A stretch of 64,000 bases of DNA, taken from the IMG/VR virus record IMGVR_UViG_3300033182_000980, positions 62,001-126,000 of that record. One strand, 5' to 3'. Shown one piece after another: positions 1 to 64,000 of the stretch. The DNA comes from a virus. Within the stretch, counting starts at the first letter, position 1. Each line of letters begins with the position of its first letter. The notes beneath the pieces are model-generated. The model did no database searches. It was not told the origin of the DNA and saw only the letters and a program-made list of their open reading frames with translations. The position numbers and the translations under genes were made by a program.

Positions 1-2
1 AT

Positions 3-1145
3 TACTTGGCTGGTCAAAAGACGCTAAAAGATGTGAGCGATACATTCAAGAAAAACAGTATCAGATCATTCAAAGCAATAGAAATCCACAAGAGCCAAGC
101 GTCTCTTAAATCGGTGATTCCCGTAGAGCTAAGGGCGTATTTACCCGACACAATCACGATTGATGTAGATGAAGAAGGGTACATCAAGAAGATTAACGAT
201 ATGTTCGGAAACAAGACCTACACTTTATCCGAAAAGATCAAGTCGCAGAAGAAGCTCATCAAAAAGTACAACACAATCGTTAAGCAGATTAAGAAGGATC
301 TCAAATCAAGAGATGAGAAGGCTAAACTCTCTGCAATCATCACTTCAATCATCATGGAAACAGGGATAAGGCCAGGAAAGATCGGTAATGGGATTGTAGA
401 AACAGTAGATGATCAAGAGGTGGAAGTTGAAACATTCGGAGCGATCACGCTGAACCCTTCCCATGTTAACTTTGTGAGGGAGAACTTTGCCGAGCTTAGT
501 TTCAGAGGAAAGATGGGGACTGTAAACACTGCGGCTATCTCTAACTCTGCAATCGTCAAAGTGCTGAAAGATTATGTAGACAATGCTCTTGAGTCTGGAT
601 CTGATTACATCTTCATCACAAGTGAGGGTGAACAGTTCACCTATCAAGACCTTGTGAGATACTTTAGGATTAACTTTAAGGGATTTAAGATCACTGACTT
701 TAGGAAGCTAAGAGCAACCCAAGAAGTTTTTGACGGACTCCAAGAAGAAAGAGACTCAATGCTTCGGAGGATTAAAGAAGTAGCAGAGCTTGAGACAGAG
801 GAGTTGACCCAGCGTGTTGTTGAGATCGTAGCCGAAACGATCAATAAAGCACACGAGAGAGCACAAGTGGCTTTGAGCCATGACAGTGGGTCTACCACTA
901 AGAAATCATACATTAACCCAGAAGTGCTTTTAAGGTTCTTGAGTACAGCTTCTATGCAAAGCACTCTTAAAGAGAGCATTACAACAGGTAAGACAAAGCT
1001 CCACTTTGATCCAATGATGTTTGTTCGAGAGGCAACTCGGACAGCAAGTATGCTTATTTCTGCATCTGGAAGAACGCTAGAGAGTATAGATACAATCGTT
1101 GATATGTTAGAGCATATTTTTGACAATGGTATAGTAGAAGGTTGA
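3..1145 (+). CDS. Type IB DNA topoisomerase (5' end outside window)
   Basis: Relaxes supercoils through a 3'-phosphotyrosine intermediate. The frame is open to the window edge, so the start is probably upstream; the only start-like codon near the edge is TTG at 6. Numbering from that codon, the five catalytic residues of poxvirus/bacterial TopIB can all be matched: Arg122 (IRPGK), Lys169 in the beta-hairpin (FRGKM), Arg233 (DFRKLRAT), His292 (LSHDSG) and nucleophile Tyr302 (KKSYINPEVL). Between them the core motif TFGAITLNPSHV followed by FRGK is typical of the family. About 75 residues follow the tyrosine, more than in the minimal viral enzymes. I am confident of the family; its role here (replication or packaging topology) is inferred. 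Confidence 0.85.
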   Translation, partial: YLAGQKTLKDVSDTFKKNSIRSFKAIEIHKSQASLKSVIPVELRAYLPDTITIDVDEEGYIKKINDMFGNKTYTLSEKIKSQKKLIKKYNTIVKQIKKDLKSRDEKAKLSAIITSIIMETGIRPGKIGNGIVETVDDQEVEVETFGAITLNPSHVNFVRENFAELSFRGKMGTVNTAAISNSAIVKVLKDYVDNALESGSDYIFITSEGEQFTYQDLVRYFRINFKGFKITDFRKLRATQEVFDGLQEERDSMLRRIKEVAELETEELTQRVVEIVAETINKAHERAQVALSHDSGSTTKKSYINPEVLLRFLSTASMQSTLKESITTGKTKLHFDPMMFVREATRTASMLISASGRTLESIDTIVDMLEHIFDNGIVEG

Positions 1146-1167
1146 AACCCTAAAAAGAGGATGTGTT

Positions 1168-1791
1168 ATGACTAACATTAATGGCATCAAGAACGACCAT
1201 AATAAACAAAGAGGCAAGAACACCTTTGGTGGAGGGAATGAAAAATCTCTTTACATCCCAATGTCGGACATTGAGCAAGAGTTCATTGCTCGTCTTGTTG
1301 AACAGGGAGAAATCTTGGTTGAGTTTCATGGTTGGGGTACGGTTCAGCCTATCGTGACCTTTGGAGATAAGATCATCCATGCTCACATTAAAGTCTTGTT
1401 CCATAATGCACCGCCTCCTCCTGGCAAACCTGTTCCGTTCTTTGACATGGAGCTTCGGACTCAATCGGGGATCTGTCTATACAGACAAAAGATGCCGACA
1501 TCTTATGGGAACACACCAATCACCATCTCTAATGAAGTTGAGCTAGAGATGGTTTGGGATATAGCTCTCAAATATATTGATCCGAAGCTCATCAAGACGC
1601 TCATGCCACAGGTTACAGGGTTCACAACAAGACTTGAAGATCGGGATACTCACGACATCACGGTGACTGGTAATATGAAGCTCAATAAAGAGCAGATTAA
1701 GTCAGCTCATAGCCTTCATCAGAGCGAACAGAACATCAAAGTATATGATGAGAAGAAGCTCGCAGAGGCGATCAATAAAACCTCAAAGTAA
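1168..1791 (+). CDS. Conserved-looking hypothetical protein, 207 aa
   Basis: Starts 22 bases after the topoisomerase with an AAGAGG ribosome-binding site, so it is likely co-transcribed with it. The first 25 residues are polar and probably disordered; the rest looks like one soluble mixed alpha/beta domain with a proline run (APPPPGKPVP) near residue 90 and a lysine-rich tail. No membrane segment, signal peptide or catalytic motif is seen. I do not recognise the family. The 3' end overlaps the convergent gene at 1783-2130 by nine bases. Confidence 0.7.
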   Translation: MTNINGIKNDHNKQRGKNTFGGGNEKSLYIPMSDIEQEFIARLVEQGEILVEFHGWGTVQPIVTFGDKIIHAHIKVLFHNAPPPPGKPVPFFDMELRTQSGICLYRQKMPTSYGNTPITISNEVELEMVWDIALKYIDPKLIKTLMPQVTGFTTRLEDRDTHDITVTGNMKLNKEQIKSAHSLHQSEQNIKVYDEKKLAEAINKTSK

Positions 1792-2130
1792 GACTCTATA
1801 GGGGTGATTATCCCAGGGCACTTCCTTAGCCCCCTTGGGTAAATCAACTCGCACCCTCTTATTGACATCTAAAAAGTAAACGACCTTCTTGCTAGGTAGC
1901 ACTTCATAATAGCATCCACTTAGCTGGTAAAGTTTCCACTTTAGATTTCTCTTGGCGAATAGAACTAAGCTACTAGGGAATAACTCTTCTAGTAGGTAGC
2001 CTTTTTCATCTTCATATTCTTTGATGTGGTTGTAGGTCTTTGATAACCCATCTCTTTCTACATAGATTGTTTCGTTCTTGTAGACTATAAAGGTATCATT
2101 CTCTGCCTTGTAGTTTAGGACTGTTTTCAT
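1783..2130 (-). CDS. Hypothetical protein, 115 aa
   Basis: Small soluble protein rich in tyrosine, lysine and valine with an alternating pattern suggesting a beta-rich fold. It is convergent with the gene at 1168 (nine-base overlap) and divergent from the flavodoxin-like gene, whose ATG lies 11 bases away, so the two starts share almost no upstream DNA. No clear ribosome-binding site is visible. No known domain is recognised. Confidence 0.55.
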   Translation of the reverse strand: MKTVLNYKAENDTFIVYKNETIYVERDGLSKTYNHIKEYEDEKGYLLEELFPSSLVLFAKRNLKWKLYQLSGCYYEVLPSKKVVYFLDVNKRVRVDLPKGAKEVPWDNHPYRVLL

Positions 2131-2141
2131 AGGAAGCTCGC

Positions 2142-2807
2142 ATGAAAGTATTGATTATTAGCACAACCACACATAGGGATAAATCAACTAGTAAAATGGT
2201 ATTGAGCCACTTGTCCGACATACTCAATAAAGACCACGACATCGACTTCGTAGACGCAAACGACCTACATATTGTCCCCAACCTAAGCTGTTATTCTAGT
2301 GGGGGTAAAAACTGTGCAAGTAAAGACGCTGGTAAGTACAGATGTTGGGCACACAAGTTGAGCCATGAGAACCCCGATGAGTATAATGGCAAAGACGAGA
2401 TGGGAATCCTTTATGATGCCCTAAGCTGGTGCGACTTAGTAATATGGGGAACTAGCGTTCGATGGGGTAGTCATTCAGCTTTGATGCAGAAGATCATCGA
2501 GCGTATGAACACCCTAGAAAACCAGCAGACGGTTTATGGGGAGGAGAACCCTTTGAAGGGCAAAAAATGTGGTGTGGTTGTAACTGGACAACATTATAAA
2601 GCTCAACAGGTTGCTGAACACCTCATCACACAGTTCGGGTGGTTTGGGTTTAATGTAGACCCCTCTTATATGTTGACTTGGCAGAAATCACAAGACATAC
2701 ACCAAGAGCAAGAAGGTGATAACAACGATCCTCTTGAGGCATACCTCAAGTCTAAAGAGGGCAAAGTACAGGTAGAGAACTTCCTATCAAGCATGGAGAT
2801 CAAATGA
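2142..2807 (+). CDS. Flavodoxin-like / NAD(P)H-dependent FMN reductase family protein
   Basis: 221 residues with the layout of the flavodoxin-like fold: beta-strand MKVLIIST followed by a polar T/S phosphate-binding loop, a second signature around residues 100-120 (DLVIWGTSVRWGSHSALMQKIIERM) where the W-G-T-x-x-R-W-G loop would contact the flavin, then KKCGVVVTGQH as a later strand. Members bind FMN and reduce quinones, azo compounds or flavins with NAD(P)H. A run of cysteines at 50-70 (NCASKDAG, RCW) is unusual. The stop overlaps the GMP reductase start by ATGA, which implies translational coupling with purine metabolism; the electron acceptor is unknown. Confidence 0.7.
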   Translation: MKVLIISTTTHRDKSTSKMVLSHLSDILNKDHDIDFVDANDLHIVPNLSCYSSGGKNCASKDAGKYRCWAHKLSHENPDEYNGKDEMGILYDALSWCDLVIWGTSVRWGSHSALMQKIIERMNTLENQQTVYGEENPLKGKKCGVVVTGQHYKAQQVAEHLITQFGWFGFNVDPSYMLTWQKSQDIHQEQEGDNNDPLEAYLKSKEGKVQVENFLSSMEIK

Positions 2808-3670
2808 GAATCGAAACAGACTTTAAGCTCGACTTTAAAGATGTGCTGTTTAAACCTAAAAGGTCTACCCTCACATCACGCAAAGAGGTGAATCTCACAA
2901 GGTCAATCAAGCTACCCCACAGTAAAAGGACTTGGGAAGGTGTGCCTATTGCTGCCGCTAACATGGACACTGTGGCTACCTTTGAGGCTGGTAAAGTCCT
3001 CACAAATCATCACATGATGGTATGCCTTCACAAACATTACACCGAAGAACAGTATGTGGATATATACGACTGGGTGTATTCCAATCAAGGATGTGGCTAC
3101 GCTCAATACTGGGCTTACTCTATGGGTATCTCCGATGAAGAGTTTGATCGTCTTGTGCGTATTCAAGATAAGACCAATGGGATGATCCTCACGATCTGTA
3201 TTGATGTAGCGAACGGATACACAGAGCGTTTCATTAAGTTTGTCGCTAGGGTAAGGGAAAAGTATCCACTCTCAATCATCATCGCAGGTAATGTGGTCAC
3301 GGCAGAAATCACAGAGCAGTTGATCCTTGCTGGTGCAGACATCGTAAAGTGCGGAATTGGCTCTGGGTGTTTCGTTGCTGGCACACCTATCCTCACCAAT
3401 AATGGACTCAAGCCGATTGAGGAAGTTGAGGTAGGGGATAAGGTAATGACTCACATGGGTCGTGAGCGTACTGTGACGAACACCTTTACCCATACCAATA
3501 AGAACCTACTCGTTAATGTGAATGGCATCAAAGCAACACCAAACCATGAGTTCTATGTGGTACACAAGTCAGACGCTGATAAGGTGAATGACGATAACAT
3601 CCATGAGTACGCAAAGTGGGTTCGGGCTGATGAGCTGACTAAAGAACACTTACTACTAGAGGTTCAATAG
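2804..3670 (+). CDS. guaC: GMP reductase N-terminal half fused to N-terminal split intein
   Basis: Residues 1-188 are the N-terminal half of GMP reductase, which makes IMP from GMP with NADPH: DFKDVLFKPKRSTL, AANMDTV, CIDVANGY and the phosphate-loop run ADIVKCGIGSG are diagnostic, and the IMPDH-type CBS insertion is absent. The frame then enters an intein N-fragment at Cys (codon 3368; CFVAGTPILT, block A) with a block B-like TPNHEFYVV, and stops at TAG 3668-3670 after 100 intein residues. The catalytic half is encoded at 4657-5286. The layout closely resembles the IMPDH-1 'fractured gene' split intein described from marine metagenomes (Dassa and colleagues), here in a GMP reductase. Confidence 0.9.
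   Translation: MRIETDFKLDFKDVLFKPKRSTLTSRKEVNLTRSIKLPHSKRTWEGVPIAAANMDTVATFEAGKVLTNHHMMVCLHKHYTEEQYVDIYDWVYSNQGCGYAQYWAYSMGISDEEFDRLVRIQDKTNGMILTICIDVANGYTERFIKFVARVREKYPLSIIIAGNVVTAEITEQLILAGADIVKCGIGSGCFVAGTPILTNNGLKPIEEVEVGDKVMTHMGRERTVTNTFTHTNKNLLVNVNGIKATPNHEFYVVHKSDADKVNDDNIHEYAKWVRADELTKEHLLLEVQ
3368..3667 (+). other. Split intein N-fragment coding segment (IntN)
   Basis: Codes for 100 residues from the first Cys to the last residue before the stop codon. Block A (CFVAGTPILT), VGDKVMTHMG and the TxxH motif (ATPNHEF) needed for N-S acyl shift are present. It lacks block F and G, which are supplied by the C-fragment at 4657-4791, so splicing must occur in trans. Confidence 0.88.
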
Positions 3671-3680
3671 TTTATTTATA
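3666..3680 (+). promoter_or_regulatory. Promoter-like motif AATAGTTTATTTATA
   Basis: Exact consensus copy whose TAG is the stop codon of the GuaC-N/IntN frame; precedes the homing endonuclease gene by nine bases and would also serve the IntC-GuaC half. Confidence 0.65.
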
Positions 3681-3689
3681 TCTCTGATT

Positions 3690-4667
3690 ATGATGAAACT
3701 AGGTATCGGTAGAGGTAGTGTCATGCTCATCACAATCAGAAAAAATAATATGCTTGTCAAAGGCTTCTCCAAAGAGGGGCGATGCAACTATGCAATGCTT
3801 GAGGACGGTTCTAAGATACAGTCCTCAAAGCTAGGTAGTATCTCTATTGAGTGTTCAGAGTGTTCTAAGCAAAGCCACATACAATGGAGAACTGCCCTGT
3901 TAAGTAAGCCTTACTTATGCCAATCCTGTGTTGTTTCTGGAGATCGTAATGGGTTCTTTGGTAAGACACACACAGAGGAGACTAAGAAAGCCCACTCTGA
4001 CTTTATGTGTGGGAGATACACGGGTGAGGATAATGCTTTTTATGGCAAGACTCACACTAAAGAAGCGAGGGAAAAGATACGCTCGGCACAAACATGGCAA
4101 AAAGGATCATCTAATCCGTTCTTTGGTAAGACTCATTCGCCAGATACGATTGAAAAGATCATTGAGGGGAACAAAGCCTATCGGGAGTCTCTAACGGAGG
4201 AACAAAGAGCTAAAACCTCAAAAAAGTTGAGTCGTACTCAAAAGGATTTCCAAAAGAGCAACCCAAAATACTACAGGGAAATAAAGCAAAGGGGAGCATA
4301 CGCTTCGGCTAAGTCTCACAAGAAGTACAAGATGAACAAGCTAGAAGAAAAGGTTTATCAAGTGCTTCAAGATCACTTTACAGATATGTTCAAGTACACA
4401 GTCATCTTAGGTCATTTGCAGTTTGACTTTGGGTGTAAGAGTAAGCGTATCTTGATTGAGGTTCAAGGGGATTATTGGCATGGAAACCCTGCTCTCTATG
4501 GAGAGGGTAAAAGACCCTTGAACAACATACAGATCAACAAACAAGCTAAGGATAAGGTAAAACAATCATGGTGTGAGGACCATGACTTTACCCTACTCAC
4601 ATTTTGGGAAAGCGATATAAACGCAGACCCTAACATCATCTTAAGAGGAGTTTTAGATGTTATCTAA
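3690..4667 (+). CDS. Homing endonuclease with NUMOD3 repeats and Vsr-like nuclease domain
   Basis: Free-standing 325-residue gene between the two halves of the fractured guaC. Three NUMOD3-type DNA-binding repeats ([36 protein letters not shown]) lie around residues 85-160. The C-terminal ~110 residues resemble the Vsr/EDxHD nuclease fold: [15 protein letters not shown], then [15 protein letters not shown]. This nuclease family is the one associated with fractured split-intein genes. A promoter-like motif directly precedes it, so it may be transcribed separately. The stop overlaps the IntC start by 11 bases. ATG 3690 is used; 3723 is an alternative. Confidence 0.85.
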
Positions 4668-4791
4668 GTACAAGCTAGTAGAAATCAATACCCTAGAGAC
4701 TGAGCCTAACCCATCGGGTATCGCCTATGACCTTGAGGTCGAGGAGGATCACTCATATACGATTGGGGAGAATAGGACTGTAGTTCATAAC
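4657..4791 (+). other. Split intein C-fragment coding segment (IntC)
   Basis: 45 residues including the start Met. Block F ([14 protein letters not shown]) and block G (RTVVHN) are intact; the penultimate His and terminal Asn needed for Asn cyclisation are present, and the +1 extein residue is Ser. Confidence 0.88.
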
Positions 4792-5286
4792 TCTGCTTGT
4801 ACGACTCGTATTCAAGCAGGTGTGGGTTATCCACAGTTAAGTGCTGTGATTGAGTGTGCCGATGCCGCTCATGGCTTGGGTGGTCGCATCATGTCGGATG
4901 GAGGCTGTACCTGTCCTGGTGATGTAGCTAAGGCATTTGGAGGAGGTGCTGATTTCGTCATGCTTGGGGGTATGCTTGCAGGACATACCGAGAACCTTAG
5001 ACTGGATGACGAGGGTAACGCACTCTTCTATGGTATGTCCTCTGACACAGCGATGGAGAAGTATCATGGAGGGGTTAATGACTATCGTTCATCCGAGGGA
5101 CGAACCGTAGCCATTGAGCGTAGAGGTCCGATTAAAGATACTCTTCAAGATATACTTGGGGGTATTAGATCAACCTGTACTTATATTGGAGCGAGTGAGC
5201 TTAGAGAGCTGAGTAAATGCACGACTTTTATTCGTGTTCGTCAGCAGTATAATCCAGTGTTTGAGTCTAAGACGATTAAGAGCTAA
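4657..5286 (+). CDS. guaC: C-terminal split intein fused to GMP reductase catalytic half
   Basis: Codes for a 45-residue IntC (4657-4791) ending in TVVHN, then the second extein starting at Ser. The extein begins SACTTR, so the catalytic cysteine of GMP reductase (codon 4798-4800) is only the third residue after the splice junction, and unspliced halves cannot be active. The rest is classic GMP reductase: [56 protein letters not shown]. Both halves together give about 350 residues, normal for the enzyme. An in-frame ATG with ribosome-binding site AAGAGGAG starts this half independently. Confidence 0.9.
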
Positions 5287-5287
5287 G

Positions 5288-5302
5288 TTATAGTTTATTT
5301 AT
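5288..5302 (+). promoter_or_regulatory. Promoter-like motif TTATAGTTTATTTAT
   Basis: Consensus copy right after the guaC C-half stop codon and directly before the 5302-5342 hairpin. Confidence 0.7.
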
Positions 5303-5342
5303 GTATTCCTCTGTAAGAACCTTATCTTTACAGAGGAATACA
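5302..5342 (+). promoter_or_regulatory. SD-occluding hairpin, 15 bp perfect
   Basis: TGTATTCCTCTGTAA (5302-5316) is fully complementary to TTACAGAGGAATACA (5328-5342), burying AGAGGAA; ATG 5345 follows two bases later. The 5' arm begins where the promoter motif ends. Confidence 0.8.
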
Positions 5343-5344
5343 TC

Positions 5345-5938
5345 ATGTATCTAAAGAGAGCATTACTTAACCTTGAGCGTAGGGTTGCTGATCTTGAAGC
5401 TGACCTTCAGCCTCAACTTGGTAAACCTGGTGGAGTCAAGCACACAACACAGCGTATTGACGAAGCCTTACCCGACGGGAGCCCGAAAGAAATCGAGCTG
5501 ATAGATACAGTCAATAAGGGTCAAGGGATCTCTAATCAAGACGCAAGGATTGTGTATCGCTTTGACGACTGTAATCCAGCTCTTGACGGAACGACTATGG
5601 TTAAGGGTTTTTGTGTCTCTTCTCATGGTCAGTTTAGAATGGACCAAAGAGGGATTACAGTTCGCAAGATCCAAGAGTTCTTCTTTAATCTGGAGAAGTA
5701 CCTAGAAAGGAATGAGACTAATCGGAGGACTTTCGACTTGCGAGACTCAATCAATAGAGGAATGGAAACCAAGTGGACAGATGAGCGTAGTAACAATCTC
5801 ACAGTAGTCTTTAGACTTGAGGGAGACAGTGCCAAGATCATCACTACTTATTACAAGAATAAGAAAGACCCGATCTTGACCGAGGAGAAAGACTACTCAC
5901 GCTTTATTCGACCTAGAGGTCGTAGACGAAGGCGTTAG
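5345..5938 (+). CDS. Basic protein with leader-like N-terminus and possible RNase-type (DUF4258-like) motif
   Basis: 197 residues. The first 20 form an amphipathic helix (LLNLERRVADLEADLQ) resembling the LExRIARLE leader of other proteins here. The middle has SSHGQFRMDQRGITVRKI and later NLTVVFRLEGDSAKIITTYY. The order H-x(3)-R-M-x-x-R-G-I, variable region, then a valine-rich strand and a final ITxxY resembles DUF4258/BrnT-like and contact-dependent RNase toxins, though weakly. The C-terminus is highly basic (PRGRRRRR). Its start is controlled by a perfect 15-bp hairpin at 5302-5342. Function is not proven; an RNA-acting internal protein is one guess. Confidence 0.6.
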   Translation: MYLKRALLNLERRVADLEADLQPQLGKPGGVKHTTQRIDEALPDGSPKEIELIDTVNKGQGISNQDARIVYRFDDCNPALDGTTMVKGFCVSSHGQFRMDQRGITVRKIQEFFFNLEKYLERNETNRRTFDLRDSINRGMETKWTDERSNNLTVVFRLEGDSAKIITTYYKNKKDPILTEEKDYSRFIRPRGRRRRR

Positions 5939-6342
5939 TAAGCACCTGCTATGTGTTCGATTTCTTCTTCGACCTTCATAGCAAGCATATACCAACGCTC
6001 TGCAAGGTCTTGGTAGTAGGGGTCTTTGCCTCTACTGAAAGAGGGCATCTTTTCAAGCTCACGCTCCATTTCTTGCATAGCCTTTAAGACTTTTTCTGCT
6101 GACCTACGAACAGGCGTAGAAGCTGTTCTCTGCTTGCTCTTGTACTCATTCGTGAGCCGATACTCTTTTACGAGAGCTTCATATTCTTTGTTCTGCGATG
6201 GGGTAAGACGATCTTGGTCTTCAAGGAGTTGAAGCTCATCTAACCTTGCTCTATCTTTTTTAGACATAGTGCGAGCTTGTCTCTCAAGGCGAGCAATACG
6301 ACCCTCAAGTTCACGAATTATTTCTGAAGCTGATCTTCTCAT
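5935..6342 (-). CDS. Coiled-coil protein with MRRSASE leader and a second leader-like copy
   Basis: 135 residues, strongly charged and helical. It opens with MRRSASEIIRELEGRIARLE, the leader shared with proteins at 33435, 33923, 43836 and 45342 and with an internal copy in the 16106 gene. After a linker that includes KQRTAS, residues around 76-98 (VRRSAEKVLKAMQEMEREL) look like a decayed second copy of the same helix. The upstream DNA has the promoter-like motif (6384-6401) and the same leader-gene 5' UTR. It is convergent with the 5345 gene (four-base overlap). No enzymatic motif is seen; a structural or packaged internal protein is inferred. Confidence 0.75.
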   Translation of the reverse strand: MRRSASEIIRELEGRIARLERQARTMSKKDRARLDELQLLEDQDRLTPSQNKEYEALVKEYRLTNEYKSKQRTASTPVRRSAEKVLKAMQEMERELEKMPSFSRGKDPYYQDLAERWYMLAMKVEEEIEHIAGAY

Positions 6343-6383
6343 AGTTTGTTCTCCATTTGGTTAATATGACCACCAATGAAAAA

Positions 6384-6401
6384 CCTATAAAAGACCTACA
6401 A
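6384..6401 (-). promoter_or_regulatory. Promoter-like motif (variant TTGTAGGTCTTTTATA)
   Basis: Minus-strand variant of the recurrent TAGTTTNTTTATA element. It directly follows the terminator of the SSB gene and precedes the leader gene at 6342; downstream comes the TCATTGGTG...ATGGAGAAC leader shared with the other MRRSASE genes. Confidence 0.6.
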
Positions 6402-6403
6402 AT

Positions 6404-6454
6404 AAAAAATGTCTCTTAAACACCCTCTGTGGCTTAGTGAGGGGTCTAAGAGAC
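6404..6454 (-). terminator. Intrinsic terminator after the SSB gene
   Basis: On the minus strand an 8-bp perfect stem (GTCTCTTA with TAAGAGAC, extended by a partly paired GC-rich interior) is followed by ATTTTTTATTT, the canonical stem plus U-tract. It separates the SSB transcript from the next promoter. Confidence 0.75.
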
Positions 6455-6528
6455 ATAGAGCCTTTAGTTGAATCAAAGGCTATTGAGCGTATTCAACCAT
6501 GACTTAAGTCATGGGTCAAGGCTTTTTC

Positions 6529-7245
6529 TTAGAGCATACCGTCAAGGATCTCATCTGCATCAAAGCTAGAGTTGAAACCACCACCGCTGTTGCCTGTAGG
6601 CGAACCAACCGAACCACTCATCTTCTCACGAATCTGATCGAGAGTAAGGTCTTGAGCGATGTCATTTTGGATGTTTGCGTGGATAGGCTTAGCCGCTTCC
6701 ATACAAGTATTGAACATATCAGAACCCTTGTCGCTCAAGGTCTTGAACAGAGACTCTTTACAAGGAGCGAAAGTCATCTTGTGGAACTGTGGATCAGTCA
6801 CGGTGATTGAGATGTCATGCTGACTCAAAGGGAACTCGGAGTTGATAGACTCAAGCTGACGATACTTATCGAGTGAGAACACCCAAGTCTTGACCTCAAA
6901 CTCACCATTGGCGAAGCGAGCCTTATCAAGCGTACCATTAGCGTCTGTCGGCCAGAAGATGAGAGTAGTAGCGATTGAGGTCTTTGAGGGATTACCCGCG
7001 ATCTTCTGATACTCTGGACCATGATCGAGGAAGTATCCGACATCCTTGTGATAGAGGCGGCGACCACCCTTGAACGAGGGGTTGGTCGGATTACCATTTG
7101 CGTCCTCGAACTGAACAGCGTTGTCCTCAAGACCTGGAAGAGCCACGAAAGTCACACGAAACTTTCCCTTTTGTGGCTTCCAACGAACCTTACCACCTGA
7201 GAGGATTGGTGAAGTAGAACCGAGTGTGAAGTCTGAAAAACCCAT
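6529..7245 (-). CDS. Single-stranded DNA-binding protein, gp32-like
   Basis: 238 residues. The central part (FRVTFVALPGLEDNAVQF, YFLDHGPEYQKIAG, TTLIFWPTDANG, VFSLDKYRQLESI) matches the general plan of T4 gp32-type proteins, with aromatic and basic residues on an OB-like core. A glycine/serine-rich linker leads to an acidic, hydrophobic tail (FDADEILDGML), the hallmark of SSBs that recruit replication partners through the C-terminus. It would protect and organise ssDNA in replication and recombination. A strong ribosome-binding site (AGGAGAA) precedes the ATG, and an intrinsic terminator follows at 6404-6454. The assignment rests on architecture and tail, not on conserved catalytic residues. 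Confidence 0.65.
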   Translation of the reverse strand: MGFSDFTLGSTSPILSGGKVRWKPQKGKFRVTFVALPGLEDNAVQFEDANGNPTNPSFKGGRRLYHKDVGYFLDHGPEYQKIAGNPSKTSIATTLIFWPTDANGTLDKARFANGEFEVKTWVFSLDKYRQLESINSEFPLSQHDISITVTDPQFHKMTFAPCKESLFKTLSDKGSDMFNTCMEAAKPIHANIQNDIAQDLTLDQIREKMSGSVGSPTGNSGGGFNSSFDADEILDGML

Positions 7246-7425
7246 AGGGCATTCTCCTGTATATATTGCCTGTCGGCAGTTAAAGTTAAGAGCGTTAGCG
7301 AGTCATCCGAAGTGAGTGGCTCTGTTGCTCACATACTCTTATACGATATACACAAGATGTTGCCGAACTTTTCCCAAAAAACTTTCAGAGAAATAGTAAG
7401 TGCCCGAAAGAGTTGAAGAAAAACC

Positions 7426-9027
7426 TCACTTAATCTTTGGTCGGGTGTCGCATCTCTGCCTTAGAAGGTAAAGATTTGTCTCGTGTGTGTTCGCCATAGA
7501 CATGATAAAGTCGTCCATACCTAATGTAAGGCCACCCTGCTCTTTAAGCATATCATAAGCGTTCTTAAAGATGACCTGTAGGCCCTCTTCAATCAATAAA
7601 GCTCTGCGTATCGGGTCATTCATGCTGTGAGCTTCGGCTAGAGGTAAGAGGTGGTTAGCCATGAGCTGTGCTTGTTCAACAGCATTAACAGCCTCTACCC
7701 CATATGTGCCGACAATCTTTTCAGCCAGTGTGTCGATTTCTTCAATAAGAGATGTGTAAATCCTCTCCATCAGCTCATGATCACCGTAGAAGCTTGATCC
7801 TTTAACCTGCCAATGGCTCGTCCAGTGTGCAAAGTGAGCACCACGAAGAACAGCTAAGAGCATTTGAAGTATGGCGAGGTTATCTGTCCGATCACAGGTG
7901 CTCGCTCTTTTGTTGTATCTCATAAGTTCTTTCTTAGCGTTCATGGCTTCCCTTGCATCATAAAACACGATCATCTCCGAGTGATTACCAGCTATACGAT
8001 AGAAATCTTCTTTGCGACCAATGAGATCTCTACGAGCTTGAGCAATAGACACTACCTCAACATCTTTGAGCTTAACAGGCTTATCCCAAATGACCTCCTC
8101 AACAAAGCCCTTTTTAGGCTTGGTGCTGGTCTTGAACTTTAAAGCCACCATCTCCTTAGCTCTGCTTTTCTTACCCCCACTCATCTGAACGGAGTAGACA
8201 TCCCAACCCCACACACCAGAGATCGCATATACACCACCAGCACTAGGTGCGTCATCATCCATGATGTGATTAGGTCTAAGATAGCCGTCTGCGATGATGT
8301 CATCTACTCGGTTCGCATAGGTGTAGTGATAGAAGAAATCTTTAGAGAGGTTAATGTGGTAGTAATACTTGCTAAAAGCATTGGATCCGTACTCTTCAAG
8401 TTCTTCATCATCAAGCTCACCACCCTCGTGATAAATCAGTTTTAGATCACGCAAAGAGGCTTGTTTATCTATGTGTCTCTTAGCTGGAGCATCTCTCTCA
8501 TCTAGGGTGAACTCTCTCCAAGCATCTTGGGGGTCTTCTTCTAAGACAGCGTAAGATCCTTCAATCAGATCGAAGAACATTTCCATGTCCTCTCTATCGT
8601 ACCACTCGACCCGATCTAAGAAATCGTTGAGGTCTACTACGATAGCCGTCTCACCTTCGACATAGATGTTAATGGCATCAAACATCTCGGACAGAGACAT
8701 GAGGTAAGCTGGCTTACCCTCGTAAACGAACTCTAGCTCGAATGGGAGGGAATACCCTATAGAGCCTCGTTTGTGCTTCTTGTAGTATTTCTTACGATAG
8801 TCTTGGCGATTCTTTCTATAGTTGGGATCAGTTCTCATTTTCTTCCTATGCTTCTTTCTGTTTTTTCGTCTTTGGACTAGATTAGTATTTCTCTTGCGTA
8901 AGTTTTTTGTCCTAGTCCTCATACGCCTTCTGCGTTTGATCTTAGGATTAGTCCTACGCTTAGTGCCAGCCTGTAGCTCTTCAGCAAAGAGGTCATCTGC
9001 AAGTATTTCGGCTAAGAAATCACTCAT
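7426..9027 (-). CDS. Basic region + ADP-ribosyltransferase-like domain + Dps/ferritin-like domain
   Basis: 533 residues starting at MSDFLAEIL; the ATG overlaps the upstream stop (ATGAGTGA) and has AGAAGG in front. Residues ~20-90 are an Arg/Lys-rich region (KRRRRMRTRTKN, NYRKNRQDYRKKYYKKHKR) related to that of the neighbouring 9020 protein. Residues ~230-360 have an ART-like layout: FFYHYTYANRVDDIIADGYLRP (H-Y-T plus helix), GGVYAISGVWGWDV, then FVEEVIWDKPVKLKDVEVVS. Residues ~380-530 match Dps: AHFAHWTSHWQVKGSSF, GDHELMERIY, EEIDTLAEKI. Dps binds DNA and oxidises iron with peroxide. KQAS and NKRAS linkers separate the modules. The ART call is tentative; the Dps call is firmer. Confidence 0.75.
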   Translation of the reverse strand: MSDFLAEILADDLFAEELQAGTKRRTNPKIKRRRRMRTRTKNLRKRNTNLVQRRKNRKKHRKKMRTDPNYRKNRQDYRKKYYKKHKRGSIGYSLPFELEFVYEGKPAYLMSLSEMFDAINIYVEGETAIVVDLNDFLDRVEWYDREDMEMFFDLIEGSYAVLEEDPQDAWREFTLDERDAPAKRHIDKQASLRDLKLIYHEGGELDDEELEEYGSNAFSKYYYHINLSKDFFYHYTYANRVDDIIADGYLRPNHIMDDDAPSAGGVYAISGVWGWDVYSVQMSGGKKSRAKEMVALKFKTSTKPKKGFVEEVIWDKPVKLKDVEVVSIAQARRDLIGRKEDFYRIAGNHSEMIVFYDAREAMNAKKELMRYNKRASTCDRTDNLAILQMLLAVLRGAHFAHWTSHWQVKGSSFYGDHELMERIYTSLIEEIDTLAEKIVGTYGVEAVNAVEQAQLMANHLLPLAEAHSMNDPIRRALLIEEGLQVIFKNAYDMLKEQGGLTLGMDDFIMSMANTHETNLYLLRQRCDTRPKIK

Positions 9028-10276
9028 GGTCAGCCTTCTTTCTCCGTTTTTCGGCTCGTTGGTTCTTCTGTTTAATGGTAGAGACACCACCGCCTGGTCT
9101 ACGCTTGTACTTCTCAGGGTTCTTAGCATAGTTTTTCTTGTACTTCTTGTAAGTAGGGTTATGTTTCTTACGCTTGTAGAGTCTCTTCTGCTTCAGAAGA
9201 TTTCTACGATATTTAACCCGATACCTACGCTTGTACTTTTGAGACTGGCGTTTGGCTTGCCCCTTTTGTTTCCTCTGTCGCTTATTTCCTTTAGGTGGGC
9301 GATAGTTGTATCGGAACAAAGCGACTTTGATGAGGTCATCTCCGTCTATATCCCAATACTCGAAATCTTCAACAGAACCCATGACCCTACGCTTTAGGCC
9401 GGTTGAAGTGGATTGGTCTATATGAGGGTTTCCATACTGATCGCCTGGAATACCACTTGATCTCGGACGCTCATGGAGGGCTTTTCCATCGGGATGATCG
9501 TTTAATGCACTTGGGTCTTTCTTTGGACGATTCGCTCCACCTTGACCACTAGAGTCGGGAGGTGAGTTAATAACTCCTGGACCAACTCTTTGTTCGTCAC
9601 GACCTTCTGGATGTCCACTAGGTAAAGGAAGAACTCGATCTCTTTGAGGCTTACCGTCTTCATAATCTTCTCTTGATTTCTGTGGTGATGAAGTGTCGTT
9701 ATTGATTTGGTCTTGTCGGGTTTTATCGACCCATGTTTTGACACCTGCTAAGTCTTGTGCCGGTTGAGCCGCTGACTGTAGATAGCGAAGGGCTACCCTA
9801 CTAGCAGACGCTTTCTTCTTCTCTGTGATCTCTTTAGCTTCTTCACTGAAAGTCGGAGTATTAACAGGCTTCTTCCCACGATGTTTCGCTTCTTCACGCC
9901 TTTTCTTTTTGGCAAGCTCGGCTCGGTCTTCTTTAGACATTCCCCATGCCTTCTCTCGTGGCATACACTTGAGGGGTTTTTTGCCCCCACTTGTAACATC
10001 TGACCACTCTTTTTCACTAGATATGGCACATGGGCCAACAATGTCTCCTGGTTCATAGGTCTTGTCCTCTCCATCTTCTTTTTTGATCGTGTGTTTTACA
10101 GGTGTTATAGCAATCCAATCGCCCCATGTAGCACGATCATCGGGATCTCCACCACCATGTCCTGCAAACCAAGTACCTAACCCACCCTTACCAGTGTTCT
10201 TTTTTTTGGGGTCATCACGCTTTACGGACTCTAAATAGCGTTCAGCAACCTTTTCGATAAGACTTTTATTTTTCAT
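9020..10276 (-). CDS. Modular basic protein (DUF5872-like segment, disordered middle, histone-like basic tail)
   Basis: About 418 residues from ATG 10276, chosen because GAGG lies at good spacing; ATG 10282 is possible. The N-terminus carries the short motif VAERYLES, repeated at ~155 as RVALRYLQSAAQ. Residues ~25-135 (WGDWIAITP, PGDIVGPCAISSEKEWSD, KPLKCMPREKAWGMSKEDRAE) resemble DUF5872-type phage proteins. A long Pro/Gly/Asp-rich stretch follows. The last ~100 residues are dominated by Arg, Lys and Tyr (KRRYRVKYRRN, NPTYKKYKKNYAKNPEKY), a likely nucleic-acid-binding tail shared with the next gene. It may pack with DNA inside the head; no enzyme motif is seen. Confidence 0.7.
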   Translation of the reverse strand: MKNKSLIEKVAERYLESVKRDDPKKKNTGKGGLGTWFAGHGGGDPDDRATWGDWIAITPVKHTIKKEDGEDKTYEPGDIVGPCAISSEKEWSDVTSGGKKPLKCMPREKAWGMSKEDRAELAKKKRREEAKHRGKKPVNTPTFSEEAKEITEKKKASASRVALRYLQSAAQPAQDLAGVKTWVDKTRQDQINNDTSSPQKSREDYEDGKPQRDRVLPLPSGHPEGRDEQRVGPGVINSPPDSSGQGGANRPKKDPSALNDHPDGKALHERPRSSGIPGDQYGNPHIDQSTSTGLKRRVMGSVEDFEYWDIDGDDLIKVALFRYNYRPPKGNKRQRKQKGQAKRQSQKYKRRYRVKYRRNLLKQKRLYKRKKHNPTYKKYKKNYAKNPEKYKRRPGGGVSTIKQKNQRAEKRRKKADHE

Positions 10277-10287
10277 CGCCATATACC

Positions 10288-12183
10288 TCAAGGCCTACTA
10301 GAGATGAGTACACATTTACCAGAAGAGGGGTACTTACTCGTAAGCCTAACCCAAAGTTTTTTAGCAGTCGGATTGGTACTGCCGTTTGGTACGCAATAGT
10401 GGGGGGCAAAAACGAAAGGCTTTTTCAACTCATCCCAAATGTGTCGTATAAACCCTAAATAAAGATGATCTCCTAGCCTCTGACCTAAGAAATCTTCGTA
10501 TATCTCGGACTCGGACACAAAAGCCAAATAGATACTTGAGGTTGATCTGTCTCCCGCCTTTTCTTGAAGAACCCCTATGTCATAGTCACAAGGGCTGTCA
10601 AAGTTATAACTCCTACCCCACTCATACACAGCACCTTGAATACAACCTAGTTCCTCACCACCCCAACTTGTCCCATCGTCCTCCTGCATTTGAAGATTGA
10701 GGAAGAAAAGCACATCTAACCTCTCATGTCTGGTGTGATACTTTAAATCTACTTCCTCAAACTTGTGAGGTATAGAAGATAGTTTCAAGTATCTATGAGC
10801 CACCCTCTTTGCAGACTTCTCATAGCAGTTCTTATAGGGGCGACATGAAGCCTTTTCAGAGAAGCCCATGTCATCACAGCTTTTAGACTCACAATGCTCT
10901 TTATCCCACTTGCGTGGCATCTTGAACTCGGAGCTTTGTTTCTTCCACTTGCCCCCTAATCGCTTGTACTGAGCCAAAGCCCAACCGTTAGCATAAGCCG
11001 ATGGGAAGGTCTGAAACCCCTTGCCTTCATTGACAGGATTGACGGACTCTTTACCCCTAGAAACAGGTTTACTAGACTCACCTTTAGCTAGAGCTTGTAT
11101 CTCGGACCATAGCTTCTCATCGGTAGGTATGCTCTTTCCCCCTGCTTTCCTTAGAGGTGAAGAGTTATTGGCGAAGCCACTATCATAAGGGATAACCCTA
11201 GCACTACCGCTACCACTATCATGCACATAACCTCCGTCAAAGCCCTCGGCGGGTTTACGACCATAGGACTCGGAACGATCAAGATTTCTCGATTTGAGGT
11301 TAGGTGAGTCGGGGCTTGGGCGACCTATATTCCTCGCCCCATCACCATTTGGCATTTGAGAGCCTTCACCTTTGTCCTTAAGGTCTGTGCTTTTACCTGT
11401 GGGTGTTCCATTACTAAGGGTGCTTAACTCATCGGGTGGGCTAACCTGCCTAAAGAAATCGGCAACACGCATTTTTGCTGTTTCGGGAAACTCATTTTTG
11501 ATCTTCCTCACAGCTTTAATGTACTTTTTAGGTGCGTACTTCGCTAAGTCTTTAAGCCATGCCATAGGCTCTTTTAAATGCTTAGACCTGTATGAAGGAC
11601 GACTCGACTCACCTACAACATAAGAAACGATGTTTGCCACTTCATTTGGCTTTCTTCTCGATACGAAGTTGATTGCATTGATGGTGTCCTCTAAGCGAGG
11701 GTAAAACTCATTGTCATCTAAGCGATGGTGGAGTAGCTCACCTGTTTCTTGTCTATATTGTGGAGTCCTCTCCCTAAGACCAGGAAGCCCTGCTGTTGGA
11801 GAGTCCGCTCTCGGATCACCGTCTCGTGATCTGGTATAAAGGATTTGATATACATGAACCAACTCGTGTGCGACTACTCTATGAAGGGCTTCTGCTAGTT
11901 CTCTACCCTCATAGTTTTCTTCAAAGTAGAGAAGGTTCACATAAAGAACAGAGTTAGTTGGATCGTATTTAGCTTCAACTCTACTATACTTTTCGGACGC
12001 ACTAGGGGGTATGATCTCTACCCTCAAGTCTAAGTCCTCTACATGACCGCGAGTCCTCGGTGGTGGGGGTACAGTGACATTTTTACTAAGTTTGTCATAG
12101 ACACCGACTTGGCTTAATAAGTATTCTTCGACTTGTTCCACCACAGCTCTAGGTGGTCTTATTCTACTCGTTCTACTCTGCAT
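10288..12183 (-). CDS. Modular protein: HExxH metalloprotease-like, disordered linker, acetyltransferase-like C-terminus
   Basis: 631 residues. The N-terminal ~170 contain VVAHELVHVYQ, a zincin HExxH site (HELVH), after a strand NSVLYVNLLYF that fits a metalloprotease active-site edge. Residues ~230-400 are polar and probably disordered. PSAYANGWALAQYKRLGGKW and MGFSEKASCRPYKNCY (~405-470) are segments common in phage structural polyproteins. Next comes KRVAHRYLKLSS, the short motif shared with other proteins here, then ~170 residues (IQGAVYEWGRSY, YLAFVSESEIYEDFLGQRLGDHLYLGFI, NPTAKKLWVRL) with a GNAT-like layout. First gene of the operon 12183 to 7426; promoter motif at 12211-12229 and RBS AAGGAG. 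Confidence 0.7.
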   Translation of the reverse strand: MQSRTSRIRPPRAVVEQVEEYLLSQVGVYDKLSKNVTVPPPPRTRGHVEDLDLRVEIIPPSASEKYSRVEAKYDPTNSVLYVNLLYFEENYEGRELAEALHRVVAHELVHVYQILYTRSRDGDPRADSPTAGLPGLRERTPQYRQETGELLHHRLDDNEFYPRLEDTINAINFVSRRKPNEVANIVSYVVGESSRPSYRSKHLKEPMAWLKDLAKYAPKKYIKAVRKIKNEFPETAKMRVADFFRQVSPPDELSTLSNGTPTGKSTDLKDKGEGSQMPNGDGARNIGRPSPDSPNLKSRNLDRSESYGRKPAEGFDGGYVHDSGSGSARVIPYDSGFANNSSPLRKAGGKSIPTDEKLWSEIQALAKGESSKPVSRGKESVNPVNEGKGFQTFPSAYANGWALAQYKRLGGKWKKQSSEFKMPRKWDKEHCESKSCDDMGFSEKASCRPYKNCYEKSAKRVAHRYLKLSSIPHKFEEVDLKYHTRHERLDVLFFLNLQMQEDDGTSWGGEELGCIQGAVYEWGRSYNFDSPCDYDIGVLQEKAGDRSTSSIYLAFVSESEIYEDFLGQRLGDHLYLGFIRHIWDELKKPFVFAPHYCVPNGSTNPTAKKLWVRLTSKYPSSGKCVLISSRP

Positions 12184-12210
12184 AATAAGCTCCTTTTCTT
12201 TATATTGGAG

Positions 12211-12229
12211 CGATAAAGAAACTATAACT
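12211..12229 (-). promoter_or_regulatory. Promoter-like motif TATAGTTTCTTTATC
   Basis: Minus-strand copy of TAGTTTNTTTATA, 28 bases before the first gene of the 12183-7426 operon. It abuts a plus-strand TGTAACCCCTTA element. Confidence 0.65.
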
Positions 12230-12253
12230 GTAACCCCTTAGTTATTGTATAAT
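12229..12253 (+). promoter_or_regulatory. TGTAACCCCTTA element with TATAAT -10-like box
   Basis: TGTAACCCCTTA at 12229-12240 followed by TTGTATAATG with a consensus sigma70 -10 hexamer (12248-12253); no good -35 is seen. The same 12-mer occurs at 12511, 30535 and, on the minus strand, at 29834-29816, each time in front of a transcription unit. Here the unit would be the structured RNA that follows. Confidence 0.5.
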
Positions 12254-12254
12254 G

Positions 12255-12510
12255 TCGTTGGGGGATGCCACTAACCCGACAAAGCCTCTATGCTGTTGTA
12301 GAGGTAAACCACCCAATGAAAGGGTAGTGGTCGTTGTGAGTGATTCTGACCTCGCATCGTAGGTTCAATCTCAAAAGGGGAGTGCGAGCCACCAAGGTGA
12401 GATGTTGCGTCTTTCCTATATAAATCGGGCTTTACGCAGACTCAGATATGCTTGGCGAGGTCAGCTCACTTGCCCGACACCTCGGCTACTCTTAGGAGAG
12501 TCGGGGTGTT
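12255..12510 (+). ncRNA. Candidate structured non-coding RNA, about 255 nt
   Basis: No gene fits here, yet stem-loops follow one another: TGTC/GACA enclosing GTTGG/CTAAC (12253-12280), CCTCTA/TAGAGG (12285-12304), ACCAC/GTGGT (12307-12331), CTCGCA/TGCGAG (12350-12388), CACC/GGTG, TGCGT/ACGCA (12404-12438) and a final 14-bp hairpin with one bulged A (12477-12509). A -10-like box precedes it and another promoter-like element follows immediately. I tested it as tRNA and found no cloverleaf. The last hairpin lacks a U-tract, so it is only a possible terminator. Identity unknown. Confidence 0.45.
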
Positions 12511-12529
12511 TGTAACCCCTTATTTATAG
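12511..12529 (+). promoter_or_regulatory. TGTAACCCCTTATTTATAG promoter-like element
   Basis: Second copy of the TGTAACCCCTTA element, here running into TTATTTATAG, which also matches the end of the TAGTTTNTTTATA motif. Located 37 bases before the ATG of the 12566 gene. Confidence 0.5.
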
Positions 12530-12565
12530 AAACGAAGCCCCAATCTATCCAGAAAGGAATGAACC

Positions 12566-12799
12566 ATGACATCAGAAGGTTTTGCAGTTTTAGCGTTCAT
12601 CGCCCTATGTTTCGGGCTGATCTACATGGATCAAAATAGAGAGGTGTCCGTACACCTTTGCGAGTCCGAGGGCGTATCTACTTATGTGAGTAGGATCGCT
12701 CCCCCTCAAGAGTTGTCGTTTGGTGATTGCCATGAAGAAGTGATGGTCAATGAAAGATACTATCACTTACGACAAGTGATGAAGCGTGGGGTCAAATGA
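12566..12799 (+). CDS. Small single-pass membrane protein, 77 aa
   Basis: Residues 5-21 (GFAVLAFIALCFGLIYM) form one hydrophobic helix; the rest is soluble and charged with two cysteines. There is no lipobox and no signal-peptidase site that I can see, so it is probably an N-anchored inner-membrane protein. RBS AAAGGAA. The stop overlaps the start of the zinc-finger gene by ATGA. Function unknown; small anchored proteins in phages are often lysis- or exclusion-related, but nothing here proves this. Confidence 0.65.
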   Translation: MTSEGFAVLAFIALCFGLIYMDQNREVSVHLCESEGVSTYVSRIAPPQELSFGDCHEEVMVNERYYHLRQVMKRGVK

Positions 12800-13308
12800 G
12801 CAAACGAGCTGAACGGATAAAAGAGAAGATCCCCATCCTCTCGGTATTAAGTGCCTATAACTATGATGTACATGGTCGGGATCATCAGCAACAGTTTAGA
12901 TGCGACCTACATGGTGATGGTTCGGATAACGCACCCTCGGCTCGTGTGTATCCAGAGACAAACACATGGTTCTGTTTCGCCTGTGGTAAAGTGCGAGACT
13001 CCATCGCTACGGTCATGGAGAAAGAGGGGTTAGACTTTGGTAAGGCTTGTACTGCCCTTGAACTCAAATATGGACTTGAGGTCTGGAAGTACGAGCCTAA
13101 GAAGGACATCTTTGAGGACACCTATGAAGACCCTACACGCAAGGAAATACTAGTGCGTAGGGTAGAGGGTCTATTAAACGAGAAAACCTCTAGGAGAGAG
13201 GATTATGAGGACACCTTACGCTATTGGGAGGTGTTCAATATGCTCTCCTCACTAGAGGACTCTAAGGTGCGTCAATGGGAGAAGCTATATAAGGCTTTAT
13301 CCTCTTAG
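12796..13308 (+). CDS. CHC2-type zinc-finger protein (DnaG-like zinc-binding domain)
   Basis: 170 residues. Residues ~30-85 are the primase-type CHC2 zinc ribbon: FRCDLHGDGSDNAPSARVY (C-x2-H) and TWFCFACGKVRDSI (C-x2-C), followed by the usual helix with MEKEGLDFGKACTAL. Such domains recognise template DNA for primer synthesis. No TOPRIM or helicase domain follows; the remaining ~85 residues are charged and helical. So it is a stand-alone primase zinc domain that would need a separate catalytic subunit, or a regulator derived from one. Coupled to the upstream membrane protein by ATGA and convergent with the portal gene (four-base overlap). Confidence 0.75.
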   Translation: MSKRAERIKEKIPILSVLSAYNYDVHGRDHQQQFRCDLHGDGSDNAPSARVYPETNTWFCFACGKVRDSIATVMEKEGLDFGKACTALELKYGLEVWKYEPKKDIFEDTYEDPTRKEILVRRVEGLLNEKTSRREDYEDTLRYWEVFNMLSSLEDSKVRQWEKLYKALSS

Positions 13309-14981
13309 AAGCGACCACCGTCATCTTCTGGTGGGTTATACTTTAAGCCAAGATTTTTAGCGATGATCTCAATCGCTTCTGTGTTCTCGGCTAACATACG
13401 ACCTGCTTCGCCATAGACACCTCTAAGAACCTCATTAAACTGAGAGTCATTGAGCGTCCACATATCACGCTCAAGTTTAGCCTTAGTGGTCATAGGGTCT
13501 ACATTGAGGAGTTCTAAGATCACATCAATATCCAATGACCCCTTCTGATAAAGATTGAAGAGGGCATCGAATGTATCTTGGTTGTCTCTTAGCCCAAGTC
13601 GAGTGAAGCTAAGGGTAGGGTGTATTACAACCTCATCACCATCTTCATCTTCCTCAATGAAGCCCATGCGTCTACACATCGGTTTCAAGATGTTCTCCTC
13701 GACCATCTCTTGAAGAACCTCACGCATGAGCATATAGCGTGTGTTGATGACTTCTAGGTTGATCCTATCACCACTATAGCTTGACTCGCCCGAAAGCAGA
13801 GACTCGGTAACACCTAGACCAGCATACATTTGTCGGTCGGTCATGTCGTATTCACCCGATAGCTCAAGTAGACGAGAGTCTGCACCCATCTCCTCCCAAG
13901 AAACTTGGAAGTTAGCGATGATCGAGTAATCGGGGTCTTGGAGTGCAAGGTCAACTTGATCTCTTAACTCCTCAACATCAGCCGCGTCCATATCTTCTGC
14001 ATAAACGAGTCGGATAGGTGTCATGTGTCTTGAGGCGATTGAGGTTTGAGCCTGTCTTAACTTATCACGATACACCAAGATTCTGAGGCAACGCTCAAGC
14101 ATGGAGTGTCCACGAGGCTCATATTGAGATTTCTTACGAGCCATGTAGTAGACGAACGACCCTTGATCTGGATCGGTGTTGAGGTCAATGTTGCGTCCAT
14201 CTCGGATGGCTTCAACGACATCACCTGGCATTGAGTCTACTATCCTAAGAGCTGAAGGATCATTAACCGAAGCTCGTTCGACTACATCACGAGTCTTGCT
14301 GTCGGGGATGAGCTGGATGATCTTTTCGTTGGTGAAAGGAAAGCTCTCCATGTGGACTTGTTCGGGAGGGAGGATGCGAACACCAGTCCACCCTTTATAG
14401 TTCTTCTTGAGCCACTTGTAAGCTCGTTCATGGGAGTCCTCATATTCAGTCCACTCTGTGAAGGCAGACCCATCTTCTTTGAGAACATTCCGACCACTAT
14501 GAGTCACCTCTTGAGGCACATCTGGATTATTATCTTCACAGAAAACGAACACCTCACCGAGTAGGTTAAACTCATGTAGGATTTCTATAAGGCGGTGAAG
14601 TAGTCCGACACGCTTCGCCCACTTTTCACAGAACCTAAGTGCCTCATAAGCCATATCCCGATTACGAGCTTTGGGTAGACCTAATCTGATCTTAGAGAGG
14701 GGTAGCTCTGTATGTAGGTCTATCGCTTGACCTACGAAGGGGTCTGTTCGATAGAAGAACCTAAAATAGTTGCGTTGTTCGTCTTGGCTTTGGGGTAGCT
14801 CAAGGAAGTCAGTCGATAGCTCTGGTGAGTAGAAGTTCCCACCCGATCCCATCATAGAGCCACCTGTGGTCATAGCGACCTTGACTCTTGATTTCATCTC
14901 GGCAGGATTGAGCTTACGAGTGATCGCTTTTGATCGGGGTTTAATCTTCCCAACTGGTTTGGCTTCTAGTTCTTCGCTCAT
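13305..14981 (-). CDS. Portal protein
   Basis: 558 residues, normal for a phage portal that forms the dodecameric DNA entry ring at one head vertex. The family plan is clear: YFRFFYRTDPFVGQAIDLHTELPL, FCEKWAKRVGLLHRL and LLGEVFVFCEDN in the clip/wing region, ILPPEQVHMESFPF, YMARKKSQYEPRGHSMLERCLRILVYRDKLRQAQ (stem helices), and YAGLGVTESLLSGESSYSGDRINLEVINTRYMLM in the crown-side helices, ending in a coil and acidic tail. Start ATG 14981 has AAGGAT in front and lies inside the 3' end of the 15207 gene. The ClpP-like protease at 18901 may belong to the same head module. Confidence 0.88.
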   Translation of the reverse strand: MSEELEAKPVGKIKPRSKAITRKLNPAEMKSRVKVAMTTGGSMMGSGGNFYSPELSTDFLELPQSQDEQRNYFRFFYRTDPFVGQAIDLHTELPLSKIRLGLPKARNRDMAYEALRFCEKWAKRVGLLHRLIEILHEFNLLGEVFVFCEDNNPDVPQEVTHSGRNVLKEDGSAFTEWTEYEDSHERAYKWLKKNYKGWTGVRILPPEQVHMESFPFTNEKIIQLIPDSKTRDVVERASVNDPSALRIVDSMPGDVVEAIRDGRNIDLNTDPDQGSFVYYMARKKSQYEPRGHSMLERCLRILVYRDKLRQAQTSIASRHMTPIRLVYAEDMDAADVEELRDQVDLALQDPDYSIIANFQVSWEEMGADSRLLELSGEYDMTDRQMYAGLGVTESLLSGESSYSGDRINLEVINTRYMLMREVLQEMVEENILKPMCRRMGFIEEDEDGDEVVIHPTLSFTRLGLRDNQDTFDALFNLYQKGSLDIDVILELLNVDPMTTKAKLERDMWTLNDSQFNEVLRGVYGEAGRMLAENTEAIEIIAKNLGLKYNPPEDDGGRF

Positions 14982-15207
14982 GCTGATCCTTCTTATATTT
15001 TACGACAGCTTTTATCACTACTTTAAGTAGCTTGCTGTGTTTTGGGTGTCCTTCAAAGAATAATACCCAAGAGCCACCCTTACGAGTAAACACAATAGAA
15101 ATCTTTTCAAGCAACGAGTCTTTTGGATCTGATTGTCCATGACTCAGTTGCAAGATACGAGCGATGACTCGGTAGTCAGCTCTTTTTCGTTCTCTAGGTA
15201 ATGACAT
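14941..15207 (-). CDS. Small basic hypothetical protein, 88 aa
   Basis: Basic, soluble, with a beta-like core (ISIVFTRKGGSWVLFFEG) and a lysine/arginine-rich tail. It overlaps the portal start by 41 bases and is preceded by a promoter motif and a 12-bp hairpin ending two bases before its ATG. First gene of a small minus-strand unit with the portal. I do not recognise the family. Confidence 0.6.
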   Translation of the reverse strand: MSLPRERKRADYRVIARILQLSHGQSDPKDSLLEKISIVFTRKGGSWVLFFEGHPKHSKLLKVVIKAVVKYKKDQHERRTRSQTSWED

Positions 15208-15208
15208 A

Positions 15209-15245
15209 TTTTATACCCCCTCTGTTGTTAGGTGGGGATATAAAA
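15209..15245 (-). promoter_or_regulatory. Start-adjacent hairpin, 12 bp
   Basis: On the minus strand TTTTATATCCCC (15245-15234) pairs with GGGGGTATAAAA (15220-15209) with one G-U pair. The 3' arm holds the only purine-rich ribosome-binding candidate before ATG 15207. The 5' arm coincides with the TTTATA part of the promoter motif. Confidence 0.65.
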
Positions 15246-15254
15246 CAACTATTG
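15236..15254 (-). promoter_or_regulatory. Promoter-like motif CAATAGTTGTTTTATATCC
   Basis: Minus-strand copy of the recurrent element. Its TAG is the stop codon of the 15536-15249 gene. Precedes the 15207/portal unit. Confidence 0.65.
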
Positions 15255-15536
15255 AGGTATATGATAACTATATGCTTCTGCCATTCGGATCATGCCGTCT
15301 ATGGTTGGATCATGGCTATTGGTATAAAACCTCAACCCCCCAAACTTTTCTTTGATCTGAACGACATAGAAGATGCCCGCATCTGGTGTCTGTATGAGGT
15401 GGCTCTGGATTTGATTGCATAAGGTATCGACCAATGGATACCAAGACTCGGACACTTCAAGATATGTCAGAGTCGGATCACCATATTCATCTGTGAACAA
15501 TGACTTCCACTTAGCGATCAACTCATCATGTGTCAT
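15249..15536 (-). CDS. Hypothetical phage protein with KEKFGGLRFY motif, 95 aa
   Basis: Start ATG 15536 (MTHDELIAKWKSLF) lies inside the 3' end of the 16041 gene (11-base overlap). The C-terminal half has VVQIKEKFGGLRFYTNS and a final MAEAYS, a combination I know from small uncharacterised phage proteins. Soluble, no catalytic motif seen. Longer starts exist upstream but lie within the neighbour's coding sequence. Confidence 0.65.
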   Translation of the reverse strand: MTHDELIAKWKSLFTDEYGDPTLTYLEVSESWYPLVDTLCNQIQSHLIQTPDAGIFYVVQIKEKFGGLRFYTNSHDPTIDGMIRMAEAYSYHIPQ

Positions 15537-16041
15537 TTTGCACCTCGTTGTACTGAACATAGAGTCCGTCTTGGTTGTATACCACATCCTCTACAAAGGG
15601 GTAAGATTTCTTTAAGTCCTCTAACTGACCTAAACGAATGTGAAACTTGTTCGGGTAGACGGGTTTGAACTTCAAGTATCCATTTTTATCTTCGACTAGC
15701 TCCCATTTCTCTCCTGTGTGAAGAGATGACTCATGTACACCTAGATTAAACTGAATATGGAGGATCAGCTTTTCTTTAGTTTGGGGTGTGGGCTTATCCA
15801 TGAACTCTTTGCGAGCCTTTTGGTATGACTTCCAATCCCATGTGGTAGGCACATCGCTGATAACCAGATTACTAAGGTGTTCGAGACAGGTAGACGAATA
15901 CTCGGCAACTTGAACTAAATCCTTATCCGACCCCTCGAATGAGTACATCTGTGTAAGCATAAGATGTTCATTAAGGATAGCTTCTAGTGCTTTGTTTAAT
16001 CGGTCTTGGTTTTCGGAGGTGATCTTTAAGATAGGGTCCAT
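15526..16041 (-). CDS. Hypothetical protein, 171 aa
   Basis: Mostly helical N-terminal half with a His/Glu-containing helix (RLNKALEAILNEHLMLTQMYSF) and later CLEHLSNLV; the C-terminal part is mixed. Helices bearing E and H could suggest metal binding, but the spacing does not match a family I recognise. Divergent from the 16106 gene; the plus-strand promoter motif lies in the 64-base gap. Confidence 0.6.
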   Translation of the reverse strand: MDPILKITSENQDRLNKALEAILNEHLMLTQMYSFEGSDKDLVQVAEYSSTCLEHLSNLVISDVPTTWDWKSYQKARKEFMDKPTPQTKEKLILHIQFNLGVHESSLHTGEKWELVEDKNGYLKFKPVYPNKFHIRLGQLEDLKKSYPFVEDVVYNQDGLYVQYNEVQNDT

Positions 16042-16050
16042 GCCTTTACC

Positions 16051-16068
16051 TTTGTAGTTTATTTATAC
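16051..16068 (+). promoter_or_regulatory. Promoter-like motif TTTGTAGTTTATTTATACC
   Basis: Exact copy of the consensus in the gap between the divergent genes at 16041 and 16106, followed by RBS AAGGAGAG for 16106. Confidence 0.7.
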
Positions 16069-16105
16069 CTACTTCTTTGCAGTAGAATAAGCCGAAGGAG
16101 AGATA

Positions 16106-17827
16106 ATGAGAGACAATCAGATATACCTCTACAATACCACAGTAGATGAAGCACTAGAGATACTTGGGATGGAATCTCGTAGAGACACAGCCCTCATTAA
16201 CCATGACGAGTTTGAAGTTAAGCTCAATAAAAAAGGCGACCATGTTATGGTGACTCTGTTAAGGGGTCTTGGCGACATGGACATTGATGACGGCATTATT
16301 CAGATCAAGATTGATTTTCCAGGTAAGTACCGAGATATGGAGAGCATTGATCGTGTACGAGCCGTTCTTGCACTTAATCCAAACAGCGATTGGTGGAAGG
16401 GCATCGTAGAGGAGCTTGAGGAGGGCTATCCTTTATCATGGAAAGTCGAAGAAATCTTGATTGAAACTGAAGAGCGTATTGAGAATCCAGATGAGGATGT
16501 ACTTGCTATGCTCGACCAAGCGATTGCAAGCAATCCTCGTTTTAGACTCCTTCAATCTTTCAAACAGCAAGTTTTATCTGGTCGTGAACTTTCAGAGCGA
16601 CAGATGGAGATCCTTGAGGAGAACTTAGGTTCAAGTGTTCCCTCAAACACCAATCAGATCGCTCGGATTAATGAAGCTCTCGCACTTGATCCTAGAAATC
16701 GTTTCGTTAGCCAGCTCAAGCAAAAAGCCGAGAATGGCATCACTTTGTCCGAGAGACAGATGAATGTGGTGGAAGAGATCATCGGAAGTCAGTCATCTCC
16801 TGCCGCTAAGATGCTCGCTGACCTTAAAGCCAATGCTTATCTTGAGCGTGAGGACTTTATGCTTATCAATAAAGGTCAGCGTAGGGGCATTGACTCACTC
16901 AATGATGAGGAGCGTAAGCGTTTGCGTCATCTCATCTACCGTAATGAGCGTAAGCTCGACAACACTTACTCCAAAGATGAAGTCAGAAGGCTTCTAAAGA
17001 AAGGAACAGCTATGCGTAGACTCGCTAGTGAAGTTATTCGTGATCTTGAGATGAGGATTGCTCGTCTTGAGGCAAACCTCAATCGTACTGCAAGCATGAC
17101 TCGTGAAGCCGCTGGAGATCCTCAGCTCGCTGGAGTTCGCTCAAGCACAGCTTACCATGAGGGTCGCTCAATGGCAGAGGCTACCTCTTGTATGCTTTAT
17201 CTCATCGGTGAGTCAGAGAATAAGAGCAAGTTCTACGAGATGGTCATCAACGGTTCTACCGTAGAAATCCTTTATGGTCGTCTCGGTTCTACCGGTCGTA
17301 GAGCAGATAAGTCATTCATGGACTCTTATGATGCACAGGCTTTCTTTGTTAAACAGCTCAAGTCTAAGCTCAAGAAAGGTTATGTCTCTGCATTCGCACA
17401 GCGTGGCGAGCATCGTAAGAGCGGTCCTCTCTATGGAACTTACCCAATCGGACTTACCTCTACTCCTGGACCTTGGCAGAACCAAGACATCGCTTATGAC
17501 CAAGCGATGATTACAGATACAGTTTCTGTTGTTCGTGCGGCGATTGCTTCATTCCAAGAGGACGGTATTGTTGATGAGCGAGCAATTGCTATGCTTATGT
17601 CTACACAGCGTTCACTCGGATTAAACAGGGATCAACTCTCACAAGAGTGTGCTAAAGAGATCGGTCTTGCTCTTGATCGTATCCAAGGTACAGGTCGTGC
17701 GGGTCGTCAGCCTGTTGAAGTTCGTACTCGTACTGCCATCAAGGGTCTACAGAAACTCATGCGTAAACTTGAGGGTGCTATGACTGGTGGTCGTAGAAGA
17801 GCTTTTTATCAAAAAAAAAATTGGTAA
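16106..17827 (+). CDS. Repeat protein with internal leader and WGR domain
   Basis: 573 residues in two parts. Part one has two ~55-residue repeats, NPRFRLLQSFKQQVLSGRELSERQ and DPRNRFVSQLKQKAENGITLSERQ; repeats with F-x-SL...G..LSxRQ occur in phage replication and inhibitor proteins. At residue 303 (ATG 17012, with AAAGGAA in front) the shared leader appears in variant form, MRRLASEVIRDLEMRIARLE, then NRTAS. Next comes a WGR domain (~350-420): CMLYLIGESENKSKFYEMVI, STVEILYGRLGSTGR, AFFVKQLKSKLKKGY. WGR domains of PARPs contact DNA ends and proteins. The frame ends in a run of ten A (17811-17820), where a -1 slip would join the next frame. Confidence 0.8.
   Translation: MRDNQIYLYNTTVDEALEILGMESRRDTALINHDEFEVKLNKKGDHVMVTLLRGLGDMDIDDGIIQIKIDFPGKYRDMESIDRVRAVLALNPNSDWWKGIVEELEEGYPLSWKVEEILIETEERIENPDEDVLAMLDQAIASNPRFRLLQSFKQQVLSGRELSERQMEILEENLGSSVPSNTNQIARINEALALDPRNRFVSQLKQKAENGITLSERQMNVVEEIIGSQSSPAAKMLADLKANAYLEREDFMLINKGQRRGIDSLNDEERKRLRHLIYRNERKLDNTYSKDEVRRLLKKGTAMRRLASEVIRDLEMRIARLEANLNRTASMTREAAGDPQLAGVRSSTAYHEGRSMAEATSCMLYLIGESENKSKFYEMVINGSTVEILYGRLGSTGRRADKSFMDSYDAQAFFVKQLKSKLKKGYVSAFAQRGEHRKSGPLYGTYPIGLTSTPGPWQNQDIAYDQAMITDTVSVVRAAIASFQEDGIVDERAIAMLMSTQRSLGLNRDQLSQECAKEIGLALDRIQGTGRAGRQPVEVRTRTAIKGLQKLMRKLEGAMTGGRRRAFYQKKNW
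17012..17827 (+). CDS. Possible internal in-frame product: leader plus WGR domain
   Basis: An internal ATG at 17012 preceded by AAAGGAA at good spacing would give a 271-residue protein that begins exactly like the other leader proteins. It could be a second translation product, or mark an older gene fusion whose leader now acts inside a polyprotein. Not separable from the parent frame by sequence alone. Confidence 0.4.
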   Translation: MRRLASEVIRDLEMRIARLEANLNRTASMTREAAGDPQLAGVRSSTAYHEGRSMAEATSCMLYLIGESENKSKFYEMVINGSTVEILYGRLGSTGRRADKSFMDSYDAQAFFVKQLKSKLKKGYVSAFAQRGEHRKSGPLYGTYPIGLTSTPGPWQNQDIAYDQAMITDTVSVVRAAIASFQEDGIVDERAIAMLMSTQRSLGLNRDQLSQECAKEIGLALDRIQGTGRAGRQPVEVRTRTAIKGLQKLMRKLEGAMTGGRRRAFYQKKNW

Positions 17828-18105
17828 GAACAGCGGTTTCTAAGACCAAGATGTTTCACGATGTGAGAGAAAACCTAGATGACAATCTAGGCAGACTCCA
17901 CGACCTTCGAGAGAAGTTTGAAGATCACGAGTTTTTAAGTGAGAGTCGTGATCTTCAAAAAATCTTTAACGATGCCTCTGAAATGCTAGATAACCTCAAT
18001 GATGAAGATGTGCTTCGACCTTACAAAGACTTCTTAGATAGGTTTAATAAGATCGAAGCTATGCTCAATGAGGTTAGGACGAGATGTCTACATAGACAGC
18101 ATTAA
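17821..18105 (+). CDS. Coiled-coil frame downstream of A10; probable -1 frameshift extension
   Basis: 94 residues, helical and acidic (DVRENLDDNLGRLHDLREKFEDHEF, RDLQKIFNDASEMLDNL). It has no convincing start: TTG 17821 and ATG 17851 both lack a ribosome-binding site. It sits in the -1 frame relative to the 16106 gene and opens straight from the ten-A run, so ribosomal or transcriptional slippage there would add this tail to the WGR protein. A one-base sequencing error in the homopolymer would look the same. Confidence 0.5.
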   Translation: MVRTAVSKTKMFHDVRENLDDNLGRLHDLREKFEDHEFLSESRDLQKIFNDASEMLDNLNDEDVLRPYKDFLDRFNKIEAMLNEVRTRCLHRQH

Positions 18106-18106
18106 G

Positions 18107-18121
18107 TTTGTAGTCTTTAGA
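18107..18121 (+). promoter_or_regulatory. Promoter-like motif variant TTTGTAGTCTTTAGATA
   Basis: Diverged copy of TAGTTTNTTTATA directly in front of the 18120-18158 hairpin and the 18159 gene. Confidence 0.5.
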
Positions 18122-18158
18122 TACACACTCTTTAGTAAATAAGCTAAGGAGGTGTATC
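18120..18158 (+). promoter_or_regulatory. SD-occluding hairpin, 15 bp with one bulge
   Basis: GATACAC-a-CTCTTTAG (18120-18135) pairs with CTAAGGAGGTGTATC (18144-18158), burying the entire AAGGAGG ribosome-binding site; GTG 18159 is the next base. The 5' arm starts at the end of the promoter motif. Confidence 0.75.
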
Positions 18159-18482
18159 GTGGATAACGACTCAATAGACCCTGTTGAAGTATTACAAGCA
18201 ATACTCAACAATATCGTAGCTCAGTCTGAATCTAAAGAAGACCTCATTAAGCTATGGTTTTATGTGGGTCGCATGATGGGGATAGATCGTATCTTCCCCG
18301 AAATGCAAGTGATGACTACGCCAGATGATAAGGGTGTAAATCAACCGATCCTTCTTGTCGGCACATTACATCCTCTTGTCATTGAGTATCTGACCGACCA
18401 AAAGATACTCACAGAGGACATCGCCCAGATCTGTTTAACAGAAATCAAGGAAATGGATGAGGAAGATGAGGTCTTCCACTAA
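18159..18482 (+). CDS. Hypothetical acidic protein, 107 aa
   Basis: Starts with GTG, decided by the very strong AAGGAGG. Helical, acidic tail (EMDEEDEVFH), soluble. It leads a run of three tightly coupled genes (TAATG, then ATGA) that ends with the ClpP-like protease, so it may be part of the head-assembly unit. I do not recognise the family. Confidence 0.65.
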   Translation: MDNDSIDPVEVLQAILNNIVAQSESKEDLIKLWFYVGRMMGIDRIFPEMQVMTTPDDKGVNQPILLVGTLHPLVIEYLTDQKILTEDIAQICLTEIKEMDEEDEVFH

Positions 18483-18904
18483 TGATGTATCGTAGAGATG
18501 GGTTGATCTTTATGACCCTAAATGATCCTCATTGGAATAACCCTAAGATCGCTAAGATCCTTCCTTATGAGAGTACAAATTGGGGTGCGTTCTCTGACCT
18601 AGTAGGGACACCTGTAGAGCGTTTAATCCCCGAAGTCTCGCATGATATACTCGACCAAGCAATGAGAGGGTTCACAACCCCTCTGATGAACCAAAACCTT
18701 AGAGAGCCTAGAGGCTGTCTAAAACTCCTTGATGTACCCAAAGATTGTGACGAAAAAGACCACTGTCTTTCGTATAACAAAGACCGATGTATCTTGGGGC
18801 ATCGTAAAATGCCAGAGTGCTTTTCACCACTCGCCACTCAATCTCTTAGACCTCTTGTTCTAGCTTGGCTAGAAGGATTCCACATAATCCGTGAAAGGGC
18901 ATGA
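18482..18904 (+). CDS. Hypothetical cysteine-rich phage protein, 140 aa
   Basis: Six cysteines lie in the central part (CLKLLDVPKDCDEKDHC, RCILGHRKMPEC), a spacing that could hold one or two metals, but it fits no zinc-finger class I know. The end is a hydrophobic helix (SLRPLVLAWLEGFHIIRE), amphipathic rather than membrane-spanning. Coupled to its neighbours by TAATG upstream and ATGA downstream, next to the ClpP-like protease. Confidence 0.6.
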   Translation: MMYRRDGLIFMTLNDPHWNNPKIAKILPYESTNWGAFSDLVGTPVERLIPEVSHDILDQAMRGFTTPLMNQNLREPRGCLKLLDVPKDCDEKDHCLSYNKDRCILGHRKMPECFSPLATQSLRPLVLAWLEGFHIIRERA

Positions 18905-19554
18905 TTATGAAATACTTTAACCACCCACCCACAATGCGTAGAGTTTATGATGACGAAGAAGCTCAAACTCAACATCGGAAAAACGCACAAGCCGATTTCT
19001 ATGGTGAGATTACGGTAAGCGACAACCACATCTACCTCTATCAAGGCATCTCTCCCAAGGCTGTTATGGAGATGGGCATCGCTATCAAGTCCATTGGTCA
19101 ACAGATCATCAACATGGTCACTGATCTTGGACTCTCCCAAGCACCTGCTATCCACCTTCACATTAACTCTGGTGGTGGGTGTGCCTTTAGTGGTCTTGCT
19201 GGAGCGAGCCATATCTTAGACTCGGACATCCCTGTGTTCACCTATGTAGAGGGTTCAGCGGCTTCTGCGGCCACGATCATGTCTTGTGTCGGGGCTAAAC
19301 GCTTCATCACAGAGCATAGCTTCATGCTCATTCACCAGATCAGCACTGGTGTATGGGGTACATACGAGAACCTAAACGATGAGAAAGAGTCTATGGACTC
19401 GCTCATGGAGATGTTGGAGTCAATCTACCTCAAGAACACCAAGATGAAGAAGAAGCAACTCAAAGAGCTTCTAAAGCGTGATCTCTGGATGAACCCTAAG
19501 AAGTGTCTTGAGCTTGGATTGGTAGACGAGATCATCAAGTACGAGCGTGTTTAA
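18901..19554 (+). CDS. ClpP-like serine protease (candidate prohead/maturation protease)
   Basis: 217 residues with the ClpP/crotonase fold. IHLHINSGGG (~84-93) is the oxyanion-strand motif; the nucleophile is Ser122 in VEGSAASAATIM, and His145 in FMLIHQ is the general base; the acidic third residue lies in the later helix. Phage ClpP-type enzymes near the portal usually act as head maturation proteases cleaving scaffold and capsid. It is the only protease candidate near the portal in this window, so it could process the leader and linker sites seen in several proteins; that is inference. ATG 18901 overlaps the previous stop; ATG 18907 is an alternative. Confidence 0.85.
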   Translation: MIMKYFNHPPTMRRVYDDEEAQTQHRKNAQADFYGEITVSDNHIYLYQGISPKAVMEMGIAIKSIGQQIINMVTDLGLSQAPAIHLHINSGGGCAFSGLAGASHILDSDIPVFTYVEGSAASAATIMSCVGAKRFITEHSFMLIHQISTGVWGTYENLNDEKESMDSLMEMLESIYLKNTKMKKKQLKELLKRDLWMNPKKCLELGLVDEIIKYERV

Positions 19555-19567
19555 TAGTTTCTTTATA
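19551..19567 (+). promoter_or_regulatory. Promoter-like motif TTAATAGTTTCTTTATA
   Basis: Copy of the recurrent element; its TAA is the stop codon of the protease gene. Followed three bases later by the 5' arm of the 19571-19618 hairpin. Confidence 0.7.
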
Positions 19568-19570
19568 TCA

Positions 19571-19618
19571 CCCACATAATCAGACACTCTATTCACACTA
19601 GGAGATTGATTATGTGGG
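19571..19618 (+). promoter_or_regulatory. Start-codon-occluding hairpin, 12 bp perfect
   Basis: CCCACATAATCA (19571-19582) is perfectly complementary to TGATTATGTGGG (19607-19618), which contains ATG 19612 itself; the GGAG ribosome-binding site lies in the loop, beside the stem. Confidence 0.75.
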
Positions 19619-20145
19619 ATAATGATGACATCGTATTCGGGTCGTTTCAAAAGACCTCAAGCATGGACGCTGTTCTTGAGACTAAGATTTCTGATCTAAC
19701 AGATCGTGGTCGCAAGAACAAAGCTACAGCCGCCAACTTTGAAGATGGTATGCGTGTAGTGGCTCACACTAATAATGGTGTAGTCATTCCTGGTCAGCTC
19801 CCGACTGCTGGTACAAAGGGAACAGTCGTATCTGTTAAAACTGCAACAGGTGATGTGACCTCCCTTGATGGAGAGGTGTTTGTTCAGTTTGACGGACGCA
19901 ACAAGATTGATCGGATTCCAGCTAACTTTCTGCGTGTGGCAAGCATGAAGGTTGCGAGCATTGATGATCACTTCATCGTGCTAAGTGGACCTAATCTTTC
20001 AGCGAGCTTTATGAGCGTAGCAGGTGGTGAGTCAACCCTAGTGCATAAGGCGACCCAAGACCTTTGGAGCATGAAGGTGTCTGACGATGGGTCATATGAT
20101 GTAGAGCGTCTGTTTGACGACAATGGTGATCCACTTAAACTTTGA
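19612..20145 (+). CDS. Hypothetical protein with KOW/SH3-like strands, 177 aa
   Basis: ATG 19612 is set by GGAG at 19601. Residues ~45-110 form a beta-rich segment (MRVVAHTNNGVV, GTKGTVVSVKT, GEVFVQFDGRNKIDRIPANFLRVAS) that reads like a KOW/SH3-type barrel. The C-terminal part also looks beta-rich, and the protein ends acidic. It sits after the protease gene with its own promoter motif and start-codon hairpin, which suggests late, tightly controlled expression, as for a virion protein. Family not recognised. Confidence 0.6.
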   Translation: MWDNDDIVFGSFQKTSSMDAVLETKISDLTDRGRKNKATAANFEDGMRVVAHTNNGVVIPGQLPTAGTKGTVVSVKTATGDVTSLDGEVFVQFDGRNKIDRIPANFLRVASMKVASIDDHFIVLSGPNLSASFMSVAGGESTLVHKATQDLWSMKVSDDGSYDVERLFDDNGDPLKL

Positions 20146-20162
20146 TTTTTAGTTATTAAATA
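20146..20162 (+). promoter_or_regulatory. Weak promoter-like motif TTTTTAGTTATTAAATA
   Basis: Resembles TTTGTAGATAATAAATA in front of nrdA and leads straight into the 20158-20195 stem. Included as a weak variant. Confidence 0.3.
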
Positions 20163-20197
20163 CCTCCTTTTTCCCAAACTGAACAGGAGGTATTTTT
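20158..20197 (+). terminator. Hairpin 11 bp: terminator and/or SD-occluding stem
   Basis: AAATACCTCCT (20158-20168) pairs perfectly with AGGAGGTATTT (20185-20195), followed by TT. It reads as an intrinsic terminator for the 19612 gene, but the 3' arm also contains AGGAGG, the ribosome-binding site of the small gene at 20201. Both roles may apply. Confidence 0.65.
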
Positions 20198-20200
20198 CAG

Positions 20201-20368
20201 ATGAGACTGACCTTTATATTATTATTGTGCTGTACTCTTTGCTGTAGTGAGGACTCGGCTAAACCTGTACGACTAGAAATCGAAGAGACAAATAAAGGTC
20301 GGAGAAAGAGGCACAAAGGGGATCTCCTTAACCTCTTGCATAGAGCCTCTTTGGTGAGGGTTGTTTAA
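20201..20368 (+). CDS. Small secreted/lipoprotein-like protein, 55 aa
   Basis: Short gene with a strong AGGAGG site ten bases upstream. The N-terminus (MRLTFILLLCCTLCCSEDS) is a basic residue plus a hydrophobic core ending in cysteines, like a signal peptide; the pair before Ser is not a textbook lipobox but could be lipidated. The rest is charged and basic (KGRRKRHKG). The size and signal fit an outer-membrane spanin (Rz1-like) or another small envelope lipoprotein; no inner spanin is seen beside it. The assignment is tentative, the gene fairly likely. Confidence 0.5.
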   Translation: MRLTFILLLCCTLCCSEDSAKPVRLEIEETNKGRRKRHKGDLLNLLHRASLVRVV

Positions 20369-20381
20369 TAGTATTTTTATG
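20365..20381 (+). promoter_or_regulatory. Promoter-like motif TTAATAGTATTTTTATG
   Basis: Includes the TAA stop of the 20201 gene. It is followed by a GGGTAT/ATACCC hairpin and, at 20428, an ATG opening a short Cys-containing frame (CSKCGG, CPMQ) that runs into the convergent 21348-20509 gene; I could not support that frame as a gene. Nothing else is seen in 20382-20508. Confidence 0.5.
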
Positions 20382-20508
20382 GGTATCAAAGAATACCCCC
20401 CAACCCTCCGCTCAAAGGCTCTTAGTATGTCTCCCCATTCCTGTTCTAAATGTGGTGGTATCGTTCGTATTTTCTGCCCTATGCAGAAGAACTCTGCCCC
20501 TTGTGTAC

Positions 20509-21348
20509 CTACCCACCAAACTCGGCAAAAAGATCATCAAGATCAATCTCGTCAACATTTGTATCAATCTCCTCAAGAGGAGTCTTTACAAAGCCCTCAA
20601 TCTCATCCTCATTAGCCTTAGTGTTTGTGCCATTTAAGGGAGAGCTGTCTTTAGGTGCTTGAGCCAAAGCGACACTAAGCTCATCGTCCACAGAGATTGC
20701 TTCACGCTTAGGTTGTTCTGCTTCAACCTGTGTCATCTGGTCTGCTTGCTGGTCGATCTTCGCTTCGGCATTTTGACGCTGGGTCATAAACTGATCAACA
20801 AGTTTAGCTGTGTTGACTTCGGTGGAGATCACATTAGGGTCATCAAAGGTCTGTGAGGTGAAGGTCTTAGACCCCCATCGCTGACCAAGAGCGATCTGCT
20901 CTTGGCAGAGCTTGAGCTGATCTCGTAATCGACCTTGAAGGTCTTTAAGGTCTGTACGCTTCGCCTTGATAACCGTCATCAAGTCCTCAAGGTCATGTGA
21001 GGAAAGGGTGAGGTCATTGATCTTAGATTGGATATGAACGAGTCGGGTAGCGGCCAATGCTTCACGCTCTTTTTGAGATCGACCCGAACGCACATGGGGA
21101 TCATTAGCGATGAGCTGGGTTTGCTCGATGTTATATTCGGTCTGCTTGATCAACAGATCACGCTTGATCTTTTGGAGGTTGTGGCTGACTTCCATGAAGA
21201 TTTTTTCAGTTGATGAAAGATGCCCTCGAACTTCCGAGGTTTTGTAGTTTAACCGACTCGGTCCAAACTCAATGGGGTCTGCATCAAGCTCCACATCCAT
21301 CTCTGTTAAACGCTCATAAATGCGATCAATATACGCTTGTTCAATCAT
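20509..21348 (-). CDS. Coiled-coil protein with acidic tail, 279 aa
   Basis: Residues 1-180 are almost entirely helical with heptad character (EKIFMEVSHNLQKIKRDL, HIQSKINDLTLSSHDLEDLM, KDLQGRLRDQLKLCQEQIAL). The last ~70 residues are Glu/Asp/Gln-rich and probably disordered, ending in a compact acidic-hydrophobic motif (EIDLDDLFAEFGG) of the kind used to dock on a partner. The start overlaps the stop of the 21692 gene (TAATG), so the two are made together. No known family; a scaffold-like or recombination-mediator role is possible but unproven. Confidence 0.6.
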   Translation of the reverse strand: MIEQAYIDRIYERLTEMDVELDADPIEFGPSRLNYKTSEVRGHLSSTEKIFMEVSHNLQKIKRDLLIKQTEYNIEQTQLIANDPHVRSGRSQKEREALAATRLVHIQSKINDLTLSSHDLEDLMTVIKAKRTDLKDLQGRLRDQLKLCQEQIALGQRWGSKTFTSQTFDDPNVISTEVNTAKLVDQFMTQRQNAEAKIDQQADQMTQVEAEQPKREAISVDDELSVALAQAPKDSSPLNGTNTKANEDEIEGFVKTPLEEIDTNVDEIDLDDLFAEFGG

Positions 21349-21692
21349 TATTTCTTATCTCCATCTAGGCTCATAAGGAGCTGACCAAAATTGTTCTTTG
21401 TGTGGCGAATAGCACTCTCACATTGTTGCCCCGATAAGATACCCGATGAGCGAGCCTGTTGGAAAGCCATGATGTTCGCTTCAAGCCCAAGTAAGTGGGT
21501 AGCCACTTTTGCGTCTTCGAGATTTAAGCCTCCCTCGACATCATTAGGCTCACCATAGTTTCCTGTTAAGGAAACGAAAACATCCCCACCACCACGAGGC
21601 ATCTTCACACATCTTGAAACCATGATCTGGGTGATCTTGGTGTTTTCCCTAATACGGCTGATCTGCTCTTTTAAATCTTTTACATCACTCAT
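21348..21692 (-). CDS. Hypothetical protein, 114 aa
   Basis: Helical N-terminus, a Gly-rich middle (MPRGGGDVFVSLTGNYGEP) and two further helices. Good ribosome-binding site (AAAAGGAGA). The coupling to the coiled-coil gene suggests a two-subunit complex. Family not recognised. Confidence 0.6.
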   Translation of the reverse strand: MSDVKDLKEQISRIRENTKITQIMVSRCVKMPRGGGDVFVSLTGNYGEPNDVEGGLNLEDAKVATHLLGLEANIMAFQQARSSGILSGQQCESAIRHTKNNFGQLLMSLDGDKK

Positions 21693-21749
21693 AGGGTGAG
21701 TCTCCTTTTAAGGTTGGTTGGTTCACCTACCTTTATATGAACTTACCCT

Positions 21750-22067
21750 TTAAACTCCTCTTAAGTTTACATGATGGGTGTCCACCTCATAAGAAATCAC
21801 TTGAACCCAGCTAAGGTTTGTCTCTGATAAGTAGGTTCTTATGATCTTCTCCACTTGATCAAGATCTTCTTCTATTAAGACCTTTATCCCATACCCCTGT
21901 TCCTCTGTTATCTCCTCATAAGATTTCTTGAACTGATAACCTTCTTCACTCCAATAACCGATAGTCCTGTAGAGAGTACAACCTGAGAACCTTTTGCTTA
22001 GAGCTTCACATAAGCTCTTTACATTCGTTTCATCTGTTCCAGATAGGTTGATCTCTATTAGCTTCAT
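21750..22067 (-). CDS. Hypothetical protein, 105 aa
   Basis: Short alpha/beta protein (MKLIEINLSG, TLYRTIGYWSEEGYQF, GIKVLIEEDLDQVEKIIRTYL, VQVISYEVDTHHV); strand and helix order resembles a ferredoxin-like fold. It lies directly beside the hairpin-rich gene-free stretch, and the first of those hairpins begins eight bases upstream of its ATG. No strong ribosome-binding site is seen. Confidence 0.55.
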   Translation of the reverse strand: MKLIEINLSGTDETNVKSLCEALSKRFSGCTLYRTIGYWSEEGYQFKKSYEEITEEQGYGIKVLIEEDLDQVEKIIRTYLSETNLSWVQVISYEVDTHHVNLRGV

Positions 22068-22827
22068 TTTTCTCTAATCTCTCTCTTAGTATCTTAGAGA
22101 GATTATACCATATTTCCTCTATTTACCTAAGAGGAAATACTCTCTTTTGATACCTTATCCTTACCGATAAGGTATCTTCTATATACATATATCGTATAGA
22201 TGGATAATACGATATACTGGAAGATACAGTAAGATAAGATGATGTAGAAGCTGTAGGTTAAGATAGAGTAGAACATATAGTAGCTGAAGCTGAATGAGTT
22301 GAAGAACTACTAGTACCTGTAGGTGTACTATTAGTAGTAGATGTAGAACTTGAACTTGTAGAAGTTAAAGTTGTTGTAGTTGAAGATTTCTTAGTATTCT
22401 TTTTAACTCTAACGATACTTCGTATCTTACTATCTTTTAGAGTATACTCCTCTAAAAGATTATCTACTCTAAAGAGTATCTAATGTAAGGATTACGAGGT
22501 AAGAGACTAGACTGATCTGGTTAAGGTATTCCCAGAATGAAACTTAACAAGTGTATTAAGTCAGTCCTTCTCCCTGGAGCATACCCAATCTCGGCTAAGA
22601 GGTTAGGGTACATATGGGCCACAGCGTATGAACAGTTAATTTTGTGTCGTTAGGTGCGTACTAGGAACTAGACTATCCCACCTAATGGTCGTTAACCATC
22701 TCCTGTCTTGATCTCACTTAAGAGGACTAGAGACTTCTCCCCAAAGGGAGGACACGAGAACCCTTATATGAAACTTACGAGGAGATGTAAAGGGTAAAAT
22801 CTATAAGGGTAAAAGAAAGGAGATTAT
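22068..22827 (+). ncRNA. Gene-free stretch packed with stem-loops; candidate large structured RNA or replication origin (strand uncertain)
   Basis: 760 bases without a supportable gene between divergent genes. Perfect stems follow in series: 22075-84/22096-105, 22111-20/22130-39, 22149-59/22166-76 (11 bp), 22188-97/22207-16, 22432-42/22450-60 (11 bp), then 22582-92/22599-610, 22649-56/22679-86, 22685-89/22695-99 and a CTCCC-CAAA-GGGAG hairpin at 22737-50. Such density is not expected by chance. It could be a large 'ornate' RNA of the GOLLD/ROOL kind, or an origin; the clamp-loader genes follow. The strand given is arbitrary. A Ser/Thr-rich frame without start codon lies inside (22258-22478, minus). 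Confidence 0.45.
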
Positions 22828-23415
22828 ATGCTGTTCATACATCATGGGTCGGGAGTGGAGAGAGCCTTAGCTGATCTCATGGAGGGTAAGACCCTCATCA
22901 AACCCCCCTATCAAGACCTAAAGACTGACGCTGTTAAAGAGCTAGTGGAGATGTACTCTCAAGTCTGGCCTCAAGATAACCCTCTCTTAGTAGCTGGTCC
23001 TCTTGATGAAGCGAATCCTCAAACGCTAGACATCTTGCTTAAGAGGATTGAAGAACCTTATCCCTCTGCCCCCGAACTGATCTTATGGGCTAGAGACTAT
23101 GGGTCTGTACCCGAAACCATTCGTTCAAGGTGTGGGGAGAGGTTTCATTATCAGCCCCAACCTCAACACCCACTTTATGAGGACGCTAAAACGCTCTCTA
23201 AGGCTCTTTTAGATGAAAACCTTGTCCTCGTATCAGATTGCCTCAAAAAGATCGAGAAGGGGCAATATAGAGCTTTTCTTGAAGCGTATGTGGATGTGTT
23301 AGTTGATGAGGGGTTAGTAGAGCGTTATGACGATGATCTGAAAGCAGTCCTTAAACGACCCCATGTACGCAAGGTGTGCGTATACGGCTATTTCTTAGGG
23401 TTAAAAAATGAGTAA
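22828..23415 (+). CDS. Clamp-loader delta'-like protein (HolB-like, no ATPase)
   Basis: 195 residues. Residues ~50-115 carry the delta'/DnaX signature after the sensor region: NPLLVAGPLDEANPQTLDILLKRIEEP, LILWARDYGSVPETIRSRCGERF (the 'TIxSRC' motif that contacts the neighbouring ATP site in trans). No Walker A is present, as is usual for delta'. The C-terminal part is a helical collar-like domain. It would help load a sliding clamp on DNA. Coupled to the HolA-like gene by an eight-base overlap (ATGAGTAA). RBS AAGGAG. Confidence 0.7.
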   Translation: MLFIHHGSGVERALADLMEGKTLIKPPYQDLKTDAVKELVEMYSQVWPQDNPLLVAGPLDEANPQTLDILLKRIEEPYPSAPELILWARDYGSVPETIRSRCGERFHYQPQPQHPLYEDAKTLSKALLDENLVLVSDCLKKIEKGQYRAFLEAYVDVLVDEGLVERYDDDLKAVLKRPHVRKVCVYGYFLGLKNE

Positions 23416-24340
23416 AGATGATAATGTGATGGTCTTGTACGGATCATCAAAACAATGGATTGAGCTAACAGCTAGAGACATAACGCTTGAGTATCGGGCT
23501 AATGGGTATGATGTTCGTGAGGTAGACGCTAAGACAGATGATCTCACGACAGCGTTTGAGTCGGGATTATTTGACACCGACCCGATCTTCGTAGTGCTGA
23601 CCAATCCGACTAAGGATAAGAAGCTCGATCAGCACCTAAAAGCGAGAGGGGCGAGTGAGGTCTTAGTCATTCACACGAATGATCGCTTACCGAAAGCTCT
23701 GCAAGGTTATCAGACACGCAAGCTAGATGAGCCTCAATATGAGGATCAGAAGAAAGAGTGGGCGAGCGACTGGTTGCATAAATATGCAGAGAAATATGCA
23801 AAGAAGATAGACCCTGTTCTGTGTCGTGCAGTTGTCAATCGTGTCGGGATTGATTTAGGTGCTTTGCGATGGGAAATGGTGAAGTATGTTCATGCTGTCG
23901 GGGAAGAAGAACAGATCACACCGAACATCGTGGTGAACTTGATTTCTGACTTAACAGAAGCGAGCTTCATTGATCTCTCCAATGCGATCATGGAGAGAAA
24001 CCACAAGGCTTTCATCAAGGTGTGTGAGAAGATTGAGCGTTCGTCTAAGACGGATCAGACGATGGCAGTCTGTAATGGGATCTTGTTGTCGAACTGCATC
24101 AATCTACTTGAGGTAGGTTTAAGGGTCGAAGCCAAGATGAACCTTGAGCAGATTGCAAGCGATCTGAGGAAAAATCCATATGCGATAAAAAACTTTATTG
24201 CACCCAAGATTTATTCCTTTGGAGGTGTCCATAACCTTCGTAGGCTACTGAATGTACTCTATGAGTGTGAGAACAATGTAGTCTCTGGTGGTCGAGATAG
24301 CTGGTTGAAGTTTAAGGTTGGTGTGCTTGGTATTTTGTAG
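23408..24340 (+). CDS. Clamp-loader delta-like protein (HolA-like)
   Basis: 310 residues. The N-terminal third (VMVLYGSSKQWIELTARDI, DPIFVVLTNPTKDKKLDQHLKARGASEVLVIH) has the RecA-like layout without a P-loop, as in delta. The middle (EWASDWLHKYAEKYAKKIDP, LCRAVVNRVGIDLGALRWEMVKYVHAVGE, ITPNIVVNLISDLTEASFIDLSNAI) matches DNA polymerase III delta, and the end (LRKNPYAIKNFIAPKIYSFG, LRRLLNVLYECE) its collar domain. Delta opens the clamp. Phages usually carry a T4 gp44/62-type loader, so a bacterial-type pair is unusual. The stop TAG is part of the promoter motif in front of nrdA. Confidence 0.75.
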   Translation: MSKDDNVMVLYGSSKQWIELTARDITLEYRANGYDVREVDAKTDDLTTAFESGLFDTDPIFVVLTNPTKDKKLDQHLKARGASEVLVIHTNDRLPKALQGYQTRKLDEPQYEDQKKEWASDWLHKYAEKYAKKIDPVLCRAVVNRVGIDLGALRWEMVKYVHAVGEEEQITPNIVVNLISDLTEASFIDLSNAIMERNHKAFIKVCEKIERSSKTDQTMAVCNGILLSNCINLLEVGLRVEAKMNLEQIASDLRKNPYAIKNFIAPKIYSFGGVHNLRRLLNVLYECENNVVSGGRDSWLKFKVGVLGIL

Positions 24341-24350
24341 ATAATAAATA
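24334..24350 (+). promoter_or_regulatory. Promoter-like motif variant TTTGTAGATAATAAATA
   Basis: Contains the TAG stop of the holA-like gene. Followed by a small CAAGC/GCTTG hairpin (24353-24371) and nrdA. Confidence 0.45.
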
Positions 24351-24380
24351 CCACAAGCATAAGAGTCGCTTGGTTCTTCT

Positions 24381-27101
24381 TTGAGAGATCTCAAGTGCAA
24401 CTATGAGAAAAAACCGATTGAAAAAATGAAAGGAAAAGGCATGGGATTCCCTTTTTCAGACCACGCATTGTCGCTATTGAACTCTTATTACATGAAAGAG
24501 TCGGACGGATCACCACAGGAAGCATTTAAGAGAGCCGCTTACGCATACACCCCCAATAAAGAGCTTGCAGAGAGAGTGTTAGGGTACGCAACCAAAGGAT
24601 GGTTCATGTTCAGTTCGCCCATACTCTCCAACGCTGAGAGTACAGGTATGCCGATTTCTTGCTTCCTCACTTATGTTCCCGACACAGTTGAAGGTCTGAT
24701 CGAACATACAGAGGAGCTACGCTGGATGAGCGTTATGGGAGGTGGTGTCGGTGGGCATTGGGATCATGTTCGCTCGGTCAGCAAAAAAGCACCTGGTCCA
24801 ATCCCTTTCCTCAAGACTGTTGACTCGGATATGGTCGCATATAGACAGGGGTCAACTCGCAAAGGTAGCTACGCCGCTTACCTAGACATTAGCCATCCCG
24901 ATGTTGTTGAGTTTATGAACCTACGCCTCCCGACTGGTGGAGATACTAACCGTAAGTGCTTCAACCTCAATAACGCCCTTAACCTCACAGATGACTTTAT
25001 GACTGCTGTGATGAATGGCGACACTTGGGATCTCATTGATCCAGCAGACCAAACCGTTAGAGACACCGTAGATGCTCGTGAGCTTTGGCAACGCATTCTT
25101 GAAGTACGCTTTCGTACAGGAGAGCCTTACCTCAACTTTATTGATGAGGCGAATAGAAATCTCCCTCAACCCCTTAAGGATAAGGGGCTAAAGATTCATG
25201 GCTCGAACCTCTGTGTCAGAGGAGATACACAAGTTCTCACTCGTGACGGTTATTTCCCGATCTCATCTTTGGTGGGTCAAGATGTTGAGGTGTGGAACGG
25301 AAAACATTGGTCGATGACCACCATTGTCCAAACAGGAGAAGATCAAGAGATCCTTGAGGTCATTCTTGACAATGGAACTACTCTTTACACGACACCTTAT
25401 CACAAGTTTTATGACCATAAGGGGGAGGTTGTAGAAGCTAAAGATTTAACTACCTCCACAAAGCTGTTGAAATTTGAGATGCCTGTGGTTGATGGTGAGG
25501 GTGATTGGGAGAACGCTTATTCTTGTGGCTTCTTCACAGGGGACGGAACATATAACCACCTCCATCAACCTGTATCTTATCTTTATGGTAAGAAGAAGGC
25601 ATTGCTTGACAGGGTATCTACACCTCTTTGTCGAGTTCGCACAGGTTCTAAGTCAAATCGCTTTTCAGTCCTCCATGACAAGTCTGAAATCAAGGCAAAG
25701 TACGAAGTGCCTCTTGGTATGTCCTTAAAGACTCGCTTAGATTGGCTTTCTGGACTCTTAGACGCAGATGGTTGCGTTGCTAGGAATGGGCTAAACCAAA
25801 GTTTACAGCTTGTGTCTACGAACCGAGAATTCCTTACTGATTTGAGTCTCATGTTAAACACACTTGGAGTTCAACCTAGAGTCTCTGATTTCATGCCTGA
25901 GAGAACGGTGGACTTTGGTTCAGAGAGGGGTGGCGAGTATCGTTGTAAGGAAGCATGGAGGGTCTTAATCAACTCTAATGACACACAAAAGTTACTTGGT
26001 TTGGGTTTGAATACTCATCGCCTAGTCTTAAAAGAGCATAAACCACAAAGGTCAGCCTCAAGGTTTGTTCGTGTCTTTAGTGTCTCTAAGTCACAAAATG
26101 CGGATACTTATTGCTTCAACGAACCAAAGAGACACATGGGAGTGTTTAATGGTGTTCTTACAGGCAACTGTAATGAGATCCACCTCCCAACAGGACCTAA
26201 TCGCTCGGCAGTCTGTTGCCTCTCTAGTCTCAATGTAGAGATGTTTGATGAGTGGAAAGACACCACCATCGTAGAGGACTTGATCGAGTTCCTAGATGAT
26301 GTTCTTCAGTATTTCATTGAGAACGCACCTCCTCAACTTGAGAAGGCGATCAAGAGTGCCGAAGCAGAACGCTCACTTGGTCTAGGAACAATGGGCTTCC
26401 ATGCCTACTTGCAAAAGAAGGGGCTACCCTTCGAGTCAGTCTTTGCTGTCTCGGCTAACCGAAAAATTTACTCGACCATTAAGGAGAGGGCAGTCGCTTC
26501 CTCTAAGCGTTTAGCAGAAATCAAGGGGGAGTATCTTGACGGTATTGGGTCGGGCATGAGGAACAGTCATCTTCTCGCCATCGCCCCTAATGCTAACTCG
26601 GCTATCATCCTTGATACAAGCCCAAGCATTGAACCGTGGAAGTCAAATGCTTTCACTCACAGGACACGAGCTGGTTCATTCTTGCAGTTCAACAAGTATC
26701 TTCAAGCTGTGCTTGAGAAGAAAGAGGGCATTGATCTTGATGAGGTGAAGCAGAGCATCATTCTCAATCAAGGGAGCGTACAGCACCTCGATTTCTTGAC
26801 CCAGCTTGAAAAGGACACATTCAAGACTGCATTTGAGATCGACCAGATGTGGATTGTGGAACACGCTTCCGTTCGTCAAGAGTGGGTGTGTCAAGGTCAG
26901 TCAGTCAACCTATTCTTCCCTGCTGGCTCGGATAAGAACTATGTCAACGCTGTTCACTTGAGTGCATGGAAGAAGAAGCTCAAGGGGTTGTACTACCTTC
27001 GCACCAACGCTGGTGTAGTTGCTGATAAGGTGAGTGAGAAGATTGAGCGTAAGGCATTAAAGGACTATGACCTTGATGAGTGCATGAGCTGTCAAGGTTA
27101 A
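24381..27101 (+). CDS. nrdA: Class I ribonucleotide reductase large subunit with intein
   Basis: Reduces ribonucleoside diphosphates together with NrdB. Exteins give about 587 residues. Catalytic cysteines: GMPISCFLTY (C225 of E. coli), SNL-C-NEI (thiyl radical C439, with N437 and E441) and SAVCCLSSLN (C462). The C-terminal CMSC pair exchanges electrons with thioredoxin or glutaredoxin. The N-terminus is short and seems to lack the ATP-cone, so dATP feedback may be absent. Start: TTG 24381 is the longest frame; ATG 24426 has no clear RBS, while ATG 24441 has AAAGGAA in front and may be used. A 319-residue intein is inserted at the radical cysteine (25212-26168). Confidence 0.9.
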   Translation: MRDLKCNYEKKPIEKMKGKGMGFPFSDHALSLLNSYYMKESDGSPQEAFKRAAYAYTPNKELAERVLGYATKGWFMFSSPILSNAESTGMPISCFLTYVPDTVEGLIEHTEELRWMSVMGGGVGGHWDHVRSVSKKAPGPIPFLKTVDSDMVAYRQGSTRKGSYAAYLDISHPDVVEFMNLRLPTGGDTNRKCFNLNNALNLTDDFMTAVMNGDTWDLIDPADQTVRDTVDARELWQRILEVRFRTGEPYLNFIDEANRNLPQPLKDKGLKIHGSNLCVRGDTQVLTRDGYFPISSLVGQDVEVWNGKHWSMTTIVQTGEDQEILEVILDNGTTLYTTPYHKFYDHKGEVVEAKDLTTSTKLLKFEMPVVDGEGDWENAYSCGFFTGDGTYNHLHQPVSYLYGKKKALLDRVSTPLCRVRTGSKSNRFSVLHDKSEIKAKYEVPLGMSLKTRLDWLSGLLDADGCVARNGLNQSLQLVSTNREFLTDLSLMLNTLGVQPRVSDFMPERTVDFGSERGGEYRCKEAWRVLINSNDTQKLLGLGLNTHRLVLKEHKPQRSASRFVRVFSVSKSQNADTYCFNEPKRHMGVFNGVLTGNCNEIHLPTGPNRSAVCCLSSLNVEMFDEWKDTTIVEDLIEFLDDVLQYFIENAPPQLEKAIKSAEAERSLGLGTMGFHAYLQKKGLPFESVFAVSANRKIYSTIKERAVASSKRLAEIKGEYLDGIGSGMRNSHLLAIAPNANSAIILDTSPSIEPWKSNAFTHRTRAGSFLQFNKYLQAVLEKKEGIDLDEVKQSIILNQGSVQHLDFLTQLEKDTFKTAFEIDQMWIVEHASVRQEWVCQGQSVNLFFPAGSDKNYVNAVHLSAWKKKLKGLYYLRTNAGVVADKVSEKIERKALKDYDLDECMSCQG
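25212..26168 (+). other. Intein with LAGLIDADG endonuclease in nrdA
   Basis: 319 residues from Cys1 (CVRGDTQVLTRDGYFPI, block A; TPYHKFYD, block B) to the terminal GVLTGN, followed by extein Cys. Two LAGLIDADG-type motifs, SCGFFTGDGTY and LSGLLDADGCV, mark an endonuclease that appears intact. The penultimate residue is Gly instead of the usual His, a variation known to slow but not always prevent splicing. The +1 cysteine is also the enzyme's thiyl-radical cysteine. Confidence 0.9.
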
Positions 27102-27613
27102 TAGTTTAGGCTAAGAACCACTCGGTCTAACAGACCATCGGTTGTGAGGTTATGGAGTCGGTGTCCTCCATCTGTTTTGATGAGCTTAACATCGCACCCC
27201 TCAAGTATATTGTCTCCATAGATACGAACGCTATCTGCAAAAGGTACGATGTCATCTGTGGGGTCATGTATGATGACCACTTGGTTTCCTTTGGGGAACA
27301 GGGTTGGCAGTCCATACTTAACACCAGCAGGTGCGAGTAAGATTGCCTTACCTTTATGGACACCATGTTGCATGAGAGCCATAGTGATCCCCCCTCCAAA
27401 GCTCGACCCGATGATGAGGTCTGGCTTGTGGGTTTCAACAGCTTCTTTAGCGATTTTGTAGCAGGTCTTGATGCAGTCTTTACGACTACGCATTAAAGAC
27501 TCTAAGGTAGCTGGCATCTGTGGAGCTACAGCACCATATTGAGTCTGACAGTACAGACCTTTAGTGCCATTTGCATCCCCCTCTAGTCCATGTAGGTACA
27601 TTACTTTTGTCAT
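27098..27613 (-). CDS. Alpha/beta hydrolase (esterase-like)
   Basis: 171 residues from ATG 27613, chosen for its AAAAAGGAGA site. The fold is visible from VMYLHGLEG (oxyanion strand), IIGSSFGGGITMALM (nucleophile elbow G-x-S-x-G, Ser), VVIIHDPTDDIVPF (acid Asp) and TDGGHRLHNL (His). Size and plan match the short YqiA/RBBP9-like esterases. Substrate unknown. It is convergent with nrdA (four-base overlap) and shares a strand with the SNF2-like helicase 14 bases upstream. Confidence 0.8.
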   Translation of the reverse strand: MTKVMYLHGLEGDANGTKGLYCQTQYGAVAPQMPATLESLMRSRKDCIKTCYKIAKEAVETHKPDLIIGSSFGGGITMALMQHGVHKGKAILLAPAGVKYGLPTLFPKGNQVVIIHDPTDDIVPFADSVRIYGDNILEGCDVKLIKTDGGHRLHNLTTDGLLDRVVLSLNY

Positions 27614-27627
27614 TATGATTCTCCTTT

Positions 27628-29757
27628 TTAGAGGTAAAGACTCGGAGCAACTGACCCAACTTGACCGCTGTACTTGAGGAGCTTCGTCCAAGCGAACTTG
27701 AGTAGGTCTTGCTGATTAAGGTCATGGAGTAGACCACTTGAGTTGATGTTCTTCATTACATAGCTGTCGGGCTTGTTGAACCCTCGACCGTCCATGATGG
27801 TAGCCCCATCACAGGCATTATCTAGTGCCTCACTTGCTGTGATGATTTGAGCCTGTAGGTTAGCGTCTACCGACTGGTTGCGTAAGGTTGAGGGGATTGC
27901 CCTAGTCCACATAGGAAGTTGGCTTAGAACCTCATTACGAGCTTGATTAGCGATAGCCTGTGCAACCCTCGCATCACGCTCCTCACGAGTCTCTTGCTTG
28001 ATAGCGACCCCACCCTTAGTGGTAGCAGTTGAGGTCAACGCTCCACACTCATTCTCGATTGAAGCCTCGATAAGAGCCTTCTTCTTGTCGATGAGCTTGA
28101 GGACATGGAGATCCATTGCACAGTCCGATACGAGTCGGATGTACTGCAAGTTAGAAGCAGTCTGTCCGATACGACAGATACGATCCTCTGCTTGAAGGTT
28201 GAGGGCAGGATTCCACTCAAGATCACAGAAGATCATCTTGCTTGCTTTGGTGAGGGTGATCCCGACACCACCCGCCTTGATGGTACAGGCGATACCCTTG
28301 AGCATACCAGCTTGGAAGGCTTGTACAGCGTCCTCACGATCAGACTGATTGGTATCACCCATGATGACAGCCCAACCATCACGCTTTGCCATAGCCTCGA
28401 TAGGTGCTCGGTGAGCAGAGAACACGACCACAGGCTCGTTAGCCTCCTCAAAGCTCTCAACCATCTCCTCAAGGGCAGAGATACGAGACTCGGCAAGCTC
28501 GGCTCGGATGCGGCTAAACTCGCTAAAGTCGGGGATAGCGTTTGAGCCATTCTCCTTCATAGCCTCAAGCATCTTCTCGCTCATCTTGAGGAGTCGCTTT
28601 GAACCGACCTCGACAAGTACATCTTGGTAGGTCTTAGGTGGAAGGTTGGTCAAGACCTCTGTCTTGGTACGGCGAAGCATCACACGGCGGAGCTTCTCTG
28701 GTACACATGGGTTAGGAGTACCAAACTCCCATCCACCCCAACCGTTCTGGTAAGCGTTCATGTCTCGGATGAAACCCTTGAAGCCACCGAAGATGGTGCG
28801 ACCCATTCCGAAGGTGCTGACCACACCCCACAGATCGAACCCCTTGCTCAAGAGTGGAGTCCCTGTCATCGCCCAAGACCTCTTGCAGAGGTTAGAGAGA
28901 ACCTTAGTACGCTTGCTACGGATCGCCTTGTGGCTCTTACAGAGGTGAGCCTCATCAGCGATAAGGGTAGTCTGTGCAAGCACATCACGCCACGCTTGTG
29001 GCACATTCTCGGAGTCCTCACCCCACTTATCTGTAGGGGTAAACTCGGTTGGGAGGATGTCATAGTTGATGATGACAACCTCATTAGCTTGTGGGAGCTT
29101 GAACCCCTTGCGACCCTTACAAACCACAGGGGAGAGGTCTGAACGCCACTTGCGAACCTCGTTAGCCCAGTTGAGCTTGAGGGTAGCAGGACAGATGACG
29201 ATAGCACGACCACCCATCTCGATAGCCATGAGGCTTTGTAGGGTCTTACCAAGACCCATGTCGTCAGCTAGGAGACAGTTCTCGTGGCTAGAGAGGAACT
29301 TGACTCCATCAAGCTGATAGGTGTAAGCCCCCCCGTCTTTGGCTCGGCTGATAGCGTCTAAGACGGTGCTGTCTTGCTGAACCCCATCGAACCCGACAGG
29401 GAAGCTGAGGTTGAGTCTACGGACTCCCTCCATCACACGCTCACGATCCTTCGGAGCGAGTGAGACAGTCCAGCACTTGAGGTCGGCATTCCACCTAGCA
29501 CCTGGCATACCACGCAAGATGGGGAGTGCGTCTGCCTCATAGGGCATCTTGATCTCACCTTGTGCGTTGATCTCACGCACAGAGGGGGCTGACAGGAGAG
29601 CCTTGACTTGTGCTGGACTTGCGTCAAGGCACACAGAGGAGTTGCAGATGGTGGTGTACCCACCACCCTGTGGCTGATATGTGAAGCCTTGCCCCTCGGC
29701 TACAGGGGTCTTGCAGACATTACACTTCTTGGCAAACTTGTTTTTGAAAACACGCAT
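27628..29757 (-). CDS. SNF2-family (SMARCAL1/HARP-like) DNA helicase
   Basis: 709 residues. The N-terminus has CNVCKTPV and a later CxxxxxC, likely a zinc knuckle; residues ~65-130 (MPYEADALPILRGMPGARWNADLKCWTV) match the HARP-type annealing-helicase module. The SF2 core shows LLADDMGLGKTLQSL (Walker A), LIADEAHLCK (DEAH), SWAMTGTPLL, LRRTKTEVL, FSAHRAPIEAM, AGGVGITLTKA and QAEDRICRIGQ (motif VI). Such enzymes rewind or remodel DNA at forks; T4 UvsW is a functional comparison. The ~150-residue C-terminal region is Ala/Asn/Gln-rich and unassigned. A TGTAACCCCTTATCTAT element lies upstream. Confidence 0.88.
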   Translation of the reverse strand: MRVFKNKFAKKCNVCKTPVAEGQGFTYQPQGGGYTTICNSSVCLDASPAQVKALLSAPSVREINAQGEIKMPYEADALPILRGMPGARWNADLKCWTVSLAPKDRERVMEGVRRLNLSFPVGFDGVQQDSTVLDAISRAKDGGAYTYQLDGVKFLSSHENCLLADDMGLGKTLQSLMAIEMGGRAIVICPATLKLNWANEVRKWRSDLSPVVCKGRKGFKLPQANEVVIINYDILPTEFTPTDKWGEDSENVPQAWRDVLAQTTLIADEAHLCKSHKAIRSKRTKVLSNLCKRSWAMTGTPLLSKGFDLWGVVSTFGMGRTIFGGFKGFIRDMNAYQNGWGGWEFGTPNPCVPEKLRRVMLRRTKTEVLTNLPPKTYQDVLVEVGSKRLLKMSEKMLEAMKENGSNAIPDFSEFSRIRAELAESRISALEEMVESFEEANEPVVVFSAHRAPIEAMAKRDGWAVIMGDTNQSDREDAVQAFQAGMLKGIACTIKAGGVGITLTKASKMIFCDLEWNPALNLQAEDRICRIGQTASNLQYIRLVSDCAMDLHVLKLIDKKKALIEASIENECGALTSTATTKGGVAIKQETREERDARVAQAIANQARNEVLSQLPMWTRAIPSTLRNQSVDANLQAQIITASEALDNACDGATIMDGRGFNKPDSYVMKNINSSGLLHDLNQQDLLKFAWTKLLKYSGQVGSVAPSLYL

Positions 29758-29815
29758 TTGGATCTCCTTTTGGAGTGAGACTTGGGGTCGGCTTACTTAC
29801 CTCTCCCACACAAGG

Positions 29816-29834
29816 GCATAGATAAGGGGTTACA
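29816..29834 (-). promoter_or_regulatory. TGTAACCCCTTATCTATG promoter-like element
   Basis: Minus-strand copy of the TGTAACCCCTTA element, about 60 bases before the SNF2-like helicase ATG, back to back with the plus-strand motif for 29902. Confidence 0.5.
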
Positions 29835-29838
29835 GACA

Positions 29839-29855
29839 TTTGTAGATTGTTTATA
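29839..29855 (+). promoter_or_regulatory. Promoter-like motif TTTGTAGATTGTTTATA
   Basis: Plus-strand copy of the recurrent element before the 29902 gene; a half copy ACAGTTTATATG lies at 29861-29872. Confidence 0.6.
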
Positions 29856-29901
29856 TGACTACAGTTTATATGCGTTTACCAATCTCTAAAAGGAGTTTAA
29901 C

Positions 29902-30456
29902 ATGAACTACAATCGCATGATCCGAAGAGTCGCTTCTGCACACATGAGGAAGCTCGCACAAGAGAAGCCAGCAAGCGTTATGTTCGCTGAAGCTGTTATT
30001 GATACGAGAGACTTACTCAACTGGTTTCAAGATCAATCTGGTCTTGATCCCGAAGCAATGGGTTGGAAGGTTGCCGCCCACCACATGACCATAGAATTCT
30101 TTGACAAGAAAGAAAAGAAAGCTCTTAAGAGAGAGGGTCGTGCAGAGTCTAACATCCTTGAGCCTTATGCTGATCTCATTGGTAAGTCTGTTATTCTTGA
30201 TCTAGTCGGTTATGCACATGACGATAAGGGCATGGCTGTTCTTGTTGAGCCTAAAGGTCCTCTAGCTCGCCTTGTTAAGAACGCTGATCCACATATCACC
30301 ATCGCTACTAATGGTGTCGGGGCTAAATACAGCAACGAGCTTCTTGCAAAGGGAGAAATCATTCCAGCTCGTGGTTCGATTCAAGCACGAGTCGGCTGGA
30401 AAGATGCTCGTTCGGGTCAAGATATGTACGATCTTCCTTGGGACTTTGGTCAGTAA
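29902..30456 (+). CDS. 2H phosphoesterase-like protein with short N-terminal tag
   Basis: 184 residues. The two H-x-T motifs of the 2H phosphoesterase superfamily are at AAHHMTIEFF (~61-70) and ADPHITIATN (~128-137), framing strands of the right kind (VILDLVGYAHDDKGMAVLVE). Members act on 2',3'-cyclic or 2',5'/3',5'-linked RNA ends and on signalling nucleotides; T4 Acb1, which destroys CBASS signals, belongs to this superfamily. The plant/fungal tRNA ligase CPD domain also has PHIT...SNELL-type context, present here. The first 25 residues (IRRVASAHMRKLAQEK) carry the RVAxxxM motif seen at other N-termini in this window. Substrate unproven. Confidence 0.65.
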   Translation: MNYNRMIRRVASAHMRKLAQEKPASVMFAEAVIDTRDLLNWFQDQSGLDPEAMGWKVAAHHMTIEFFDKKEKKALKREGRAESNILEPYADLIGKSVILDLVGYAHDDKGMAVLVEPKGPLARLVKNADPHITIATNGVGAKYSNELLAKGEIIPARGSIQARVGWKDARSGQDMYDLPWDFGQ

Positions 30457-30534
30457 AAAACTTTTTTCAAAGTTTGAAAAGAAAAATTGTCCGATCTGTG
30501 TTCTAGGGAGCGTTAGTAGTTTAGAGGTTGCTGA

Positions 30535-30551
30535 TGTAACCCCTTATCTAT
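30535..30551 (+). promoter_or_regulatory. TGTAACCCCTTATCTAT promoter-like element
   Basis: Copy of the second promoter-like element, 25 bases before the 30576 gene. It is enclosed by a long-range inverted repeat (TGTTCTAGGG at 30498, CCCCTTAGAACA at 30556). Confidence 0.5.
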
Positions 30552-30575
30552 CACCCCTTAGAACAGGAGGACAAT

Positions 30576-31166
30576 ATGCAAGATTATCAAGATGACGAGA
30601 AGTTCATCTTCGCAGACTTTCTTGAAGCTGATACAGCACTCAAAGGTGTCAGCGATACCTTTCGCACATACGGACTTATGTTTGAGTGTGCCATCGAGGA
30701 AAACGCTAGACAGAACCTCATCGAGCAACCAATGACCGAGAAGCGTAATGGTGTCCGAGGGATCTCCGATGAGATCCTTGAAAACCAAAACACCTTCTAT
30801 GCTGTCGGAGCGTTCCTCAAGGTCTTGCATGAGCTTGGCTTTAGGGTCGAGGAAACTGTCGAAGAAGAGTGCGACTTTTGTGGTGTGATGCTCTGTGATG
30901 AAGATCGTTTACAGATCGACATCGAGTTTAACTATGGTGAGGATATGATCGAGTATTCGATCAACTTTAATGATGAGCGAGAGCATACAGGACACACATC
31001 TGCCGAGGAGTTTTTAGAGGGCATCTTTAACGGTGGTTGGAACTTGCCTAAGCTCACAGGTGTACTCAACCCCTCTAGCCTCTACGATGACCTTGAGGGC
31101 TTTATGCGAACCTTTAGGAGATCATGGTCGGAGTATAAGAAGGTTCTCAAAGAGAAGGTGGGCTGA
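30576..31166 (+). CDS. Hypothetical acidic protein, 196 aa
   Basis: Acidic, soluble, with a CDFCG motif (~105-109) that may bind metal together with residues not obvious from sequence. The rest mixes helices and a beta-rich part (QIDIEFNYGEDMIEYSINFND). RBS ACAGGAGG. Placed between the 2H-like gene and nrdB under the TGTAACCCCTTA-type element rather than the TAGTTT-type, so perhaps expressed at another time. Family not recognised. Confidence 0.6.
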   Translation: MQDYQDDEKFIFADFLEADTALKGVSDTFRTYGLMFECAIEENARQNLIEQPMTEKRNGVRGISDEILENQNTFYAVGAFLKVLHELGFRVEETVEEECDFCGVMLCDEDRLQIDIEFNYGEDMIEYSINFNDEREHTGHTSAEEFLEGIFNGGWNLPKLTGVLNPSSLYDDLEGFMRTFRRSWSEYKKVLKEKVG

Positions 31167-31181
31167 TTTGTAGTTTTTATA
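31167..31181 (+). promoter_or_regulatory. Promoter-like motif TTTGTAGTTTTTATA
   Basis: Slightly shortened copy of the element between the 30576 gene and nrdB, two bases before the 31184 stem. Confidence 0.6.
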
Positions 31182-31183
31182 TT

Positions 31184-31230
31184 CTCTCATTGTAGGGTGG
31201 TATCAATAACATTCAACCCTATAACGAGAG
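31184..31230 (+). promoter_or_regulatory. SD-occluding hairpin, 14 bp with one mismatch
   Basis: CTCTC-a-TTGTAGGGT (31184-31198) pairs with ACCCTATAA-c-GAGAG (31216-31230, one G-U pair), covering most of the GAGAGG ribosome-binding site of nrdB. Confidence 0.7.
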
Positions 31231-31239
31231 GTTAAGAAC

Positions 31240-32214
31240 ATGGCAGGACTACTTGAGTTCAGTACAACTTATAAGCCATTTCAGTATCCTTGGGCGATGA
31301 ACATCGCTGAGGAACACGAGAAAATTCATTGGGGGACTTGGGAGGCGAAGCTACAGGAAGATGTGAATCAATGGAAGGGTGGTCAGATTTCTGACGCAGA
31401 GAAACAACACATCACTCAAATCCTACGCATCTTTACTCAATCCGATGTCGCTGTCGGTGGGAACTACTGCGACATCTTTATCAAAGAGTTCAAGAACAAC
31501 GAAATCAGAAATATGCTCTTGAGCTTCGCCAATCGAGAGGGGACACATCAGAGGTCATACGCTCTCCTTAATGACACTCTAGGACTCGATGTTAAGGAAT
31601 ACTCAGCGTTCCTTGAGTTTGATGAGATGCGTGAGAAGATCGAGTTTATGACCCAAGCTCCAGAGGGTCTAGGTCGTATCACCAACCTTGCCTTTGAGCT
31701 TGCTCGCTCTGTCTGTAATGAGGGCATGAGCCTCTTCTCTGCTTTCGTCATGCTCCTCAACTTCCAACGCTTCGGCAAGATGCGTGGTATGTGCGAAATC
31801 GTTGAATGGTCCATTAGAGATGAGACTACCCATGTAAATGGTATGACCCAGCTCTTTCACGCTTACTGTAAAGAACACCCTCGTGTTGTGACTGATAAAC
31901 TCAAGAGCTACATCTACACCAACTATGAGAAGGCTGTTGAGCTAGAGGACGCTCTCGTTGATCTCGTCTTTGATCAAGTTGAGCTTGAGGGTCTGACCTC
32001 TCAAGAGGTTAAGACCTATGTCCGATACCTCGCTGATCGTAGACTTCTACAACTCGGACTTAAACCCATCTTCGGTCAAAAGAAGAACCCTCTACTATGG
32101 CTCGATTGGGTCATTAGTGGAGACTCTTTCAAAAACTTCTTCGAGGGTGTCGTGTCCGACTACAGTAGTAATGGGCTTTCGGGCGATTGGGATTGGGATA
32201 AAATCACAGCATAA
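31240..32214 (+). CDS. nrdB: Class I ribonucleotide reductase small subunit
   Basis: 324 residues, usual length. The ferritin-like fold holds the di-metal site: REGTHQRSY provides Glu, His and the radical-type Tyr in the E-x2-H-x3-Y pattern of E. coli NrdB; SVCNEGMSLFSAF and IRDETTHVNGM give the second Glu, Glu and His. The C-terminal tail (SNGLSGDWDWDKITA) would dock on NrdA. nrdA lies 4 kb upstream, separated by the hydrolase and helicase genes on the other strand, so the subunits are not in one operon. A homing endonuclease gene follows directly, a common situation for phage nrd genes. Confidence 0.9.
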   Translation: MAGLLEFSTTYKPFQYPWAMNIAEEHEKIHWGTWEAKLQEDVNQWKGGQISDAEKQHITQILRIFTQSDVAVGGNYCDIFIKEFKNNEIRNMLLSFANREGTHQRSYALLNDTLGLDVKEYSAFLEFDEMREKIEFMTQAPEGLGRITNLAFELARSVCNEGMSLFSAFVMLLNFQRFGKMRGMCEIVEWSIRDETTHVNGMTQLFHAYCKEHPRVVTDKLKSYIYTNYEKAVELEDALVDLVFDQVELEGLTSQEVKTYVRYLADRRLLQLGLKPIFGQKKNPLLWLDWVISGDSFKNFFEGVVSDYSSNGLSGDWDWDKITA

Positions 32215-32235
32215 CAAGCATTTAGGCTTGTTTAA
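32213..32235 (+). terminator. Probable terminator after nrdB
   Basis: AACAAGC (32213-32219) pairs with GCTTGTT (32226-32232), followed by TTAAAT. Overlaps the nrdB stop codon; the U-tract is short. Confidence 0.5.
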
Positions 32236-32245
32236 ATCTTAGTCC

Positions 32246-32286
32246 TCAAGTACGCTTTTCAATAAATACTTTGAAAGGACACTTGA
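32246..32286 (+). promoter_or_regulatory. SD-occluding hairpin before the GIY-YIG gene
   Basis: TCAAGT (32246-32251) pairs with ACTTGA (32281-32286), and inside it CTTT-t-CAA with TTGAAAG, which includes the GAAAGGA ribosome-binding site; ATG follows at 32287. The loop holds AATAAATAC. Confidence 0.6.
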
Positions 32287-33375
32287 ATGGCTAAAGGCTA
32301 TTATGTTTATCGTCAGTTCAACAAGAGGACAGGCGAGTATTACATCGGCAAGGGTACTTACTCTGATCGAGATCCCGATGGGAGTAAGTACAAAGGCTCT
32401 GGTATCTTGCTCTTGCGTAAAATGAACGCTCACCCAAATGACTTTGAGAAAGAAATCTTAAAGGATTTCGAGAGCGAAGAGGACGCTTACGCTTATGAGG
32501 CAGAGCTTGTGGGTGAGAGGTATATCGGTGGTGCAGACCATGACCCACTTTGTTTGAACATGAACAGTGGAGGCATGGGTTCGTCCTCTAATGCTTTGAA
32601 GCATTATTACTCTAACCCTATCGTGAAGATGGAGATGAGTGAGAGGATGAAAACCTTATGGGAAGATGAGGATTATCGGGAGAAAGTTCTAGCTTCAAGG
32701 GAGGGTGAAGCTAGAGAGAGGTGGCACGAGTCTCATCAAAAGGCTCTTAAAGACCCAGAGGTGAGAGCGAGAATAAAGGAGGGGGCAAACAATCCTCACA
32801 AAAAGAAATCAGTGCGAGAGGCACAGATTAAAATGAAACCGATCAATGTCGAGAAAGACGGAGTGGAGATTGAGATCCCTAGAGGAGAGTTAGCCGATTA
32901 CTTTAGGTTGGGTTGGTCGCTTTGCTCTAAGGGTGTTGTGAACATTCACCATATGGACATTGGGATATATAGCTGTGGTCAGCATGATGTGGTGAAGCAT
33001 CTTGTGTTGGAGCATGGATTCAAGTTTGGAACTCACTATGACTTAGAGCGGGTTAACTATGATGTGATCTCTAAGTTAGCGGGTGTTCGGGAGGCCAAGT
33101 CTAAGGGTCAGATGGGGAATTGGTCTTTGAAGCCTGTGAAGCTGATTAACTTAGAGGGTGAGGTAGAGCTTGTGCCCCGTGATGTTTACTTGGACAAGTT
33201 AGAGGAGGGCTATACCTTTAAGAGTGCGAATGTGATAATAAGAAACCACACGCTCAAGCAGACTTGCGTCTTAGGCAAGGGTAGAGCGAGGAGGGTCTTG
33301 CTAGAAAGGGGAGGTTGGGAGCTTGGTAGCAAGCGAGGTTATGAGGCAGTGAGTACCAAGTCTCTTGATTTGTAG
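32287..33375 (+). CDS. GIY-YIG homing endonuclease
   Basis: 362 residues. The N-terminal nuclease domain is clear: KGYYVYRQFNKRTGEYYIGKGT is the GIY...YIG pair (here YYVY/YYIG) with the following catalytic helix, and EAELVGERYIGG supplies the glutamate. Residues ~95-180 are charged helices as in NUMOD-type DNA-binding linkers. The C-terminal half holds two repeat-like segments (IPRGELADYFRLGWSLCSKG and VPRDVYLDKLEEGYTFKSAN), probably DNA-recognition modules. Free-standing, right after nrdB, so nrdB or its flank is the likely homing target. The TAG stop is part of the next promoter motif. Confidence 0.88.
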   Translation: MAKGYYVYRQFNKRTGEYYIGKGTYSDRDPDGSKYKGSGILLLRKMNAHPNDFEKEILKDFESEEDAYAYEAELVGERYIGGADHDPLCLNMNSGGMGSSSNALKHYYSNPIVKMEMSERMKTLWEDEDYREKVLASREGEARERWHESHQKALKDPEVRARIKEGANNPHKKKSVREAQIKMKPINVEKDGVEIEIPRGELADYFRLGWSLCSKGVVNIHHMDIGIYSCGQHDVVKHLVLEHGFKFGTHYDLERVNYDVISKLAGVREAKSKGQMGNWSLKPVKLINLEGEVELVPRDVYLDKLEEGYTFKSANVIIRNHTLKQTCVLGKGRARRVLLERGGWELGSKRGYEAVSTKSLDL

Positions 33376-33385
33376 TTTATTTATT
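33369..33385 (+). promoter_or_regulatory. Promoter-like motif TTTGTAGTTTATTTATT
   Basis: Consensus copy containing the stop codon of the endonuclease gene; four bases later the hairpin 33390-33427 begins. Confidence 0.7.
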
Positions 33386-33389
33386 GACT

Positions 33390-33427
33390 CTCCATTGGTG
33401 ATCTTTAACCCTTAACCGACAATGGAG
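33390..33427 (+). promoter_or_regulatory. SD-occluding hairpin CTCCATT/AATGGAG
   Basis: 7-bp perfect stem (33390-33396 with 33421-33427) covering GGAG. The loop sequence GGTGATCTTTAACCCTTAACC recurs almost unchanged before 33923 and 43836. Confidence 0.6.
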
Positions 33428-33434
33428 AACTATT

Positions 33435-33779
33435 ATGAGAAGATCAGCAAGCGAAGTCTTAAGAAACTTAGAAATGCGTATCGCAAGACTTGAGAAGCAA
33501 GCAGGATTCACTGTAGGGCAAGAAGTACCTTATACACTAAGAACCCTTAAAAAAGTGATGTCAGAGGGTTATGGATTCAAAGTGATAAGTGTAGGGGGGG
33601 GTTTGAGTGATACTCTTGAATACAGTTTAACCTCCGAGCAAGTGGCTAAGATCAGTTCTAGGGGGAAGGTTGATGTTATGCTAAAAAACATTCAACAAGA
33701 GCTAAAGTTCTCGATAGAGCCTAACCTAAAGAGGAAGGGTCGTAAAAACTTCATTGTCCTCACAGAAAACCCTGCTTAA
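33435..33779 (+). CDS. Leader protein, 114 aa
   Basis: Begins MRRSASEVLRNLEMRIARLE, then KQAG. The cargo after residue ~25 is a small soluble domain (LRTLKKVMSEGYGFKVISVGGG, SRGKVDVMLKNIQQELKFSIEP) of unknown family. Its control region (promoter motif, CTCCATTGGTGATC leader, ATGGAGAAC) is nearly identical to that of the next gene, so the two arose by duplication of the control-plus-leader cassette with different cargo attached. I infer a packaged or targeted protein, not an enzyme I can name. Confidence 0.7.
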   Translation: MRRSASEVLRNLEMRIARLEKQAGFTVGQEVPYTLRTLKKVMSEGYGFKVISVGGGLSDTLEYSLTSEQVAKISSRGKVDVMLKNIQQELKFSIEPNLKRKGRKNFIVLTENPA

Positions 33780-33783
33780 TGGC

Positions 33784-33822
33784 GAATGGGCAGAGGCTGT
33801 GAGTACCAAGTCTCTCAAGTAA
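33784..33822 (+). pseudogene. Gene remnant encoding EWAEAVSTKSLK
   Basis: The in-frame end EWAEAVSTKSLK-stop is a chimera: the bases for EWAEA (CGAATGGGCAGAGGCT) recur inside the 45342 gene (SEWAEA), and GTGAGTACCAAGTCTCT (33799-33815) is identical to the end of the GIY-YIG gene (33349-33365). No start is present. It marks a recombination scar just before the second leader cassette. Confidence 0.55.
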
Positions 33823-33856
33823 GGGCGAATGGGATTGGTCAAATATCTCGGCATGA

Positions 33857-33873
33857 TTTGTAGTTTATTTATA
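33857..33873 (+). promoter_or_regulatory. Promoter-like motif TTTGTAGTTTATTTATA
   Basis: Exact consensus copy, four bases before the hairpin 33878-33915. Confidence 0.7.
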
Positions 33874-33877
33874 GGTT

Positions 33878-33915
33878 CTCCATTGGTGATCTTTTAACCC
33901 TTTAACCTCATGGAG
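33878..33915 (+). promoter_or_regulatory. SD-occluding hairpin CTCCAT/ATGGAG
   Basis: 6-bp stem (33878-33883 with 33910-33915) covering GGAG before ATG 33923; same leader sequence as at 33390. Confidence 0.55.
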
Positions 33916-33922
33916 AAATAAA

Positions 33923-34249
33923 ATGAGAAGATCAGCATCAGAAATTATCAGAAATCTTGAGCAAAGAATTGCTCGTCTTGAAAGTGAAAATGCGAAGACC
34001 GCAGGTCTTATGACAGTCCACACCTTAGATACAAGTAGTCGTGAAATACCTTACGGCACAACTGAATCAGAAGTTATGAACACTCAAGACCTTCCAAGTT
34101 TGCTTTTAAAGTCTGAAGTGACCATTACAAGAGACGGACTACAAGCAATAGATAGAGACGGTCGAGTCCACACGATTGAAATCTCAAAAGACGAGCTTAT
34201 TAAAGCTCTACTACCTCTAGCTAGACCTACATCTGTTAAGATGAAATAA
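33923..34249 (+). CDS. Leader protein, 108 aa
   Basis: Begins MRRSASEIIRNLEQRIARLE, then ENAKTAG. The cargo (residues ~30-108) is a different small domain from that of 33435 (TLDTSSREIPYGTTES, LLKSEVTITRDGLQAI, VHTIEISKDELIKALLPL), soluble and of unknown family. Convergent with the DHH-like gene, five bases apart. Same control region as 33435. Confidence 0.7.
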   Translation: MRRSASEIIRNLEQRIARLESENAKTAGLMTVHTLDTSSREIPYGTTESEVMNTQDLPSLLLKSEVTITRDGLQAIDRDGRVHTIEISKDELIKALLPLARPTSVKMK

Positions 34250-34253
34250 GAAA

Positions 34254-35132
34254 TTAATTAAGTCTTTTTGTCAGTTCGAGATCAAACTTTTCGATTGCTT
34301 CTCTAAACTGATCTTCGGACATGATTTGACCTCTCGCTGAACCAGCGATTTGATCGTGACCCCCAGCCCTATCTCCCCACCACTCTTGAACAAGTCGTCT
34401 ACAAGATAGGTTAGGGATTGGGTCGGCAGTAGAAATCCTAATCTTCTTATATTTTTCATCGTAAGTGATGATCGCATTTTCTCCACGATAGAGGTGGTTG
34501 ACCTTTTCACCTCTTGTTCGTCTAACGATCAATCCACAGGGTCGCATCTCTACAAAAGATGACTCATCTAGCTTTTCTTGGAGGTAGATGTGAGCATTAC
34601 CCATCCGAGTAGCTAGATGACCGTCATTGAGCATTTCCTTTATGAAGTCGAACGCTTGGTAGCAGAAATCGGTCACATCGTTGTTTCGTTTGGGGTCTAT
34701 CTCTGGATGGTTTTCATTGATCCATGCGTTTAGTCCATTATAAAGAACCCAACAGGGGTGGTCTTGTCTTGCCTTGTGGATGCCATTGGTGTCGATATGT
34801 TCAGCATAGAACCAGAATACAGGATTATCCTCGAACTGATCTGTAGCTCTCATAAGCCCACCGAGAGTGTCGATGTCGATATGTGAGATGAGGGCTACTT
34901 CATCATCATTGAGCTTTGGTATGTTCGAGTCATTACAAGGGGCTGGTCTACCAAAGGGGGTAACATGGCGACCGACATAAGGAGAACCGAGAGGTTGGTG
35001 GTGAGCGGCGGTGTACTTTGTACCTTCAAGGACGAACCCCCCATATTCTGCTTCCACCGTGAGTGCAGGAGGATTTGATAATCTAAGAGTGTCGGAGGCT
35101 AACTGTGAGGTCGGGGAAAGTATAACTAACAT
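34254..35132 (-). CDS. DHH/DHHA1-like phosphoesterase candidate
   Basis: 292 residues. SHIDIDTLGGLMRA (~83-96) resembles the D-x-D motif with following Gly-rich helix, and AAHHQPLG near residue 43 may be a divergent His-pair. Near the end, WWGDRAGGHDQIAGSARG resembles the GGH-x3-AG signature of DHHA1 domains, which hold the substrate in nanoRNases and cyclic-dinucleotide phosphodiesterases. The order of motifs is not canonical, so the call is tentative; degradation of short RNAs or signalling nucleotides is one possibility. The ATG abuts the plus-strand promoter motif of the HAD gene. Confidence 0.45.
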   Translation of the reverse strand: MLVILSPTSQLASDTLRLSNPPALTVEAEYGGFVLEGTKYTAAHHQPLGSPYVGRHVTPFGRPAPCNDSNIPKLNDDEVALISHIDIDTLGGLMRATDQFEDNPVFWFYAEHIDTNGIHKARQDHPCWVLYNGLNAWINENHPEIDPKRNNDVTDFCYQAFDFIKEMLNDGHLATRMGNAHIYLQEKLDESSFVEMRPCGLIVRRTRGEKVNHLYRGENAIITYDEKYKKIRISTADPIPNLSCRRLVQEWWGDRAGGHDQIAGSARGQIMSEDQFREAIEKFDLELTKRLN

Positions 35133-35149
35133 TTTGTAGATCCTTTATA
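35133..35149 (+). promoter_or_regulatory. Promoter-like motif TTTGTAGATCCTTTATA
   Basis: Variant copy directly after the minus-strand ATG at 35132, oriented towards the HAD gene at 35191. Confidence 0.55.
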
Positions 35150-35190
35150 ATGAGCGATTACTAAACATATTACCTTTGAGGAGAATAGAC

Positions 35191-35784
35191 ATGAGAAATC
35201 TTGTTGCGAGAGTGGCGACAAAGTATATGAAAACAAGCTCGGAGAATCTTGAGCTTCATATCTTTGACTTTGATAACACATTGTTCCGTAGCCCCGAACC
35301 ACCAGAGTGGTGGTCGAATAAGAAAATGGGCTATTGGTTCAATGAGGCTATTAGTTTGAGTGAGCCTTTTATCCCTCAAAAGCCAAGTGGGGATTATTGG
35401 TATGGGAGCGTTGTCGGTGAGGCTAAACGCTCTATCTCTAACATGGACACTCTTGCGATCATGTGTACAGGTCGCCTTAATGATAACGGTGCGATGCGTT
35501 ATCGTGTTGCCGAGTTATTAAAGGGTAAAGGGTTGGACTTTGATGAGGTTCACCTAAAGCCAGGTACAGGATCGACATCTCGCTACAAGGCTAAACTGAC
35601 CTTTGATCTCCTCAAGAAGTACCCAAACATTCAGAGCGTGTCTGTTTGGGAAGATACTCAGAAGAACCTCGATGCCATTGAGACAGTGTGTGATCACTTT
35701 GGCGTTGAGTTCAACGCTCACCTCATTAAACCTAACCCATACCCTGTCTCTATCACCAAAGAGCAGTATGACCTGCTAAAGTAA
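35191..35784 (+). CDS. HAD-superfamily protein, Swiss-army-knife (SAK) RNA-repair-like
   Basis: 197 residues from ATG 35191 (GAGGAGA in front). After a short tag RVATKYMKTSS comes LHIFDFDNTLFRSPEPPEWW, the HAD motif I (D-x-D) in the form seen in the SAK-type HAD family, with its P-x-P-x-x-W-W run. TLAIMCTGRLND is motif II, LDFDEVHLKPGTGSTSRYKAKL gives the lysine, and SVWEDTQKNLDAI the acidic motif III/IV. SAK-family proteins are linked to RNA repair and are predicted phosphatases. With the 2H-like protein at 29902, which bears a similar tag, it could form an RNA end-healing pair; that is inference. Confidence 0.75.
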   Translation: MRNLVARVATKYMKTSSENLELHIFDFDNTLFRSPEPPEWWSNKKMGYWFNEAISLSEPFIPQKPSGDYWYGSVVGEAKRSISNMDTLAIMCTGRLNDNGAMRYRVAELLKGKGLDFDEVHLKPGTGSTSRYKAKLTFDLLKKYPNIQSVSVWEDTQKNLDAIETVCDHFGVEFNAHLIKPNPYPVSITKEQYDLLK

Positions 35785-35791
35785 GGAGTCC

Positions 35792-38700
35792 ATGATGGCA
35801 ACGCCAGATACACGAATTTTCGCTGACTTGATGAAGTTAAGTCTAGCTATGAGAGCCTATGAAGAGCTTGGGGGAGATCCCAAAGGCTTAAAGAAAGCTG
35901 AGACTATTCTTAGACGCTACAAGGGCGAGTTTGACGCTATGGTTGACACCATGATCGAATCTCTTCTTGAAGAAGGTCTACCAGGTCTTCCAGCAGGTCC
36001 TATTATGACCAAGCTCACCCAAGCTCGTAAAGGGACTTTGGATGCTGACGAAGCGATTGGTGTCGCATCAGCGATCCAAGAGGTTATGGGCTGGTTTAAC
36101 TCTCGACTTGTACAGCTAAAAGAGAGATATCCAGACAAGAGAACTAAAGAGGCATTATGTGCGATTTCTAGTGCTTGCCACGAGGACTTCATTGACCTCA
36201 ATGCTCTCCTTCAAGCACCTAGAGCGAGCCGTGCGACTACAATCGGTAAATGGATCGCTATGGCTTGTGAAGAGCTTAATCAAGCGAATGAGGTAGAGCT
36301 TGGTATTGCCGACCTCCAAGAGTCAAATCTTCTTGCAGAAGAAATCAAGAGCATTGATGCTCGTATTCGTGCTGGTAGTCTTTCCGAGGATGAGCGTATT
36401 CATCTTCTTCAAGAGCGTGAGACTAAGTTTGATCTTCTTTTGGACATGAGCCGAAACACATCGAACCGACAAGCTGTTCTTAGTGAGGCGAGTCGTATTA
36501 TCAATACCAACACAACTTTCCAAACTCGCACAGGTGAGAAGCAAGGTCTTACACCAGAGCAAGAAGAAGCGATGATGGTGAGTGGTAAGTCAATCATCGC
36601 CGCAGGTGCTGGTTCGGGTAAGACTCGTGTTCTTGCATCCAAGATTGCATATACAATCCAAGAGCTTGGGGTCAATCCTTCACAGGTGATTGCTACTACT
36701 TTTAGTAAAGAAGCCGCTGGTGAGTTGAAAAAGAGGGCATTAAAGTATTCTGACGGTGCGGCGAGAGGTCGTTATATCGGTTCTACAACCCACTCCATCT
36801 CTTACAACATTTGTAATAAAGCAAATGTATTTAAAGAGATGGAACTGATGAATGATTCTCAAGTAGTCTCTTTTGTCCAAGCGGCGATTGCACAGGTTTC
36901 TTTACTGCCAACTACTCGTATTGGTGAGGTAGAACCAAAACCTTTAATTGATACGAGTAAAGCCAGCTCCGAGACTCAACTCATTCAAGATCAGGTGGTC
37001 GAGGAAGACGACTTTCAGATCGAGTTAAAAAAGCTCTTGATTCGTACCACTCAAGCGATTGCAGATAAAGCACTTTGGGGTCAGAGTAAAGGGTATGACT
37101 GGGCTACGAGAGATCTTACTGACTTGGATAACATTGTTCAGAGCTATAGAGGGAACAAAGCCACTTTAGTACCAGAAGATCATCCAGCTTGGGACGACCC
37201 GAACTTTAGAGCCATGATTAACTACAAGATCGAATATGGTCGTGGCAAAAAGTCATTAGAGAAGGCTGGTCCGATGCCTGGATTTAATCGTTTTGCATCA
37301 CAGTATGCGACCAAAGAGGATAAGGAAGTTCCTTTGAACCAATGGTTTAATCTTGGTGTAGATCAATATGATTTGATGATGGATCGAGACGAAAAAGATT
37401 ATATGAAGTATATCGGTATCGCTAAGGCGAAGCTACAGTCTCCGACAGAGCTTTGGTTTGAAGTTAGTGAGTCTGATAAGAGCTTTGTAGCTGTTTATGC
37501 GGCGTATGAATACCTCAAGTCAAAGAAGAAGATGTATGACTTTGATGATATGCTACTTAACGCTAATAAGGTACTTGTAGAGAACCCACAAGTTTTGAGG
37601 AGGCTTCAAAGCACCTATAAGTATATCTTTGTTGATGAAGCACAAGACTTGAATCAGAGTCAGCATATCTTGTTCGGCTTAATCGCTGGACACATCAACC
37701 CTGTGACTTTAGAGGCTTATGGTGATGGTCGAATGACAGCAGACACTTATTGTTTCATTGGAGACGATAAGCAAGCTATCTATGAGTTCAGAGGAGCAGA
37801 GCCAGAAGAGTTTATTGGTATTTCAGACCAAGAGGGTGGTGAGTTTAAGACCTCTATCTTGCGTACCAACTTTAGGTCTGGTCGAAACATCGTTCGTGCG
37901 GCAAACAGTCTCATCGAGAAGAACACTAAGCAGATTAAGATGACTTGTAATCCGAACGCTTCAAAAGAAGAAGGGAGGATTTCAAGTGAGGGTTATTTGA
38001 GTACAGAAACACCTCTTTCTCCTGGTGCTGTTGAAGTTGCACAAGAAATCCGACAGCTCATTGAACTTGAGGGTTGGGATCACGAGGACGGAGAACAGCA
38101 TAAGTTCGGTATCGGTTGTCGTACCAATAAAGAGCTTTCTGGATATGCTTTTGAGCTGTTGGTTCATGGACTTCCTTATTACTCTAAGAGGGATCTGCTT
38201 GATACTGTAACAATGCTTGCTCCAGTGGAGCTGATGTCAGTTAGATCTTCTGATCCTAAGTTGAGAGCTAAGGCTTTTTACAATGCCCACAAACATCTTC
38301 TTTTCTACATTGATCGTACTTTTAATGAGGTCGTGGAAAGAAAGTCAGCATCCGCCGAGATGAACCCACTTGATTGGTACTTGACTGGAGGCTATCGTCA
38401 AATTTACACAGCAACATCACGCAAGAAGAATCAGAACGCAAAGGCTTATGCTGATATGCTCCAGTCTATCATTGACTTTAATGGTACAAATGAAGAGCTT
38501 ATCGAATTTGTAAGCTACACTGTTCGTGGTGTTGATGGTAAAAACCTCATGGAGCGTCTAGGTCGAAATCTTTCAAGGGCAGAGCTGGAAGACTTAGCGA
38601 ATGAGACTACTGGAGAGGTTAGTCAAGAAGACCTTGAGGCATATGCCGAATCTGGTAGCTCTGTTATTCATAGGGTTATGCGAGATCGTACTCTTGAGGA

Positions 38701-39100
38701 GGGTCTTGAATTCTTTATGGGTCTTAAAGAGCAATCAAAGGAAATGATGAAGAATGAAGGCAAGAAGAACTGCGTGTTCTTGGGTACGATGCACTCTTGG
38801 AAGGGATTAGAGTGTCGTGATATGTATTTGCCTATGACTAAGGGAGAGTTCCCCGATGACCGATCACCTATTGATTCGGAGCGTAGGCTTGCTTATGTTG
38901 CGATTACTCGTGGTCAAGATCGAGTGAAGGTTCTTTTCGGTCCTGGTCGAAATGAACACACAGGTGGACCATCTCAGTTTATTTCCGAGGCTTGTATTCC
39001 ATCAGAGGATTTCTTGCAGACTCGAAATGCGAGCTTCAAGGGTGCGAGCATGGAGGACTTAGACTTCATGTACGCTATGGAGCAGTATCTCGATAGCTAA
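35792..39100 (+). CDS. UvrD/PcrA-like superfamily 1A helicase, 1102 aa
   Basis: Residues ~1-260 are a helical extension with no known domain (MKLSLAMRAYEELGG, LQERETKFDLLLDMSR). The SF1A core then follows: SIIAAGAGSGKTRVLASKI (Walker A), ATTFSKEAAGELKKRA (Ia), IFVDEAQDLNQSQH (II), CFIGDDKQAIYEFRGAEP (III), LRTNFRSGRNIVRAAN (IV), FLGTMHSWKGLECRDMYLP (V) and RLAYVAITRGQDRVKVLF (VI). Translocates 3'-5' on ssDNA. The unusual length comes from the N-terminal part and insertions between Ia and II (~360-500). T4 has Dda; a UvrD-like helicase of this size is less common in phages. Confidence 0.9.
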   Translation: MMATPDTRIFADLMKLSLAMRAYEELGGDPKGLKKAETILRRYKGEFDAMVDTMIESLLEEGLPGLPAGPIMTKLTQARKGTLDADEAIGVASAIQEVMGWFNSRLVQLKERYPDKRTKEALCAISSACHEDFIDLNALLQAPRASRATTIGKWIAMACEELNQANEVELGIADLQESNLLAEEIKSIDARIRAGSLSEDERIHLLQERETKFDLLLDMSRNTSNRQAVLSEASRIINTNTTFQTRTGEKQGLTPEQEEAMMVSGKSIIAAGAGSGKTRVLASKIAYTIQELGVNPSQVIATTFSKEAAGELKKRALKYSDGAARGRYIGSTTHSISYNICNKANVFKEMELMNDSQVVSFVQAAIAQVSLLPTTRIGEVEPKPLIDTSKASSETQLIQDQVVEEDDFQIELKKLLIRTTQAIADKALWGQSKGYDWATRDLTDLDNIVQSYRGNKATLVPEDHPAWDDPNFRAMINYKIEYGRGKKSLEKAGPMPGFNRFASQYATKEDKEVPLNQWFNLGVDQYDLMMDRDEKDYMKYIGIAKAKLQSPTELWFEVSESDKSFVAVYAAYEYLKSKKKMYDFDDMLLNANKVLVENPQVLRRLQSTYKYIFVDEAQDLNQSQHILFGLIAGHINPVTLEAYGDGRMTADTYCFIGDDKQAIYEFRGAEPEEFIGISDQEGGEFKTSILRTNFRSGRNIVRAANSLIEKNTKQIKMTCNPNASKEEGRISSEGYLSTETPLSPGAVEVAQEIRQLIELEGWDHEDGEQHKFGIGCRTNKELSGYAFELLVHGLPYYSKRDLLDTVTMLAPVELMSVRSSDPKLRAKAFYNAHKHLLFYIDRTFNEVVERKSASAEMNPLDWYLTGGYRQIYTATSRKKNQNAKAYADMLQSIIDFNGTNEELIEFVSYTVRGVDGKNLMERLGRNLSRAELEDLANETTGEVSQEDLEAYAESGSSVIHRVMRDRTLEEGLEFFMGLKEQSKEMMKNEGKKNCVFLGTMHSWKGLECRDMYLPMTKGEFPDDRSPIDSERRLAYVAITRGQDRVKVLFGPGRNEHTGGPSQFISEACIPSEDFLQTRNASFKGASMEDLDFMYAMEQYLDS

Positions 39101-39111
39101 GAAATCTTAGT

Positions 39112-39145
39112 CGAGTGAGGGTTAAGCGAGACTTTCCCTCACTCG
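39112..39145 (+). terminator. Hairpin 10 bp after the UvrD-like gene
   Basis: CGAGTGAGGG (39112-39121) pairs perfectly with CCCTCACTCG (39136-39145). There is no U-tract; instead GCTAGTTTCTCATAA follows, a weak match to the promoter motif, in front of the RecD2-like gene. Confidence 0.5.
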
Positions 39146-39215
39146 GCTAGTTTCTCATAAGAGTTAAATCATATAACATGAGGAAAATGATCTCTAGTTG
39201 AGAAAGGTTTTCCTC

Positions 39216-41294
39216 GTGTTTTATGTTGCAAAAGTGTTGGGGCAGATTTTTGCTAATCCCCCTTATTATATTTTAAGATGTATCGTAGCTTCGGAGGCAG
39301 ATACAAAACCTATTGTGGTTAAAGGGAAGATCGCCGGTCCTGTCTCAAGAGGTCAAGTGTTCACCTTTCAAGGTAAAGAAACGCTCGATAAGCGTAATGG
39401 AAAAAAGAACCTAGACATCGTTCGCAATCCGATTAACCCTAAGTATTTAAAAGGTTCTGCTCTTTATAGCTGGTCGGATTGGTCAGACCCTCTCATGCAA
39501 GAGTCTATTGAGGTGATCTCAAGCCTCTCCGAAGCTGGTGTGCCTTTGAATGTCATCAACTCCATTTGGAATGATGTTCAAATGTCTCCCGACTCTATCG
39601 CCTCGAACCCTTGGTCTTTGGTCTACAAAGGTGTCTCGTTTCAAGGTGCAGATGAGATCGCTAAGACGCTACTGAAAAAAGACTTTGACCCCGAAAATGA
39701 AGGTCGGGTCGAAGCGTCTATCTTTTGGTCTATGCTTCAAGGTGTGTATCAAGGTCATTGCCACCTAGACACTAATACCGTGTTCAAAGATACTGCTGTC
39801 CTTACAGGCTTGACGAACCCGAAAGAAATCGGTCAAGTCATCAAGTCGATGAAAGAAGCAAAGCCTCCTCGCATCGTGGTCGATAAGATCCAACAAGACC
39901 CCTCTATTGGACTCTATTTGCCCTCTTATTACAAAATGGAGGTAGAGGTTGCCGAAGAAATAAAGTCGCCTCTAAGGGTCAATCCCATGCTTGAAACAAT
40001 GAGTATTGATGACATTAAGTCATACTCACGATACCCATTGACCAATACACAGCTCAAGGCTATCCAGCAAGGTCTTACAGAGCCATTCTCAATCGTGACA
40101 GGATTACCAGGAACAGGTAAGACAACTATCCTCAATACACTGTGTAAAATCCTACTTGATCGTAAAGAGAGTATCTTGCTCATTGCCCCGACAGGTATCG
40201 CCGCAAAACGAGCAAGTGCCTTAACCAATATGGATGCTTTTACAGTCCATAGAGCGTTCGGTGCTGGTCAACCTATGGACGATAAGACAGACAAGTCCGA
40301 CTATGAAGGTGTGAAGAAAGACGAAGAAAGTGGAGTTAAGGGCATTGGGAACAGCAATGACCCAAGCCGAGAGATTTGGAGGCATAACCCTCAAAACCCT
40401 CGCCCCGAATCTGTAGTCATTATAGATGAGTCCTCTATGATTGATCTTCACCTCATGTGGCGAGTGATGAAAGGTATATCGCCTAAGTGCCGAGTCATCA
40501 TGGTAGGGGATATAGCACAGCTACCCCCTGTCGGTGCTGGCTTTGTGTTGTCCGAGCTTATTGAGTCAAATGCAGTACCGAGAGAACACCTTACCGAAAT
40601 CTTTAGGCAAGGCGAGGGGAGTGGTGTTACGATTGCCGCTCACAAGATCCATGCTGGTGAAGTACCTCAACACAACAAGGATTATCAGTTTATTGATCGC
40701 TATACATCACAAGACATTCTTGACGAGATTGTGAACCGATGTAAAGAGCTTCACATGGACCAAGTAGATTTCCATGTAGTCAGCCCCACGCATCATGGCA
40801 AGGTCGGAGTCACGAACCTTAACCGAGAGCTAAGGTCGGCTTTGAACCCCGATATAGGTGGTGCTTTCATCCGAGTAGGCAACGACTCTATCCGAGTAGG
40901 TGATCGTGTGATGATTACCAAGAATGAGTATGATCTTAATGTCTATAATGGAGATATAGGTCGTATTAGGTCGATTGATAAAACAAGCGTGAGCGTACTT
41001 ATAAAGGGTGTAAAGGATCAGATCGTAGACATCCCATCTGACCAAGTAGGGAAGCTCTTGAGGCTCGCTTATGCGACAACTGTCCATAAGAGCCAAGGTC
41101 TTGAATATGACACCATCTTAATGCCTATGACCACAGATCATAGCTCAAACCTATTACAACGCTCTTTACTCTATACAGCAGTCACGAGAGCGAAAGATAA
41201 GGCTGTCTTGGTAGGGGATAAAGACGCTGTGGCTATTTGCGTTGGTAATGCGTCTAGTGGGCTTAGATACTCTAGGTTGAGGTATCGCTTTTAG
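39216..41294 (+). CDS. RecD2-like superfamily 1B helicase
   Basis: 692 residues from GTG 39216, preferred over TTG 39198 because GAGAAAGG lies at the right distance. The N-terminus (VASEADTKPIVVKGKIAGPVSRGQVFTFQG) is the OB-like domain of RecD2, followed by a helical region where helix-hairpin-helix motifs are expected. Core: SIVTGLPGTGKTTILNTL (Walker A), LIAPTGIAAKRAS (Ia), VVIIDESSMIDLHL (II), VIMVGDIAQLPPVGAG (III), LTEIFRQGEGSGV (IV) and LAYATTVHKSQGLEYDTI (V), TAVTRAKDKAVLVG (VI). Moves 5'-3' on ssDNA. It lies in line with the UvrD-like gene, giving helicases of opposite polarity side by side. Confidence 0.88.
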   Translation: MFYVAKVLGQIFANPPYYILRCIVASEADTKPIVVKGKIAGPVSRGQVFTFQGKETLDKRNGKKNLDIVRNPINPKYLKGSALYSWSDWSDPLMQESIEVISSLSEAGVPLNVINSIWNDVQMSPDSIASNPWSLVYKGVSFQGADEIAKTLLKKDFDPENEGRVEASIFWSMLQGVYQGHCHLDTNTVFKDTAVLTGLTNPKEIGQVIKSMKEAKPPRIVVDKIQQDPSIGLYLPSYYKMEVEVAEEIKSPLRVNPMLETMSIDDIKSYSRYPLTNTQLKAIQQGLTEPFSIVTGLPGTGKTTILNTLCKILLDRKESILLIAPTGIAAKRASALTNMDAFTVHRAFGAGQPMDDKTDKSDYEGVKKDEESGVKGIGNSNDPSREIWRHNPQNPRPESVVIIDESSMIDLHLMWRVMKGISPKCRVIMVGDIAQLPPVGAGFVLSELIESNAVPREHLTEIFRQGEGSGVTIAAHKIHAGEVPQHNKDYQFIDRYTSQDILDEIVNRCKELHMDQVDFHVVSPTHHGKVGVTNLNRELRSALNPDIGGAFIRVGNDSIRVGDRVMITKNEYDLNVYNGDIGRIRSIDKTSVSVLIKGVKDQIVDIPSDQVGKLLRLAYATTVHKSQGLEYDTILMPMTTDHSSNLLQRSLLYTAVTRAKDKAVLVGDKDAVAICVGNASSGLRYSRLRYRF

Positions 41295-42484
41295 ACGAAG
41301 ATAGTATCTTCTCTATCTGCACCCGTTGAAATGATCGACACTGGACAAACCTTCTCGCTTATATAACCAACATAAGCCTTTAGGTTCGCATGGAGGAATG
41401 AGTAGTCTTGAACACCCGCTGTATTATCCCAGCCGTCAAAGACTTCCATGCCCCCCTTCAATCCAATCTTTACCTCGCTAAACCCATCGAGGACATCAAC
41501 CTTGGTGAGAGCGAGTGAGGTAAAGCCATTTAGGATTTGAGCTTCCCGAAGCATTGGTAGCGAGTTCCAACCACAGCGTCTAGCCCGACCTGTGACTACT
41601 CCAAACTCACCCCCTTGAGTCCTTAGACGCTCACCAAGTTCACCTGTGTCCTCTAACCCAAATGGTCCAGCACCAACTCGTGTGCAATAGGCTTTCACTA
41701 CCCCAATGATTTCTGCATCACGAGGTAAGGCACAGCCAATACCTGCACTAATGCCTCCTGCAATCGTAGTAGAACTTGTTACGAATGGGTATGTGCCATG
41801 TGAGATGTCGAGGAATGTACCTTGAGCACCCTCAATGATGATCTTATTTGCTCCACCATTCATGGCTTCATGGAGCTTCACAGACAGGTTGTCATAGATG
41901 AATGGTATCCAGTTATTTCTCCACTTGTTCAACTTGGACATGATTTGCTCCTGTACAAGAGGAGCTGATAAACCGCCATGAGCCATAGCGATGAGCTTGG
42001 TTTTCTCTGCCCATGTCTTTGGGTCGAGTAGATCACCGACTCTTAAACCAATGCGTCTGGCTTTATCTTCATAGCAGACACCGATACCGTTGCGAGTTGT
42101 TCCGATACGATTGTCAGATTTCTCTTCACGAGCTGTATCTACCTCAATGTGGATAGGGAGGATGAGATGAGCACGATGGTCGATGAGAACCCTCTTACTT
42201 GCTTCCTCATAACCAACCATTTTACAGAGCATATCGAACTCACCTTGGAGAACATCAAGGTTGATCGCCATACCAGCTCCGAGTACACCCTTTGCTCCTC
42301 TTAGGACACCAGAGGGGAGGAGTCGGAGCTTGTATGTCTCCCCACCAAAGATGATGGTATGCCCAGCGTTGCTTCCCCCTTGAAAACGGATGCAGTAGTC
42401 AGCGTTGCCCGACAAGAAATCAACGATCTTGCCTTTACCCTCATCACCCCATTGAGCACCGATTACAGCTATGACTTGAGTCAT
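41291..42484 (-). CDS. purA: Adenylosuccinate synthetase
   Basis: 397 residues from ATG 42484 (GGAGAT in front; the upstream ATG 42496 contains that site). Makes adenylosuccinate from IMP, aspartate and GTP. GAQWGDEGKGKIVDFL holds the catalytic Asp, so this is PurA-like and not the PurZ variant, which replaces it, of phages with 2-aminoadenine DNA. Also GGSNAGHTI (His), KLRLLPSG, IGTTRNGIGVCYEDKARR, TRVGAGPF and TGRARRCGWNSLPM. Slightly shorter than the usual ~430. Together with the fractured guaC it forms a GMP-to-IMP-to-adenylosuccinate route. Convergent with the RecD2-like gene (four-base overlap). Confidence 0.92.
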   Translation of the reverse strand: MTQVIAVIGAQWGDEGKGKIVDFLSGNADYCIRFQGGSNAGHTIIFGGETYKLRLLPSGVLRGAKGVLGAGMAINLDVLQGEFDMLCKMVGYEEASKRVLIDHRAHLILPIHIEVDTAREEKSDNRIGTTRNGIGVCYEDKARRIGLRVGDLLDPKTWAEKTKLIAMAHGGLSAPLVQEQIMSKLNKWRNNWIPFIYDNLSVKLHEAMNGGANKIIIEGAQGTFLDISHGTYPFVTSSTTIAGGISAGIGCALPRDAEIIGVVKAYCTRVGAGPFGLEDTGELGERLRTQGGEFGVVTGRARRCGWNSLPMLREAQILNGFTSLALTKVDVLDGFSEVKIGLKGGMEVFDGWDNTAGVQDYSFLHANLKAYVGYISEKVCPVSIISTGADREDTIFV

Positions 42485-42499
42485 TTGTATCTCCATTAG

Positions 42500-42516
42500 T
42501 TAATAGTTTGTTTATT
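42500..42516 (+). promoter_or_regulatory. Promoter-like motif TTAATAGTTTGTTTATT
   Basis: Consensus copy between the divergent purA and 42558 genes, oriented to 42558. Confidence 0.65.
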
Positions 42517-42557
42517 GATACCAAGCTATAAACAAGAACCTTGAAAGGAAATGCTTT

Positions 42558-43772
42558 ATGGCCTATCACTTTGATCCCGAAAGTCTCTCACGAGCGATTA
42601 TAAACGAAGCCGAGCAAACAAAAGCACTCAAGTTAAGTCGTTTATCCCATGAAGATATGGTGGGTCTACTCTTACTCACGCTTGCATATAACGAAAAATT
42701 TCACAAGCAGGTTAGAAGGCTGGAAGACTTACTTGATGCCGATGTTCTATTCTTTACATCTAACCGAAAACTTCAGAAGATGGCTCTAACCCTTTGCTAT
42801 GAACTAGAGGCGGATGGTGCGGCTATAGCTCGTGTGATCGTTAATGCTTCTAAAGATAAAAGCATTGAGGGTGCACTTAAAAGAGTTGGGCTTTATGGGG
42901 GGAGAATCCGTGAAGGATCTCATCTTGGAAGAAAAGCGTCTGCTAGACAACACCATGAAGAGATGATGGCTAAGTTTCGTATGCCTCGCCTTGATCGTGA
43001 TCGCTACACCCCATTAAAAGGAATGGAAGGCCCATTTCAGTTTAAGGGTGGAGAGATCCTTTATTATGATCCTCGTGAGGGCAAGTATTATGACCGAGAT
43101 GCTGATATGTATCTTTCAGATCGGGATGCTGACAGGATCACATCACGCACAGCCTACAAACTTGCTGGTAGTGGTTTGAAATCAGTCCAAACATTGCTTC
43201 CTGGCACAACAGACCGAGAAGCCAATCAGTTCCTCCACGCTCTATCTGCTTTGGTCGTAGACGGTGATGTCTTAGATTCACGCATACAGAAGATCAAAGG
43301 GGAGCTGGAGGTTGAGACACCCTCGCATGGTATTCACCCTAGCTCTCCTAGTTATCCAGAGAATGACTTTGTAAATGGCACAACAGGGGCTAAAGTGCAG
43401 TTAGAAATCGAGGTCGAAATGGACGACCTCGAAAGACTCGCCAAGATCAATGTGAGTGATCTATATCTGGATAATGCTAGAGCAGTCCATGCTTTGTGTG
43501 ATGCAATCACCAAGAACATCAATGGCAACATTCTTAGGAATATGGATGATGAGGAGCTTGATCTCGCTTTCGGTGAGGTACAGCATGAGGTCGAGTACGA
43601 TATACCAGAGTATCACAACCTCACTCACATTGAGATTGTTGAGCATGACTATAAGGTAATAGGCTTAGACCTTAAAGGTGATAGAGCAATCGTTGCAACT
43701 GTATTGGTTCGGGTGGAGTATGGCATCTTTGTTGAGTTCGATAAAGATGCTTGGGAAGCCGACAAATACTAA
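42558..43772 (+). CDS. Hypothetical protein, 404 aa
   Basis: The N-terminal ~110 residues are helical (SRAIINEAEQTKALKLSRL, MVGLLLLTLAYNEKFHKQVRRLEDLL). A middle segment GPFQFKGGEILYYDPREGKYYDRDADMYLSDRDADRI has the tyrosine/aspartate pattern of small surface-exposed repeats and precedes a helical stretch. The C-terminal ~150 residues are acidic with a beta-rich end (YKVIGLDLKGDRAIVATVLVRVEYGIFVEFD). No catalytic motif recognised. It has its own promoter motif and precedes a leader gene, so a virion or packaged role is possible. Confidence 0.65.
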   Translation: MAYHFDPESLSRAIINEAEQTKALKLSRLSHEDMVGLLLLTLAYNEKFHKQVRRLEDLLDADVLFFTSNRKLQKMALTLCYELEADGAAIARVIVNASKDKSIEGALKRVGLYGGRIREGSHLGRKASARQHHEEMMAKFRMPRLDRDRYTPLKGMEGPFQFKGGEILYYDPREGKYYDRDADMYLSDRDADRITSRTAYKLAGSGLKSVQTLLPGTTDREANQFLHALSALVVDGDVLDSRIQKIKGELEVETPSHGIHPSSPSYPENDFVNGTTGAKVQLEIEVEMDDLERLAKINVSDLYLDNARAVHALCDAITKNINGNILRNMDDEELDLAFGEVQHEVEYDIPEYHNLTHIEIVEHDYKVIGLDLKGDRAIVATVLVRVEYGIFVEFDKDAWEADKY

Positions 43773-43785
43773 TAGTTTGTTTATA
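43769..43785 (+). promoter_or_regulatory. Promoter-like motif CTAATAGTTTGTTTATA
   Basis: Contains the TAA stop of the 42558 gene. The leader downstream (AAGTGATCATTAAACCCTTAACC, ATGGAGAAC) matches those of 33435 and 33923 but has lost the CTCCATT arm. Confidence 0.65.
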
Positions 43786-43835
43786 CCTACCAATAAGTGA
43801 TCATTAAACCCTTAACCTTGAATGGAGAACCGATT

Positions 43836-44306
43836 ATGAGAAGATCAGCTTCAGAAATCATCAGTGACCTTGAAAATCGTATTGCACGACTTGAAGGTAA
43901 GACAGCCAACCACAATGCGAACATTAAGATCTCAACTTCCTGGTATACAGGCAGTCCAAGAGATGATGTGAGAATGATGACCTTGACTGATATAGTTGAT
44001 GAAGCTCAATCTGATTTTGAGTCTCAACAAAATCAACTTAAGGAAGATATTGAGCTAGGAGACGCTGAACGAGGTACTAACTTTAATGTCTACATTGACA
44101 TTGGATATGGTCAACTTCGCATTAACTCTGGTGCTGATGATGGAACTACTAACTATCAAGCTGGATGTGTTTGTTGTCTTTGGTCTGCTTTTGTAGCGGC
44201 AGGTCTTGCCGAGATGTCCTATCCTAATGCTTCAAAAAAACTAGCTTCCATGCTAAAAACTCGGTTAAGAGGTTTCTCGGTATCTGTGAATATAGAGAAG
44301 GCTTAA
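43836..44306 (+). CDS. Leader protein, 156 aa
   Basis: ATG 43836 is set by ATGGAGAAC and by homology of the leader; a GTG at 43797 would add 13 residues from the UTR. Begins MRRSASEIISDLENRIARLE, then GKTAN. Cargo: ISTSWYTGSPRDDVRMMTL, helical EAQSDFESQQNQLKEDIELGD, strands NFNVYIDIGYGQLRINSG and a Cys-containing hydrophobic helix (AGCVCCLWSAFVAAGLAEMS). Family unknown; the cargo differs from those of the other leader proteins. Convergent with the Mre11-like gene (four-base overlap). Confidence 0.7.
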   Translation: MRRSASEIISDLENRIARLEGKTANHNANIKISTSWYTGSPRDDVRMMTLTDIVDEAQSDFESQQNQLKEDIELGDAERGTNFNVYIDIGYGQLRINSGADDGTTNYQAGCVCCLWSAFVAAGLAEMSYPNASKKLASMLKTRLRGFSVSVNIEKA

Positions 44307-45277
44307 TCTTCGACTCGTTCAAGATAAGAGATAGCCATTTCCTTAGCTCCATTCGACCCCATAGTCTGCATGACTCGCTCTTTGAGCGTAAGCTCTGACC
44401 AACCCGATGTGGCTACAGCTTTCATCTTGTCCACTATGTCCTCCATGCGTTGCTTATCTTCCTTCTCACGCACCGTTTCCTCAATCTTGAATACCTCATT
44501 GGCATCTCGTACAGGAACATCGTGTCGGACGAAGTTAAGCGAATCTTTGGTGGCTTGAACCTCGATCACACAAGGTCTACGGTCTAAGTCATCAAGGTGT
44601 AAAGAGCCTCTAGTTAATGACCCGACATTAACTACCCTCGCTCCATTTAAGAGTGTGGAGATCCCTTGGTCTTTATGCCAATGACCAAAGAACCAACCGT
44701 CAACCTCTGTGTTGTCGTTGAGGAAGTCATATCCGATTATATCCTCGTTCTCGAACATAGAGCCAGTCTTACCTTGCCGAGCCAACAGGTGGCAAGCGAC
44801 TAACAGATAATCCTCGTCTTTCTTCTTTATGCTCTTGAGCCGATCAAAGTCATAGATGACCCCATGATAAGGCACACCCACCACCCGAACCTTGACTCCA
44901 TCTTTCTCAAGGTTGATTTCTACATCATCGCCAAACTGCTTGAACACCCCCGATGAGAATAGGACACCTAGAGGTTGTTCGGGTAAGTAGTCTATATTGC
45001 CATATTTCACATCGTGGTTGCCGACTAGACCATAAGTGGGGCAAGGGTAATGCTCATGTGCTTCACACGCTCTACGGACTAAACTATGGCTGTTCTTGGT
45101 GGGTGATTTAACATCAAAGAAGTCTCCCCCATCAAGCACAGCGTCAATCCCTTTATCTTTGGCGAGATCACCAATCCACTTGAGCTTATTGACCACATCG
45201 TCAGTCCAGTTTCCTGTGCGTCTGCGAGGCGTTTTATCACCCATGTGGACATCGGTTCTCCATAGTAGCTTTATCAT
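44303..45277 (-). CDS. SbcD/Mre11-like metallophosphoesterase nuclease
   Basis: 324 residues with the calcineurin-like metal motifs in order: RTDVHMGD (D-x-H), VLDGGDFFDVK (GD), GLVGNHDVKYG (GNH[D]), VACHLLARQGK (H) and FFGHWHKDQG (GHxH). This matches T4 gp47 / SbcD, which with an ATPase partner (gp46/SbcC) resects DNA ends for recombination-dependent replication. The partner is not in this window, though the GHKL protein nearby is another type of ATPase. The C-terminal ~80 residues are charged and helical, suitable for partner binding. Confidence 0.82.
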   Translation of the reverse strand: MIKLLWRTDVHMGDKTPRRRTGNWTDDVVNKLKWIGDLAKDKGIDAVLDGGDFFDVKSPTKNSHSLVRRACEAHEHYPCPTYGLVGNHDVKYGNIDYLPEQPLGVLFSSGVFKQFGDDVEINLEKDGVKVRVVGVPYHGVIYDFDRLKSIKKKDEDYLLVACHLLARQGKTGSMFENEDIIGYDFLNDNTEVDGWFFGHWHKDQGISTLLNGARVVNVGSLTRGSLHLDDLDRRPCVIEVQATKDSLNFVRHDVPVRDANEVFKIEETVREKEDKQRMEDIVDKMKAVATSGWSELTLKERVMQTMGSNGAKEMAISYLERVED

Positions 45278-45290
45278 AGGTTCAACCTCT

Positions 45291-45306
45291 CAATAGTTTA
45301 TTTATC
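45291..45306 (+). promoter_or_regulatory. Promoter-like motif CAATAGTTTATTTATC
   Basis: Consensus copy between the divergent Mre11-like gene and the 45342 leader gene. Confidence 0.65.
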
Positions 45307-45341
45307 ACTATACTTATATGATCAAACTAAGGAGAACTAAC

Positions 45342-46220
45342 ATGAGAAGATCAGCTAGTGAGATGATTAGAGATCTTGAGCGTAGGGTCGCTCGTCTCGA
45401 AAGACAGGCTAAAAAAGAACCACAGTGGATTACTTGGGCTTTAGAGGTTTTGGTGGAGAGTCGTGAAACTCAAGCCAAAAGCAGAGATGATCTTGAAGAG
45501 AGAAGAAACGGTCAAGTATGGGAATACTATCAAGGTCGTGATGATGTGATCTTGGTTTCTTCTGATGCAGATCGGAGTGATTACATCATTTACGAGAGTG
45601 ATGACGCTAAGATCGCTTTGAACAACGAGATCATGGAGGACATTCTTGAAAATAAGCCTTTAGAACAAATCATTCGGCATATGCCCTGGACAAAAGACAT
45701 TCTTTTAAGCACACTCAGTTTGCGTTATGGAGATCTTCAGATGTGGGCTTCCGAATGGGCAGAGGCTACTGTTGAAGGTTTAGATGATGACGAGCTTATT
45801 GAGAGGGCTGGTATGGAAGATGAGAAAGCAGAGTATGAAGAAGAAAGGGATTACTACGAGAAAAGAATGGATCCAGAAGTAGACGGTAAAATTAATCCTC
45901 TTTATTCGGACAACGCAGAAGTTATGGTCTTTGACTATAATAATATGCTTAACGACCTACCCGAAAATGCCAGAACTAAGTTGGTGGCAGAAGCAGAAGA
46001 AGAGATTAGTACGGCTCTTAAACAGTACCCTTATGAGTATCTTACAGAAGAAATGGGTTGGAGTGAGGGTCAAGTTATTCAAGCATTTGGTTCTCCCGAC
46101 AAAGACGAAATCGAAAGCATCATTGATCAGTTAGGTGCTTCCGAGAGAGAGTTTCAGTATCTCGCACCTAGTGGGAAAAGGCTTAGGACTAAACTCAACT
46201 ATGTGATTGAAGAGATCTAA
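45342..46220 (+). CDS. Leader protein, 292 aa
   Basis: ATG 45342 is set by AAGGAGA and the leader MRRSASEMIRDLERRVARLE, then RQAKK. The cargo is large, acidic and mostly helical (WITWALEVLVESRETQAKS, LSTLSLRYGDLQMWASEWAEATVEGLDDDELIERAG, TALKQYPYEYLTEEMGWSEGQVIQAF), with EYEEERDYYEKRMDPEVDG in the middle. Family not recognised. Part of it (bases for EWAEA) recurs in the remnant at 33784. Twenty-two bases upstream of the SOD gene, so the two may be co-transcribed. Confidence 0.7.
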   Translation: MRRSASEMIRDLERRVARLERQAKKEPQWITWALEVLVESRETQAKSRDDLEERRNGQVWEYYQGRDDVILVSSDADRSDYIIYESDDAKIALNNEIMEDILENKPLEQIIRHMPWTKDILLSTLSLRYGDLQMWASEWAEATVEGLDDDELIERAGMEDEKAEYEEERDYYEKRMDPEVDGKINPLYSDNAEVMVFDYNNMLNDLPENARTKLVAEAEEEISTALKQYPYEYLTEEMGWSEGQVIQAFGSPDKDEIESIIDQLGASEREFQYLAPSGKRLRTKLNYVIEEI

Positions 46221-46242
46221 GATTTCATAGAAGGACAGCAAG

Positions 46243-46842
46243 GTGATTAAGCTACAACCACTACCATACGATTATGACGCTCTTGAGCCGACCATATCTG
46301 AAAAGGCTATGAGGCTACACCACTTGTCTCATCAGCAGGGATATGTAGACAAGCTCAATAAGACGCTAGATATGTATCCAGAGATGCTTAGTCGAGTGGG
46401 CAGTTTGTATCAGCTCATCTCTAACCCAAAGTGGATACCACAAGAAATCAAGCAAGCTGTGATTGACTTTGGAGGGGGCGTTTGGAATCATGCGTTCTAT
46501 TGGAACTGTCTTTCACCTAATCCTGTTCGGTACGAGGACACCTCAAGAGCTTTTCAAGATAAGGTGAATAGAACCTTTGGAAGCTATGAGGACTTACGAG
46601 ATGACCTTATCCTTGAGGGCACTACTCACTTTGGGTCTGGTTGGGTTTGGTTGGCCGAGACTAAGACAGGTGATCTTAGGGTTTATTCGACACTCAACCA
46701 AAACACACCAATGATGAGAGGTCATCGACCTATCTTGACGATTGATCTTTGGGAACACGCTTACTATCCCGACTATGAGAACGGGCGTAAGGAGTTCTTA
46801 GAGCAAGTGATCGACAACTTATTAAGTTGGGGCTACGCTTAA
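46243..46842 (+). CDS. Fe/Mn superoxide dismutase
   Basis: 199 residues, usual length, GTG start with AAGGACAGCAAG in front. The family signature is complete: LPYDYDALEPTISEKAMRLHH with metal ligand His26, HQQGYVDKLN, then GGGVWNHAFYWNCLSP (His), HFGSGWVWLA and IDLWEHAYYPDYENGRKEFL (Asp and His, W-E-H-A-Y-Y). Converts superoxide to peroxide and oxygen. The outer-sphere residue that separates Fe from Mn forms cannot be judged by eye. SOD genes are rare in bacteriophages. No export signal, so it acts in the host cytoplasm. Confidence 0.9.
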   Translation: MIKLQPLPYDYDALEPTISEKAMRLHHLSHQQGYVDKLNKTLDMYPEMLSRVGSLYQLISNPKWIPQEIKQAVIDFGGGVWNHAFYWNCLSPNPVRYEDTSRAFQDKVNRTFGSYEDLRDDLILEGTTHFGSGWVWLAETKTGDLRVYSTLNQNTPMMRGHRPILTIDLWEHAYYPDYENGRKEFLEQVIDNLLSWGYA

Positions 46843-46846
46843 GACT

Positions 46847-48820
46847 CTACTTACCGATCTTTCCTAGAGTGGTTGTGATCCTATCCCAAAGCTCATATGC
46901 TCCAATAACTCGACTGTGTAGTGCAACTTTGCTGTAATATGACTTCATGTCTTGGATCTTGATGTTGTTAAGGTGTCGAAGATAAGCACCGAAAAATGCT
47001 TCATGTTGTGCTTTACATACTTCTTCAACCACATCAAGAGTCAAAGTTCGTTTCTTATCCATGAAGAAGCTACATAGTTCAGTGAAATAAGGGTGGTTTT
47101 TCATAAGATACAGTTGCCACTTATTGTTTCTGATCTCTACATAAGCTGGGTAGACATAACCACTTTCCTCAAAAGAGTCTGTAATGTTGTTCTCCGAACC
47201 TTTGACATAAGGAATCCAATAGCTCTCGATCTCCATCTCTTGCTTTGATTTCCTCAACTTGCCTTTTAACTTCCCATCTAGATCTTCGTGGCCCGTTTTT
47301 GATCGGGTTTCGTCAGACCCTACTTTTGGGTTTGTTCCTTTTTCTTTAGGGTTGGCACGAGGGGAGGGGTTAAACATAAGCTCACCTTTATCATCAGCAA
47401 CCACTGACCGAAGATGCGACTTTTTAGGTTTAAACAGGTCTTTCCATCGGTCTACCACTTTATCCAAATCTACACTTTTAGCTTTGTATCCCTTATAAGC
47501 CTCTTCAATCAGATCGGTAAGGGATTGGGGGTGGTTGTTCACAAAGAAATCTTGCACCTCAACGAGATCAATCTCGTTGTTGTCTCTATTAGAGTTATAT
47601 TCTCTCCATTGTAAACGATAGCGACCCTCATTTGGGTAGACCCCATCTGTCTTTTTCTTATCGTCAGCAAGGGGCGGTCGCACAATGATTTTTACTCTAG
47701 GTGCGACTTGATTTGCACTGATCCCCCAAGAGCTAAGTGCTCTGATACCTTTTTCAATGTTGTAAAGCTCACGAGTGTGTTCAGTCTGATACTCAAGAGC
47801 CACGAACCCTTTTTTAAAGTCTTCTTTTCTAAAGTGAGACTTTGAAAAGGACTCTCCAGAGGTAAGGCTATGGTTGTTTTTGACTTTATAGTCTTTTCTC
47901 CATTGCGTGTGGTCTTTTGTGATAATCACTTCGACCTCAAATCCATTAGGACAGGCTACTATTTCTCTTGCCTGTACATAATCTTCCATTTCTTCTAATG
48001 CGTCATAGAAGCCAAAGACTTTACTCAATCTCCATGAGTCATCTTGTGTGTAGACAGAGACTTTTAGGTTTTCGGGTAGCTCGGAGTACCTAGTATTTAG
48101 GTAAAACTTTAAGTCCCGATCAGAGAGTGAATTTCGGTTTGAATCAGTCCAAGTGAATGTAGAAGGTTCATCACCAAGAAGGATCACAACAGTACCATGA
48201 CCACTTGCTGGTCTTAGGTTGTTCCATGAGTTTGGATCGCTCCCCACCATATTGCCTAAAGGGTACGGATCTCCTTCCTCGTCAAGCAGAGGGATTATAT
48301 TTTCATAACTTCCGTTAATGAGGGTGTGAATCGGTTCTTCGACCTCATAACCATCTTCATCTACAACTCTGTGACTGAATGACTTTAAGCAAACTTGTCC
48401 GTAGTCCTCATTATAACGAAGCCAAACCATGTGCCCTTTATCTGGATTATCCTTATGCCATGATAAGAACACGACACCATGAGGATTCCACATAGTAGTC
48501 GTGATCTTTGCACCGATACCAAAGTTTTCATGGAAGTCCGAGTTTGAGGCTTTTGATGAAGAGTTCAGCTTGGCTAAGTGGTTATACATAGCTTGAGGTG
48601 TCATCCCTACCCCATTATCCTCAATCATCATTTTGTGAGTGTAGTTTACTTCTCCGTCTTTTTTGTAGATCCATTGACGAGGCTTCAACTTGATTTCGGT
48701 GGCCTCTGCTTCAATGCCATTCTGAATCAGCTCCCGAATGAACTGTAAAGGGGGGGTGTCTCGATCAATACGCTTGAGATAGTGAGTGGGGTTTGCGTCA
48801 ATTAATGGTGTGTCTGCCAT
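46847..48820 (-). CDS. GHKL-type ATPase (Hsp90/MutL-like HATPase_c), 657 aa
   Basis: The N-terminal Bergerat fold is clear: QFIRELIQNGIEAEATEI (N box, here QNGIEA), MMIEDNGVGMTPQAMYNHL (G1 box DxGxG) and SNSDFHENFGIGAKITT (G2, GxGxK lid). A transducer-like beta region with GTVVILLGD follows, then ~350 residues of unknown fold with a charged linker (KSHLRSVVADDK, PKEKGTNPKVGS) and a final helical part. Not gyrase B, MutL or a histidine kinase by the motifs I can see; closest in plan to MORC/Hsp90-type ATPases. Role unknown. Confidence 0.7.
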   Translation of the reverse strand: MADTPLIDANPTHYLKRIDRDTPPLQFIRELIQNGIEAEATEIKLKPRQWIYKKDGEVNYTHKMMIEDNGVGMTPQAMYNHLAKLNSSSKASNSDFHENFGIGAKITTTMWNPHGVVFLSWHKDNPDKGHMVWLRYNEDYGQVCLKSFSHRVVDEDGYEVEEPIHTLINGSYENIIPLLDEEGDPYPLGNMVGSDPNSWNNLRPASGHGTVVILLGDEPSTFTWTDSNRNSLSDRDLKFYLNTRYSELPENLKVSVYTQDDSWRLSKVFGFYDALEEMEDYVQAREIVACPNGFEVEVIITKDHTQWRKDYKVKNNHSLTSGESFSKSHFRKEDFKKGFVALEYQTEHTRELYNIEKGIRALSSWGISANQVAPRVKIIVRPPLADDKKKTDGVYPNEGRYRLQWREYNSNRDNNEIDLVEVQDFFVNNHPQSLTDLIEEAYKGYKAKSVDLDKVVDRWKDLFKPKKSHLRSVVADDKGELMFNPSPRANPKEKGTNPKVGSDETRSKTGHEDLDGKLKGKLRKSKQEMEIESYWIPYVKGSENNITDSFEESGYVYPAYVEIRNNKWQLYLMKNHPYFTELCSFFMDKKRTLTLDVVEEVCKAQHEAFFGAYLRHLNNIKIQDMKSYYSKVALHSRVIGAYELWDRITTTLGKIGK

Positions 48821-48857
48821 CTGTGATCTCCTTGTAAGGTTGTTAGAGGTACATACC

Positions 48858-49850
48858 TTATAGGATTTGTAGTTTCTTTATATTCCTCCCCCCTTTAAAG
48901 CCTTTGGTGTTAGAAGCTATCTTGGCAATCAAATCGAGATCATAGCACCTAATCGCTTCCATCATTAGACGGCATTCAAACCACATATCCCCATCAACAA
49001 GGGGCATGAACAGGTCATGGATGTTGTCAACACCTAACATGACATCGACTCCTCCCTCTATGAGTTCCATAACAGGGGCGATAGAGTTATGGATTGGTGC
49101 GTAGTATTCTGACTGTTGCTTCATACTCAAAGCCGCACTAGGACAGACCACTACCCCGATCCCTACTTCTTGTAGTTTAGAAATCACACGCTTACGATCT
49201 TCTTTTTGCTGACACGCAAGAGAGATCGCATGGACGAGTCTAACTTGACCCTCAAGGCCATGTTCAAAGGTCTTATCAGCGACCATCTCAGACTCACGCT
49301 CTGAAGGGATGTTGTTTTGCCCTACATGAACATCAACAGGCTTGTTCATGTCTTTGGCTAGGTTAAAGATAAAGTCCATGTGTGCGAGAGGATCTTCATC
49401 TCTGTCGGGGAGTCCACCGATCACATCTGCCATCTCACAGGCTTGTACGAACATTTTTTGAGCTTCGGGTTCAAGAACACCCTCAAGAGGTTGTACCGCA
49501 AGTTGGAGGTCAAACCCTTTCTTTGCGTATTCTCTTTTAAGGTTGACAGCGACTTGCATAGGTAGAAGCCCAACGATTTGATCTGCATCAATAAATGTAC
49601 GACACTTAGATACACCTTGATAGATCATGTGTTCAATGCACCGAGCCATTCGAGAGTGGAGTGTGTACTCGGTGTATTCTTCTTTGAGCTTTCGATAAAG
49701 TTTCCACTTTTCTTGTAGGCTCGACTGAGAGAGTTTTAGACCTTCTTCGCTGATTAAATATGCTTTGTCAAAGTGTGCGTGGTGGCAAGCAAACCCACCT
49801 AGAGCATCTACTTTGTCCAAAAAAAAACTCTCTATGTGCCAATAGTTCAT
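48858..49850 (-). CDS. Amidohydrolase, cytosine-deaminase-like
   Basis: 330 residues of TIM-barrel amidohydrolase. Metal-site motifs in order: GFACHHAHFDKAYL (H-x-H-x-D at strand 1), KPVDVHVGQNN (His, strand 5), VRLVHAISLA (His, strand 6) and DVMLGVDNIHDLF (Asp, strand 8). The G-V-D-N-I-x-D-x-F ending is the form of cytosine deaminase and related nucleobase deaminases. It would deaminate a nucleobase, feeding pyrimidine or purine salvage along with NrdA/B, PurA and GuaC. About 100 residues shorter than E. coli CodA at the N-terminus. Its 3' end carries an opposite-strand promoter motif (48866-48882). Confidence 0.7.
   Translation of the reverse strand: MNYWHIESFFLDKVDALGGFACHHAHFDKAYLISEEGLKLSQSSLQEKWKLYRKLKEEYTEYTLHSRMARCIEHMIYQGVSKCRTFIDADQIVGLLPMQVAVNLKREYAKKGFDLQLAVQPLEGVLEPEAQKMFVQACEMADVIGGLPDRDEDPLAHMDFIFNLAKDMNKPVDVHVGQNNIPSERESEMVADKTFEHGLEGQVRLVHAISLACQQKEDRKRVISKLQEVGIGVVVCPSAALSMKQQSEYYAPIHNSIAPVMELIEGGVDVMLGVDNIHDLFMPLVDGDMWFECRLMMEAIRCYDLDLIAKIASNTKGFKGGRNIKKLQIL
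48866..48882 (+). promoter_or_regulatory. Orphan promoter-like motif TTTGTAGTTTCTTTATA
   Basis: A full match to the consensus lying inside the 3' end of a minus-strand gene and pointing antisense into it. Both neighbours are on the minus strand, so it has no obvious target gene. Confidence 0.4.
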
Positions 49851-49862
49851 GTGCAGACTCCT

Positions 49863-49879
49863 TTTGTTTTCTTTTTATA
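49863..49879 (+). promoter_or_regulatory. Weak promoter-like motif TTTGTTTTCTTTTTATA
   Basis: Degenerate copy before the first giant fibre gene; TTTATACC is kept but TAG is not. Confidence 0.4.
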
Positions 49880-49918
49880 CCCCGACATTTAATAGATATA
49901 AAAACAAAGGAGTTTACC

Positions 49919-52900
49919 ATGAGTACATTCGGCACAGGATCTACCACCACAGCGGGTGCGTCTATTACACTTAGAAACTTTACAGGGACGGATGGAAATC
50001 AAGCAGGTACTGATGGTCTGGTACCTGGACCAGCTCTTGCTCAAGAGGGTTATGTTCTTGGTGCTGGAGGTGATTGGACACTTGAAATAAAAGCAGTTGC
50101 TGATCCCAATGACGCTACGGAAAGGATTGCGACTACACGATTCGTTGCAAACTATGTGGCAAACGCACAGCTTGGGGGTAACGCTTTACTCTCAGCTTTA
50201 GGTGATGTGGGTATTGCTAATATAGCAGACGATCAATTCTTACAATACAATGTAGGAAATGCTCGTTGGGAAAACGCTACCCTCACCATTGGTGCAATCT
50301 CTGATGTAAATCTAGCAGGGCTTCAAGCTGGAAATACAATCGTATGGGACGCTGTGAACTCCGAGTGGATTCCAGGTCAAGGTGGTGGTGGTGGAGCGGC
50401 CACCCTTGATGAATTGGGTGATGTGACGATAGCTGGTGTCGCTAACAAGCATTTCCTTGTTCATAATGGAGCTGGTCAGTTTGTAAACAGACTTATCACC
50501 ACAACAGACCTTGATGACGGAACTAACATCGCTCTACTTGATGCGGCAAATGACTTTACGAATACCTTAACCGTCACAAATAGCGACATCATTCTTAGCA
50601 CTCCAGGTGCAGATAAAGAAATCATCATCTCGGATGGAGTTCAAGACCTTGTAGCGATTGGGAATGACGGTCCATACATTAGGTTAAGGACAGGTGATCC
50701 ACAAAAAGCTCAATATGGCGACCAAGCGTTTACTCTTGATGTTTGGGACTTCACCAATAATCTCAGAATGTGGGACGCTAACGGACAAGTCTCTTTTAGT
50801 TTCTCTCGTGGTACAGGTGATCTTAGTCTAAGTGGTGATCTCACAGCCGTAGACGCTTCTCTTGCAGGCATTGAAGCTACCTCATTGACCTCAACAGCTA
50901 ACTCTTTCCCAATCACCTTTGCTGACGCTCAAGCCTCTGCTCTTGTTCTTAAAGACGCTAACGCCAATGAGTACATGGTCTTTGACACTGATAACGATCA
51001 GATCATCAATAAGGTTGAAGCCGAGTTTGGTGTCGCTCCAGCCGCTGTCGTTCGTGTCGGGGGAGGCTATGTTAGGTTCTCTGGAGGTGGTGGAGAAATC
51101 GCTTTCCCCGACCTTGATCCCGTAGCTCTTACTCTTAAAGACTCGGCTAACAATAACATTATCACGATTGATACTGCTCAAAACCAAGTCAATCACCATG
51201 TAAAGTCTGTCTTTACTAATGGTGCAGGGAACACCCTCACAGTTCAACATAACGCCCTTACCTTTGGTGGTGGTGACGGTGAGATTTCTGCAAGCAGTAA
51301 GCTCAATGTTGTTATTAAGGATAATGAGCTTGTCGCTGATGGTGCCGCTTTCTCTATTGCTGATGATGGAGCTACCGAGTATCTGAAGATCTTTACGGAT
51401 AACGCTGACCAGAAGATTGTACTTGGTGCTGATTTACACACAACAAATCTCTTGGCAAACTCTCTTGAGTCATCAGCTAACTCTTTCTTGTTCAAGCTCA
51501 CAGGTGGACAAGCTACCTCTCTAAGATTTACAGACCTTGCTGGAAATACCGACTACCTCTCGATTGATACGGACAACGACCTCATTGAGAACCATGTCCA
51601 GGCTAAGTTCTTGGCTTCACCAATCATCTCTAACAGCTCTCTCTTGTTCAGAGATGGGGATAGTGATCTTTCAGCGACCACACACAAGCTCTCTATCACT
51701 CTTAAAGATAACGAGCTTGTTGCCGATGGTGCGGCGTTTACGATTAAAGACGGAGGGGCAACCGAATACCTTACGATCTTCACAGACAATGGGGATCAAA
51801 AGGTAGTTGCGAATGTTGATCTATATGAGGGAGCAAATAGAGTTCTTAATGTTTCTAACTCGATTGACGCTCTGAGTGATGTAGACACAACCACCAATGC
51901 TCCAGTGCCTGGTCAAGCTCTCGTTTGGGACGGTGCGAACTTTGTTCCAGGTACTGGAGGCAAGACCCAAGAAGAAATCGAGGACATCGTTGGGGGCATG
52001 GTCGCAGGTAATACCGAGACAGGTATTGCAGTCACCTATGTAGACAATGGTGCATTGGCTGGTAAACTCGACTTCGTGGTCGATGATGGTGTTGTAGGTT
52101 TCCTTGCAGGTGCTCAAAACTTTGGTGGTGATAAAACCTTTAGTGGTGCTTTGACTGCTACAGGGGATACCGATCTTACAGGTGCAAACTTTGTTCGTGT
52201 TCCAGCTCCTGTCGGGGCAACTGATGCCACGACTAAGGGGTATGTTGATACAGCGATTGCAGGTAGACAACCTCTTGAAGCCACCCTCACAGGTCTAGCC
52301 ACTATTGCACCTGTAGTTAATGACATTATTATAGCTACAGGTAATGATACCTTTGATGTGATTAACACCACAGCAGGTATGCAAACATTCTTGGGTACAA
52401 ACCTTACAATCCAAGCTGGTGCTGTTGGTGATGTTTTACGAGTAACCGCTGTGGACGGTCAAAATATCCCTACAGCGTTTGAGAACACTAAGCTCGCTTC
52501 GACTGACCTTTCCGACACTGCTGATCTCATTCTTAGAGATGGATCGGTAGCGTTTACAGGTGCTGTTGATTTGGGTGCTCAAAACATCACGAATGTTGCC
52601 GACATCGCTCTTGATACGATTTCTGCTGACAATAATACAATCACGATCAACCTTACAGACAATCAAGCATCTGCACTTAACATCACAGAGGCAGGGAACT
52701 CTTATCTTAACTTTGTGACCACAGATGCTGGAGAGAAGGTCGTATTTGGGAAGCTCTTTGAAGCACCTACTCTTTCTAAGATTGGCGACATTGAGATTTC
52801 TAACGGTCAGATCCAAACGACTAATGTAAATAACAACCTGTCCTTCAACGATAACAACCTTCTCACCACAGGTACTTTAGGTGCTGGAGCTACCACAGTA

Positions 52901-55900
52901 ACCTCGTTAAGTGTTTCAGAAGGCAATATCACCAATGTGTCCGACATTGCTCTCGACACCATTTCGGCAGACGGGGACACCATTGTAGTCTCAATGACCG
53001 ATAACCGAGTAGGTGCGTTTGAGATTAAAGAGGGCAATACTTCTTACCTTAATGTGATTACTACTAATGGTGGTGAAAAGATTGAAGTAGGACAAGCTAA
53101 CGCAGGCATTGCTCTTGATCTAACCAATGCCTCTGTCACAGCGACTACTCAGCCAAATAACCTAGTAGAAGGTAATTCGACACTTGTCGCTACCACAGAG
53201 TTTGTTAGAACAGTAGTTCAAGCTGTGGGGAATATCTCTGATCTTGATGACCTTGCTGATGTCAATCTTGGTGTTAAAAACGCTGGTCAACAGGATGAAG
53301 ATGGTGTTGCTCTCGCTAACGCTCAAATCCTTGTTTATGACGATGACGCTGGAGTTAATGACAACTCTTGGAAAAATGTATCTCTAAGTGGAGACATCGA
53401 GATCACCAACGCAGGTGTCGCTACCATAGCTGACAATGCGATTACCACAGTTAAGATCAATGATGGAGAAGTCACCAACGCCAAGCTCGAAAACAGCTAT
53501 GTGGCAATCACAGATGGGGCAAACACCGACAATCTACCTCTTGGCCAGACACTCACCTTTAACGCTGTGGCGAATGAGACAACCGTTGTTGTTTCAGCGG
53601 ATCAAGGAGCAGGTGCAGACGGTGTTGAGATCACCATTGGGCTTCCCGATGATGTGACGATTGCTCAAGACCTTACAGTAACAAGAAATCTTATCGTTAA
53701 TGGTACGACTACCACAATCGACACGACTAACCTCGACATTGAGGACGCTGTAATCCGCCTTAATAGAAGAGCAGATGGAAATATTGATGGAGCTAATGGA
53801 CATGACATTGGTATCTTCATGGAGAGAGGTACTAATGACCATGCTATCTTCTACTTCGATGAGGGCGAGGACATCTTTAAGCTAGGTACGACTACCTCTG
53901 CTCACACAGCTACCGATTTTGACGCTACTACTACCTTTGGCACACTCAAGCTCGCTACCCTCACAGCTACAAGCAACTCAACCATTGGGGGTACGCTTGG
54001 CATTACAGGTGATGTCAGCGTAAATGCTGGTCAAGCGACCATTACAGCTCAAACGGGCAACATCACCACTAAGGGTGATTTCGTTGTCCTTAATCCAGCA
54101 AATGGTAATGCTTCGATCACGATCTCTGCCGACAATGATGATGTGCTTATCACCTCGTTTGGTGGAGACATCTACTTTGACAATGAGAACCTATGGACAA
54201 CAGGTTCATTGAGTGCAGGTTCTACCTCCCTCACTAGCCTTGTTGTGAATGACGCAGGTGCGGCTGTAGACTTTAGAGTTGAGGGTGATAATCAAACACA
54301 TCTTCTCTACACAGATGGCACGAGGGATCGAGTAGGTATCAACACCAATGCACCAGATACGCAGTTCCATGTTGTGGGTGCTACGAAGCTCGTAGGTGCA
54401 TTGACCCATACAACAGGTGCTGTATTCTTCAATAGTGGTCAAGAGGACTTTGACTTCCGAGTGGACGGTGATAACCAAGCCAACCTCTTATTTGTAGATG
54501 CCTCTGCTGACTCAATCGGTATTGGGAAGAACAACCCATCTAAGACTCTTGATATTACAGGAACTGTTGCTATTTCTAGCACCCTTGATGTGTCGGGTAA
54601 GACCACACTTGCTGGTTCACTTGATCTCACCACAGGTTCAGCAACAGGTATCACCTTTAGGTCCGAGATTGGCAATAATGGAGCAGACGCAGACCAAATC
54701 TTATTGAGGGTCAATCAAGGGGGTGCTGGGCCTGTTTACAAGAGCATCAAGTGGGTAGCCGCTGATGATCGTTTCTCTATTGAGAGTTCACTCAAATCAG
54801 AGGGCAACTTTACTGTCGGGGCAGATCAGTTTACTGTTGACGCTTCAAATGGGAATACAAGCGTTGTAGGAACACTTGGGGTAGGTGGTGCAACCACGAT
54901 CAATAATGCTGGTGGTACAGCAGACCTTCTCGTTCAGAACAATGGTGCTGATGTCCTCAATGTAGATGTTAGTGCAGGTACAACCACAGTCACAGGTCAG
55001 CTCAAGACTGATGATCTTAGGGCTAAGACAGCAGACGGTGGTGGTAATGACTTCAAGATTCGCATTGAAGATAATGTGGCGAACGCTCTTGAGATTTCTG
55101 ATGCGACTAATGGTTTGTCTTTCATGGTGTTCGACACCAGAGACAATGCAGAGCTTATTAACTTCAACCAAGACATTGTGGTTAAGGGCGAGGTCAACAT
55201 TGAGCAAGCAAACGCTAATGGTATTTTCTTCAACTCTGATCTTGGAGCTAACCCCTCAATAGATGCCACTCTTATTACGATTGACGGAGGCAATACCAAG
55301 GGTGATGTGGTTCTAGGTTGGGACACATCCGACAATGCGATCAACCTCAATGCGAACGCACAGGTTCACTTACAGGGTCTTGCTGGATCAAATGCTCTAA
55401 CAATCGGTGGGGCATTGGTTGCTAATGCTACTATCGTGATGACCACAGCAGGTGCAATCACTCTTGATGGTACACTCGACTCCCCAACGATCAATACCGA
55501 TAAGATCACGGATAGAACAGCAGACGGTCTTGTTATTGAACTTGCTGATGCTCTAAATGGCAGTGCTCTTTTAGTAAAAGATGCAGGTGGGGCTAACTAT
55601 CTCACTATCAACACCGATGCACAGACCCTTACATTTAATGAGGATGTAAACTTTGATGCTTCGGCTACCTTTGACACCACAGTTGAGGTGACAGGTATCA
55701 CAACCCTTAATGACTCGCTCAAGGTCAACAAGGCTGGTTCTGATACAGGCATTATCTTTAATGCTGATCGTGGAGCAGGGGAGAACATCAACGCTCAAGA
55801 CTTTGACGCACTTCTTCTCCATGTTGAGAATGGTGGTTCTAATGCTACTGACGCTTACATCAAATGGGATGACTCTGAAAGTTCGTTCAAGATTGAGGGT

Positions 55901-57025
55901 GGTAAGTTATTCTCGGCTACCGAGATTTCTGTTGGTACAGAGGCGGCTAATGTCCTCACCAAGAACCTCACCATTGGAACTGACGGTTCAGTAGAGACAT
56001 CAGGTGAGATTACAACTAGCTCGGTAGTCAACTTCACCACAGCTTCTCAAGGTGCGATTGTCTTTAACTCTGACCTTGGTAATGTAGCACCAAATGTGGA
56101 CGATGACTTTGGTCTTACAGTTAATCGTGGCAATACCACAGACGCTAAACTTTATTGGGATGAGGGTGATGACGCTTGGAAGATCGAGACAGGTAATGTT
56201 CAAGTACAGAACACCCTTGTTGTTGACTCTGACGCGGCGAATAAAGTTGAGATTGCGGCAGGTTCTATCACGACTGCAAACGATAGTGGTATCAGCTTTG
56301 GAGCGGATAGCCTAACCACAACAGGTTCAATCACATCTGCAACACCAGCGTTAAACACCAACAGTACAATAGTGGCTACTACAGCTTTCGTTAAGGGTCA
56401 AAAGCTAGGTGACTTTGACCAAGTGAACACAGCAGGGTTCAACGCTAACGATCAAATCCTTGTGTGGGATCAAGACAATAGTGAGTTTAAGGCTGGTGCC
56501 TCTGTTTACGCCAAAGAGAATGCTATTGATGATGTTGCTGAAGCACTTATTAATGGTAGTTTAATCAAAGATGGTGATGATGGTGGTAATACAGGTGCAG
56601 ACACCATTCAGTTTACGCTTGATGACCAGAACGACATTATCAACCTCGCTCTTGGAATCTCATCTGGAAACCTAACAGATGTCTCCACAGATGCTCCAGC
56701 TAATCTCCAAGTTTTGAGGTACACGACTGAACAAGGTGCGAATCAGAACAAGTATGTACCTACAACACTTGGAACAGCGGCTGATGTTGACACAGGGCTT
56801 GATAATGGAGAAATCCCAACCCTCACAACTCACTATCTCGCAAATCAAAGCGAGACAGCAGACCTTATCCTCACAGGTAGGGTCATTGAGACTATTGACT
56901 ATGGTTCTGTTACCGAAGCGTTTGACGGTGCTACCGACTATGCCTTCGACATGAATGGTGGTGTTGAAGATTTCTCGGACACCGTTATTTATGGTTCGGA
57001 GGATTATGGGATGCTTGTAGTTTAA
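49919..57025 (+). CDS. Giant repetitive fibre-like structural protein, 2368 aa
   Basis: ATG 49919 is set by AAAGGAG. The protein is built from many variable repeats rich in Gly, Ala, Thr, Asn and Asp, recurring as (a) LTxxxNSFxFxxxxxQAxxLxxxD, (b) FRVDGDNQANLLFVDASADSIGIG and FRVEGDNQTHLLYTDGTRDRVGIN, (c) TTTIDTTNLDIEDAVIRLNRRADG followed by FYFDEGEDIFKLGTTTS. Such modules are typical of marine T4-like phage fibre and structural proteins and should fold as trimeric beta-structure. An N-terminal part with ALGDVGIANIADDQFLQYN-type repeats resembles a tail-attached region. The host receptor is unknown. No C-terminal chaperone domain is visible. Confidence 0.75.
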   Translation: MSTFGTGSTTTAGASITLRNFTGTDGNQAGTDGLVPGPALAQEGYVLGAGGDWTLEIKAVADPNDATERIATTRFVANYVANAQLGGNALLSALGDVGIANIADDQFLQYNVGNARWENATLTIGAISDVNLAGLQAGNTIVWDAVNSEWIPGQGGGGGAATLDELGDVTIAGVANKHFLVHNGAGQFVNRLITTTDLDDGTNIALLDAANDFTNTLTVTNSDIILSTPGADKEIIISDGVQDLVAIGNDGPYIRLRTGDPQKAQYGDQAFTLDVWDFTNNLRMWDANGQVSFSFSRGTGDLSLSGDLTAVDASLAGIEATSLTSTANSFPITFADAQASALVLKDANANEYMVFDTDNDQIINKVEAEFGVAPAAVVRVGGGYVRFSGGGGEIAFPDLDPVALTLKDSANNNIITIDTAQNQVNHHVKSVFTNGAGNTLTVQHNALTFGGGDGEISASSKLNVVIKDNELVADGAAFSIADDGATEYLKIFTDNADQKIVLGADLHTTNLLANSLESSANSFLFKLTGGQATSLRFTDLAGNTDYLSIDTDNDLIENHVQAKFLASPIISNSSLLFRDGDSDLSATTHKLSITLKDNELVADGAAFTIKDGGATEYLTIFTDNGDQKVVANVDLYEGANRVLNVSNSIDALSDVDTTTNAPVPGQALVWDGANFVPGTGGKTQEEIEDIVGGMVAGNTETGIAVTYVDNGALAGKLDFVVDDGVVGFLAGAQNFGGDKTFSGALTATGDTDLTGANFVRVPAPVGATDATTKGYVDTAIAGRQPLEATLTGLATIAPVVNDIIIATGNDTFDVINTTAGMQTFLGTNLTIQAGAVGDVLRVTAVDGQNIPTAFENTKLASTDLSDTADLILRDGSVAFTGAVDLGAQNITNVADIALDTISADNNTITINLTDNQASALNITEAGNSYLNFVTTDAGEKVVFGKLFEAPTLSKIGDIEISNGQIQTTNVNNNLSFNDNNLLTTGTLGAGATTVTSLSVSEGNITNVSDIALDTISADGDTIVVSMTDNRVGAFEIKEGNTSYLNVITTNGGEKIEVGQANAGIALDLTNASVTATTQPNNLVEGNSTLVATTEFVRTVVQAVGNISDLDDLADVNLGVKNAGQQDEDGVALANAQILVYDDDAGVNDNSWKNVSLSGDIEITNAGVATIADNAITTVKINDGEVTNAKLENSYVAITDGANTDNLPLGQTLTFNAVANETTVVVSADQGAGADGVEITIGLPDDVTIAQDLTVTRNLIVNGTTTTIDTTNLDIEDAVIRLNRRADGNIDGANGHDIGIFMERGTNDHAIFYFDEGEDIFKLGTTTSAHTATDFDATTTFGTLKLATLTATSNSTIGGTLGITGDVSVNAGQATITAQTGNITTKGDFVVLNPANGNASITISADNDDVLITSFGGDIYFDNENLWTTGSLSAGSTSLTSLVVNDAGAAVDFRVEGDNQTHLLYTDGTRDRVGINTNAPDTQFHVVGATKLVGALTHTTGAVFFNSGQEDFDFRVDGDNQANLLFVDASADSIGIGKNNPSKTLDITGTVAISSTLDVSGKTTLAGSLDLTTGSATGITFRSEIGNNGADADQILLRVNQGGAGPVYKSIKWVAADDRFSIESSLKSEGNFTVGADQFTVDASNGNTSVVGTLGVGGATTINNAGGTADLLVQNNGADVLNVDVSAGTTTVTGQLKTDDLRAKTADGGGNDFKIRIEDNVANALEISDATNGLSFMVFDTRDNAELINFNQDIVVKGEVNIEQANANGIFFNSDLGANPSIDATLITIDGGNTKGDVVLGWDTSDNAINLNANAQVHLQGLAGSNALTIGGALVANATIVMTTAGAITLDGTLDSPTINTDKITDRTADGLVIELADALNGSALLVKDAGGANYLTINTDAQTLTFNEDVNFDASATFDTTVEVTGITTLNDSLKVNKAGSDTGIIFNADRGAGENINAQDFDALLLHVENGGSNATDAYIKWDDSESSFKIEGGKLFSATEISVGTEAANVLTKNLTIGTDGSVETSGEITTSSVVNFTTASQGAIVFNSDLGNVAPNVDDDFGLTVNRGNTTDAKLYWDEGDDAWKIETGNVQVQNTLVVDSDAANKVEIAAGSITTANDSGISFGADSLTTTGSITSATPALNTNSTIVATTAFVKGQKLGDFDQVNTAGFNANDQILVWDQDNSEFKAGASVYAKENAIDDVAEALINGSLIKDGDDGGNTGADTIQFTLDDQNDIINLALGISSGNLTDVSTDAPANLQVLRYTTEQGANQNKYVPTTLGTAADVDTGLDNGEIPTLTTHYLANQSETADLILTGRVIETIDYGSVTEAFDGATDYAFDMNGGVEDFSDTVIYGSEDYGMLVV

Positions 57026-57038
57026 TAGTCTATTTATA
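57022..57038 (+). promoter_or_regulatory. Promoter-like motif TTAATAGTCTATTTATA
   Basis: Contains the TAA stop of the first fibre gene; precedes the second. Confidence 0.65.
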
Positions 57039-57083
57039 CCCAACCAATATAGAAACAGATAGTCCAATTTAAGGAGTCCAATC

Positions 57084-60000
57084 ATGGCTGTAAGAAGAGT
57101 CCAACTAAGAAGAGGCACAACGGCAGACCACACAAATGGTGATGGTTTTACAGGTGCTGTCGGTGAGATCACCGTAGATACAACCACTAAGTCCATTCGT
57201 GTTCACGATGGTGATCAAGCTGGTGGTTTTGATCTCATGCGAGCCGATATGTCGAACAACCTCGCTGTTGTAGGCAATATCAACTTCACCGATGATGCCC
57301 ATGTGATTGGTGGAGACATCAACACAAATGGTCAAGGTGGAGATCCGACACACATTCTCGATCTTGGTTCTGCTGATACCACTGTTCGTGTTCGAGGTAC
57401 ACTTAATGTAGCTACTCAAACAACACAAAACGACCTCCTTATCCAAGACAAAGTTATCGTCATTGCAGATGGCACAGAAGGTCTAGCGAACAGCACAGAC
57501 TCAATCGGTATTCTTTTCACAAGAACCACAGACGGTCCAGGACCAGGGGCGGCTCAAGACCCTGCGTTGTTCTATTGGGATGAGTCCACTGATCGGTTTA
57601 GAGTTGAAACCAACAATGTTACCGAAGCCAATGATGACTGGACAGGTGGAACAGGTGCTGACTTAACACTTAAAACCCTATATGCTCAGACTTCGGTTGA
57701 TGTTAATAACGGAGACATCACTAATGTTGGTGAGATTCAGTTGGACTCGATCATTTATAATGATGATCTGAATACAATCACGATTAAGGCAAAAGACAAT
57801 CAAGCTAGTGCATTTGTCGTTAAAGCTGATGCAGGTGATTCTGAAGAATATATCTCGATTAACGCTACTAACGCTACCGAGTCTTTAACACTAGGTGTGC
57901 CTTCAAAAGAAGTTATCATTCGTGGTAATCTCACCACTCTAGGAACGAACGCAGATCCAGGTGTCAGCCACAAAATCCAAGTAGAGACTACTACTGCTGT
58001 TGCAGGTCAAGACCTCACCATTGAAGCAGGTACAACTAGTCTTGCTGGTAATACTTCGGGTGGTGATCTCATCTTGTCAACAGGTGGTGGTACAGGTGCT
58101 GGTACTGCTTCAATGCAGTTCAAGACCCTAGTCGCTAATGGTCTTACTCCAGCCGAGCGTATGCGTATTCACACCGATGGTAATGTCGGTATCGGTGATA
58201 GTGCTCCAGGTACATTGCTTCAACTATCAGGTACAGATGCTTATCTTACCCTTAAAAACACCACAGTAGAACACACAGATGGTGGAGCAGAGACTAAGAT
58301 CATCTTTGAAGATCATGGTAATAACGCTCTAGGTCAGATTGAAGTTAGTCATCAAGGTATTTTAGATGACGAGTTTGGTCAAATGATCTTCTCGACCAAT
58401 AATGACGCAGGACTTCAGACAGCTCTTACGATTGATAAAGATCAAAAGGCAACCTTTGCTGGTGTTGTTTCTGTAGCTACATCACTTGATATGACCGATG
58501 GTGCTATCGACAATGTAACTACTATTGACCTTGATAAGATCACAGACCGAGCGAATGATGGGATTATCATTGAGATCCATGATGGGCAAGCCACAGGTCT
58601 TGTTATTGAGGACACGAATGGTCTTGATTTCATCACTTGTAATGCTGCCGCAGATACAATCACACTCCATCAAGCTACCACACTTTCTTCAACACTTTCT
58701 GTAAATGGTGGTTCGGCTACTGTTCAAGCCGCTACTGGAGCAGATGCTAATCTTTACTTAGTTGCGGATAACAGTGAAGATGGTGGTGATGTTTGGAGAG
58801 TTCAAGCACCAGACGCTTCAAGAACTCTTACCTTTGCAGGTGAGAATGACGCTAGTAATGGTTATGTAGATGTTCTTACCCTCACAGGTGCAAATGCAGG
58901 GGCAGACACTTCTGCTACTGTTAAGGGAACACTGATTGTAGAGGGAGAAATCCATTCTAACACGGATCTTGTCTTCAGGGTAGATGCCGATCAAGGTGCT
59001 GTTGCTGGAGACCACTCTTTCTCTTTCAAGAATGGAGACGACTCGGAGGTTGCGTCACTCACAGAGGCGGGTGTTCTTACAGTCACAGGTGTAGCCAACC
59101 TTAATGGTGGTATCGCTGTTGACACTGACAACTTCACTGTTGATGGGGCGACAGGTGCGATTGATACTAAGAGTACCCTACAAGTAGATGGTAATGTACG
59201 AATTGGTGAAAATGGTCTTGCTGGTTCTCCTACTTTCACCATTGTAGAGCATACAGGTGGTGTGACTAAGTTCCAAGTAGCTGGTGCGACAGGTGATACG
59301 ACTATTGGGGGTACTTCGGAAACCACAGGGATTGCAACCTTTAAGGATTCCCTCGCTATTCAGAGTCAGCCGGTGAATGACTTAGGTATTCGGTTTAACT
59401 CTGATCGTGGTGCTAATAACATCAATGGTGCAGATTATGATGTTAAGGTCATTGATGTCTTTAAGGGAACTGGAAATGCGACTCAAGGTACAATCCTTTG
59501 GGACGATGACCAGTCTTCATTCTCAATCACGAGTGGTAAACTTAACTCGGAGACACAGTTCTCTGTAGGACCAATTGCGACTCCTAACTTTACAGTAGCA
59601 CCGACAACAGGTGCTGTAGCTATGGTTGGTACAGACGCTTATCTTACACTCAAGAACAATGTGGATGAGTTTAATGACGGTGGTGCCGAGACACAGATTC
59701 AATTCCAAGACCATGCAGGTCTAAACTTATCTACTATTCAAGCGTCCCATGAGGGTGCTTTAGATGACGCTAAGGGTCAACTCCTTTTCTACACTAACAC
59801 AGGAGCAGAGAATGATGAAGGTACTCTCGCACTTACTATTAGTAGTGCTCAATTAGCAACCTTTGAAGGTAATGTGACTGTAAGTGGAAATACAATCACT
59901 TTTGGCAACTCGGCTACGATTGTTAATGGTGCGGCCGATACCCTTACAATCACAGAGGATAACATCAAGTTTGCTGGTATCACCCATATCACTGCCGCAA

Positions 60001-63000
60001 CTGGTGCAAACGCTATCCTTTATATGTCAGCAGACGCAAGTGAGGATAATGCTGATGATTGGAGACTTCAGGCAACTGACGGAAACCTCTTCTCAGTTGC
60101 TTCCTACATCAGTGGTGCATATCAAGATTTCTTCTCGATTGCAGGTGATGTCAACACCTTACTCTCAACCACAACAGTAGAAGGTAAACTTGTAGTTAAG
60201 GGTGCAAGCATCTCTGGTATCACCGATGGTGATCTCGCAATCGCATCTGACGGCAACTTAACCTTCCACATTGATGCCGATAATGATGAAGCTAGTATCT
60301 TCTCATTCGTACATGGTGCAGGTGCTGGTACAGAGGTGGCTCAGATTGATGAGTCAGGTAATCTTCAAATTGATGGTGATCTCACACTCGGTGGGAACAC
60401 CATCAACAGTGGGGACGGCACTGGAACGATCACTCTTGCAAATGATGGTTCTGATGCGAAAATTGAAAGCCAACTCACAGTCATCGGTGATGGTGCTGGT
60501 ACTTCATCAATCGTTCTAGGTCAGAATGACGGTAATAACTCGGTGATCACCACCGCGGTTCGTAGTGGTGGAGATAACCTCGCAGGTAATGATCTCACAA
60601 TCATTGGTGGTGCTTCAACAGGTACTGGTGCAGGTGGTTCTATCATTTTCAAGACTGTACCAGCAGGTGTAGATGGTGGTGTCACAAATGGGTCTGTTAA
60701 TACTCTTACACTTGACTCAACAAAGCAAGCTACCTTTGAGGGCAATGTTGTAATCAAGGGTAATCTTGACATTCAACAAACAGGCACAAACACAATCATC
60801 GACTCTACAAGCCTTGTAGTAGCCGACCCAGTGATTGAGCTTGCTCGTAATGCAGATGCGGCCGCAAACGCTTCAACAGATGTTGGTTTTGTCTTTACTC
60901 GTGGTTCTGCTGAAAATCCAGCAGTCATCTATTGGGATGAGGGGGAAGATAAGTTTGTTTTTGCTACCAAGCAAGGTGCTGTTGCAGGCACTACAGACTT
61001 TAGTGTAGGCAACGCTCCTGTTGAGGCTCGTCTTGATGTTGGAACGCTCAACGCAGACATTATTACTCTTGATGACAATGACGCTACATCACTTGTCATT
61101 AAAGAGGCTGGAAACTCTTATCTTACCTTTAACACCCTTAATGCGGATCCAGGTGATGGGTCAGGATTTGAGCAAGTAGAGTTTAATAAAGTCTTTAAAG
61201 CCATTTCAGGTTCAAAGATTGGTAATCTTACTCTCGCTGATGGTTCAATTACCTCTAGTGGTGGAGCTATCGACTTTGATAATGAAAATCTTTCAACCAC
61301 AGGTACTCTCGGAGCTGGTACGACCACAGTCACTTCTCTTGATGTGACTGCTGGTGGGATTACACGAGCGGGTGCTATCAGTGGAGCGACCACTCTTGCT
61401 ACGATTAATCAGATCACTTTAGACACAACAGCCGACATCTTGTTGGCTGATAATCAAGCTACCTCTTTAGATATTCGTGAGACTAATCTTGGTTCATACC
61501 TCATGTTTGACACCCAAGATGGTCAAGCACAGGTTGTCGTTAATGAGGGTGGTGCTGACATTGACTTTAGGGTTGAGGGTGATGGCAATGCTAACTTGAT
61601 CTTTGCTCGTGCTAGTGATGATAGAGTTGGTATCAAGACAGCCAATCCTCTGTTTGATCTTGACATCACAGGTACTCTTGGAGTCAGTAGTCTTGCCGAC
61701 CTTAATGGTGGTATTGATGTTAATGGTTCTAACTTTACTGTAGATTCAGCCGGTGCTGTTAAAGCTGTAGGGACTCTAAGTCTCACAGACGCATCAGGTG
61801 GTATTCTCTTCAACTCGGACCTCACGGCAGAAAACGCACAGGGTGATGCTCCAATGCTCACAGTTGAGCGTGGTATCCTCACCAACGCAATCATTGCTTG
61901 GGATGAGACTCGTGATGAGTTTAACATCAACTCGGTATCTGGTGTTCACCTTGTAGGTAAGAACGCTTCTAACGCACTTACAGTTGGTGGAGCGAATAGT
62001 GCGGCAGGTGGTGTGACCTTTAGTGTGACCACAGCAGGTGCTGTCACCTCAATTGGAGGTATTACTGATACCACCGTTGCTTCATCTTTCGCATCGGGAA
62101 CTACCCTTGGTAATGTGACTTACAGCAATAATGAGATTGCTGGGGCAGACAATCAAGACTTGACGATTAAATCCGAGCAAGACTTAATCTTCCAAGTAGA
62201 CTCCGATCAAGTGGGCGATGTTGCTGGTAATAACTCATTCTTCTTTAAGAATGGTGGTGCTGGTACGATTCTTACTCTTGCAGAGTCGGGTGATCTCACC
62301 ACAACAGGTAATCTTACTGTTGCGACCGCTAAGAGCATTACGCTTAATAGTGGTGCGGCAGGTGCAGATGCTGACATCATTGTAGATCGTACAGATGGAA
62401 ATAATGCTATCTTACGATGGGTTGAAGCCAATGACCGATTTGAGGTGGATAACGCTACGGGTGCTTTCTACAAGCTCTTAACCGAGAACGATACGCTCTT
62501 TAACATTGATGTAGACGGTGATAATAACACCCTTGCAATATCGCAAGACCCCACACACACAATCCTCTTCAAAGGTTCTAATGTTGCGGACAATCAAGGT
62601 CTTATCTTTACACTCGATGGGGATACGATTGAGCTTGGTTTTGAAGCTACTGTAAAGATGCCTGGTGCTTTGACACTTGGTGCAGGTGATGTGACTGCTG
62701 TCAATGTGGTTGCAACCACTCAATTCTACGGACCAGAAGCGGTATTGACAAATGATCTTCAGATTAGATCGTCTGCTGATAATAGCTCTGCTAAGACTGC
62801 AATCCTTCTCAATAGCAATCAAGCAGGCAACCCTGCCGCTACCGAGGATGTTTCGATTGAGGTGGAGCGTGGTGATGACCCTAATGCCAAGTTTACTTGG
62901 GATGAGGGTGATTTGCGTTGGACTTTGACTCAAGGTCCAGATGCTTCTCAATATACGAAGGCGATTGTCACAACACAGCGTTCAGAGGGTGCTAGACCAG

Positions 63001-63338
63001 AGACTGTTGGCACTTCTAACAATGGAGGTGGTGGTGATCTTGAGTTCGGTACAGCGGTAGCGAATCGTCTTGACCTTACTGCTCAACAGCCTACTGCTAA
63101 TGAGAACGAGCATATCTACTTCCTAGATAACAATGGCACAAGTGGTACTGTTGATCTCTTTACTCTCGCAGGTACAACCTACAATGGCTACAAGATCAAC
63201 TTTGTGAACATTGATACAGTTGATATGGTCATTGACGCTAATGCGGCTCAAACCATTAATGGTCAGCTCACTCAAACCATTCCAGCAGGTGGAAATCTCA
63301 CCATCGTTGCCTTTGGTACTTCTTGGTATATCCTTTAA
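57084..63338 (+). CDS. Second giant repetitive fibre-like protein, 2084 aa
   Basis: Starts MAVRRVQLRRGTTADH, then GDGFTGAVGEITVDTTTKSIRVHDG, the N-terminal domain seen in many phage fibre and tropism-type proteins (RGT...G.VGE...DT....V.DG). It then shares modules with the 49919 protein: three IxDxxxxVAxxVIELAR / DVGFVFTRG...PAVIYWDEGEDKFVF-type units, FRVEGDGNANLIFARASDDRVGIK, and TDAYLTLKN...DGGAETxIxFxDH (twice). The last ~80 residues form a small beta domain (HIYFLDNNGTSGTVDLFTL, GNLTIVAFGTSWYIL). Paralogue by module sharing; both probably form long trimeric fibres. Confidence 0.75.
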   Translation: MAVRRVQLRRGTTADHTNGDGFTGAVGEITVDTTTKSIRVHDGDQAGGFDLMRADMSNNLAVVGNINFTDDAHVIGGDINTNGQGGDPTHILDLGSADTTVRVRGTLNVATQTTQNDLLIQDKVIVIADGTEGLANSTDSIGILFTRTTDGPGPGAAQDPALFYWDESTDRFRVETNNVTEANDDWTGGTGADLTLKTLYAQTSVDVNNGDITNVGEIQLDSIIYNDDLNTITIKAKDNQASAFVVKADAGDSEEYISINATNATESLTLGVPSKEVIIRGNLTTLGTNADPGVSHKIQVETTTAVAGQDLTIEAGTTSLAGNTSGGDLILSTGGGTGAGTASMQFKTLVANGLTPAERMRIHTDGNVGIGDSAPGTLLQLSGTDAYLTLKNTTVEHTDGGAETKIIFEDHGNNALGQIEVSHQGILDDEFGQMIFSTNNDAGLQTALTIDKDQKATFAGVVSVATSLDMTDGAIDNVTTIDLDKITDRANDGIIIEIHDGQATGLVIEDTNGLDFITCNAAADTITLHQATTLSSTLSVNGGSATVQAATGADANLYLVADNSEDGGDVWRVQAPDASRTLTFAGENDASNGYVDVLTLTGANAGADTSATVKGTLIVEGEIHSNTDLVFRVDADQGAVAGDHSFSFKNGDDSEVASLTEAGVLTVTGVANLNGGIAVDTDNFTVDGATGAIDTKSTLQVDGNVRIGENGLAGSPTFTIVEHTGGVTKFQVAGATGDTTIGGTSETTGIATFKDSLAIQSQPVNDLGIRFNSDRGANNINGADYDVKVIDVFKGTGNATQGTILWDDDQSSFSITSGKLNSETQFSVGPIATPNFTVAPTTGAVAMVGTDAYLTLKNNVDEFNDGGAETQIQFQDHAGLNLSTIQASHEGALDDAKGQLLFYTNTGAENDEGTLALTISSAQLATFEGNVTVSGNTITFGNSATIVNGAADTLTITEDNIKFAGITHITAATGANAILYMSADASEDNADDWRLQATDGNLFSVASYISGAYQDFFSIAGDVNTLLSTTTVEGKLVVKGASISGITDGDLAIASDGNLTFHIDADNDEASIFSFVHGAGAGTEVAQIDESGNLQIDGDLTLGGNTINSGDGTGTITLANDGSDAKIESQLTVIGDGAGTSSIVLGQNDGNNSVITTAVRSGGDNLAGNDLTIIGGASTGTGAGGSIIFKTVPAGVDGGVTNGSVNTLTLDSTKQATFEGNVVIKGNLDIQQTGTNTIIDSTSLVVADPVIELARNADAAANASTDVGFVFTRGSAENPAVIYWDEGEDKFVFATKQGAVAGTTDFSVGNAPVEARLDVGTLNADIITLDDNDATSLVIKEAGNSYLTFNTLNADPGDGSGFEQVEFNKVFKAISGSKIGNLTLADGSITSSGGAIDFDNENLSTTGTLGAGTTTVTSLDVTAGGITRAGAISGATTLATINQITLDTTADILLADNQATSLDIRETNLGSYLMFDTQDGQAQVVVNEGGADIDFRVEGDGNANLIFARASDDRVGIKTANPLFDLDITGTLGVSSLADLNGGIDVNGSNFTVDSAGAVKAVGTLSLTDASGGILFNSDLTAENAQGDAPMLTVERGILTNAIIAWDETRDEFNINSVSGVHLVGKNASNALTVGGANSAAGGVTFSVTTAGAVTSIGGITDTTVASSFASGTTLGNVTYSNNEIAGADNQDLTIKSEQDLIFQVDSDQVGDVAGNNSFFFKNGGAGTILTLAESGDLTTTGNLTVATAKSITLNSGAAGADADIIVDRTDGNNAILRWVEANDRFEVDNATGAFYKLLTENDTLFNIDVDGDNNTLAISQDPTHTILFKGSNVADNQGLIFTLDGDTIELGFEATVKMPGALTLGAGDVTAVNVVATTQFYGPEAVLTNDLQIRSSADNSSAKTAILLNSNQAGNPAATEDVSIEVERGDDPNAKFTWDEGDLRWTLTQGPDASQYTKAIVTTQRSEGARPETVGTSNNGGGGDLEFGTAVANRLDLTAQQPTANENEHIYFLDNNGTSGTVDLFTLAGTTYNGYKINFVNIDTVDMVIDANAAQTINGQLTQTIPAGGNLTIVAFGTSWYIL

Positions 63339-63366
63339 GCAACGATTTAGAATAGGAGGTTGAGAC

Positions 63367-63702
63367 ATGACTTTTTTAATAGATAACAGTCGCATTTCAG
63401 TATCAGAAGTGACCGATGACTATACTTTAGCATTGGGCGATGAGGGTAGTTTGATTCAGATCAACGCAGGTGTCGCTAAGACGATCACTATCCCTCTGAA
63501 CGCTAATGTGGCTTTCCCTATCGGCACTCAGATTAGGTTCTCACGAAAAGGTGCTGGGCAACCGATTATTTCGGGGGGTGGTGTTGTCACCGTAAACTCT
63601 GACGGAAGTCAAAATCAGATTTCTCCACAACACGCAGTAGCGACAATCGTAAAGGTCGATACTGATGAGTGGATCTTGTTTGGCTCTCTAACAGGAGCGT
63701 GA
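63367..63702 (+). CDS. Small fibre-associated protein, 111 aa
   Basis: TLALGDEGSLIQINAGVAKTITIP, VAFPIGTQIRFSRKGAGQP and a final strand VATIVKVDTDEWILFGSL make a compact beta domain seen at the ends of phage fibre proteins. RBS AGGAGG. Paralogous to the next gene (about half the positions alike by eye), and related to the C-terminal domain of the 57084 protein. Probably a fibre tip or adaptor; not proven. Confidence 0.65.
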   Translation: MTFLIDNSRISVSEVTDDYTLALGDEGSLIQINAGVAKTITIPLNANVAFPIGTQIRFSRKGAGQPIISGGGVVTVNSDGSQNQISPQHAVATIVKVDTDEWILFGSLTGA

Positions 63703-63705
63703 TAG

Positions 63706-64000
63706 ATGACTTACTTAGTTGAAAAAGAGCGAGTCTCTACCAATACCCAGACTGAAAACTATACCCTTGCCCTCTCTGATGGTGGGGGTTTGGTTGATAT
63801 GAACAATGGTGCGGCTCGGACGATTACTGTTCCTGCTAATGGTACTGTTGCGTTCCCTCTCGGCACTCAGATTATTCTTGTGCGTAAGGGTGATGGTACA
63901 CTTCAAGTGGTGGCGGCAGGTGGAGTGACCATTAACTCTGTAAGTAATAATACTTATATATCTACTCGATATGGAGCGGCAACGCTTGTAAAGATTGCAA
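63706..64000 (+). CDS. Small fibre-associated protein, truncated by window end
   Basis: Starts four bases after the previous stop (ATG 63706). TLALSDGGGLVDMNNGAARTITVP and VAFPLGTQIILVRKGDGTLQV mirror the 63367 protein, followed by ITINS-like and YGAATLVKIA. The end lies outside the window. A tandem duplicate of its neighbour. Confidence 0.65.
   Translation, partial: MTYLVEKERVSTNTQTENYTLALSDGGGLVDMNNGAARTITVPANGTVAFPLGTQIILVRKGDGTLQVVAAGGVTINSVSNNTYISTRYGAATLVKIA

Follow-up and report, generated by a model that had tools for sequence, protein, structure and literature searches.

The window analysed here is a stretch of 64,000 nucleotides, bases 62,001-126,000 of a 375,691-base virus record (IMGVR_UViG_3300033182_000980). 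Within it, an open reading frame on the minus strand (9027..7426, which includes the stop codon) encodes a polyprotein of 533 residues. Its ATG start codon is closely preceded by a ribosome-binding-like stretch, AGAAGG, and the start of the protein, MSD(F/L)L, is identical in position in relatives on contigs L002 and L003. Two further polyprotein genes are adjacent on the same strand. The end of the nearer one (polyprotein 2, 9020..10291) overlaps the start of the 533-residue gene and is itself overlapped by the second (polyprotein 1, 10288..12183). From their reading frames and module profiles, polyprotein 2 consists of modules that we named KRDD, PAQ and KR1, with an internal KKASASRVALRYL site, and polyprotein 1 of a zincin-like module (HELVH) with PPD, SAY and MPRK. 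Two Pro/Ser-rich, probably disordered modules without a known family were also observed in 9020-12183 (minus strand) and are kept in many polyproteins; their patterns are SPPDxLSS...RVIPYDSGF and QPAQDLAGVKTWV...GDQYGxPxID.

The 533-residue chain begins with a basic module, KR2 (residues 21-88; 8764..8967, minus strand, as for all parts of this chain), which is predicted to be helical, is 51% Lys/Arg and carries a net charge of +33. It is followed by an acidic domain, N88 (residues 89-186; 8470..8763), delimited by comparison with L002 and L003, with a net charge of -18 over residues 89-188. N88 is common to this protein and its L002 and L003 relatives (and identical contigs) only. A predicted cut site, DKQA↓S (residues 187-191; 8455..8469), separates N88 from an ADP-ribosyltransferase (ART)-like module (residues 192-371; 7915..8454), and a second, NKRA↓S (residues 372-376; 7900..7914), separates this from a Dps module (residues 376-533; 7429..7902). 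Both sites were assigned from the junction motif statistics given below. A preliminary description, made from the letters alone, had proposed a fusion of basic, ART-like and Dps-like regions in one protein. The reading frame is real and all of these regions, including the Arg/Lys-rich one, are present, together with the separate acidic domain absent from that description.

The Dps and ART-like modules

Residues 376-533 are a Dps domain, as judged by sequence and predicted fold. Residues 385-498 match PHROG 3636 (E=3.7e-12), parts of the segment match PHROG 858, and phmmer matched PDB Dps chains at E of about 1e-4; a match to Pfam Ferritin fell below threshold. Within the full-length chain, AlphaFold2 models the last 170 residues with high confidence as a bundle of helices (most blocks pLDDT 80-95, helices about 90), which Foldseek superposes on Dps structures with Dps topology (best E=3.8e-5, TM 0.80 to target). 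H405, H417, D432 and E436, the counterparts of four ferroxidase ligands of E. coli Dps, are invariant across 15 aligned sequences. The fifth ferroxidase position is E421, with Glu for Asp, and is E, D or Q in relatives. A ferroxidase site in this module is likely on both the alignment and the model. The Dps assignment of the preliminary description is thereby borne out, with a Dps bundle and conserved metal ligands where a four-helix bundle with a ferroxidase site had been expected, in the last 150 residues. Wherever Dps is fused to other modules it is the last one, and in other phages it is a separate gene.

Residues 192-371 probably constitute an ADP-ribosyltransferase. Other contigs carry the segment as a recurring unit (28-48% identity), and the positions invariant in an alignment with eight distinct relatives include D230, H234, R240, A268-I269-S270, F298-K299-T300, E310, E311 and W314. 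The first motif is YHYT, with the His invariant in all nine sequences; the second-motif position (GVYAIS) is Y, F or T, and residue 273 is W or Y. Most of residues 87-353 have pLDDT <50 in the full-length model, and the ART region was judged from a separate AlphaFold2 model built from its own alignment, which is of moderate confidence (pLDDT 74.5, pTM 0.71). When this model was compared with the PDB by Foldseek, 15 of the 17 top matches were to CC0527, Arr, DarT, KptA/Tpt1 or TreTu, with a best E of only 0.035. All of these are ART-superfamily proteins, with CC0527 (DUF952) and TreTu counted among them. Viral fold neighbours include DarT, RNA 2'-phosphotransferase and rifampin ADP-ribosyltransferase. 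Among Pfam families, Tox-ART-HYD1 is matched below cut-off by six of the nine members (best E=0.011) and DarT by one (E=0.14).

It is less probable, by a wide margin of judgement, that residues 192-371 are some other small alpha/beta domain with a superficial likeness to ARTs. Such a reading would accommodate the variable tyrosine position, the lack of any PDB or viral fold match reaching E=0.001 and the lack of any Pfam match above cut-off; against it stand the predominance of ART-superfamily proteins among the first PDB fold matches, the recurrent sub-threshold matches to Tox-ART-HYD1 and the identity of the viral fold neighbours. A profile search with the alignment gave no match among PDB sequences, no Alt-type Pfam match was obtained, and the module was found neither in named phages nor in 84,980 bacterial and archaeal genomes. 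The preliminary description had placed an ART-like domain at residues 230-360. We retain the ART-like fold, over the longer region 192-371 and at the moderate confidence of the model; its matches are weak, and a catalytic triad (R-S-E or H-Y-E/D) could not be made out.

Module shuffling and the junction motif

Profile annotation of chains from related giant-phage contigs revealed about 15 modules that recur in shuffled orders: the zincin-like module (HELVH), GNAT, PAP2 phosphatase, two basic peptides, Dps, ART and several unnamed ones (GNAT and PAP2 were identified by Pfam; the module names are our own). L002 (92% identical over the best segment) and L003 encode the same protein without the ART-like module. 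In both, the acidic domain leads through a single KKSS into Dps, so that KKSS stands in place of the whole ART insert, and in L003 the ART-like module is found in a different, neighbouring polyprotein. The module was found in eight contexts. Five place it between two other modules (N88-ART-Dps in the window, PPD-ART-PAQ, MPRK-ART-KRDD, SAY-ART-MPRK and PPD-ART-GNAT), one puts it near the start of a gene (ART-KRDD) and two at the end of one (MPRK-ART and PPD-ART). A single further copy is a stand-alone gene (L042:1670-2152, plus strand), the N-terminus of which, MSFKDFLFENRLFK, resembles T4-type capsid-targeting starts. On contigs L047, L053 and L062, a single chain holds modules that in the window are split over adjacent overlapping genes. 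The zincin HELVH module, which is not in the 533-residue chain and lies here in the adjacent gene 10288-12183, is among those fused in these three contigs.

Several effector and nucleic-acid-binding domains are thus carried per chain, in a mosaic that differs between relatives, as in polyvalent proteins. By these sequence comparisons, the 533-residue protein is not one odd three-part enzyme; it is one string among a family of shuffled module strings. The exact N88-ART-Dps arrangement was found in one metagenome contig only, among the sequences searched, as it would be if an assembly error had placed an ART module into a KR2-N88-Dps gene. We consider such an error very improbable, as the insert is in frame with a site at each end, like insertions occur at other junctions in other contigs, and the ART copy is <50% identical to all others found. 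This last figure also indicates that the module was not copied from any of the other copies found.

The sequences between modules are short and alike (KKAS, KQAS, KRAS, KTAS, KEAS and KSAS), and RVAxRYL often comes next. The statistics cover 33 non-redundant chains (20,938 residues), in which linker zones were set from profile edges without consulting the motif. These zones make up 20% of the length and contain 40 of the 45 occurrences of [KR]xAS; when motif positions were rotated within chains in 2,000 trials, the mean was 9.6 and the maximum 19. Because the module seeds were cut from sequences in which the motif had already been seen, and because the chains share ancestry, this significance is overstated, yet the contrast is still large. 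Linkers hold 58 of 66 occurrences of [KR]xA[SG], as against 71 of 187 for plain A[SG], and none of 17 for [DE]xAS. LxE and SxE, patterns of other phage head proteases, showed no concentration in linkers, and AxE a weak trend only. Site codons vary (four Ala codons and six Ser codons are used), so that selection acts on the peptide. This free choice of codons led us to reject an alternative in which [KR]xAS is a DNA repeat used in recombination. The preliminary description had suggested that KQAS and NKRAS could allow release of each part. Both belong to this junction-concentrated class, and the comparison strongly supports them as predicted places of release.

Apparent inteins were observed at three places. 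In a relative's cargo polyprotein (L008:3553-6546, plus strand), one lies within the SAYANGWA module (SAY, then CVPLHSEALTQRGW ... TITGN, then SNGWALAQ). Elsewhere in the window, a ribonucleotide reductase large chain (24381-27101, plus strand) contains another (CVRGDTQVLTRDGYFP ... GVFNGVLTGN), and an IMP dehydrogenase/GMP reductase-like gene (2804-5286, plus strand) appears to be broken by one, with intein halves in separate reading frames (2804-3670 and 4657-5286) and an endonuclease-like reading frame (3690-4667) between them. The latter arrangement resembles the split-intein 'fractured genes' of IMPDH in environmental data.

N-terminal tags, head proteins and proposed processing

The motif is not confined to module junctions. 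A shared tag, (M)R[RT]xASExIxxLExRxARLE, occurs in 24 copies in the genome, mostly at N-termini, and [KR]xA follows within nine residues in 22 of them, compared with 6% of random windows; in relatives this holds for six of eight. Copies lie at window positions 5935-6342, 33435-33779, 33923-34249, 43797-44306 and 45318-46220 and at 19 further places in the genome. In the first of these (5935..6342, minus strand), the tag RSASEIIRELEGRIARLE is followed by RQA. The tagged proteins may be the packaged set of this phage. The 533-residue gene has no recognisable N-terminal tag, which we count against a cargo model, as its own route into the head is left unexplained by that model. Two other proteins with tags were observed. 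In a WGR-domain protein of the window (16106-17827, plus strand; Pfam E=1.2e-12) the shared tag lies mid-protein instead of at the N-terminus, as if two genes had fused, and a Pfam ART-PolyVal protein elsewhere in this genome, outside the window (L010:15198-16274, minus strand; E=1.9e-12) starts with a second tag type, MMKPYQRVANRYMKAS (QRVANRYMKAS).

In the predicted proteome [KR]xAS occurs 136 times, compared with about 52 after shuffling. The highest count, nine, belongs to a protein of 870 residues encoded close to the terminase gene. Four each are found in an EF-hand scaffold-like protein, in the maturation protease, where one of them is just behind the catalytic domain, and in a UvrD-like helicase (35792-39100). 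The helicase shows that [KR]xAS alone is no marker of head proteins, which counts against a head-cargo reading. Both a head maturation protease (genome positions 52134-53582) and a major capsid protein (PHROG 2522) were identified in the genome. The capsid protein is 89% identical to that of an uncultured 485-kb phage, 46% to that of Tunturiibacter phage Tunturi_5 and 38% to gp27 of Bacillus phage G. KLAAS near its N-terminus is kept in the 485-kb phage and Tunturi_5 and is missing in phage G, which again counts against the reading. T4-type head genes (Peptidase_S77, Gp23) are absent from the genome, and the head genes are of another type. One site thus occurs both at domain boundaries and after N-terminal tags, the distribution sought in substrates of a head protease.

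Cutting by the head protease has two competitors. The polyproteins could be packaged and then processed by the zincin-like HELVH module that they carry themselves (in 10288-12183, and fused in many relatives). The same strings often contain zincin modules, and zincin processing of polyvalent proteins was predicted by Iyer et al. (PMC5512222). The motif, however, also comes after the N-terminal tags of many proteins with a single module and occurs in the scaffold-like and protease proteins, and we regard zincin cutting as unlikely, though a genuine competitor for this step. We give slightly less credence still to strings that are never cut, whether packaged or cytoplasmic, with [K/R]-x-A-S as a preferred flexible linker between domains working in tether. 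Ala, Ser and Lys are usual in linkers, and Dps tethered to a basic region would give a DNA-bound ferritin; but the pattern is specific, given the figures for [DE]xAS and plain A[SG], the motif also follows tags, where a linker is not needed, and the same parts are separate genes in relatives.

A proposed cargo polyprotein and its precedents

From the fusion, the Dps domain, the module shuffling and the junction motif common to tagged and head proteins, all of which were computed here, we infer packaging, cutting, the protease responsible, injection and both enzymatic activities. Our preferred reading, to which we assign a probability of about 0.6, is that three adjacent genes of a 375-kb phage with a phage G-like capsid protein encode polyvalent cargo polyproteins and that the 533-residue protein is one of these. 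The chain would be carried into the assembling head, where the head maturation protease would cut sites of the [K/R]-x-A↓S type, in this case behind A190 (KQA↓S) and behind A375 (KRA↓S). The products would be a basic peptide with the acidic domain, an ART-like enzyme of about 180 residues, and a Dps subunit competent for assembly and iron oxidation. The freed parts would remain with the DNA and enter the host with it. There the ART may, at an early stage of infection, modify a protein or nucleic acid of the host, and Dps and the basic peptides may condense or shield DNA.

This reading draws on the shuffling that places ART in eight contexts and one stand-alone gene, on the closest relatives in which the flanks are joined by a single KKSS, and on the concentration of [KR]xAS in linkers with variable codons. 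It draws also on [KR]xA after the tags, the abundance of sites in the scaffold-like and protease proteins, the identified head maturation protease and capsid protein, the assignment of Dps by sequence and fold and of ART by fold neighbours and sub-threshold Pfam matches, and the occurrence in some relatives of one chain where there are adjacent overlapping genes here. More broadly, this giant-phage lineage might possess a general virion-cargo system, a proposition that we hold to be evenly balanced. Either of two short tags would mark dozens of proteins, enzyme, ferritin and basic-peptide modules would be strung between portable [K/R]-x-A↓S sites, the head protease would free the parts inside the capsid, and insertion of a module between two sites would add new cargo. 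If so, the cut-site signature would make it possible to read from sequence what uncultured giant phages package, dozens of proteins without a known function among it, and would amount to a natural plug-in rule by which phage capsids are loaded. A ferritin (Dps) would be added to what phages may bring into cells along with their DNA, and the conjecture that polyvalent proteins are cut would become directly testable.

Taken separately, polyvalent proteins, packaged ARTs and phage Dps genes are already known. The elements that look new are the use of Dps as a cargo module, a portable site found both at module borders and after tags, and this exact arrangement of four parts. The words ferritin and Dps are absent from the main survey texts, including PMC5512222; this covers the open literature only, and a description elsewhere is possible. 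Stand-alone phage Dps proteins (Lactobacillus phages Semele, Bacchae and others) share the fold and the ferroxidase ligands at about 30% identity, but are single-domain genes, whereas Dps is here the final module of a string. Tox-ART-HYD1 and DarT resemble the ART-like module through weak profile and fold similarity, a His in the first strand motif and acidic residues in a late strand; the module differs in lying below every curated cut-off and in its variable tyrosine position (Y, F or T).

T4 Alt, the ejection proteins of SPN3US and the polyvalent-protein concept are precedents for a cargo polyprotein. The preliminary description had invoked T4 Alt, and the comparison is apt as regards the proposed packaging and injection of an ART, and the proposed removal of N-terminal targeting tags by a head protease. 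It does not extend to the clade: the active site of Alt is R-S-E (PMC5512222), the Alt/VIP2 signature, whereas the present module has an invariant His instead of Arg in the first motif; in addition, this phage lacks a T4-type head protease and capsid protein and carries many modules per chain. In SPN3US and phiKZ-type phages, many packaged proteins are processed at a short consensus during head maturation, and the protease loses a C-terminal piece (PMC10052503). The consensus differs from that found here, and the cuts identified in SPN3US ejection proteins remove propeptides (PMC10052503), whereas the sites predicted here separate folded modules. The polyvalent proteins of phages and conjugative elements combine 2 to 15 effector, enzyme and nucleic-acid-binding domains per chain, include ARTs and zincins, show extensive mosaicism and were predicted to be packaged and processed (Iyer et al. 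2017, PMC5512222). The present strings share with them multi-domain chains, ARTs, zincins and mosaicism, and differ in that the ART is not of the Tox-ART-HYD2 type, as far as could be told, and in that the modules are short and bounded by one portable motif, which is also found after N-terminal tags.

Follow-up and report, generated by a model that had tools for sequence, protein, structure and literature searches.

A tagged 2H phosphoesterase of the CNPase/tRNA-ligase CPD type as a candidate virion-delivered RNA-end-healing enzyme of giant phages

Introduction

Jumbo-phage surveys describe, in the parts drawn on here, 2H phosphoesterases and stand-alone Swiss-army-knife HAD proteins that clean RNA ends beside ligases (PMC7824862, PMC9503650). 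For CNPase the cited section of one study gives H230, T232, H309, T311 and F235 as required for activity (PMC4643303). The 2H domains of polyvalent proteins are, as far as the consulted part of their survey goes, not seen together with RNA ligases, and RNase or nucleotide-degrading roles are preferred for them (PMC5512222). As to delivery, T4 has capsid-targeting sequences on internal proteins and on Alt (PMC5694885), and the N-terminal 30 residues of P1 DarB are sufficient for capsid targeting (PMC9024508), each according to the portion of the source used.

Here we analyse a 2H gene and a recurrent peptide tag in a stretch of 64,000 nt, hereafter the window, comprising bases 62001-126000 of the 375,691-base virus record IMGVR_UViG_3300033182_000980 (genome G000). 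Coordinates without a prefix refer to the window.

Results

The 2H gene is conserved and keeps both H-x-T motifs

An earlier interpretation made from the letters of the window (the sequence-only reading) had pointed to two H-x-T motifs in the ORF at 29902-30456. We confirmed both as hydrophobic motifs, HMTI starting at residue 61 and HITI at 131, and an orthologue keeps the pair. The gene and its elements are as follows.

29902-30456, plus strand: predicted 2H phosphoesterase gene of the CNPase/tRNA-ligase CPD type, 184 aa, ATG start
29890-29895, plus strand: ribosome-binding site AAGGAG of the 2H gene, read from the sequence
29902-29967, plus strand: N-terminal tag region of 2H, residues 1-22, of low confidence in the model (pLDDT 25-37)
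29926-29946, plus strand: tag core RVASAHM, residues 9-15, read from the sequence
30082-30090, plus strand: first HxT, H61-M62-T63, read from the sequence
30292-30300, plus strand: second HxT, H131-I132-T133, read from the sequence and lying within the PF08302 match (residues 84-150)

Two motifs of the form H-h-[TS]-h arose in 27 of 20,000 shuffles of the protein, and at least two of them occur in 2 of the 55 non-overlapping window ORFs, the other one encoding a 906-aa protein. The gene is present in 5 IMG/VR contigs with an encoded protein that is 93-97% identical and with dN/dS values of 0.02-0.10 (13 of 15 pairs computed), demonstrating that it is a genuine gene under purifying selection. 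The HxT pair is intact in all 6 close sequences of the alignment.

Searches of PHROGs and NCBIfam with the protein gave no match, nor did phmmer and hmmsearch against PDB sequences. In INPHARED phages tblastn returned nothing at 0.01 and two short, chance-like matches at E-values up to 10. A pattern scan of the genome contigs yielded 50 fitting stretches with no 2H relative among them, and both a degenerate PHITIATNG pattern and a profile of alignment A1, run against the viral contigs, retrieved no contig beyond the 5 already known.

Profile and fold comparisons point to the CNPase/CPD branch

The only Pfam family matching the window protein at E-values up to 10 was tRNA_lig_CPD (PF08302; 1.4e-4, 21.9 bits, 1.1 below the cut-off of 23), which 6 of the 7 sequences in alignment A1 likewise match in that E-value range. 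A divergent orthologue is encoded in two further records, G008 and G009 (profile E-values 5e-35 and 3e-35), and the following locus was compared directly.

L166:1411-1986: 2H orthologue

The L166 protein shares 40% identity with the window protein over 182 columns, retains both HxT motifs as well as YSN[ED]LL, and matches PF08302 above the cut-off of 23 (7e-8, 32.7 bits). With these matches in window protein and orthologue, the earlier suggestion that the PHIT...SNELL context resembles tRNA ligase CPD domains holds.

Two AlphaFold models were generated, model 1 for the full-length protein with paralogues in the alignment (pLDDT 60.3, pTM 0.54) and model 2 for the tag-trimmed protein with close relatives in the alignment (pLDDT 67.7, pTM 0.63). 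Confidence is low around both HxT motifs in model 1, and the low pLDDT of the tag region indicates that it lies outside the fold. Foldseek matches in the PDB were weak (best E-value 0.035 for model 1 and 0.022 for model 2) and mostly to CNPase. In VIA-align CNPase ranked first for both models, with Z 9.6 over 136 residues (rmsd 4.0) for model 1 and Z 8.7 over 137 residues (rmsd 4.2) for model 2, values to be read in the light that a Z near 8 may reflect a common arrangement. Goldfish RICH scored Z 8.1 and 7.5, the CPD portion of 6u05, a fungal RNA kinase entry, Z 7.5 and 7.9, and LigT, plant and bacterial CPDases and rotavirus VP3 Z 5.8 or less. The top rows of both models, which are of modest confidence, are thus 2H enzymes with the bilobal 2H fold. 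Since the independent PF08302 match agrees, we regard the resemblance to CNPase/CPD as convincing. The counterparts of the CNPase residues required for activity are H61, T63, H131, T133 and F66, with F66 five residues past H61, which is the spacing of F235 after H230. The BFVD matches were headed by the walleye dermal sarcoma virus envelope polyprotein (1.7e-4), ahead of a Sylvanvirus protein annotated as uncharacterised (4.8e-4) and a protein from a Brevibacterium phage that carries the name RNA ligase (6e-4). The HxT pair, the PF08302 match and the 2H enzymes among the top folds uphold the assignment of the protein as a 2H phosphoesterase, and its place in the CNPase/CPD branch is very probable.

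Kinship with T4 Acb1, also proposed in the sequence-only reading, found no such backing. The Acb1 family PF23474, which is present in the Pfam library, was matched neither by the window protein nor by the A1 members at E-values up to 10, and hhalign of 2H with T4 57B gave a probability of 0.4%, so that we rejected membership in Acb1. Of the fold comparison with Acb1 and CPD domains that had been suggested as a check, the CPD side came out positive, whereas Acb1 (7t27) reached Z 4.9 in row 49 for model 2, against 8.7 for CNPase, and was not among the matches listed for model 1; its best BFVD row was at 0.24. As far as sequence goes, 2H might nevertheless act on CBASS nucleotides.

The N-terminal tag recurs on unrelated proteins

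The sequence-only reading had also noticed an RVA-type tag at the N-terminus of 2H, which proved to be real and recurrent. The expression [RK]VA..[YH][ML], composed after the tags had been seen, matches 6 times in the 55 window ORFs, compared with a mean of 0.06 and a maximum of 2 in 2000 shuffles, and a chance origin was therefore rejected. One of the 6 matches coincides with the first-HxT strand of 2H, leaving 5 true window tags, which are located at the N-termini of 2H and of a HAD protein and at three sites in two ORFs near the portal gene.

35176-35784, plus strand: HAD_SAK_1 protein with N-terminal tag RVATKYM (Pfam PF10307, 1.5e-18)
9020-10291, minus strand: 423-aa protein near the portal gene with tags KVAERYL (N-terminal) and RVALRYL (internal)
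10288-12183, minus strand: 631-aa protein with internal tag RVAHRYL, on the portal's strand with one opposite-strand ORF between
13305-14981, minus strand: portal protein, a head marker (phrog_16240, 4.1e-32), 71.8% identical in the phage LR745208

A profile of the five tags detected 7 further ones in the genome (E-values 2e-4 to 0.08), the motif being visible in each. With the resulting 12-tag profile we found 14 RVAxRYM/L tags on 13 ORFs of G000, 12 of these 14 being training rows. The counts were 13 for G001, 5 for G004 and 3, all weak, for LR745208, and zero for phage G, Tunturi_5, T4 and phiKZ. Among the carriers in G000, one matches ART-PolyVal (1.9e-12) and another, which resembles poly(A) polymerase, matches PolyA_pol (3.9e-9); three other tagged proteins matched no Pfam family, and two of them look GNAT-like by eye. 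The tagged 122-aa piece of the poly(A)-polymerase fusion is a separate gene in G001 and fused in G000, and as the polymerase is tagged in G000 only we give it little weight as a tagged enzyme. Tags are N-terminal, C-terminal or, in large proteins, in the middle. In 2H (AQE) and HAD (SSE) the tag is followed by [AS]xE, resembling a prohead-protease site, and in two 2H homologues by AQD; by eye most other tags lack such a motif, which is not a consistent companion of the tag.

Further observations were made on tagged ORFs and on a second recurrent N-terminal module, approximately M-R-R-S-A-S-E-I-I-R-x-L-E-x-R-I-A-R-L-E-x-Q-A, which is coiled-coil like and stands on otherwise unrelated ORFs.

L077:2902-5748, minus strand: ORF of 948 aa containing two poly(A)-polymerase-like copies, its C-terminal piece being tagged
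L064:1498-2556, minus strand: C39-like peptidase homologue ending in the tag RVASSYLNRG
L091:7386-8225, minus strand: C39-like peptidase homologue ending in the tag RVASAYINNH
Second module in the window: 5935-6342 (minus strand), 33435-33779, 33923-34249, 43797-44306, 45318-46220, and inside 16106-17827
Second module at other loci: L024:2016-2558, L081:170-649, L081:708-1373

Tagged proteins lie in the head-gene cluster

LR745208 is a 485-kb phage whose portal and capsid proteins are 71.8% and 89% identical to those of G000. Its gene order is terminase, portal, a 134-aa gene, HAD_SAK-topoisomerase IB, a tagged 193-aa gene, protease-like, scaffold-like and capsid, with further ORFs interspersed and with all roles except portal and capsid being our reading; for the capsid ORF the Phage_capsid match (1.5e-4) is slightly below the cut-off. 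The HAD gene thus stands two places past the portal gene.

L043:11978-13504 (LR745208): HAD_SAK (PF10307, 1e-23) joined to a eukaryotic-type topoisomerase IB (PF01028, 2e-26)

Two proteins encoded in the head cluster of G000 are tagged, one of 344 aa at its C-terminus and one of 1171 aa close to its end; both lie beside protease-like, scaffold-like and capsid genes and are homologous to LR745208 genes between portal and capsid, a position that suggests a role in the head. The C-terminal part of the 344-aa protein resembles the end of the LR745208 HAD (37% identity over 79 aa, 4e-10), and this end carries the tag KVATTYL. From the shared tagged end it follows that a phosphatase tagged N-terminally in one phage is fused to the end of a head-cluster protein in another. 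Tags on head-cluster proteins and the HAD fusion lend support to the earlier idea that the tag could mean delivery with the virion, and we lean slightly towards delivery of 2H in the head.

Adjoining the tagged ORFs near the portal gene is an ORF (7426-9129, minus strand) whose product is very basic in its N-terminal part and Dps/ferritin-like in its C-terminal part (phrog_3636, 4e-12).

The 2H orthologue of G008 and G009 has a LIRIAYENPHLR stretch at its N-terminus instead of the RVA tag, which is therefore not universal on this enzyme. A similar start, LIRLAHENPALR, is found on an LR745208 head-cluster ORF, these being the sole two places among the sequences searched; the extension may be another address or meaningless. 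The 2H orthologue L166:1411-1986 and the LR745208 head-cluster ORF L043:19130-19534 share what may be a third N-terminal module, L-R-x-K-L-I-R-[IL]-A-x-E-N-P-x-L-R-x-x-[IL]-L-P.

Alternatively, the tag might be a different address, such as the replication compartment or a membrane, or a hub-docking helix, and healing would then be carried out late by newly made enzyme. The mid-protein and C-terminal tags, unlike the N-terminal signals of T4 and P1, would suit such a role, as would the lack of a consistent protease site after the tag, whereas the tagged proteins within the head-gene cluster, and the fusion of the LR745208 HAD with the tagged end of one of them, speak against it. We consider this alternative unlikely, yet the strongest of those weighed here.

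A tagged HAD protein accompanies 2H, and no RNA ligase was recognised

The HAD_SAK_1 gene is located 5 kb from the 2H gene; its true start may be an ATG five codons inward. PF10307 takes its name from Swiss-army-knife RNA-repair proteins. The tag is N-terminal in the window HAD and in 55%-identical homologues (RVATKFL) and C-terminal in LR745208. With a tag pattern looser than [RK]VA..[YH][ML], all 8 nearest HAD homologues were found to be tagged compared with 1 of 51 others (59 loci examined of 79 found, the remaining 20, repeats of the same identity or weak partial matches, having been left out by hand). Because L090/L091, L093/L094 and L089/L092 are near-identical, the 8 correspond to about 4 independent lineages, of which one is at 55% identity. 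In G008 and G009 some 44 kb separate the 2H gene from the HAD gene.

RNA ligases of family PF09414 were not found in the genome record, which may be incomplete and could hold ligases of unfamiliar families. Neither were the T4 Rnl1-type ligase PF09511 (the T4 control was detected at 1e-26), RtcB (PF01139), or KptA, which would clear a 2'-phosphate. The sole kinase candidate, an AAA_33 protein, and a SIR2 protein (sirtuin) are both encoded in the genome and untagged, and were dismissed as tagged partners of 2H. The 2H protein itself comprises only 184 aa, with neither the kinase nor the ligase domain that a whole Trl1 enzyme has in the same protein; given this length and the genome search for PF09414, PF09511 and RtcB, we file it as a CPD-type domain and not as a tRNA ligase. 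We predict a stand-alone CPDase-type 2H phosphoesterase, with catalytic activity inferred from motifs and family.

The same enzyme, delivered in the same way, could instead cleave a host nucleotide signal, acting as an anti-CBASS, anti type III CRISPR or anti-Thoeris type protein. In its favour, neither RNA ligase nor KptA was found in the genome, and head delivery would fit early blocking of a signal. In addition, the part of the polyvalent-protein survey used here proposes nucleotide degradation or RNase action for the 2H domains (PMC5512222), and LR745208 encodes a LigT-type 2H (2_5_RNA_ligase2, 4.7e-13) with a RIASKYL tag that weakly matches the Acb1 family of Pfam (0.003). An hhalign comparison of A1 with this LigT-type protein gave nothing significant, and the two appear to be distinct 2H lineages. 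Signal cleavage is rendered rather unlikely by the 2H protein itself, which has no Acb1 profile match and whose nearest families and folds are enzymes of 2',3'-cyclic phosphates, and by its tagged HAD partner from an RNA-repair phosphatase family.

A paralogue has lost both histidines

The genome encodes a second protein related to 2H.

G000:200213-200602 (= L007:1492-1953, minus strand in L007): 2H paralogue without either catalytic His, 154 aa

It is 28% identical to the window protein over residues 53-180 and, together with homologues in 4 more contigs, has NPYI in place of DPHI and lacks the first motif. No Pfam family, PF08302 included, was matched at E-values up to 0.5, and tblastn against INPHARED gave no match. 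The loss of both His indicates that this lineage uses the 2H fold in active-looking and idle forms. That the window protein, too, is catalytically idle and serves as a structural or RNA-binding protein, in line with this non-catalytic use of the fold in the paralogue and the 4 contigs, is highly improbable as the HxT pair is intact in 6 of 6 close sequences and in the 40%-identical orthologue. The paralogue adjoins a zincin-like ORF, and a tagged 170-aa ORF is nearby.

Other features of the window

Three nucleotide-metabolism genes of the window were recorded.

24381-27101: ribonucleotide reductase large-subunit ORF with an apparent intein-like insert (CVRGDTQVLTRDG ... GVLTGNCNE)
2804-5286: GMP reductase/IMP dehydrogenase-like gene that looks split, its intein-like ends flanking a separate ORF (3690-4667)
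41291-42496, minus strand: adenylosuccinate-synthetase-like gene (by eye), which could serve PurZ-type modified-base synthesis

Discussion

A virion-delivered enzyme that heals RNA ends is the account we favour, and we assign it a probability of roughly 45%, as healing and head delivery support each other. Several points weigh against it: neither an RNA ligase nor KptA turned up and the one kinase candidate is untagged, both models are of modest confidence and the window protein falls just short of the CPD cut-off, the G008/G009 orthologue begins with another extension and its gene is far from that of HAD, and other roles are preferred for the 2H domains of polyvalent proteins (PMC5512222). 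During assembly the RVAxRYM-type tag would serve as an address putting 2H inside the head, together with other tagged cargo, namely an ADP-ribosyltransferase, GNAT-like proteins and the poly(A)-polymerase fusion. Entering the cell alongside the DNA, 2H would be present ahead of any phage gene expression. Its HxT pair would open the 2',3'-cyclic phosphates left at RNA 3' ends after cleavage by metal-independent RNases of the host, such as abortive-infection tRNA or mRNA nucleases, and by analogy with CNPase and fungal Trl1 the product would be a 2'-phosphate. We infer that the tagged HAD would cooperate by removing the remaining phosphate, resulting in ends ready for ligation or tailing. Taken by itself, RNA-end healing is probably the main job of 2H.

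More tentatively, and with some doubt, we suggest that in this giant-phage lineage portable RVAxRYM/L tags may be the head address for an injected kit that contains RNA healers and no phage ligase. Such a kit would consist of the CPD-type 2H, the Swiss-army-knife HAD and the poly(A)-polymerase fusion, its tag would be movable among N-terminus, C-terminus and domain junctions, and damaged RNA would be mended from the very first minute, with no need for the phage to express a gene.

If virion-delivered healing is correct, the tag predicts from sequence which proteins giant phages inject, which is otherwise the territory of virion proteomics, and it could be another protein-delivery signal besides those of T4 and P1. 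RNA-end healing would join the counter-defences that act before expression, and capsid-borne RNA-repair enzymes are directly testable. A healing enzyme without a phage RNA ligase also raises the question of the purpose of the healed ends. In titles and abstracts of the open-licence literature, outside of which most subscription papers lie, we found no paper describing the tag and none on virion-borne RNA repair. The RNA-healing enzyme is of a known kind; what seems undescribed is the portable tag that connects it with the head.

Comparison with known systems

With the Trl1 CPD domain (PF08302) and vertebrate CNPase the phage protein shares the Pfam match, with the orthologue over the cut-off, the nearest fold, the two HxT motifs and the Phe spacing. 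It differs in being a tagged, stand-alone protein of 184 aa without kinase or ligase domain, and it is shorter than the CNPase domain, of which 136 of about 206 residues were aligned. The anti-CBASS nuclease Acb1 has the 2H superfamily in common with it, but there is no profile match and the fold fits more poorly than that of CNPase/CPD.

The RNA-repair sets of jumbo phages consist, in the part of the survey drawn on, of 2H, PNK, Swiss-army-knife HAD and RNA ligase (PMC7824862). Here we found 2H, a stand-alone HAD_SAK, an AAA_33 candidate and a sirtuin, but no recognised RNA ligase, RtcB or KptA, and 2H and HAD carry a tag common to head-cluster proteins.

As with the capsid-targeting signals of T4 and P1, a short sequence stands on unrelated proteins, among them an ADP-ribosyltransferase and proteins of the head cluster. 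The RVAxRYM/L tag differs from them in its sequence, in being N-terminal, C-terminal or internal and in having no consistent protease site, and packaging would be its function by analogy. Finally, the presence of ART-PolyVal and 2H domains in effectors encoded close to portal genes recalls the polyvalent proteins, as these are presented in the consulted part of their survey (PMC5512222), whereas here such domains are encoded mostly by separate genes with a common tag and not within one long polypeptide.
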